DNA of 20,583 nucleotides from a virus. The position numbers were made by a program, and so were the translations under genes. The stretch's first letter is position 1. Each line of letters begins with the position of its first letter. Location: IMG/VR virus record IMGVR_UViG_3300042519_003826, positions 1 through 20,583 of that record, one strand, 5' to 3'. The notes under the pieces are model-generated. The model was not told the origin of the DNA and searched no databases. It worked only from the letters and a program-made list of their open reading frames with translations. Positions 1 to 20,583 of the stretch are shown here, piece by piece.

Positions 1-3000
1 TCAGGTACTTCCGGTACTAGTGGAACCTCAGGTTCTAATGGTAGCTCAGGAACTAGTGGAACCTCAGGTTCAAGCGGCTCAAATGGTTCTTCTGGAACTT
101 CTGGAACATCTGGTTCTAATGGTAGTTCAGGTACTTCTGGTACATCTGGCTCTAATGGATCAAATGGTTCTTCTGGTACTTCAGGTTCTAATGGATCAAA
201 CGGAAGCTCAGGTACATCAGGTTCTAATGGTTCTTCTGGAACAAGCGGTAGCTTAGGAACTTCTGGAACATCAGGTTCAAGCGGCTCAAATGGTTCTTCT
301 GGAACTTCTGGAACATCTGGTTCTAATGGTTCTTCTGGTACTTCTGGTTCAAATGGATCAAACGGAAGCTCAGGAACATCAGGTTCTAATGGATCGAGTG
401 GAAGCTCAGGAACGTCAGGTTCTAATGGTTCTTCTGGAACAAGCGGTAGCTTAGGAACTTCTGGAACATCAGGTTCAAACGGCTCAAATGGTTCTTCTGG
501 TACTTCTGGTTCAAATGGATCAAATGGTTCTTCTGGTACTTCTGGTTCAAATGGATCAAACGGAAGCTCAGGAACATCAGGTTCTAATGGATCGAGTGGA
601 AGCTCAGGAACGTCAGGTTCTAATGGATCAAGTGGAACTTCCGGTTCAAGTGGAACTTCTGGTTCTAATGGATCAAACGGAAGCTCAGGAACTTCAGGTT
701 CAAATGGTTCTTCAGGAACTTCAGGTTCAAATGGCTCAAATGGTTCAAGTGGAACTTCAGGTACTTCAGGTTCAAATGGATCAAACGGTTCAAGCGGAAC
801 ATCAGGTTCAAATGGATCTAATGGATCAAGCGGAACATCCGGTACATCTGGTTCAAACGGATCAAATGGAAGCTCAGGAACTTCAGGTTCAAACGGCAGC
901 TCTGGTACGTCAGGTACATCTGGTTCAAACGGATCAAATGGTTCTTCAGGTACTTCAGGCTCTAATGGATCTTCTGGAACTTCTGGTTCTAATGGCTCAA
1001 GCGGTACATCCGGCTCTAATGGTTCAAATGGTAGTTCAGGAACTTCAGGTTCTTCTGGAACAAGAGGTACTTCTGGTACTTCTGGTACTAGTGGAACTTC
1101 AGGAACATCAGGCTCAAACGGATCAAATGGTTCTTCTGGAACATCTGGAACTTCAGGTTCAAACGGCTCAAATGGAAGCTCTGGAACTAGTGGAACCTCA
1201 GGGTCTAATGGTTCATCTGGAACTTCTGGTTCTAATGGTTCAAGCGGTTCATCTGGTACTTCTGGAACAAGAGGTACTTCTGGAACTTCTGGTACTTCAG
1301 GTACTTCCGGTTCTAATGGTTCTTCTGGAACTTCTGGTACTTCCGGTTCTAATGGTTCTTCTGGAACAAGTGGTACGTCTGGTTCAAATGGATCAAATGG
1401 AAGCTCTGGTACCTCTGGTTCTAATGGATCAAACGGAAGCTCAGGAACTTCAGGTTCTAATGGCTCAAGTGGAACATCTGGTTCAAACGGATCAAATGGA
1501 AGCTCTGGAACTTCTGGTACATCTGGTTCAAATGGCTCAAGCGGAAGCTCAGGAACTTCAGGCTCTAATGGAAGCTCAGGAACGTCGGGTTCAAACGGAT
1601 CAAACGGTTCTTCAGGAACTTCTGGTTCAAGCGGTACATCCGGTTCTTCTGGCACAAGAGGTACTTCAGGTACTAGTGGTACCTCAGGTACATCAGGTTC
1701 AACTGGTACTTCTGGAACAAGCGGTACTTCTGGTTCTAATGGATCAAATGGAAGCTCAGGAACTTCAGGTTCAAACGGTTCAAACGGGTCAAGCGGAACT
1801 TCAGGTTCTTCCGGCTTAACTGGTAGCTCAGGAACTAGTGGAACTTCCGGTTCTAATGGTTCTAGTGGTACATCAGGTTCAAACGGTTCTAATGGTTCTT
1901 CAGGAACGTCAGGGTCAAACGGTTCTAACGGTTCTTCAGGAACGTCAGGGTCAAACGGATCTAATGGTTCTTCTGGAACTTCAGGTTCTAACGGTAGCTC
2001 AGGAACATCTGGTTCAAATGGATCAAACGGTAGCTCAGGAACATCTGGTTCAAATGGCTCTAATGGTAGCTCAGGAACTTCAGGATCTTCAGGAACAAGA
2101 GGTACTTCAGGTACTTCTGGTACTAGTGGAACTTCAGGTTCAAACGGTTCATCTGGAACTTCAGGAACAAGCGGTTCAAACGGTTCAAGTGGAACTTCAG
2201 GTTCTAATGGATCAAATGGAAGCTCAGGAACTTCAGGTTCAAACGGTTCTTCTGGCACATCAGGTTCTAATGGTTCTTCTGGAACTTCAGGAACCAGAGG
2301 TACTTCTGGTACATCTGGAACAAGCGGAACTTCCGGTTCAAACGGATCAAACGGAAGTTCTGGTACATCAGGTTCTAATGGCTCAAATGGATCAAGCGGT
2401 ACTTCTGGTTCTAATGGCTCAAATGGTAGTTCAGGAACTTCAGGTTCTAATGGATCAAATGGAAGCTCTGGTACCTCAGGGTCTAATGGTTCTAATGGTT
2501 CTTCTGGAACTAGTGGAACTTCAGGTTCTAATGGATCTTCTGGAACATCTGGTACTTCAGGTTCTAATGGCTCAAACGGTAGCTCTGGTACTTCCGGCTC
2601 AAATGGTTCTTCAGGAACATCTGGTTCAAATGGATCAAACGGTTCAAGTGGAACGTCAGGTTCTAATGGTTCTTCTGGAACTTCAGGAACAAGAGGTTCT
2701 TCTGGAACTTCGGGAACAAGCGGAACATCAGGTTCAAATGGTTCTAACGGCTCAAGTGGTACCTCAGGTTCTAATGGATCAAATGGTTCTTCTGGAACTT
2801 CTGGTTCTAATGGATCAAATGGTTCTTCTGGAACTTCAGGTTCTAACGGTAGCTCAGGTACTTCCGGTTCTAACGGCTCAAGCGGAACCTCAGGTTCAAA
2901 CGGCTCAAATGGTTCAAGTGGAACTTCAGGTTCAAACGGCTCAAATGGTAGCTCAGGAACATCTGGTTCAAACGGAAGCTCAGGAACTTCAGGTACTTCA

Positions 3001-3771
3001 GGTTCAAATGGTTCTAATGGCTCAAGTGGAACATCAGGTTCAAATGGTTCTTCAGGAACATCAGGTTCAAATGGATCAAACGGTTCAAGCGGTACTTCTG
3101 GTTCAAATGGTTCAAACGGTTCTAGTGGAACTTCAGGTACCTCAGGCTCTAACGGCTCAAATGGTAGCTCAGGAACATCCGGCTCAAATGGTTCTTCAGG
3201 AACTTCTGGAACAAGAGGTACTTCAGGTACTTCTGGTTCAAACGGTAGCTCAGGAACATCCGGCTCAAATGGTTCAAACGGTTCAAGCGGTACGTCTGGC
3301 TCAAACGGTTCTTCGGGAACTTCTGGTTCAAATGGTAGCTCAGGAACCTCTGGTTCAAACGGTTCAAGCGGTAGCTCAGGAACATCCGGCTCAAATGGTT
3401 CAAACGGTTCAAGCGGTACTTCTGGCTCAAATGGAAGCTCAGGTACTTCAGGTTCTAATGGTTCTAACGGAAGTTCTGGTACATCAGGTTCAAATGGCTC
3501 AAATGGATCTTCAGGTACATCAGGTTCAAATGGTTCTAACGGAAGTTCTGGTACATCAGGTTCAAATGGCTCTAACGGAAGTTCTGGTACATCAGGTTCT
3601 AATGGTTCTTCAGGAACTTCCGGCTCAAACGGCTCAAACGGCTCTAGTGGAACTTCTGGTTCAAATGGCAGTTCCGGTACTTCAGGAACACGTGGTACTT
3701 CTGGTACATCCGGTTCTAATGGAAGCTCAGGAACGTCCGGCACATCAGGCTCAACTGGAGCAAGTGGAGCA
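1..3771 (+). repeat. Gly-X-Y (collagen-like) repeat arm 1
   Basis: About 1257 residues of uninterrupted Gly-X-Y triplets, mainly GTS, GSS and GSN, with rare GTR, GSL, GLT and GST. The 9-nt register is never broken, while synonymous codons vary freely (Gly GGT/GGA/GGC, Ser TCA/TCT/AGC/AGT/TCC/TCG, Asn AAT/AAC). That is what selection on the protein rather than on the DNA repeat would give. Arginine occurs only in the Y position (codons at 1063, 1270, 1657, 2098, 2296, 2692, 3214, 3691), and every spacing is a multiple of 9 nt. Confidence 0.93.
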
Positions 3772-5592
3772 GCAATTAGTGACGGTTGGGATTGGGGTAC
3801 TCCATTAGCCAGTACTAAAATTTATAGTAATAATGGTAATTTAGATGCTGCAACTTCTCTATTAAACATAGCGGAAGTTTCATTAACTTCAACCAATTAT
3901 AGTGGAGTGTATCCATCAATTGGTACTGGCACACTAATTAAGACAAATGGTGGAATTGGTGGTCAAATTGTATATTATAGAACAACTGGTGTAGGTTTTG
4001 ATACTGGAATATATTGGGAATTTCCAGTAACTTATGTTTCAGGTACACCTTGGACGCCATCTGCTGGCACTGATATTATTGTTGACATATCTGCTGCAGG
4101 TGTATCAGGCTCGTCTGGTACTTCAGGAACACGTGGTACTTCAGGTACTTCAGGCTCAAATGGTTCTTCTGGAACCTCAGGTTCTAATGGATCAAATGGA
4201 AGCTCGGGTACATCAGGTTCTAATGGTTCTTCTGGAACTTCAGGTTCTAACGGATCAAACGGTAGCTCTGGTTCTTCTGGAACACGAGGTACGTCAGGAA
4301 CCTCTGGTACATCTGGTTCAAACGGTTCTTCTGGAACATCAGGTACTTCAGGTTCTAATGGCAGCTCAGGTACATCAGGAACTTCAGGATCAGCTGGTAC
4401 TAGTGGTACAAGTTTTATATGGAAAGGTATTTGGGTTGGTGGTACTCTTTATGCGATTAATGATGTAATTTCATTTAACGGAAGTTCTTATATTTCTATA
4501 GTATCAAGTAATATAGGAAATAACCCGTCTACTAGTCCAGCGCAATGGACGCTAATGGCATCTGCTGGGTCAAACGGCTCATCAGGTACAAGTGGTACAT
4601 CAGGCTCAAATGGTAGCTCTGGAACTTCTGGTTCAAATGGCTCAAATGGAAGTTCTGGAACTTCAGGAACAAGAGGTACTTCTGGAACTTCTGGTTCAAA
4701 TGGATCATCTGGTACTTCTGGTACATCCGGTTCAAACGGTTCTTCTGGAACTTCTGGTTCTAATGGATCAAATGGCTCATCAGGTACAAGTGGTACATCC
4801 GGCTCAAATGGTAGCTCTGGAACATCAGGTTCTAATGGTTCAAACGGAAGTTCTGGAACTTCTGGAACAAGAGGTACCTCAGGTACGTCTGGTTCTAATG
4901 GGTCTTCTGGAACATCAGGTTCTAATGGCTCAAGTGGAACTTCTGGAACAAGCGGCGCTACTGGTGGAACTGGTTCTTCTGGAACTAGTGGAACAAGCGG
5001 AGTTTCTGGTGCATCAGGTACGGCTGGAACATCCGGAACAAGCGGTGGAACTGGTGGAACTGGTTCAAGCGGAACATCCGGAACTACTGGTTCTTCTGGA
5101 ACTTCAGGCGGTACTACTGGAACTATTACATCAAGTACAGTTGACCGAATAGCCTACTTCTCTGCAGCAACTACCATAGCTGCAACAAATATGCACTACG
5201 ATGTTACAAACGGCAGACTATCTATTGCTAATGGAACCGGTCCAACTTATCGATTAGAAGTAGGCGGCGATATTTATGCAACTGCTAATATTATAGCATA
5301 CTCAGATAGATCAGTTAAAGATAATGTGAAGACCATCACTGATGCTCTAGCTAAGGTAACATCAATGAGAGGAGTTACCTTCACCAGAAATGATCAAGAG
5401 GATAAGACTCGAGTTCATGCGGGTGTTATTGCACAGGAAATGGAAACAGTATTTCCGGAAGTTGTATTTGAAAATGAGAATGGCACCAAGGCAGTTGCCT
5501 ATCCAGCACTTGTATCAGTCCTAATTGAGGCAATCAAGCAGCAACAGCACCAAATTGATGACTTACGGGATCAAATTGAAAAATTATTATAA
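1..5592 (+). CDS. Giant collagen-like tail fibre with C-terminal peptidase S74 chaperone (5' partial)
   Basis: One stop-free frame runs from base 1 to the TAA at 5590-5592, giving at least 1863 residues; the start lies upstream. Visible-residue layout: Gly-X-Y arm 1 (1-1257), globular insert (about 1258-1366), arm 2 (1367-1471), aromatic module resembling a CBM5/12-type carbohydrate binder (1472-1522, starting FIWKGIWVGG), arm 3 (1523 to about 1707), then a head ending in an S74 intramolecular chaperone (about 1735-1863). S74 signs are the SDRSVK motif, with the Ser1768/Lys1773 spacing expected of the self-cleaving dyad, and the HAGVIAQE, FPEVV and YPALVSVLIEAI blocks. S74 domains trimerise phage fibres and then cut themselves off, so this is very probably a trimeric receptor-binding or side fibre. 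The arms hold no proline, no acidic and no aromatic residues. No ATG, GTG or TTG occurs in this frame before about 3907, so start-based gene callers report only low-complexity shadow frames (Met, Leu, Gln, Val-rich). The exact fibre role is inferred. Confidence 0.93.
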   Translation, partial: SGTSGTSGTSGSNGSSGTSGTSGSSGSNGSSGTSGTSGSNGSSGTSGTSGSNGSNGSSGTSGSNGSNGSSGTSGSNGSSGTSGSLGTSGTSGSSGSNGSSGTSGTSGSNGSSGTSGSNGSNGSSGTSGSNGSSGSSGTSGSNGSSGTSGSLGTSGTSGSNGSNGSSGTSGSNGSNGSSGTSGSNGSNGSSGTSGSNGSSGSSGTSGSNGSSGTSGSSGTSGSNGSNGSSGTSGSNGSSGTSGSNGSNGSSGTSGTSGSNGSNGSSGTSGSNGSNGSSGTSGTSGSNGSNGSSGTSGSNGSSGTSGTSGSNGSNGSSGTSGSNGSSGTSGSNGSSGTSGSNGSNGSSGTSGSSGTRGTSGTSGTSGTSGTSGSNGSNGSSGTSGTSGSNGSNGSSGTSGTSGSNGSSGTSGSNGSSGSSGTSGTRGTSGTSGTSGTSGSNGSSGTSGTSGSNGSSGTSGTSGSNGSNGSSGTSGSNGSNGSSGTSGSNGSSGTSGSNGSNGSSGTSGTSGSNGSSGSSGTSGSNGSSGTSGSNGSNGSSGTSGSSGTSGSSGTRGTSGTSGTSGTSGSTGTSGTSGTSGSNGSNGSSGTSGSNGSNGSSGTSGSSGLTGSSGTSGTSGSNGSSGTSGSNGSNGSSGTSGSNGSNGSSGTSGSNGSNGSSGTSGSNGSSGTSGSNGSNGSSGTSGSNGSNGSSGTSGSSGTRGTSGTSGTSGTSGSNGSSGTSGTSGSNGSSGTSGSNGSNGSSGTSGSNGSSGTSGSNGSSGTSGTRGTSGTSGTSGTSGSNGSNGSSGTSGSNGSNGSSGTSGSNGSNGSSGTSGSNGSNGSSGTSGSNGSNGSSGTSGTSGSNGSSGTSGTSGSNGSNGSSGTSGSNGSSGTSGSNGSNGSSGTSGSNGSSGTSGTRGSSGTSGTSGTSGSNGSNGSSGTSGSNGSNGSSGTSGSNGSNGSSGTSGSNGSSGTSGSNGSSGTSGSNGSNGSSGTSGSNGSNGSSGTSGSNGSSGTSGTSGSNGSNGSSGTSGSNGSSGTSGSNGSNGSSGTSGSNGSNGSSGTSGTSGSNGSNGSSGTSGSNGSSGTSGTRGTSGTSGSNGSSGTSGSNGSNGSSGTSGSNGSSGTSGSNGSSGTSGSNGSSGSSGTSGSNGSNGSSGTSGSNGSSGTSGSNGSNGSSGTSGSNGSNGSSGTSGSNGSNGSSGTSGSNGSNGSSGTSGSNGSSGTSGSNGSNGSSGTSGSNGSSGTSGTRGTSGTSGSNGSSGTSGTSGSTGASGAAISDGWDWGTPLASTKIYSNNGNLDAATSLLNIAEVSLTSTNYSGVYPSIGTGTLIKTNGGIGGQIVYYRTTGVGFDTGIYWEFPVTYVSGTPWTPSAGTDIIVDISAAGVSGSSGTSGTRGTSGTSGSNGSSGTSGSNGSNGSSGTSGSNGSSGTSGSNGSNGSSGSSGTRGTSGTSGTSGSNGSSGTSGTSGSNGSSGTSGTSGSAGTSGTSFIWKGIWVGGTLYAINDVISFNGSSYISIVSSNIGNNPSTSPAQWTLMASAGSNGSSGTSGTSGSNGSSGTSGSNGSNGSSGTSGTRGTSGTSGSNGSSGTSGTSGSNGSSGTSGSNGSNGSSGTSGTSGSNGSSGTSGSNGSNGSSGTSGTRGTSGTSGSNGSSGTSGSNGSSGTSGTSGATGGTGSSGTSGTSGVSGASGTAGTSGTSGGTGGTGSSGTSGTTGSSGTSGGTTGTITSSTVDRIAYFSAATTIAATNMHYDVTNGRLSIANGTGPTYRLEVGGDIYATANIIAYSDRSVKDNVKTITDALAKVTSMRGVTFTRNDQEDKTRVHAGVIAQEMETVFPEVVFENENGTKAVAYPALVSVLIEAIKQQQHQIDDLRDQIEKLL
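217..612 (+). repeat. 198-nt tandem duplication inside arm 1
   Basis: Bases 325-428 are identical to 523-626 (104 nt). Bases 238-302 match 436-500 with one mismatch in the first 60 or so bases, again at an offset of 198 nt (66 codons). The rare GSL triplet, which is a marker because Leu is otherwise almost absent, occurs in both copies. A related copy at an offset of 207 nt links about 64-122 with 271-329. Boundaries are approximate because the background is itself repetitive. The near-identity at synonymous sites marks this as a recent duplication compared with the rest of the arm. Confidence 0.8.
4099..4413 (+). repeat. Gly-X-Y repeat arm 2
   Basis: A short collagen-like arm of about 105 residues between the first globular insert and the aromatic module. 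It uses the same GTS/GSS/GSN triplets as arm 1. GTR triplets have Arg codons at 4132 and 4285. The last triplets become GSAGTSGTS just before the FIWKG module starts at 4414. Confidence 0.9.
4567..5115 (+). repeat. Gly-X-Y repeat arm 3
   Basis: A collagen-like arm of about 180 residues after the aromatic module. GTR triplets have Arg codons at 4672 and 4870, 198 nt apart, the same distance as the tandem duplication in arm 1. The last 45 residues or so change composition to GAT, GGT, GVS, GAS, GTA and GTT triplets before entering the trimerising head, a transition often seen where phage collagen-like shafts meet a globular tip. Confidence 0.9.
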
Positions 5593-5595
5593 GTA

Positions 5596-6288
5596 ATGCC
5601 GATAGACGGAACACCAACTGGAGTAATGGCGGTCGTTTGGGCGCCAGACGACAAATCTTCGATTGCTGCACTATTAACTCAACAGTCTGGGGCTTCTGCC
5701 AGTGTCGGGAATCAGATTTACCCAGATAAGACGGGCGCTCCTGAGTTTAGATGGAAAATACTCAGTGGTACATATGCTGGTACTTATGACATCAACCGAA
5801 ATGACCCACAAGGATTAAGCTATTGGGCTGCAGCCAACGCAGTTGCAGGTGCAATTGGATTTGACCAGTTTTATAATTATCGACACTGGACTGATGAGCA
5901 CACATATGACGGCGAAGTTATGAATAATTCTTCGTTTGACATAATGGTTGAATTAGTGATAAACGATGGAACCAGTGGTCCTTATACCTATTTTACTAAT
6001 ACCCCATTTAGTACTGGCCTCACGAGTATAAACGGTGGACCAGTTACATATTACTATCAGCACTTCATGCCAAATGCAGACTTTGAGCATACCATTAATT
6101 TAGACAATAGTGCACCATTCCCAGTAAACTTAGTGCAGCTTCGGCTAACTGACATTGATACTGGCTTTAATATTGCCGACTTTGTTGGTGGACCTCCAAT
6201 ATCGATACCTCCAGGCCCGATCTCGTTTTTCACCCCTGGATTACCATTTTTTAGAAGATATTCTATTACAATTGAAATTGCTCCATAA
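5596..6288 (+). CDS. Unrecognised virion-associated protein, 230 aa
   Basis: I do not recognise this family. The gene starts 3 nt after the fibre stop codon, so it is very likely cotranscribed with it. The protein has no signal peptide or membrane segment. It is rich in aromatic residues, Gly, Pro, Thr and Asn with alternating hydrophobic patterns, suggesting a beta-rich structural fold. The C-terminal half has a proline-rich loop (GGPPISIPPGPISFF, about residues 197-211) before a final strand. Position directly behind the fibre suggests a fibre partner, assembly factor or tip protein; that is inference only. Translational coupling to the fibre gene is plausible because no clear ribosome-binding site precedes the ATG. 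Confidence 0.75.
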   Translation: MPIDGTPTGVMAVVWAPDDKSSIAALLTQQSGASASVGNQIYPDKTGAPEFRWKILSGTYAGTYDINRNDPQGLSYWAAANAVAGAIGFDQFYNYRHWTDEHTYDGEVMNNSSFDIMVELVINDGTSGPYTYFTNTPFSTGLTSINGGPVTYYYQHFMPNADFEHTINLDNSAPFPVNLVQLRLTDIDTGFNIADFVGGPPISIPPGPISFFTPGLPFFRRYSITIEIAP

Positions 6289-6316
6289 TTAGTTAAAAAC
6301 AAAAATAAATAAAATC

Positions 6317-6556
6317 ATGACTACTAATATTCAAAACTATTCAATACTCGGCAAAACTGCAACCAGTATTAAATTTATACCCATGACCTATGAATTAGGC
6401 GCAACCTCAGTTTCTGTGATTTATCAATTAATGGATAGCGGCAATGCAATTATCTGTAGTGGTGCAGTTCGGTTAACTGATATATCTGATTGGGGTACAA
6501 ATGATAGTGTTATTGTTACCAAAGTCTTAACTGCCCTAGGCTTAACTGCTGCATAA
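6317..6556 (+). CDS. Small unrecognised protein, 79 aa
   Basis: A short complete gene with an ATG start 28 nt after the previous stop, preceded by an A-rich stretch (AAAATAAATAAAATC) rather than a Shine-Dalgarno site. The protein is mostly predicted beta (SIKFIPMTYELGATSVSVIYQLMD) with a short C-terminal helix ending ALGLTAA. It has no cysteine-pair or enzyme motif beyond two isolated residues. Placement after the fibre genes suggests a small virion or fibre-associated protein. Codon use and AT content resemble the flanking genes, which supports it being real. Function unknown. Confidence 0.7.
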   Translation: MTTNIQNYSILGKTATSIKFIPMTYELGATSVSVIYQLMDSGNAIICSGAVRLTDISDWGTNDSVIVTKVLTALGLTAA

Positions 6557-6580
6557 TTTTTTTAAGATTACATAACCTTA

Positions 6581-6616
6581 TTGCTAAACTTTAGTATAAA
6601 ATAAAAAGTTTAGCAA
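6581..6616 (+). promoter_or_regulatory. Perfect 12-bp hairpin ending 5 nt before the glycosyltransferase start
   Basis: TTGCTAAACTTT (6581-6592) is exactly complementary to AAAGTTTAGCAA (6605-6616), with a 12-nt AT-only-plus-one-G loop (6593-6604). The 3' arm runs into the purine stretch AAAAGG just before the ATG at 6622, so folding could limit ribosome access. No T-run follows the stem on the + strand, so it is a poor intrinsic terminator there. The loop contains TATAAAATA, which resembles but does not match the T4 late -10 box. It could be a translational control hairpin, a processing site or a promoter embedded in an inverted repeat. Confidence 0.7.
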
Positions 6617-6621
6617 AAGGC

Positions 6622-9432
6622 ATGTCGATTAAAATTAAAGCGCACACCTCAATTATTGGGGAAACTGGATACAATTGTCATTCTAGAAATTTCTTTAAAG
6701 CCCTAAATTCTCTAGAAGATTTAAGAGTTGATGTCAGAAATTGGACAGTAGGTTCAACCTGGACGGGTTATAATAATGATGAACCTCATAATGATGAGTA
6801 TTATATTGATACTGAGTTAAAAACAATCCTAACTCAACAAACTTTACAGACCCCAAACCTTTCACAAGAGTTTCCACTATATCAAAACTATCCAAATCCT
6901 GGAAAACCTGATGTTCACATTGTCTTAAATGATGTTAATCATAAATATTTTGGTGATAAGTATGATGGCCCAAAAATTGCCTATAATGTTTGGGAAACTA
7001 CTAAATATCCAGAAGATTTTTTTAAACACTTACAAACCTTTGACCAAGTTTGGGTTCCAAGCAGCTGGCAAAAAGAGTGCACAATTGTCCAAGGAATTCG
7101 AGCCGATAAAGTAAAGGTTGTACCTGAGGGAGTTGATACCCAAATGTTTAAACCCATTTCTCGAGAGACCTCATTTCCAGAAGGTCGCCCATTTAGATTT
7201 GTTGTAGTTGGCCGCTGGGAATATCGCAAATCTACTAAAGAAATTATAAAAGCATTCATTGATACCTTTTCAGAAGATGAAAATGTTGAACTTATCCTAA
7301 ATGTTGAAAATCCATTTGCAAATGACGACTGTTCAAATACTCAAGAACGTCTTGCCAAATTTGGCTTAACTCATAAAGGCATTAAAATACTTACTCATTT
7401 AAGCAAAGCTGACTATGTCAACTTATTACAAACGGCTGATGTATTTGTTTCTTGTGCTCGTAGTGAAGGTTGGAATCTTCCACTAATTGAGGCAATGGCC
7501 TGCGGTACCCCATCAATCTATTCTGATTGGGGAGCTCAATTAGAATTTGCTGCAGGTAAAGGTTTACCAGTAGCAACCCATGGAGAAGTTCCAGCTGGTG
7601 TTGCAAATGACGAATCTTGGAATCCAAATGCTCCAGGTAATTTCGTTGAGCCAAACTTTGAAGATCTTAAGCTTAGACTTAGAGAAGTTTATGATAATTA
7701 TGAAATTTATAAAAAATCCGCGCTAATGGAATCAAAACAAATCCGAACCCAATTCACTTGGGAAAATGCAGCAAAAATCGCACAAGATCACATCCAGGAC
7801 CTCATTCAACCTGAGGTAAATGAATACTCAACTGACTTTGCATGGGTGACCTGCGGTAACCTGGCCTATATGCCGATCATTCAGAAATTAGCTGAATCGC
7901 TATTGGAATTCTCAAACCGTAAACTTATTGTTTATGGAATTGACTGTGATGTTCCGTTTGACTATTTGCCAAATGTAATTGCCCGAAAATTAACAATTCC
8001 CTACTATTCAAACTATGATAAATGGTATTGGAAGCAATATGCCTGTCTTGCAGCCTTTGAAGAAAGTTTTGAAAATTTTGTTTGGTTGGATGGTGATATT
8101 ATTGCAAACCATACAATCGATAAATTATCAGAGCATTTTGCAAATATCGAAAACTATCCATTAGCTGATATTCATGTACAGGAAGATTTTATTGGATATT
8201 ATACAAAACCTGACGGTTCAAGAGGTCAGCAATTATTTAATGAAAATTTATGCAAAGCCAAAGGAGTTAAGCGTCTTGCTACCAAAGCCCATATTTGCAT
8301 GTACGTATACAATCGAAATTGCGAATGGTGGTTTAATGAAATCTTAACAGTATATAAAGAAACTGATCTTGCGGACTATCCAAGTTTATTACAATGGAAT
8401 GATGAAGGTATTGATAATTACCTAAGATGCAAATATGGTTATAATAGGTTTTTACCAATTTCAAATTTTGATGTTTCTGAATGGGACGGCGATTTACTTG
8501 GAACAACTGGCAAAGCAATGGAACACTTTATTTCTTTTTGGAGAGATCAAGGCCCTAAGAATTTTGGAAAAGTATACGGCTGGCAATTTATCCCAAAGAA
8601 TAAAGACCAAATTCTATACTTTCATGGAAATAAAAATCTAGGCTTTGCTCAAATCATGATTGACCATATTAAAGCTCAAAGAGACCAAAATTTCCATGAT
8701 ACTGAATATTTCTTTGTTGCTAAGGACGAAATTAAAAATTTAGGTTCAATTAAACAAGTACAAGGTGGTACAATGGATATTGCCTATAAATACGGATGGG
8801 ATTATGCAATTTATCATGAAATTTATAACTTAACTGATTATGAACATCCACACCGCTCAGAAAATCCAGTTGTTAAAATCCAACCAGGAGATGTAGTGGT
8901 TGATCTTGGTGGAAATATTGGAATCTTTACTCGGTATGCATATCATATGGGAGCAAGTAAAATTGTAACCTTTGAACCTGATCGTAGGTATTTTGAGATC
9001 CTAAAACAAAATGCGCCAGCAAATGCCGTCCTATTTAATGCAGCAATTGGAGATCAATTAGGAACCTTAACCTTAACTGAAAGTTCTCACTTAGGTGGCT
9101 CTAACTTATGGCATCAAAAAGATCCAACTGTTACTCAATACGACGTTAATCTATATACCCTAGACTATATTTTAGACAATGGTTTAATTGACCGAATTGA
9201 CTTCTTAAAGGTAGATATTGAAGGTTCTGAAATTATTGCACTAAAAGGCATTAGTGATGCTAACTTAGCTAAGATTCGAAATGTTGCAGTTGAATATCAT
9301 CATGAACACCTTAATTTTAATGAAGAATTACGTGATGAATTTATTGTCAGATTTAACAGATTAGGTTTTAATTCATACTTACTATTTTGCGGCCCTAATA
9401 ATGCACTACAATTAATTTATTTTTGGAAATAA
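6622..9432 (+). CDS. Triple-domain GT4 glycosyltransferase / GT-A-like glycosyltransferase / FkbM methyltransferase
   Basis: The 936 residues split into three enzyme modules. Residues 1-400 look like a GT4 (GT-B fold) glycosyltransferase: VVVGRWEYRKS at 194-204 for donor phosphate contacts, and the E-x7-E motif at Glu282/Glu290 in SEGWNLPLIEAMACG. Residues about 410-700 look like a GT-A-fold transferase with a DxD metal/nucleotide-sugar motif, WLDGDI, at Asp490-Asp492. Residues about 740-936 match FkbM-type methyltransferases: the SAM loop VVDLGGNIGIF (759-769), the acidic FEPD and the KVDIEGSE motif (863-870). I infer it adds two sugars in turn, then O-methylates. It is the first gene of a three-gene operon; the next starts 1 nt after its stop. 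Soluble, with no membrane segment. Target unknown; the neighbouring Ser/Thr-rich fibre is a candidate. Confidence 0.88.
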   Translation: MSIKIKAHTSIIGETGYNCHSRNFFKALNSLEDLRVDVRNWTVGSTWTGYNNDEPHNDEYYIDTELKTILTQQTLQTPNLSQEFPLYQNYPNPGKPDVHIVLNDVNHKYFGDKYDGPKIAYNVWETTKYPEDFFKHLQTFDQVWVPSSWQKECTIVQGIRADKVKVVPEGVDTQMFKPISRETSFPEGRPFRFVVVGRWEYRKSTKEIIKAFIDTFSEDENVELILNVENPFANDDCSNTQERLAKFGLTHKGIKILTHLSKADYVNLLQTADVFVSCARSEGWNLPLIEAMACGTPSIYSDWGAQLEFAAGKGLPVATHGEVPAGVANDESWNPNAPGNFVEPNFEDLKLRLREVYDNYEIYKKSALMESKQIRTQFTWENAAKIAQDHIQDLIQPEVNEYSTDFAWVTCGNLAYMPIIQKLAESLLEFSNRKLIVYGIDCDVPFDYLPNVIARKLTIPYYSNYDKWYWKQYACLAAFEESFENFVWLDGDIIANHTIDKLSEHFANIENYPLADIHVQEDFIGYYTKPDGSRGQQLFNENLCKAKGVKRLATKAHICMYVYNRNCEWWFNEILTVYKETDLADYPSLLQWNDEGIDNYLRCKYGYNRFLPISNFDVSEWDGDLLGTTGKAMEHFISFWRDQGPKNFGKVYGWQFIPKNKDQILYFHGNKNLGFAQIMIDHIKAQRDQNFHDTEYFFVAKDEIKNLGSIKQVQGGTMDIAYKYGWDYAIYHEIYNLTDYEHPHRSENPVVKIQPGDVVVDLGGNIGIFTRYAYHMGASKIVTFEPDRRYFEILKQNAPANAVLFNAAIGDQLGTLTLTESSHLGGSNLWHQKDPTVTQYDVNLYTLDYILDNGLIDRIDFLKVDIEGSEIIALKGISDANLAKIRNVAVEYHHEHLNFNEELRDEFIVRFNRLGFNSYLLFCGPNNALQLIYFWK

Positions 9433-9433
9433 T

Positions 9434-10099
9434 ATGAGATCACTAAATACAATTGCCCTTTCTAAAGGCACTGACAAATCTTCTGAAATTCACAACTATT
9501 GTGTAAAATACGAGAAGTGGTTACCATTTAACCAATTAGAGCCTTTAAAAATTCTTGAAATTGGGGTATTGCATGGAGAGTCTCTTTCTACTTGGAGAGA
9601 ATACTATCCAAATGCAACAATTATTGGCATTGATATTGAACCTTCATGCAAACAATACGAAAATCCAGATAAAAAGGTTTTTGTAGAAATTGGGTCTCAA
9701 GATGATGCTAATTTTTTAAAATGGGTTGCCCAAAAATGGGGACCATTTGATATGGTACTTGATGATGGGTCTCACATTAACCGTCATGTAATTACCTCAT
9801 TTAATCATTTAATTGACCACGTAAAACCGGAAGGAGTATATGTAATTGAAGATACTTGCACGTCGTATTGGGAAGATTACGAAGGCGGTTTTAAACACCC
9901 AGGTTCCTCTATTGAATTTACAAAAAATCTAGTAGATGATATTAATTTTAATGGGCAAATGCAAGAAGAATTTTGGAACGTGCATGCTAGAAGAGAAGAC
10001 TTCTTAACTAAACAGACAAAAGAAAAAGGTTTAACAATTCGCACTGATATTGAATCAGTAAATTTCCTAAATGGAATAACAATAATAACAAAAAGATAA
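9434..10099 (+). CDS. Class I SAM-dependent methyltransferase (macrocin/mycinamicin O-methyltransferase-like)
   Basis: The 221 residues begin with a GTDKSSEIHNYCVKYEKWL stretch typical of a methyltransferase group related to sugar O-methyltransferases of macrolide pathways (MycE-like). The SAM-binding core follows: ILEIGVLHGESLSTW (motif I, about residues 38-52), the acidic GIDIEP at the end of beta-2, DMVLDDGSH (motif with paired Asp, about 109-117, possibly metal binding as in MycE-type enzymes) and GVYVIEDT. It sits between two glycosyltransferase fusions with gaps of 1 and 6 nt, so it is almost surely cotranscribed and probably methylates a sugar added by them. The sugar target is inferred from family and context. 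A small-molecule role cannot be excluded. Confidence 0.87.
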   Translation: MRSLNTIALSKGTDKSSEIHNYCVKYEKWLPFNQLEPLKILEIGVLHGESLSTWREYYPNATIIGIDIEPSCKQYENPDKKVFVEIGSQDDANFLKWVAQKWGPFDMVLDDGSHINRHVITSFNHLIDHVKPEGVYVIEDTCTSYWEDYEGGFKHPGSSIEFTKNLVDDINFNGQMQEEFWNVHARREDFLTKQTKEKGLTIRTDIESVNFLNGITIITKR

Positions 10100-10105
10100 G
10101 TAAAA

Positions 10106-12838
10106 ATGGCACATCCTCAACAGCAAGAATTTTGTAAAAAAATGAGTGGTATTTTCCCAAAATATTTCACTGGCAAAAAAGTTTTAGATATTGGATCATT
10201 GGACATAAATGGCAATAACCGATTTATGCTAACCAACTGTAATTATATTGGATTAGACGTGGGAGAAGGCCAAAATGTTGATGTTATCCAAGTTGCTCAT
10301 TTATATGATGCACCAGACGAGCAGTTTGACTTGATAATTTCAACTGAAGTATTTGAACATGATATGTTCTATGAAATGTCATTACAAAACATTATTCGAA
10401 TGCTAAAACCTGGTGGAGCATTTATATTTACATGTGCTTCAATTGGAAGACCTGAACATGGAACCAGAAAGTCAGATGGAAGTTGGGCAGCTCCATTGCT
10501 TGCAAATATTTCAGAAGAATGGTCTGATTATTATAAGAACTTAACCGAAGAAGATATTCATAAAGTAAAAGGTTTTGACGAAGCTTTTCCAGATGGAGTT
10601 TTTGAATATAATTCAAACCCAGGCGATCTATATTTCTTTGGAGTTAAAGGTGGAATTGCAAATGACATAAAATACTCAGTAGATAATAGACCTTCAATAA
10701 TTAGGCCGAATGAATATCCTGATGATATTTTTGTTGTTGATACTTGGCCAAATACTCCAGAAAAAGAATCTGACCTAATTGAGTGTATTAAAAAACTTAG
10801 AGAATTTTCAGGAATTCCAATCTTATTGGTTTCGCATTATGCAATTAAACCGGAAATTCAAAAATTAGTTGACTATTATTTGTATGATAAAGAAAATCCA
10901 CTGCTATTAAATTCTGAATTTGAAGAATATAAAGTAGGCAGCGGTAGATGGTGTACATTTGGAAAAACTAGAGTTGATACAGAAATGGAATATCACCATG
11001 ACTATGCAATTTGGAGATCAATGACACATGCTTTTAATTTCTGTAAATATCTAGGAAAGAAGATGATTCACTTTATGGAATATGATAATCTACTTGATAC
11101 CTTTCAATATCGCCAAGCCTTTTTAGAAAGAGCTCATCAGCATGATGCCGTAATTTATGAATATCATGAAGGCTCGGTAACTGATACTCACCTAGCTAAA
11201 TTTATGGCAACCTTTATTTTCTCAATTAAAACTGAGGTTGCCCTAAATATTATAAATGAAGTAAAAACAAAAAAGGATTACTTTATGGATCGCCCAAATG
11301 GTTGGCAATTAGAAAGAGTATTTTTACACTATTTAGAAAAACACGCTAAGGATATTTGGGTAACTAATTATATTGCAAATTCAAATGAATTAAATACACA
11401 AGCTGTTTGGAATAGAGATGGTATCCTAAGAGACGATGCTAAATTTCAAATTTATACAGCAGCTGACGATTTTAATAATTTATATTTACATCTAGTTTCA
11501 GGATTTCACGATGAACCTGCAACCAAAGATTACCTACTTGAAATTAAGTATAATGGAACAGTGCAGTTTACTACTCTTAAAAAGGGAGACTTTCTACTTA
11601 TTAAATTAGGCGAATATCGTAAAGGTTATACAGTAACTGTTAATTATTTAGGTAAATGCGCATTCACTCAATTTTTAAATGATGACTTCCAAAATTTTGC
11701 AAAAATGAATCATGTAACAATTGATGGAGTTCAGGCACTACCTACCGTAAATCATAATTTAGTAGATGGACCGTTTGTTGAATTAAAAACTACAAGTCCA
11801 ATGAAATATCAAGTAGACTTTATTGATAATGAAACTGACAAATTAGTTTATTCAACAAAATTAAGCGGCGGAGCGTGGGCAAAAAGTTCAATCAAATATT
11901 TTAAAGATTGGAAAATTAAAGTTACGGACCAGAACGGAAATCCAGTAATAATATTTAATACTGACCTAAAAGGCAAGCGTGTCTATATTCCACTAGAGTC
12001 AAAAGCACTAGGCGATACTTTAGCATGGTTTCCGTATGTTGAAGAATTTAGAAAGAAGCACGATTGTATTATAATCTGTTCAACTTTTTGGAATCAACTA
12101 TTTAAAGATACTTATCCAAATATTGAATTAATTGAACCTGGCCAAATGGTAACTAATTTACATGCAATGTACAGAATTGGATGGTTCCATAATGGAGATA
12201 ATATTGATCGTGAAAAAAATCCTAGAGATTTTAAATTAGGTCCATTACAAAGAACTGCAACCGATATTTTAGGTTTGGAATATAAAGAGGTTAAACCAAT
12301 TATTAATTATCCAACTGGTCCAATAGTTAAGAAAAAAGTAGGCCTTGGAATTCATAGTACTGCTCAAGCAAAATATTGGAATAATCCAACCGGCTGGCAA
12401 GAAGTTACAGATTGGTTAATTGCAAATGGTTATGAACCTGTAATATTATCTAGAGAAGAAGACGGTTATATGGGAAACCGCAATCCGGTTGGAGCTGCTA
12501 AACTTGAAGCTGGTACAATTGACCGAGTAATTACTGAATTAACTGAATGCGCAGCATTTATTGGAATAAGTAGTGGATTAACTTGGCTAGCTTGGGTAAC
12601 AAATACTCCAAGTATTCAAATCTCCGGTTTTACTGAACCTTATAATGAACCAGATGGCGATATTATTAAATTAGCTGCACCAACTGGAGCTTGTTCAGGT
12701 TGCGCAAACCGATTAAGGCTTAATGCTGGTGATTGGAATTGGTGCCCAGATCAAAAAGGTACACCTCGTCAATTCGAATGTTCAAAATTAATCACTGCTG
12801 ATCAGGTAATTGAAAAGTTAAAGACAATTCTAATATAG
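10106..12838 (+). CDS. Methyltransferase / GT-A-like / TibC-type O-heptosyltransferase fusion
   Basis: Three modules are visible in 910 residues. Residues about 1-185 are a class I methyltransferase (VLDIGSLDINGNNRF, GLDVGEG, FDLIISTEVFEH, MLKPGGAFIFT). Residues about 205-430 (FVVDTWPN, HFMEYDN) look like a GT-A-type glycosyltransferase, with EYDN as a possible DxD variant. After a beta-rich linker, residues about 620-910 match the autotransporter O-heptosyltransferase family (TibC/Aah): ESKALGDTLAW (631-641), GLGIHSTAQAKYWNNP, FIGISSGLTWLAW, and the zinc-ribbon-like iron finger with Cys863, Cys866, Cys880 and Cys892 around CSGC, WCP and GTPRQFECS. TibC-family enzymes attach heptose to Ser in bacterial adhesins. 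All four metal-ligand cysteines are present, so the domain should be folded and active. The donor sugar and acceptor here are not known. Confidence 0.87.
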   Translation: MAHPQQQEFCKKMSGIFPKYFTGKKVLDIGSLDINGNNRFMLTNCNYIGLDVGEGQNVDVIQVAHLYDAPDEQFDLIISTEVFEHDMFYEMSLQNIIRMLKPGGAFIFTCASIGRPEHGTRKSDGSWAAPLLANISEEWSDYYKNLTEEDIHKVKGFDEAFPDGVFEYNSNPGDLYFFGVKGGIANDIKYSVDNRPSIIRPNEYPDDIFVVDTWPNTPEKESDLIECIKKLREFSGIPILLVSHYAIKPEIQKLVDYYLYDKENPLLLNSEFEEYKVGSGRWCTFGKTRVDTEMEYHHDYAIWRSMTHAFNFCKYLGKKMIHFMEYDNLLDTFQYRQAFLERAHQHDAVIYEYHEGSVTDTHLAKFMATFIFSIKTEVALNIINEVKTKKDYFMDRPNGWQLERVFLHYLEKHAKDIWVTNYIANSNELNTQAVWNRDGILRDDAKFQIYTAADDFNNLYLHLVSGFHDEPATKDYLLEIKYNGTVQFTTLKKGDFLLIKLGEYRKGYTVTVNYLGKCAFTQFLNDDFQNFAKMNHVTIDGVQALPTVNHNLVDGPFVELKTTSPMKYQVDFIDNETDKLVYSTKLSGGAWAKSSIKYFKDWKIKVTDQNGNPVIIFNTDLKGKRVYIPLESKALGDTLAWFPYVEEFRKKHDCIIICSTFWNQLFKDTYPNIELIEPGQMVTNLHAMYRIGWFHNGDNIDREKNPRDFKLGPLQRTATDILGLEYKEVKPIINYPTGPIVKKKVGLGIHSTAQAKYWNNPTGWQEVTDWLIANGYEPVILSREEDGYMGNRNPVGAAKLEAGTIDRVITELTECAAFIGISSGLTWLAWVTNTPSIQISGFTEPYNEPDGDIIKLAAPTGACSGCANRLRLNAGDWNWCPDQKGTPRQFECSKLITADQVIEKLKTILI

Positions 12839-12848
12839 ATAATTCTAT

Positions 12849-13466
12849 ATGCTATTAAACGCCAGACAAAACAGTTTTCTCATAAACTTACCAATGGACT
12901 TCTTTAATGATGTAGTACAGCAAAAGTACAACAAATATTATAGAAGTCTGCTATTGCCATATAAGTCATTATCTGATTTTATGGCATCAACTATACAAAC
13001 TGTGAATTTTCCAGGATTTTCTTCAACTTTACCAACTCAAATCCGAACACTTGGCAAGATTCAAGAATTACAGAGTGCAAAACCAATAGCTGATCAATTT
13101 ACTAGAGAGCTTAAATTAACTTTTAAGTTAACTGATGCATACCTAAACTATTTTATATTTTTAGATAATGCGCTAAATTATTTAGAACCAGCAAATGTTA
13201 ATCCAGAGAATCTTGGCAATAATTCATTAGGCCAAGCGTTAACGGTAAATCCAATCTCAAATGTAAATCATCCATTCTTTCATCCAATCCGATTAACTCT
13301 CTTAAATAATGAAGGTTATGCAGTTTCGTCTATTATTTTTAATAGACCAATGCTAAAGTCATTAAGTGAAATGAATCTATCATATTCATCAATAACTCCG
13401 CAGTTTACAACTTTCACTGCAACTTTCCAATATTATAATTTTGATCTGGAATTAGATTTTGACTAA
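12849..13466 (+). CDS. Probable tail-tube-fold virion protein (gp19/gp54-like)
   Basis: The 205 residues have a pattern I associate with contractile-tail tube proteins: an N-terminal NSFLINLP strand, then IQTVNFPGFS and a charged strand, RELKLTFKLTDAYLNYF, and repeated beta strands to a terminal ATFQYYNFDLELDFD. T4 gp19 is shorter (about 160 residues), so a tube initiator or baseplate-hub tube paralogue such as gp54 or gp48 is also possible. It follows the glycosylation operon by 10 nt and its stop codon directly abuts the stop of the opposite-strand gene at 13467. Assignment rests on pattern memory and context with other tail genes. Confidence 0.5.
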   Translation: MLLNARQNSFLINLPMDFFNDVVQQKYNKYYRSLLLPYKSLSDFMASTIQTVNFPGFSSTLPTQIRTLGKIQELQSAKPIADQFTRELKLTFKLTDAYLNYFIFLDNALNYLEPANVNPENLGNNSLGQALTVNPISNVNHPFFHPIRLTLLNNEGYAVSSIIFNRPMLKSLSEMNLSYSSITPQFTTFTATFQYYNFDLELDFD

Positions 13467-14327
13467 TTATGCATTTTGATCAACAAATCCAAAGCAAACT
13501 GTACAATAGTATTCCGACACGGTGTAATTAAAACTTACCATACTTACGGTACCGTCTATTCGAATAATATTATATCCTTCTTGTCCAGTAAACTGAGTGT
13601 ATTGAGTTCCATTAACTGCATTTTGATAAGTGGTAGCAGTTTCCCAAATTGGAGTAAATGGCGCAGATACTTGAACTGGCACCTGTAATCCAGGATTACC
13701 TACGCTGGCAAATGCAACCAATGGATCTGTAACAGGTTGGCTAAATATTGCTGTAAATATTCCAGCTGATTGATTTAAAATTTGAATACCATCAAACGGT
13801 ACTCCATATTCTTCTGGGAATGTATTTGCCGCATACATACCAGTATGCTGTTCCATACCTCCAGCGCTTTGACTAATTGTAATTCCAATTGAGTTTTGAC
13901 CTACTCCTGATGCTGAACTTCCGGTAACTGAACTAATTGTCATCCATTGAAATCCTGAACTTCCAAAACTTGACCAATTATTCCAATATCCGTTATCAGT
14001 TAACCAGGTACTTGCAGCATTGCCGCTTATAAAAACTTGGCCGCTTACGCTATTTGCAACGTTAATGAAAGCTGCTTCGGTCAATGAGGTTGCTCTATTA
14101 AATCCAACTGATGCAGTTGTACCGAATATTGGAGTTGGGTGTAGTCCATCAGGCTGCGAATACGCAATAACATATCCCAAATCTTCATCAGGACCTTGCC
14201 ACCATTGAACTCCACCAGGTGAAGTTGTGTAATCTTGGGCGTCTACGCTAATTGCTAGATCTCCAACTTGGTCAGTTCCAGCAATTGGAGAACCTGTATT
14301 GTATGCAAATGATTTTGAAGTTGACAT
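13467..14327 (-). CDS. Putative virion surface / adhesin-like beta protein, 286 aa
   Basis: No confident family. The N-terminal part (SFAYNTGSPIAGTDQVGDLAI, then WWQGPDEDLGYVIAY and ASVGFNR) resembles a module I have seen recurring in structural proteins of large environmental phages. The middle is rich in Ser, Gly and Trp (about residues 110-165). The C-terminal half (about 175-286) reads as a beta sandwich with PFDGIQILNQSAGIFTAIF and a final strand holding CTVCFGF. No signal peptide. It is on the strand opposite the surrounding tail genes and 17 nt downstream of the gp15-like gene, so those two probably share a transcript. An exposed decoration or receptor-binding role is inference. Confidence 0.6.
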   Translation of the reverse strand: MSTSKSFAYNTGSPIAGTDQVGDLAISVDAQDYTTSPGGVQWWQGPDEDLGYVIAYSQPDGLHPTPIFGTTASVGFNRATSLTEAAFINVANSVSGQVFISGNAASTWLTDNGYWNNWSSFGSSGFQWMTISSVTGSSASGVGQNSIGITISQSAGGMEQHTGMYAANTFPEEYGVPFDGIQILNQSAGIFTAIFSQPVTDPLVAFASVGNPGLQVPVQVSAPFTPIWETATTYQNAVNGTQYTQFTGQEGYNIIRIDGTVSMVSFNYTVSEYYCTVCFGFVDQNA

Positions 14328-14344
14328 TTGTTTATTTTATTATT

Positions 14345-15100
14345 TTAAGTATTTGGACTGTTTTGATCAACCCATTCAGTTTTAGTTAATTTATCACCAC
14401 CTGGGCCTTTACGATTAACTTCAAATCTTTCAATAACATTTGAACTTTTACGTTTAGAAGTATGTTCAAAACTAGGTAAATATGTCTCAACGTCAACTGA
14501 TAAAATAACGTTTAGTTTATTATTTTCAAGCATTGTAAACTTATAAGTCTTATCAACTGTTTCATTTGCCGGAAATTGAAATTGAGCAGGAATTCTTACT
14601 CCGTGATATTGAAAATACATTACCCGGTTTGAATAAAAAATATGTAACATATTTTCAGCAATCTTAAATGCTTTATTTAAGTTATCACAAATAATTTTAA
14701 TATCGAATTTAATTGACATTGGAAAAGAAAATAGCTGAGCTGAATAGCCAGTTAGGATATTTTCATCATTTTCTCCTCTTTCAGGTTCAGTAAAACTACC
14801 CCTAACAAACTTATTTGTAATATCAGAAGGTTTAACTTGGAAGCTTGACAAAGTTACAATTCCTCTAGGAATAATATCATAGGTGCCTTCTGCTGCTGGA
14901 ATGCGACAGTTATCTGGCAGGCCAATATAAAAATCCTTTAAGAAGCCTTCATCTGTTCCATAATTATAAAGAAATGGAACTTTAAAAGTTTCATTATGAT
15001 CATTCCTTGCAATAATAATCTCCATTTCTCCGTTTAACAAATCAAGCAAGGCAATTGTTAAATTTCTTAGAAAAATATCGTCTGTGTTTAATGTTTTCAT
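14345..15100 (-). CDS. Probable gp15-like tail sheath stabiliser / completion protein
   Basis: The 251 residues are close to T4 gp15 in length (about 270) and share its general pattern: an N-terminal helix LRNLTIALLDLLNG, a VPFLYNYGTDEGFLKDF segment, a central IIPRGIVTLSSFQV strand (gp15 has an LPRINL-type strand there), a SFPMSIKFDIKIICDNLNKA segment before a helix, and a beta-rich C-terminus ending in a polar tail. gp15 caps the tail and sheath terminator in contractile phages. The start is taken at the ATG preceded by the A-rich leader with CATAAATAAATAAA. Family identity is tentative; another tail-terminator or neck protein is possible. Confidence 0.5.
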   Translation of the reverse strand: MKTLNTDDIFLRNLTIALLDLLNGEMEIIIARNDHNETFKVPFLYNYGTDEGFLKDFYIGLPDNCRIPAAEGTYDIIPRGIVTLSSFQVKPSDITNKFVRGSFTEPERGENDENILTGYSAQLFSFPMSIKFDIKIICDNLNKAFKIAENMLHIFYSNRVMYFQYHGVRIPAQFQFPANETVDKTYKFTMLENNKLNVILSVDVETYLPSFEHTSKRKSSNVIERFEVNRKGPGGDKLTKTEWVDQNSPNT

Positions 15101-15110
15101 CTGGTTTATT

Positions 15111-15118
15111 TATTTATG
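15111..15118 (-). promoter_or_regulatory. Candidate T4-type late promoter before the gp15-like gene
   Basis: On the minus strand the bases read CATAAATA, one mismatch from the T4 late consensus TATAAATA, 10 nt before the ATG at 15100. A start about 6 nt downstream would leave an almost leaderless message. In AT-rich DNA such a match may be chance, and the A-rich run may instead serve translation initiation. Confidence 0.3.
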
Positions 15119-15141
15119 TCCAGACTCAACTCTTAGAAAAT

Positions 15142-15172
15142 AAAAAAGGTACCCAATGCTGGATACCTTTTT
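15142..15172 (-). terminator. Intrinsic terminator of the tmRNA gene (symmetrical, possibly bidirectional)
   Basis: Just after the encoded CCA end, the minus strand reads AAAAAGGTATCC, a six-base loop, then GGGTACCTTTTTT. This gives a stem of about 11-12 bp with one mismatch, followed by a U-rich tail. The A/T flanks make it nearly symmetrical, so it could also stop readthrough on the + strand. Confidence 0.85.
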
Positions 15173-15173
15173 G

Positions 15174-15540
15174 TGGTGGAGATAGGCGGAATCGAACCGC
15201 CGTCCAAAAAACCTCTAATTAAACTTTCATTTACACGCTTAGTCCATTTTTCTAATTGGACGAAATATCTTATTCTTTAACGACTTAAAGTTAAAGTCGG
15301 TAACGGTTCGACTTGGCCGCTACGCCATGCTGGTTTTGCAACTTTGGTTAGTCAAGCAGTTGCCGCTTGGTTACTTATGCAGCTAAAAGCTCTTCAGTAA
15401 CAGGAGTGTTAACGCCTTGGTTAACTAGGCTCCAGAAAGTAGTGTTGCCACTTATTGTTTGTAATACATTTTAACGAGTCTTAGCATCATCCTCGGCGTG
15501 CAAGCGTAACCGATAATTTCTGTCAAAACCGGTTATCCCC
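15174..15540 (-). ncRNA. ssrA: Transfer-messenger RNA (tmRNA)
   Basis: A complete 367-nt one-piece tmRNA. The 5' GGGGATA (15540-15534) pairs over 7 bp with TATCTCC next to the 3' end. The third pair is G-U, the alanine identity element. The 3' end has a T arm with 5-bp GGCGG/CCGCC stem and TTCGATT loop, and an encoded ACCA. Flanking blocks GACTAAGCGTGTAAATG and TTTTTTGGACG match the conserved 3' half of bacterial tmRNAs, and GCACGCCGAGGATG corresponds to the GCAUGCCGAGG block near the 5' end. tmRNA with SmpB rescues stalled ribosomes and tags the product for proteolysis. It is flanked by phage tail genes with its own promoter and terminator, and it is intact, so it looks like a phage gene and not an integration scar. 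No smpB is visible here. Confidence 0.94.
15375..15449 (-). other. tmRNA tag reading frame, 24 residues plus stop
   Basis: After AATAAGT, which aligns with the AAUAGUC that precedes the resume codon in E. coli tmRNA, the frame starts on GGC and runs 24 codons to TAA. The tag begins GNTTFWSLVN and ends PVTEELLAA. The terminal Leu-Ala-Ala is the expected ClpXP-type degron end. The resume codon is inferred by alignment from memory. The length is well above the common 8-15 residues. Confidence 0.82.
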
Positions 15541-15551
15541 ATATAATAACT

Positions 15552-15571
15552 ATTATACCTAATTATTTATA
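15552..15571 (-). promoter_or_regulatory. Probable late promoter of the tmRNA gene
   Basis: The minus strand carries an exact T4 late consensus TATAAATA (15571-15564), followed by a TATAAT hexamer (15557-15552) 11 nt before the mature 5' end at 15540. I see no -35 TTGACA at the right distance, so a late-type promoter, or the TATAAT acting with an activator, is more likely than a plain housekeeping promoter. The precursor 5' leader would be short and removed by RNase P. Confidence 0.5.
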
Positions 15572-15605
15572 CAGGTGGTCTCTTTCATAAACGTTTTACT
15601 CTGCT

Positions 15606-15613
15606 GATAAATA
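15606..15613 (+). promoter_or_regulatory. Candidate late promoter for the baseplate-terminase transcript
   Basis: GATAAATA lies 23 nt before the ATG of the gp6-like gene, in the 96-nt divergent gap shared with the tmRNA promoter. It is one mismatch from TATAAATA. A purine stretch AAAAGAAG at 15618-15625 sits in the leader. Context, as the only gap before a four-gene + strand run, supports a promoter here. Confidence 0.45.
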
Positions 15614-15636
15614 ACCTAAAAGAAGCTACTCCTTAA

Positions 15637-17331
15637 ATGGCAAACCTTACTAAACAAAATACCAGTCTAAGGCTCTTTACTAGTTTAAATATACGAGTTA
15701 GAGATATTCTTAGCGAAACTATACAGTTCTTACAAACAAAGTTTAAACAGAGTCGTTCTGTATTTACTGCAGCTTCTCCATTTGGGCAGCTATTAATTGT
15801 TGTAGAAAACTTAAGTCAACTTATTTTTTATTATATTGAAGACTCAATTACTGAACTAAATATAAATGAAGCAAGTCGAGTTTCATCAATCTATTCATTA
15901 GCCACTTTGGCTGGCCATAACCCAAGTAGAGCAATTGGTGCAACTGGTCAAATCCGACTTGTTAGAAAACCCAATATTACAGCGCCGGCCACTAAAGTTG
16001 TGCTTAATAACCTATTTAGAGTTCGTTGTGAAAATAATGGACTTACCTATGCAATTGAACTTACTCAAGAAGAAGTTAGACTTGCACTAAGTGGTGCAGA
16101 AACTACTGCAATTTTTAGTATTCGTCAAGGCCAAATTGAATCCCAAACATTTACAGCAAAAGGTATTGCATTTGAAAGCTATCAAATGGGAGCACCAAAC
16201 AATTTTTATATTGATAATTTTATCGTTAATGTATACGTTAATGGAGAGAAATGGACCAAATACGAGTCCTTATTAGATATTCCAAGAGGAGCAAAAGGTT
16301 TTCTTGCAAAAACCGGTATAACAAATGGATTAGACATCTATTTTGGTAATGGATCATTTGGTAAAATTCCAAATACCGGGTCAACCATTGTGGTTGAATA
16401 CTTAAATACTGACGGTTCTTCTGGCAATGTTAAAGTTGATAATAATGCACAAGTAGTATTTTCTTTTGTTGATACTGGATTTTCTCCAATTGGGGAAGAA
16501 ATTATAATGAGTGACTATTTTACAATTGTAACAATAAGTGCTCCAAATTTTGGAGTAGACCCAGAGGATCCTACCTTAACCCGATTAATTGCACCGCGAG
16601 CATCAAAAAGTTTTGCACTAGTTAATCTAGATAATTATGAAGTTCTATTGCAAAAAATGCAAATGTTTTCAACAATTAAAGTATTTCTAGATCAAGATTC
16701 AACTGGCAATATCCTAGATTCTAGAATGATTAATTTATTCTTAGTACCAGATGTTACCCAAATGTTTAAAAATGGAACTGATTATTTTAATTTACCAATC
16801 AGCAATTTTAAGTTAACAAATTTTCAAAAGAACGAGTTAATGAAATATGTTGAAAAATCTGGAACAAAAATGATTTCAACTGACTTAAAAATAGTTGATC
16901 CAAAAATTACCAGATACATTATTAATCTAAGTATTATTGCGTTTGATGATGTTTCTCAAGATATTGTTAAGTCTGATATTGCTGATGCTCTAGGTAAATA
17001 TTTCATTAAATTAAAACGCCAAGATCGTGTTCCAAAAAGTGATTTAATTACAGTAGTTGAAGCAATTAATGGAGTTGATTCAGTTAGTATTAATATGCTA
17101 AGCGAGCTTAATGAACTTTATAGAACTGCAAATCCAGCAAGTGAAACTCTAGTAGGGCTTGATGATTTTAACGATATTATTATTGGGTTAGACGAATTTC
17201 CAGTAGTACGTGGAGGTTGGACTGATTCTCAAGGTAATAAGTATGCCGAAGGTTTATCCGACTCGGCACTAGGCGCACTAAATATTTCAATTAAAGCACA
17301 AGTTGCTCGTAAAAATACTGGAATTATATGA
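15637..17331 (+). CDS. Baseplate wedge protein, T4 gp6-like (baseplate J family)
   Basis: The 564 residues fit a shortened gp6 (T4 gp6 is 660). N-terminal residues 1-95 are helical (IRVRDILSETIQFLQTKF, SPFGQLLIVVENLSQLIFYYIEDSITELNINEA), which is typical of the gp6 start. A beta region follows with YESLLDIPRGAKGFLAKTG and GLDIYFGNGSFGKIPNTGSTIVVEYLNTDG (about 228-257), the baseplate-J-like signature of GDG/GNG-type hairpins. The C-terminal half has the duplicated alpha/beta domains with NLSIIAFDDVS and a long helix. gp6 forms the ring at the base of contractile tails. The stop overlaps the next start (ATGA), indicating translational coupling. Start chosen at the first ATG after the divergent promoter gap. 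Confidence 0.78.
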   Translation: MANLTKQNTSLRLFTSLNIRVRDILSETIQFLQTKFKQSRSVFTAASPFGQLLIVVENLSQLIFYYIEDSITELNINEASRVSSIYSLATLAGHNPSRAIGATGQIRLVRKPNITAPATKVVLNNLFRVRCENNGLTYAIELTQEEVRLALSGAETTAIFSIRQGQIESQTFTAKGIAFESYQMGAPNNFYIDNFIVNVYVNGEKWTKYESLLDIPRGAKGFLAKTGITNGLDIYFGNGSFGKIPNTGSTIVVEYLNTDGSSGNVKVDNNAQVVFSFVDTGFSPIGEEIIMSDYFTIVTISAPNFGVDPEDPTLTRLIAPRASKSFALVNLDNYEVLLQKMQMFSTIKVFLDQDSTGNILDSRMINLFLVPDVTQMFKNGTDYFNLPISNFKLTNFQKNELMKYVEKSGTKMISTDLKIVDPKITRYIINLSIIAFDDVSQDIVKSDIADALGKYFIKLKRQDRVPKSDLITVVEAINGVDSVSINMLSELNELYRTANPASETLVGLDDFNDIIIGLDEFPVVRGGWTDSQGNKYAEGLSDSALGALNISIKAQVARKNTGII

Positions 17332-17573
17332 TAAGAAACTCTCTATACCAAAAGGTGTATAATAGAAAAGACAAACGTCTTCATTTAGGTTATATGTATA
17401 AAGATAACTTAATGAAGCGAGTCCTTTCAAATCAAATGTTTGGAGCAAACCCAATACTAGATTCGTTTATTGCATATATTGAAGCTTACATATACGAGCA
17501 TATTGAGGCAGTTAAACAAATTAAAATATTTGCAAATCCAGCGCTAGATAAGAATGAAAATCGACTAAACTAA
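17328..17573 (+). CDS. Small unrecognised tail/packaging-operon protein, 81 aa
   Basis: A short basic-to-amphipathic protein whose ATG overlaps the gp6-like stop by the ATGA arrangement, and which ends 3 nt before the small terminase start. It is probably helical in its second half (NPILDSFIAYIEAYIYEHIEAVKQIKIFANP). Overlaps on both sides and matching base composition argue that it is real. I do not recognise a family; a small baseplate component adjacent to gp6 is the likeliest role by position only. Confidence 0.75.
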   Translation: MIRNSLYQKVYNRKDKRLHLGYMYKDNLMKRVLSNQMFGANPILDSFIAYIEAYIYEHIEAVKQIKIFANPALDKNENRLN

Positions 17574-17576
17574 TGT

Positions 17577-18323
17577 ATGGCTGGACCAGTATTCTCAAAG
17601 GAAAAAAAGGCTCAAATTAAGGGCGAACTTGAATCACTATTGAGTAGCTACTCAGGTGGACCTAATCAGGAAGACGATAATATTGATGAGCAACTTGCTG
17701 AAATTGCAGCAGCACCTCCATTGGATTTTATTGAAATGAATGCAGGTTTTGAAAAGCAGGCTAAAAATATTACCGACTCTCTTCTTTCGTTTTATGTTGA
17801 TCTTGGCGTACTAGACAAGCATGAATATATTAAACAGAAACAGGTTCTTGATAATTCAAGTATTCAAAATATTTTCTTTCAATTAAAAACCATTCGAATG
17901 GCAATTGAAAAAATTGCTGAAGAAATTAATCAAGGAAATACTCATCCTAGACTATTTGAAGTATTTGGACAACTACAAGATAAATTAACAGCTGTTGTAA
18001 AAACTCAAGCAAATTATATGTTATTTCTAGAAGATACCTATAAAAAGGTAAATCAAGATATATCACAAAAAGAATTAGGTGGAACCGGCCCACAAGCAAG
18101 AGCAATACCGCAAAGTTCAAGCGATTACTACATCACAGCCGGTACAAAAAATTTAATAAAAGAAATTGACGCTCTTGAAATAGAAGAAGATACTTCTGAT
18201 TCAAGACACTTAACTCACCCAGGTAGAAAAGCTGAAGTTATGATAGAAAGAGGCGTATCCAATGTTATTATTACAGAAGATAGCGATATTGATTATATGG
18301 ATGACGTCAATTCATTAATATGA
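17577..18323 (+). CDS. Terminase small subunit, T4 gp16-like
   Basis: The 248 residues are longer than T4 gp16 (164), with an acidic N-terminal extension (EDDNIDEQLAEIAAAPPLDF). The central helical pair aligns with gp16: NTHPRLFEVFGQLQDKLTAVVKTQ corresponds to the PRHMEVFATLMGQM segment, followed by helix LFLEDTYKKVNQDIS, a Gly/Gln-rich linker, and SSDYYITAGTKNLIKEID, which corresponds to the MGSPTELMDEI segment. gp16 forms a ring that recognises DNA and stimulates the gp17 ATPase. Its stop overlaps the gp17-like start by four bases, the same order as in T4. The acidic C-terminus (EDSDIDYMDDVN) is an extra feature. Confidence 0.82.
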   Translation: MAGPVFSKEKKAQIKGELESLLSSYSGGPNQEDDNIDEQLAEIAAAPPLDFIEMNAGFEKQAKNITDSLLSFYVDLGVLDKHEYIKQKQVLDNSSIQNIFFQLKTIRMAIEKIAEEINQGNTHPRLFEVFGQLQDKLTAVVKTQANYMLFLEDTYKKVNQDISQKELGGTGPQARAIPQSSSDYYITAGTKNLIKEIDALEIEEDTSDSRHLTHPGRKAEVMIERGVSNVIITEDSDIDYMDDVNSLI

Positions 18324-20290
18324 AAGATTTTATAGCAAATAGTGGAAGTCGAACTCAGATGAAGCTTTCTGACCTTGACCAAGAGAATAGTGCGATTTGG
18401 ACAACAATTAAGGTGCAACAATTACTTGATGATTTTGAAAATGGGGCAATTGATATTAAAACAATCAAAAATTCTCCATTTAAAGACAATGATCCAGTTT
18501 GGAAGAAGGCAAATATTGTATTTGAATATACGCCAGAAGAACTTGAAGAAATCCGAAAATGTAAAGCTGACCCAGTTTATTTTGCTGGTAAATATGCTCA
18601 AGTAATGCAGGAGCAAGGTATTGAGCAAATTATCTTGCGTGACTATCAAGAAGAAATTATCAGGTCATTTAAGAATAATCGATTTAATTGCCTGATGGCA
18701 AGTCGCCAAATTGGAAAGACTGTAATGTCCGGTGTATTTATTGCATGGTACCTAATCTTCCATACTGATAAAAATGTTCTGGCTGTAGCGAATATTGCAT
18801 CAACTACTAAAGAGGTTTTGGATAAGATTAAATCAGTACTTGAAAATTTACCATTCTTCTTAAAACCTGGCTGTATTTCAAATAACGTAATGTCAATGAA
18901 ATTTGACAATGGCTGTCGATTAATTGGACGTACTACCACTAAAAATACAGGTATTGGTTTTACAATTCATGTATTATATATTGATGAGTTTGCACATATT
19001 AATCCATCGTATCTTGACTTCTTTTATCGAGCAATTTATCCTACAATTTCAGCCTCATCCAATTCAAAGATTATAATAACGTCCACGCCAAATGGTATGA
19101 ACCGCTTTTACGATATTTACATGGATGCAATGAACGGTGCAAATACGTATGTTCCATTAAGAGTAGATTGGTGGCAAGTTCCAGGTCGTGATGATGCATG
19201 GAAGCAATCAACAATTGCAAACTTAGGATCAGAAGAAGACTTTAACCAAGAATATGGGCTACAATTCTTTTCATCAGATAAGTTACTGTTACCGTCTAAA
19301 GATCTTAAGAAAATATTTAACTTACGCACATCATACGTCATCCCAGAGTGGGCTCAAAGCCCAGATCACTTAGCAATATTAGATGGCTTTACTGTTCATC
19401 CAAACCTTGCCAAATTAACACCAGATGATATTAAAAACGATGGTAATAATTATATTTTTGCAATTGATACAGCTGATGGATTAGGTAGAGATTATTCAGT
19501 AATTAATATTTTTAAGTTAGCAGCACTTCCATTAAAAATGCTAGATCAAGTAAAAGACTTTATTAAAAATGAAGGCGATATTTTTACACTAGTACAAGTT
19601 GCAACGTTTAGATCAAACAAAAAAGATATTAACGAATATTGTAACACTTTAGAACATTTGTTGTATAATATCTTTAATCCTGAAAAAGTTAAACTTTTAA
19701 TTGAGCTTAACCATAAAGGAGAATGGGTAATGGATAAACTAACACAAAACGAGGATTTTTGGCCAGGTCAAGTAATTCATTCAAAGCACACAACCACTTC
19801 TATAAATTGGAAACCTGGATTAAAGATGACAGAGACAAATAAGACTAAATATTGCGAACGTTTTAAATATTTAGCTGCTGTAAATAAAATTTTACCAAAT
19901 GAACATAAAACAGTTCATGAGCTTGGTGCATTTGGCCGATCAAGTAATGGTAATTACCGAAGTCAAAGCGGAAATGACGATTTAGCAATCACATGTGTTG
20001 AAACCGCCGCATTCTTTGAATCACCAAATTTTTGGGAATTAGTAAATGAAGAACTTGACAGATTACCTAAAGAGTATTTGTCAAAAGTATATTCATTATA
20101 TTTAGGAGAAGCTTATCTTGGAAATTCGTCAGGATACGATCACTCTGCCTTACGAGAATTAAATACAACAGCTGAGGTTAAAAAACCTGGTAAACTAATT
20201 AATGTATTTGATGAAATGACAATAAATCAAATAAAAAGAACCCGTGACACCTTTTACGGAAATAATTCAAAGTCAGGCTATGAAACATGA
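18320..20290 (+). CDS. Terminase large subunit, T4 gp17-like packaging motor
   Basis: The 656 residues contain an N-terminal ATPase with adenine-contacting RDYQEEII (about 107-114), Walker A SRQIGKT (128-134), Walker B VLYIDE with Asp222 and catalytic Glu223, and coupling motif IITSTPNG. The C-terminal RNase H-like nuclease has Asp383 in FAIDTADGLGRDYS, Glu462 in LLIELN, and Asp553/Asp554 in GNDDLAI, matching the three acidic residues of gp17. It pumps DNA into the prohead and cuts concatemers. Length is close to T4 gp17 (610) and all key residues are present. Its start overlaps the small subunit gene and its end overlaps the next gene by 11 nt. Confidence 0.95.
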   Translation: MKDFIANSGSRTQMKLSDLDQENSAIWTTIKVQQLLDDFENGAIDIKTIKNSPFKDNDPVWKKANIVFEYTPEELEEIRKCKADPVYFAGKYAQVMQEQGIEQIILRDYQEEIIRSFKNNRFNCLMASRQIGKTVMSGVFIAWYLIFHTDKNVLAVANIASTTKEVLDKIKSVLENLPFFLKPGCISNNVMSMKFDNGCRLIGRTTTKNTGIGFTIHVLYIDEFAHINPSYLDFFYRAIYPTISASSNSKIIITSTPNGMNRFYDIYMDAMNGANTYVPLRVDWWQVPGRDDAWKQSTIANLGSEEDFNQEYGLQFFSSDKLLLPSKDLKKIFNLRTSYVIPEWAQSPDHLAILDGFTVHPNLAKLTPDDIKNDGNNYIFAIDTADGLGRDYSVINIFKLAALPLKMLDQVKDFIKNEGDIFTLVQVATFRSNKKDINEYCNTLEHLLYNIFNPEKVKLLIELNHKGEWVMDKLTQNEDFWPGQVIHSKHTTTSINWKPGLKMTETNKTKYCERFKYLAAVNKILPNEHKTVHELGAFGRSSNGNYRSQSGNDDLAITCVETAAFFESPNFWELVNEELDRLPKEYLSKVYSLYLGEAYLGNSSGYDHSALRELNTTAEVKKPGKLINVFDEMTINQIKRTRDTFYGNNSKSGYET

Positions 20291-20583
20291 TGATTTTTTA
20301 AAATTCGACTATGGCACTAACAAAAAGCAAATTTTTGATATAGTAGTTGCCCAAATAGATGTAGCCCTTTCAGAAAAAAGGCCTCACATCTATATTAAAA
20401 AACTAAAAATCGTTGATGAAGAATTAGACGTTATTGCAGAAAGTAAAGATTGGCCAAATTGCTTAACAAAAGCGCTTGCCTTTTACAAGCAAATTGAAGA
20501 TTATGAATCTTGTTCAAAATGCCAAAAATTATTGGATAAGATCAATACTAAACCTAAACCAAAAAAAAGAATCACTAAATCTA
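20280..20583 (+). CDS. Unrecognised small protein downstream of terminase (3' partial)
   Basis: An ATG at 20280 opens a frame that reaches the window end without a stop, giving at least 101 residues: starts MKHDDFLKFDYGTNKKQIFD, mostly charged and helical, with a CSKC pair near residue 80 and a Lys/Pro-rich tail KPKPKKR close to the window end. It overlaps the terminase stop by 11 nt, which suggests coupled translation. In T4 relatives sheath and tube genes follow gp17, but this protein is too polar to be one. No family recognised. Two other ATGs in the overlap (20287, 20290) hit stops at once. Confidence 0.72.
   Translation, partial: MKHDDFLKFDYGTNKKQIFDIVVAQIDVALSEKRPHIYIKKLKIVDEELDVIAESKDWPNCLTKALAFYKQIEDYESCSKCQKLLDKINTKPKPKKRITKS

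What the first reader, a model, noticed from the sequence alone, without database searches (positions are those of the whole stretch)
1..12838. Possible self-glycosylating phage fibre: giant Ser/Thr collagen arms followed by an O-glycosyltransferase operon
The fibre arms hold roughly 1500 residues of GTS/GSS/GSN triplets, that is hundreds of hydroxyl acceptors. About 1 kb downstream lie at least four glycosyltransferase modules and three methyltransferase modules, one of them of the TibC family, known to O-glycosylate Ser in repetitive bacterial adhesins. Glycosylated Thr in collagen-like repeats is known from Bacillus BclA and from Riftia cuticle collagen, where it stabilises the helix without hydroxyproline. 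I infer a phage system that coats and perhaps stabilises its own fibre. Linkage rests on gene order only.
Basis: partly seen in the sequence, partly recalled or inferred. Interest (0 to 1): 0.9.

Follow-up and report, generated by a model that had tools for sequence, protein, structure and literature searches.

The report
Phage collagen fibre with glycosylation operon
A large aquatic virus of bacteria carries a giant, proline-free collagen-like fibre made of glycine, serine and threonine next to an operon of sugar-attaching enzymes, and the key enzyme belongs to a branch of a known protein-glycosylating family that often lies near this same repeat in phages and in some bacteria, which suggests that these viruses coat their own fibres with sugar.

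Summary
Window 1-5592 is a collagen-like fibre (511 triplets, 834 Ser/Thr, no proline; S74 chaperone), cut by the contig end. After a 230-aa gene come a GT4+GT8-like+FkbM protein, a methyltransferase, and a methyltransferase+GT-A+TibC protein, the last ones tightly spaced up to the tail tube gene. The TibC domain passes NCBI's cut-off (267 vs 200 bits) and keeps the catalytic residues. New here: (i) TIGR04414 in 15 of 50 viral records with this repeat, 0 of 50 proline-collagen and 0 of 30 random records; (ii) the window lies outside the autotransporter branch, and 17 of the 18 other bacterial clusters have a (G-S/T-S/T)n ORF in the locus, secreted or lipid-anchored in the five read closely; (iii) in some phages TibC is followed by HldC/HldA-like heptose genes. 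Best reading: O-glycosylation of the fibre repeat (0.68). Against: 35 of 50 such records lack TibC, some TibC phages lack the repeat, and in a terminase-sampled set co-occurrence is at chance (p 0.44). Donor in this lineage and the chemistry are untested. Viral collagen self-glycosylation is known from Mimivirus by another enzyme.

The parts
1..5592 (+). Ser/Thr-rich, proline-free collagen-like phage fibre (5' end cut by the contig), C-terminal Peptidase_S74 chaperone
5596..6288 (+). 230-aa protein of unknown function directly after the fibre; only 46-49% identical in relatives whose neighbouring enzymes are 89-96% identical
   Evidence: no family; L011, L012, L014
6622..9432 (+). 936-aa protein: GT4 glycosyltransferase (about residues 100-394), GT8-like GT-A module with invariant DGD and nearly invariant HGNK (about 405-740), FkbM methyltransferase (758-916)
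9434..10099 (+). Methyltransf_24 family methyltransferase
   Evidence: phrog_21658 E 6e-32
10106..12838 (+). 910-aa protein: Methyltransf_23 (1-181), GT-A-fold module plus beta domain (about 200-545), TibC-family domain (548-908) with catalytic Asp, sugar-binding Lys and four iron-finger Cys conserved
12849..13466 (+). tail tube-like protein, 10 bases after the TibC gene; places the operon in the structural module
   Evidence: phrog_45 E 7e-7

Best explanation
The operon makes and attaches O-linked sugars to the (Gly-Ser/Thr-Ser/Thr/Asn)n repeats of the phage's own fibre. Proposed steps: in the infected cell the TibC-family domain transfers a first sugar (ADP-heptose or a relative) to Ser (perhaps Thr) of the repeat; the GT4, GT8-like and GT-A modules extend it; the three methyltransferases cap it with O-methyl groups; the S74 chaperone ends trimer assembly. 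The sugar coat would stiffen and shield a collagen fibre that lacks proline and hydroxyproline. Shown: modules, conserved catalytic residues, gene order, enrichment over two control sets, paired bacterial genes, heptose-type genes in relatives. Inferred: acceptor, donor in this lineage, order of extension and methylation, effect on stability.
For: TIGR04414 above cut-off and the six key residues invariant in 30 phage domains (residue roles from PMC4358343 passages). TIGR04414 in 15 of 50 viral records found by a GTSGTSGSNG pattern vs 0 of 50 found by a Pro-collagen pattern (two-sided Fisher 2e-5) and 0 of 30 random-pattern records (one-sided 3e-4). Reverse: 33 of 80 TibC viral loci have a Ser/Thr collagen ORF in the held flanks, 17 of 31 with 9 kb or more on both sides, vs 0 of 48 random and 0 of 120 Pro-collagen loci (control loci are shorter, mean 7.5 and 8.4 kb); 11 of 40 further contigs have the pattern elsewhere, vs 0 of 50 control records; at 85% identity 39 of 65 TibC-selected clusters. 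Layouts in 34 clusters: upstream same strand 17, downstream same strand 8, downstream opposite 8, upstream opposite 1. Tree: window outside the autotransporter branch (27 rows, 20 with strand-loop-strand-like ORFs by a crude pattern); of the 18 other bacterial clusters 17 have a (G-S/T-S/T)n ORF in the locus, and the 18th genome has the pattern. Order of Methylobacter: 4 of 5 new loci of this type lie 91-232 bases from a (G-S/T-S/T)n protein, 0 of 7 of the other type, 5 of which lie by strand-loop-strand-type adhesins as read by eye. HldC- and HldA-like genes together in 23 of 80 viral TibC loci, 0 of 168 control loci. The last genes are spaced by 1, 6 and 10 bases into the tail tube gene.
Against: No biochemistry or mass data. 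35 of 50 records with the repeat lack TibC (many are fragments). TibC phages without the repeat exist: LR756504, G489, 20 of 24 rows of one subclade, and most of the loci with heptose-type genes are in that subclade. In 31 terminase-sampled contigs: TibC 4 (3 above cut-off), repeat 4, both 1, p 0.44, so lineage and habitat explain part of the enrichment; the Pro-collagen control is not matched for either. Both genes may lie together only because phage fibre regions are clustered. No TIGR02199 match in five records of the window's kin (G001, G172-G175; a near-copy of G175, G176, has a weak match broken by two stops). The HldA/HldC-like proteins score below the curated cut-offs.
Confidence: 0.68

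Rival explanations
1. The operon remodels the host's surface glycan (LPS O-chain or core) to block superinfection; it lies by the fibre genes because both serve host recognition.
For: This is how phage glycosyltransferases and rfaE in pelagimyophages were read (PMC7029224, passages); the GT4 and FkbM modules also match polysaccharide-pathway models weakly.
Against: The TibC enzyme acts on protein (PMC4358343, passages); in the bacterial loci read gene by gene the relatives lie near repeat proteins of either the (G-S/T-S/T)n or the strand-loop-strand type; the cluster is continuous with the tail tube gene.
Confidence: 0.13
2. The operon glycosylates other virion proteins (capsid, tail tube or the globular parts of the fibre), as in mycobacteriophages, and the Ser/Thr repeat is not the main acceptor.
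For: Glycans on capsid and tail tube are reported for mycobacteriophages (cited in PMC12619734, passage; the original was not held). TibC phages without the repeat exist. The next gene is tail tube-like.
Against: Enrichment with Ser/Thr rather than proline collagen, and the bacterial gene pairs in loci without phage genes that I recognised.
Confidence: 0.12
3. Co-inheritance only: both genes are common in aquatic T4-like phages and cluster by fibre-region mosaicism, with no enzyme-substrate link.
For: Terminase-sampled contigs: both features in 1 of 31, expected about 0.5; TibC itself in 4 of 31 there against 0 of 80 control records.
Against: Different layouts and orientations, spread over the tree, bacterial settings of two kinds (signal-peptide proteins in Methylococcaceae, lipoprotein-like ones in other Gammaproteobacteria), and the split of partners by enzyme branch within one bacterial order.
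Confidence: 0.07

Closest known systems
TibC / AAH bacterial autotransporter heptosyltransferases (TIGR04414; PDB 4rap)
   Same: Sequence family; equivalents of Asp110, Lys230 and the four iron-finger Cys; nearness to a repetitive surface protein gene
   Different: Outside the autotransporter branch of the tree; fused to a methyltransferase and a GT-A module; neighbour is a collagen-like phage fibre; carried by phages
Mimivirus L230 collagen lysyl hydroxylase/glucosyltransferase
   Same: A virus that glycosylates its own collagen-like proteins (PMC4691112, passages)
   Different: Acts on hydroxylysine with a hydroxylase domain; no such domain was reported in the six window proteins scanned
Mycobacteriophage virion glycosylation
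   Same: Glycans on phage virion proteins (cited in PMC12619734, passage; original not read)
   Different: C-termini of capsid and tail tube there; here a fibre repeat is proposed
Prophage collagen-like tail fibres of E. coli O157 (EPcl)
   Same: Collagen-like fibre in a tailed phage
   Different: Proline in close to half of X positions and no glycosylation of the recombinant protein (PMC3368898, passages); here 0 Pro in 511 triplets
Pelagimyophage host-recognition and structural clusters
   Same: Glycosyltransferases, rfaE and collagen repeats in tail-related regions or genomes (PMC7029224, passages)
   Different: Glycosyltransferases are read there as host LPS modification, not tied to a fibre acceptor

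Membership tests
TibC sequence family (TIGR04414) | Score above the curated cut-off | tested here: met
   267.4 vs 200 bits
TibC sequence family (TIGR04414) | Catalytic Asp110, sugar-binding Lys230, four iron-binding Cys | tested here: met
   (invariant in 30 phage domains); roles from PMC4358343 passages
TibC sequence family (TIGR04414) | ADP-heptose transfer and dodecamer ring | not testable with these tools
   needs protein
Autotransporter strand-loop-strand O-heptosyltransferase (functional equivalog) | Partner is a strand-loop-strand autotransporter and the enzyme groups with that branch | tested here: not met
   No autotransporter family among the window proteins scanned (six, seven); the window lies outside the 27-row branch (support 100, quick tree). 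Filed as a TibC-family member, not as an autotransporter enzyme
Collagen-like phage fibre | Long uninterrupted G-X-Y runs plus a fibre-type C-terminal domain | tested here: met
Collagen-like phage fibre | Forms a triple helix | not testable with these tools
   needs protein; zero proline makes this uncertain
Virus-encoded virion glycosylation | Sugars on a virion protein made by virus enzymes | not testable with these tools
   needs mass spectrometry
Mimivirus-type collagen glycosylation | Lysyl hydroxylase domain | tested here: not met
   Pfam scan of six window proteins
ADP-heptose supply by the phage | HldA/HldC-like genes in the same virus | tested here: inconclusive
   Both in 23 of 80 TibC viral loci; best models TIGR02198/TIGR02199 but below their cut-offs; no TIGR02199 match in five records of the window's kin

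The most novel reading that the evidence does not exclude
A second, so far unnamed branch of the TibC family, shared by phages and several bacterial phyla, is dedicated to (Gly-Ser/Thr-Ser/Thr)n proteins: it writes heptose or a related sugar on them and so permits proline-free, sugar-stabilised collagen fibres; some phages bring their own ADP-heptose genes for it.
Probability: 0.5. Interest if true: 0.9.

Novelty: new variant of a known kind. Interest (0 to 1): 0.8.

Why it matters
If true, it explains how a collagen arm of some 430 nm or more with no proline at all could hold together in a bacterial virus (1533 residues, at a recalled rise of 0.286 nm each), gives a common role to glycosyltransferase, methyltransferase and rfaE-like genes that phage genome papers read as DNA or LPS modification (PMC12619734 and PMC7029224, passages), and extends protein heptosylation from autotransporters to collagen-like repeats in phages and free-living bacteria. 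Microcystis phage Mel-JY01, whose record names a host strain, has both genes within 2 kb, so the question can be tested directly.

Tried and rejected
Promoter and terminator scan of 5400-13600 was at chance level (38 promoter-like sites found, 36.2 expected), so operon structure rests on gene spacing. PHROG and Pfam gave nothing for the 230-aa gene. A first random-pattern control gave only 4 stretches, so a second was run. ORFs around TibC-less Ser/Thr fibres were scanned for other glycosyltransferases: 56 ORFs from 24 of 33 loci gave GT2 3, GT25 1, GT4 1 among the 25 families shown of 33; 56 ORFs near Pro-collagens gave GT2 1 among the 25 shown of 47: suggestive, too small and too capped to use. 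Strict universality of the pair was rejected. The lineage control by terminase was not significant and is kept as evidence against. A TagD (glycerol-3-phosphate cytidylyltransferase) reading of the HldC-like gene was considered; its model scores lower (60-71 against 86-103 bits).

Literature (search listings unless said): searches listed no paper that I recognised as tying TibC-type enzymes to phage fibres or to collagen repeats; only open-licence PMC papers are held, and listings were capped. Read as passages: PMC12619734, PMC4358343, PMC10202952, PMC7029224, PMC3368898, PMC4691112.

Rows dropped before counts: one search used 50 of 119 pattern stretches (distinct contigs over 34 kb that were not; one of 34.5 kb was missed); in three of the 50 (L044, L131, L138) the longest G-X-Y ORF of the stretch is under half Ser/Thr, and one of these, L131, is among the 15. 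One search used 50 of 120 (12 of them under 30 kb); one search used 30 of 48 (contigs over 11 kb); one search tested 40 of the 47 negatives (7 contigs under 14 kb left out); one search used 30 random plus 20 Pro-collagen records; searches used 31 of 80 terminase loci (contigs of 18 kb or more), and two further records. The 80 viral and 80 bacterial TibC loci are the best-scoring of 590 and 570, not random; 33 of 37 loci show a G-X-Y ORF; the four without (L022, L023, L029, L038) are cut near the gene. In the tree, rows from collagen-selected records, two named phages and seven contigs positive were labelled positive by hand; the 39 of 65 count is over clusters that hold a TibC-selected member. 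ORFs in these counts are stop-to-stop in six frames; some may not be genes.

Full report
What is there. The window is a complete 20,583-base IMG/VR record. ORFs: fibre 1-5592; 5596-6288; 6622-9432; 9434-10099; 10106-12838; tail tube-like 12849-13466; two minus-strand genes and a tmRNA; baseplate wedge 15637-17331; terminase 18320-20290. Among the best terminase matches in the phage collection are huge-phage records and T4-like phages such as Sphingomonas phage PAU and Tenacibaculum phages, at 30-37% identity. The host is unknown. A 254 kb contig of a 'Bacteroidetes' MAG carries TibC, GT8-like and GT-A modules 77-87% identical, which is only a hint.

The fibre. 511 G-X-Y triplets in five runs, 834 Ser/Thr in 1022 X/Y positions, no proline, 12 charged residues. 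The C-terminus is a Peptidase_S74 chaperone. The 5' end is missing. In the 271,160-base relative G001 the corresponding ORF (80333-91522) has 3730 codons with 3039 residues of G-X-Y; a second collagen ORF (870 aa) and the same three enzyme genes follow.

The enzymes. The GT8-like assignment rests on a fold match of modest TM-score (0.33-0.45 to the query, best E 4e-7) and on conserved DGD and HGNK motifs (the meaning of the motifs is recalled). The middle module of the TibC protein is a GT-A fold over residues 1-246 of the model; its further beta domain was barely tested. Gaps between the last four genes are 1, 6 and 10 bases.

TibC domain. It aligns to TibC of enterotoxigenic E. coli over residues 566-901. 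The residues that match Asp110, Lys230 and Cys339/342/358/370 are invariant in 30 phage domains; in the TibC paper D110A is inactive, K230A is sugar-binding deficient and the Cys mutants fail to modify the substrate (PMC4358343, passages).

Association, repeat to TibC. A GTSGTSGSNG DNA pattern found 119 viral stretches, a capped list, 118 with a G-X-Y ORF, most of them Ser/Thr-rich. Of 50 long distinct records not already known to carry TibC, 15 match TIGR04414, 14 above cut-off. Pro-collagen records: 0 of 50. Random-pattern records: 0 of 30.

Association, TibC to repeat. With an alignment of 30 domains, at least 590 viral stretches encode relatives. Of the best 80, 33 show Ser/Thr collagen in the held flanks, 17 of 31 where both flanks are 9 kb or more; controls 0 of 48 and 0 of 120, in shorter loci. 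Of 40 further contigs 11 have the pattern elsewhere (7 with many matches), controls 0 of 50. At 85% identity: 39 of 65 clusters. Among 34 clusters with both in the locus the median distance is 1.9 kb, 21 within 3 kb and 6 within 500 bases, in several layouts. In the 50,697-record phage collection a tblastn with the window's domain finds 4 records, two of them of the same length and position. Mel-JY01 has a Ser/Thr collagen ORF 1.7 kb before the TibC gene and LR756501 one about 4 kb away; LR756504 has none within 20 kb and no pattern match in all 636 kb.

Limits of the association. In 31 contigs sampled by terminase, TibC 4, repeat 4, both 1, one-sided p 0.44. TibC itself is commoner there than in the control records, so part of the enrichment is lineage and habitat. 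One phage subclade (24 rows, support 100) shows the repeat in only 4 rows. 35 of 50 records with the repeat lack TibC, so other enzymes or none may serve them.

Bacteria. The best-scoring bacterial relatives fall outside the autotransporter branch. In Methylobacter, Methylomicrobium and a Methylococcaceae MAG the gene stands beside a 233-316 aa protein with what reads as a signal peptide and (GTS)n stretches; in two other Gammaproteobacteria, beside it or one gene away, lie proteins with a lipobox-like start and (GSS)n or (GTS)n tails. Three further loci read (L352, L360, L362) are less clear: there the repeat ORF is farther off or may not be a gene. In the tree (130 rows, quick method, midpoint root) 27 bacterial rows form the autotransporter branch, 20 of them with strand-loop-strand-like ORFs by a crude pattern; of the 18 other bacterial clusters 17 carry the repeat in the locus, against 1 of 27 in the autotransporter branch. 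The 18th, a Chloroflexi MAG, has the pattern in its genome. Some of these 18 may be phage contigs binned into MAGs (L349, L350, L357, L359). As a fresh test, 301 genomes of the order of Methylobacter luteus (Methylococcales, recalled) gave 17 TibC loci in 16 genomes; 15 regions were fetched. Of seven with high profile scores six have the repeat beside them; two of those had been seen before (L560 is L358, L562 is L356), so 4 of 5 are new, and the fifth has a Ser-rich secreted neighbour without a run. Of seven with low scores none has it and five lie by strand-loop-strand-type adhesins as read by eye; one region is cut by the contig end. The partner thus follows the branch of the enzyme within one order.

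Donor. TIGR02199 matches in 9 of 25 long TibC phage records, all under the cut-off. In three loci read gene by gene the HldC-like gene follows TibC directly (L484, L467) or one gene later (L449) and is itself followed by a short PfkB kinase whose best model is the heptose-7-phosphate kinase domain TIGR02198 (102-122 bits, next unrelated model about 45). Both genes lie in 23 of the 80 viral loci and in none of 168 control loci. This points to ADP-heptose as donor in those phages. Five records of the window's kin gave no adenylyltransferase match; a sixth, G176, gave a weak one with two stops inside. The window's lineage would need the host's sugar or another donor.

Partner enzyme. A GT4-like gene or domain lies directly upstream of TibC, or fused to it, in 56 of 80 viral loci and somewhere in the locus in 72 of 80; in 4 of 80 bacterial loci; in none of the 168 control loci. 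A GT4 plus TibC core seems the phage form, with GT8-like, GT-A and methyltransferase modules added in the window's branch.

Mechanism and verdict. I take it that the TibC domain starts O-glycans on Ser of the repeat, that the other modules extend and methylate them, and that the coat protects and perhaps stabilises the fibre. The acceptor is supported by comparative genomics only; donor, order and effect are inference. Rivals are host-surface modification, other virion acceptors, and co-inheritance.

Known or new. Viral self-glycosylation is a known kind: Mimivirus collagen (PMC4691112, passages), mycobacteriophage virions (via PMC12619734, passage). I recognised no paper on a TibC-type enzyme acting on collagen-like repeats in the searches listed under Tried and rejected. 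Hence a new variant of a known kind, of high interest because it can be tested in a named phage.

Noticed in passing
window 15174-15540 (-): Full-length tmRNA gene in the phage (Rfam RF00023 118.7 bits, gathering 47), tag peptide GNTTFWSLVNQGVNTPVTEELLAA.
   Followed up: partly
window 3-3743 (-); L159:2-3049 (+): The antisense strand of the repeat is an open frame rich in EVP/LEP. In the record of Mel-JY01 two hypothetical proteins are annotated antisense over the collagen ORF and only its last 178 codons are annotated in sense, so such fibres may be misannotated.
   Followed up: partly
window about 4411-4569: The fibre's second non-collagen insert (FIWKGIW...AQWTLM) looks by eye like a small carbohydrate-binding module; the Pfam scan reported none at E 0.001.
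   Followed up: no
window 1-5592: The fibre holds 168 N-X-S/T motifs, largely from the GSN-GS order; no N-glycosyltransferase family was reported for the enzymes scanned.
   Followed up: no
L425, L427: Lachnospiraceae loci with a TibC-family gene near an ORF that carries both HldA- and HldC-like parts, in hosts that should have no LPS (recalled).
   Followed up: no
L674:6069-11155 (G489): A TibC-carrying phage without the repeat has two long neighbouring ORFs, the first beginning with a similar ALGDT motif, perhaps a tandem heptosyltransferase-like pair.
   Followed up: no
L366:8597-9025 (-) and 11267-11890 (-): A gammaproteobacterial TibC-like gene with lipoprotein-like genes bearing Gly-Ser/Thr-Ser tails on both sides, one of them a gene away.
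   Followed up: partly
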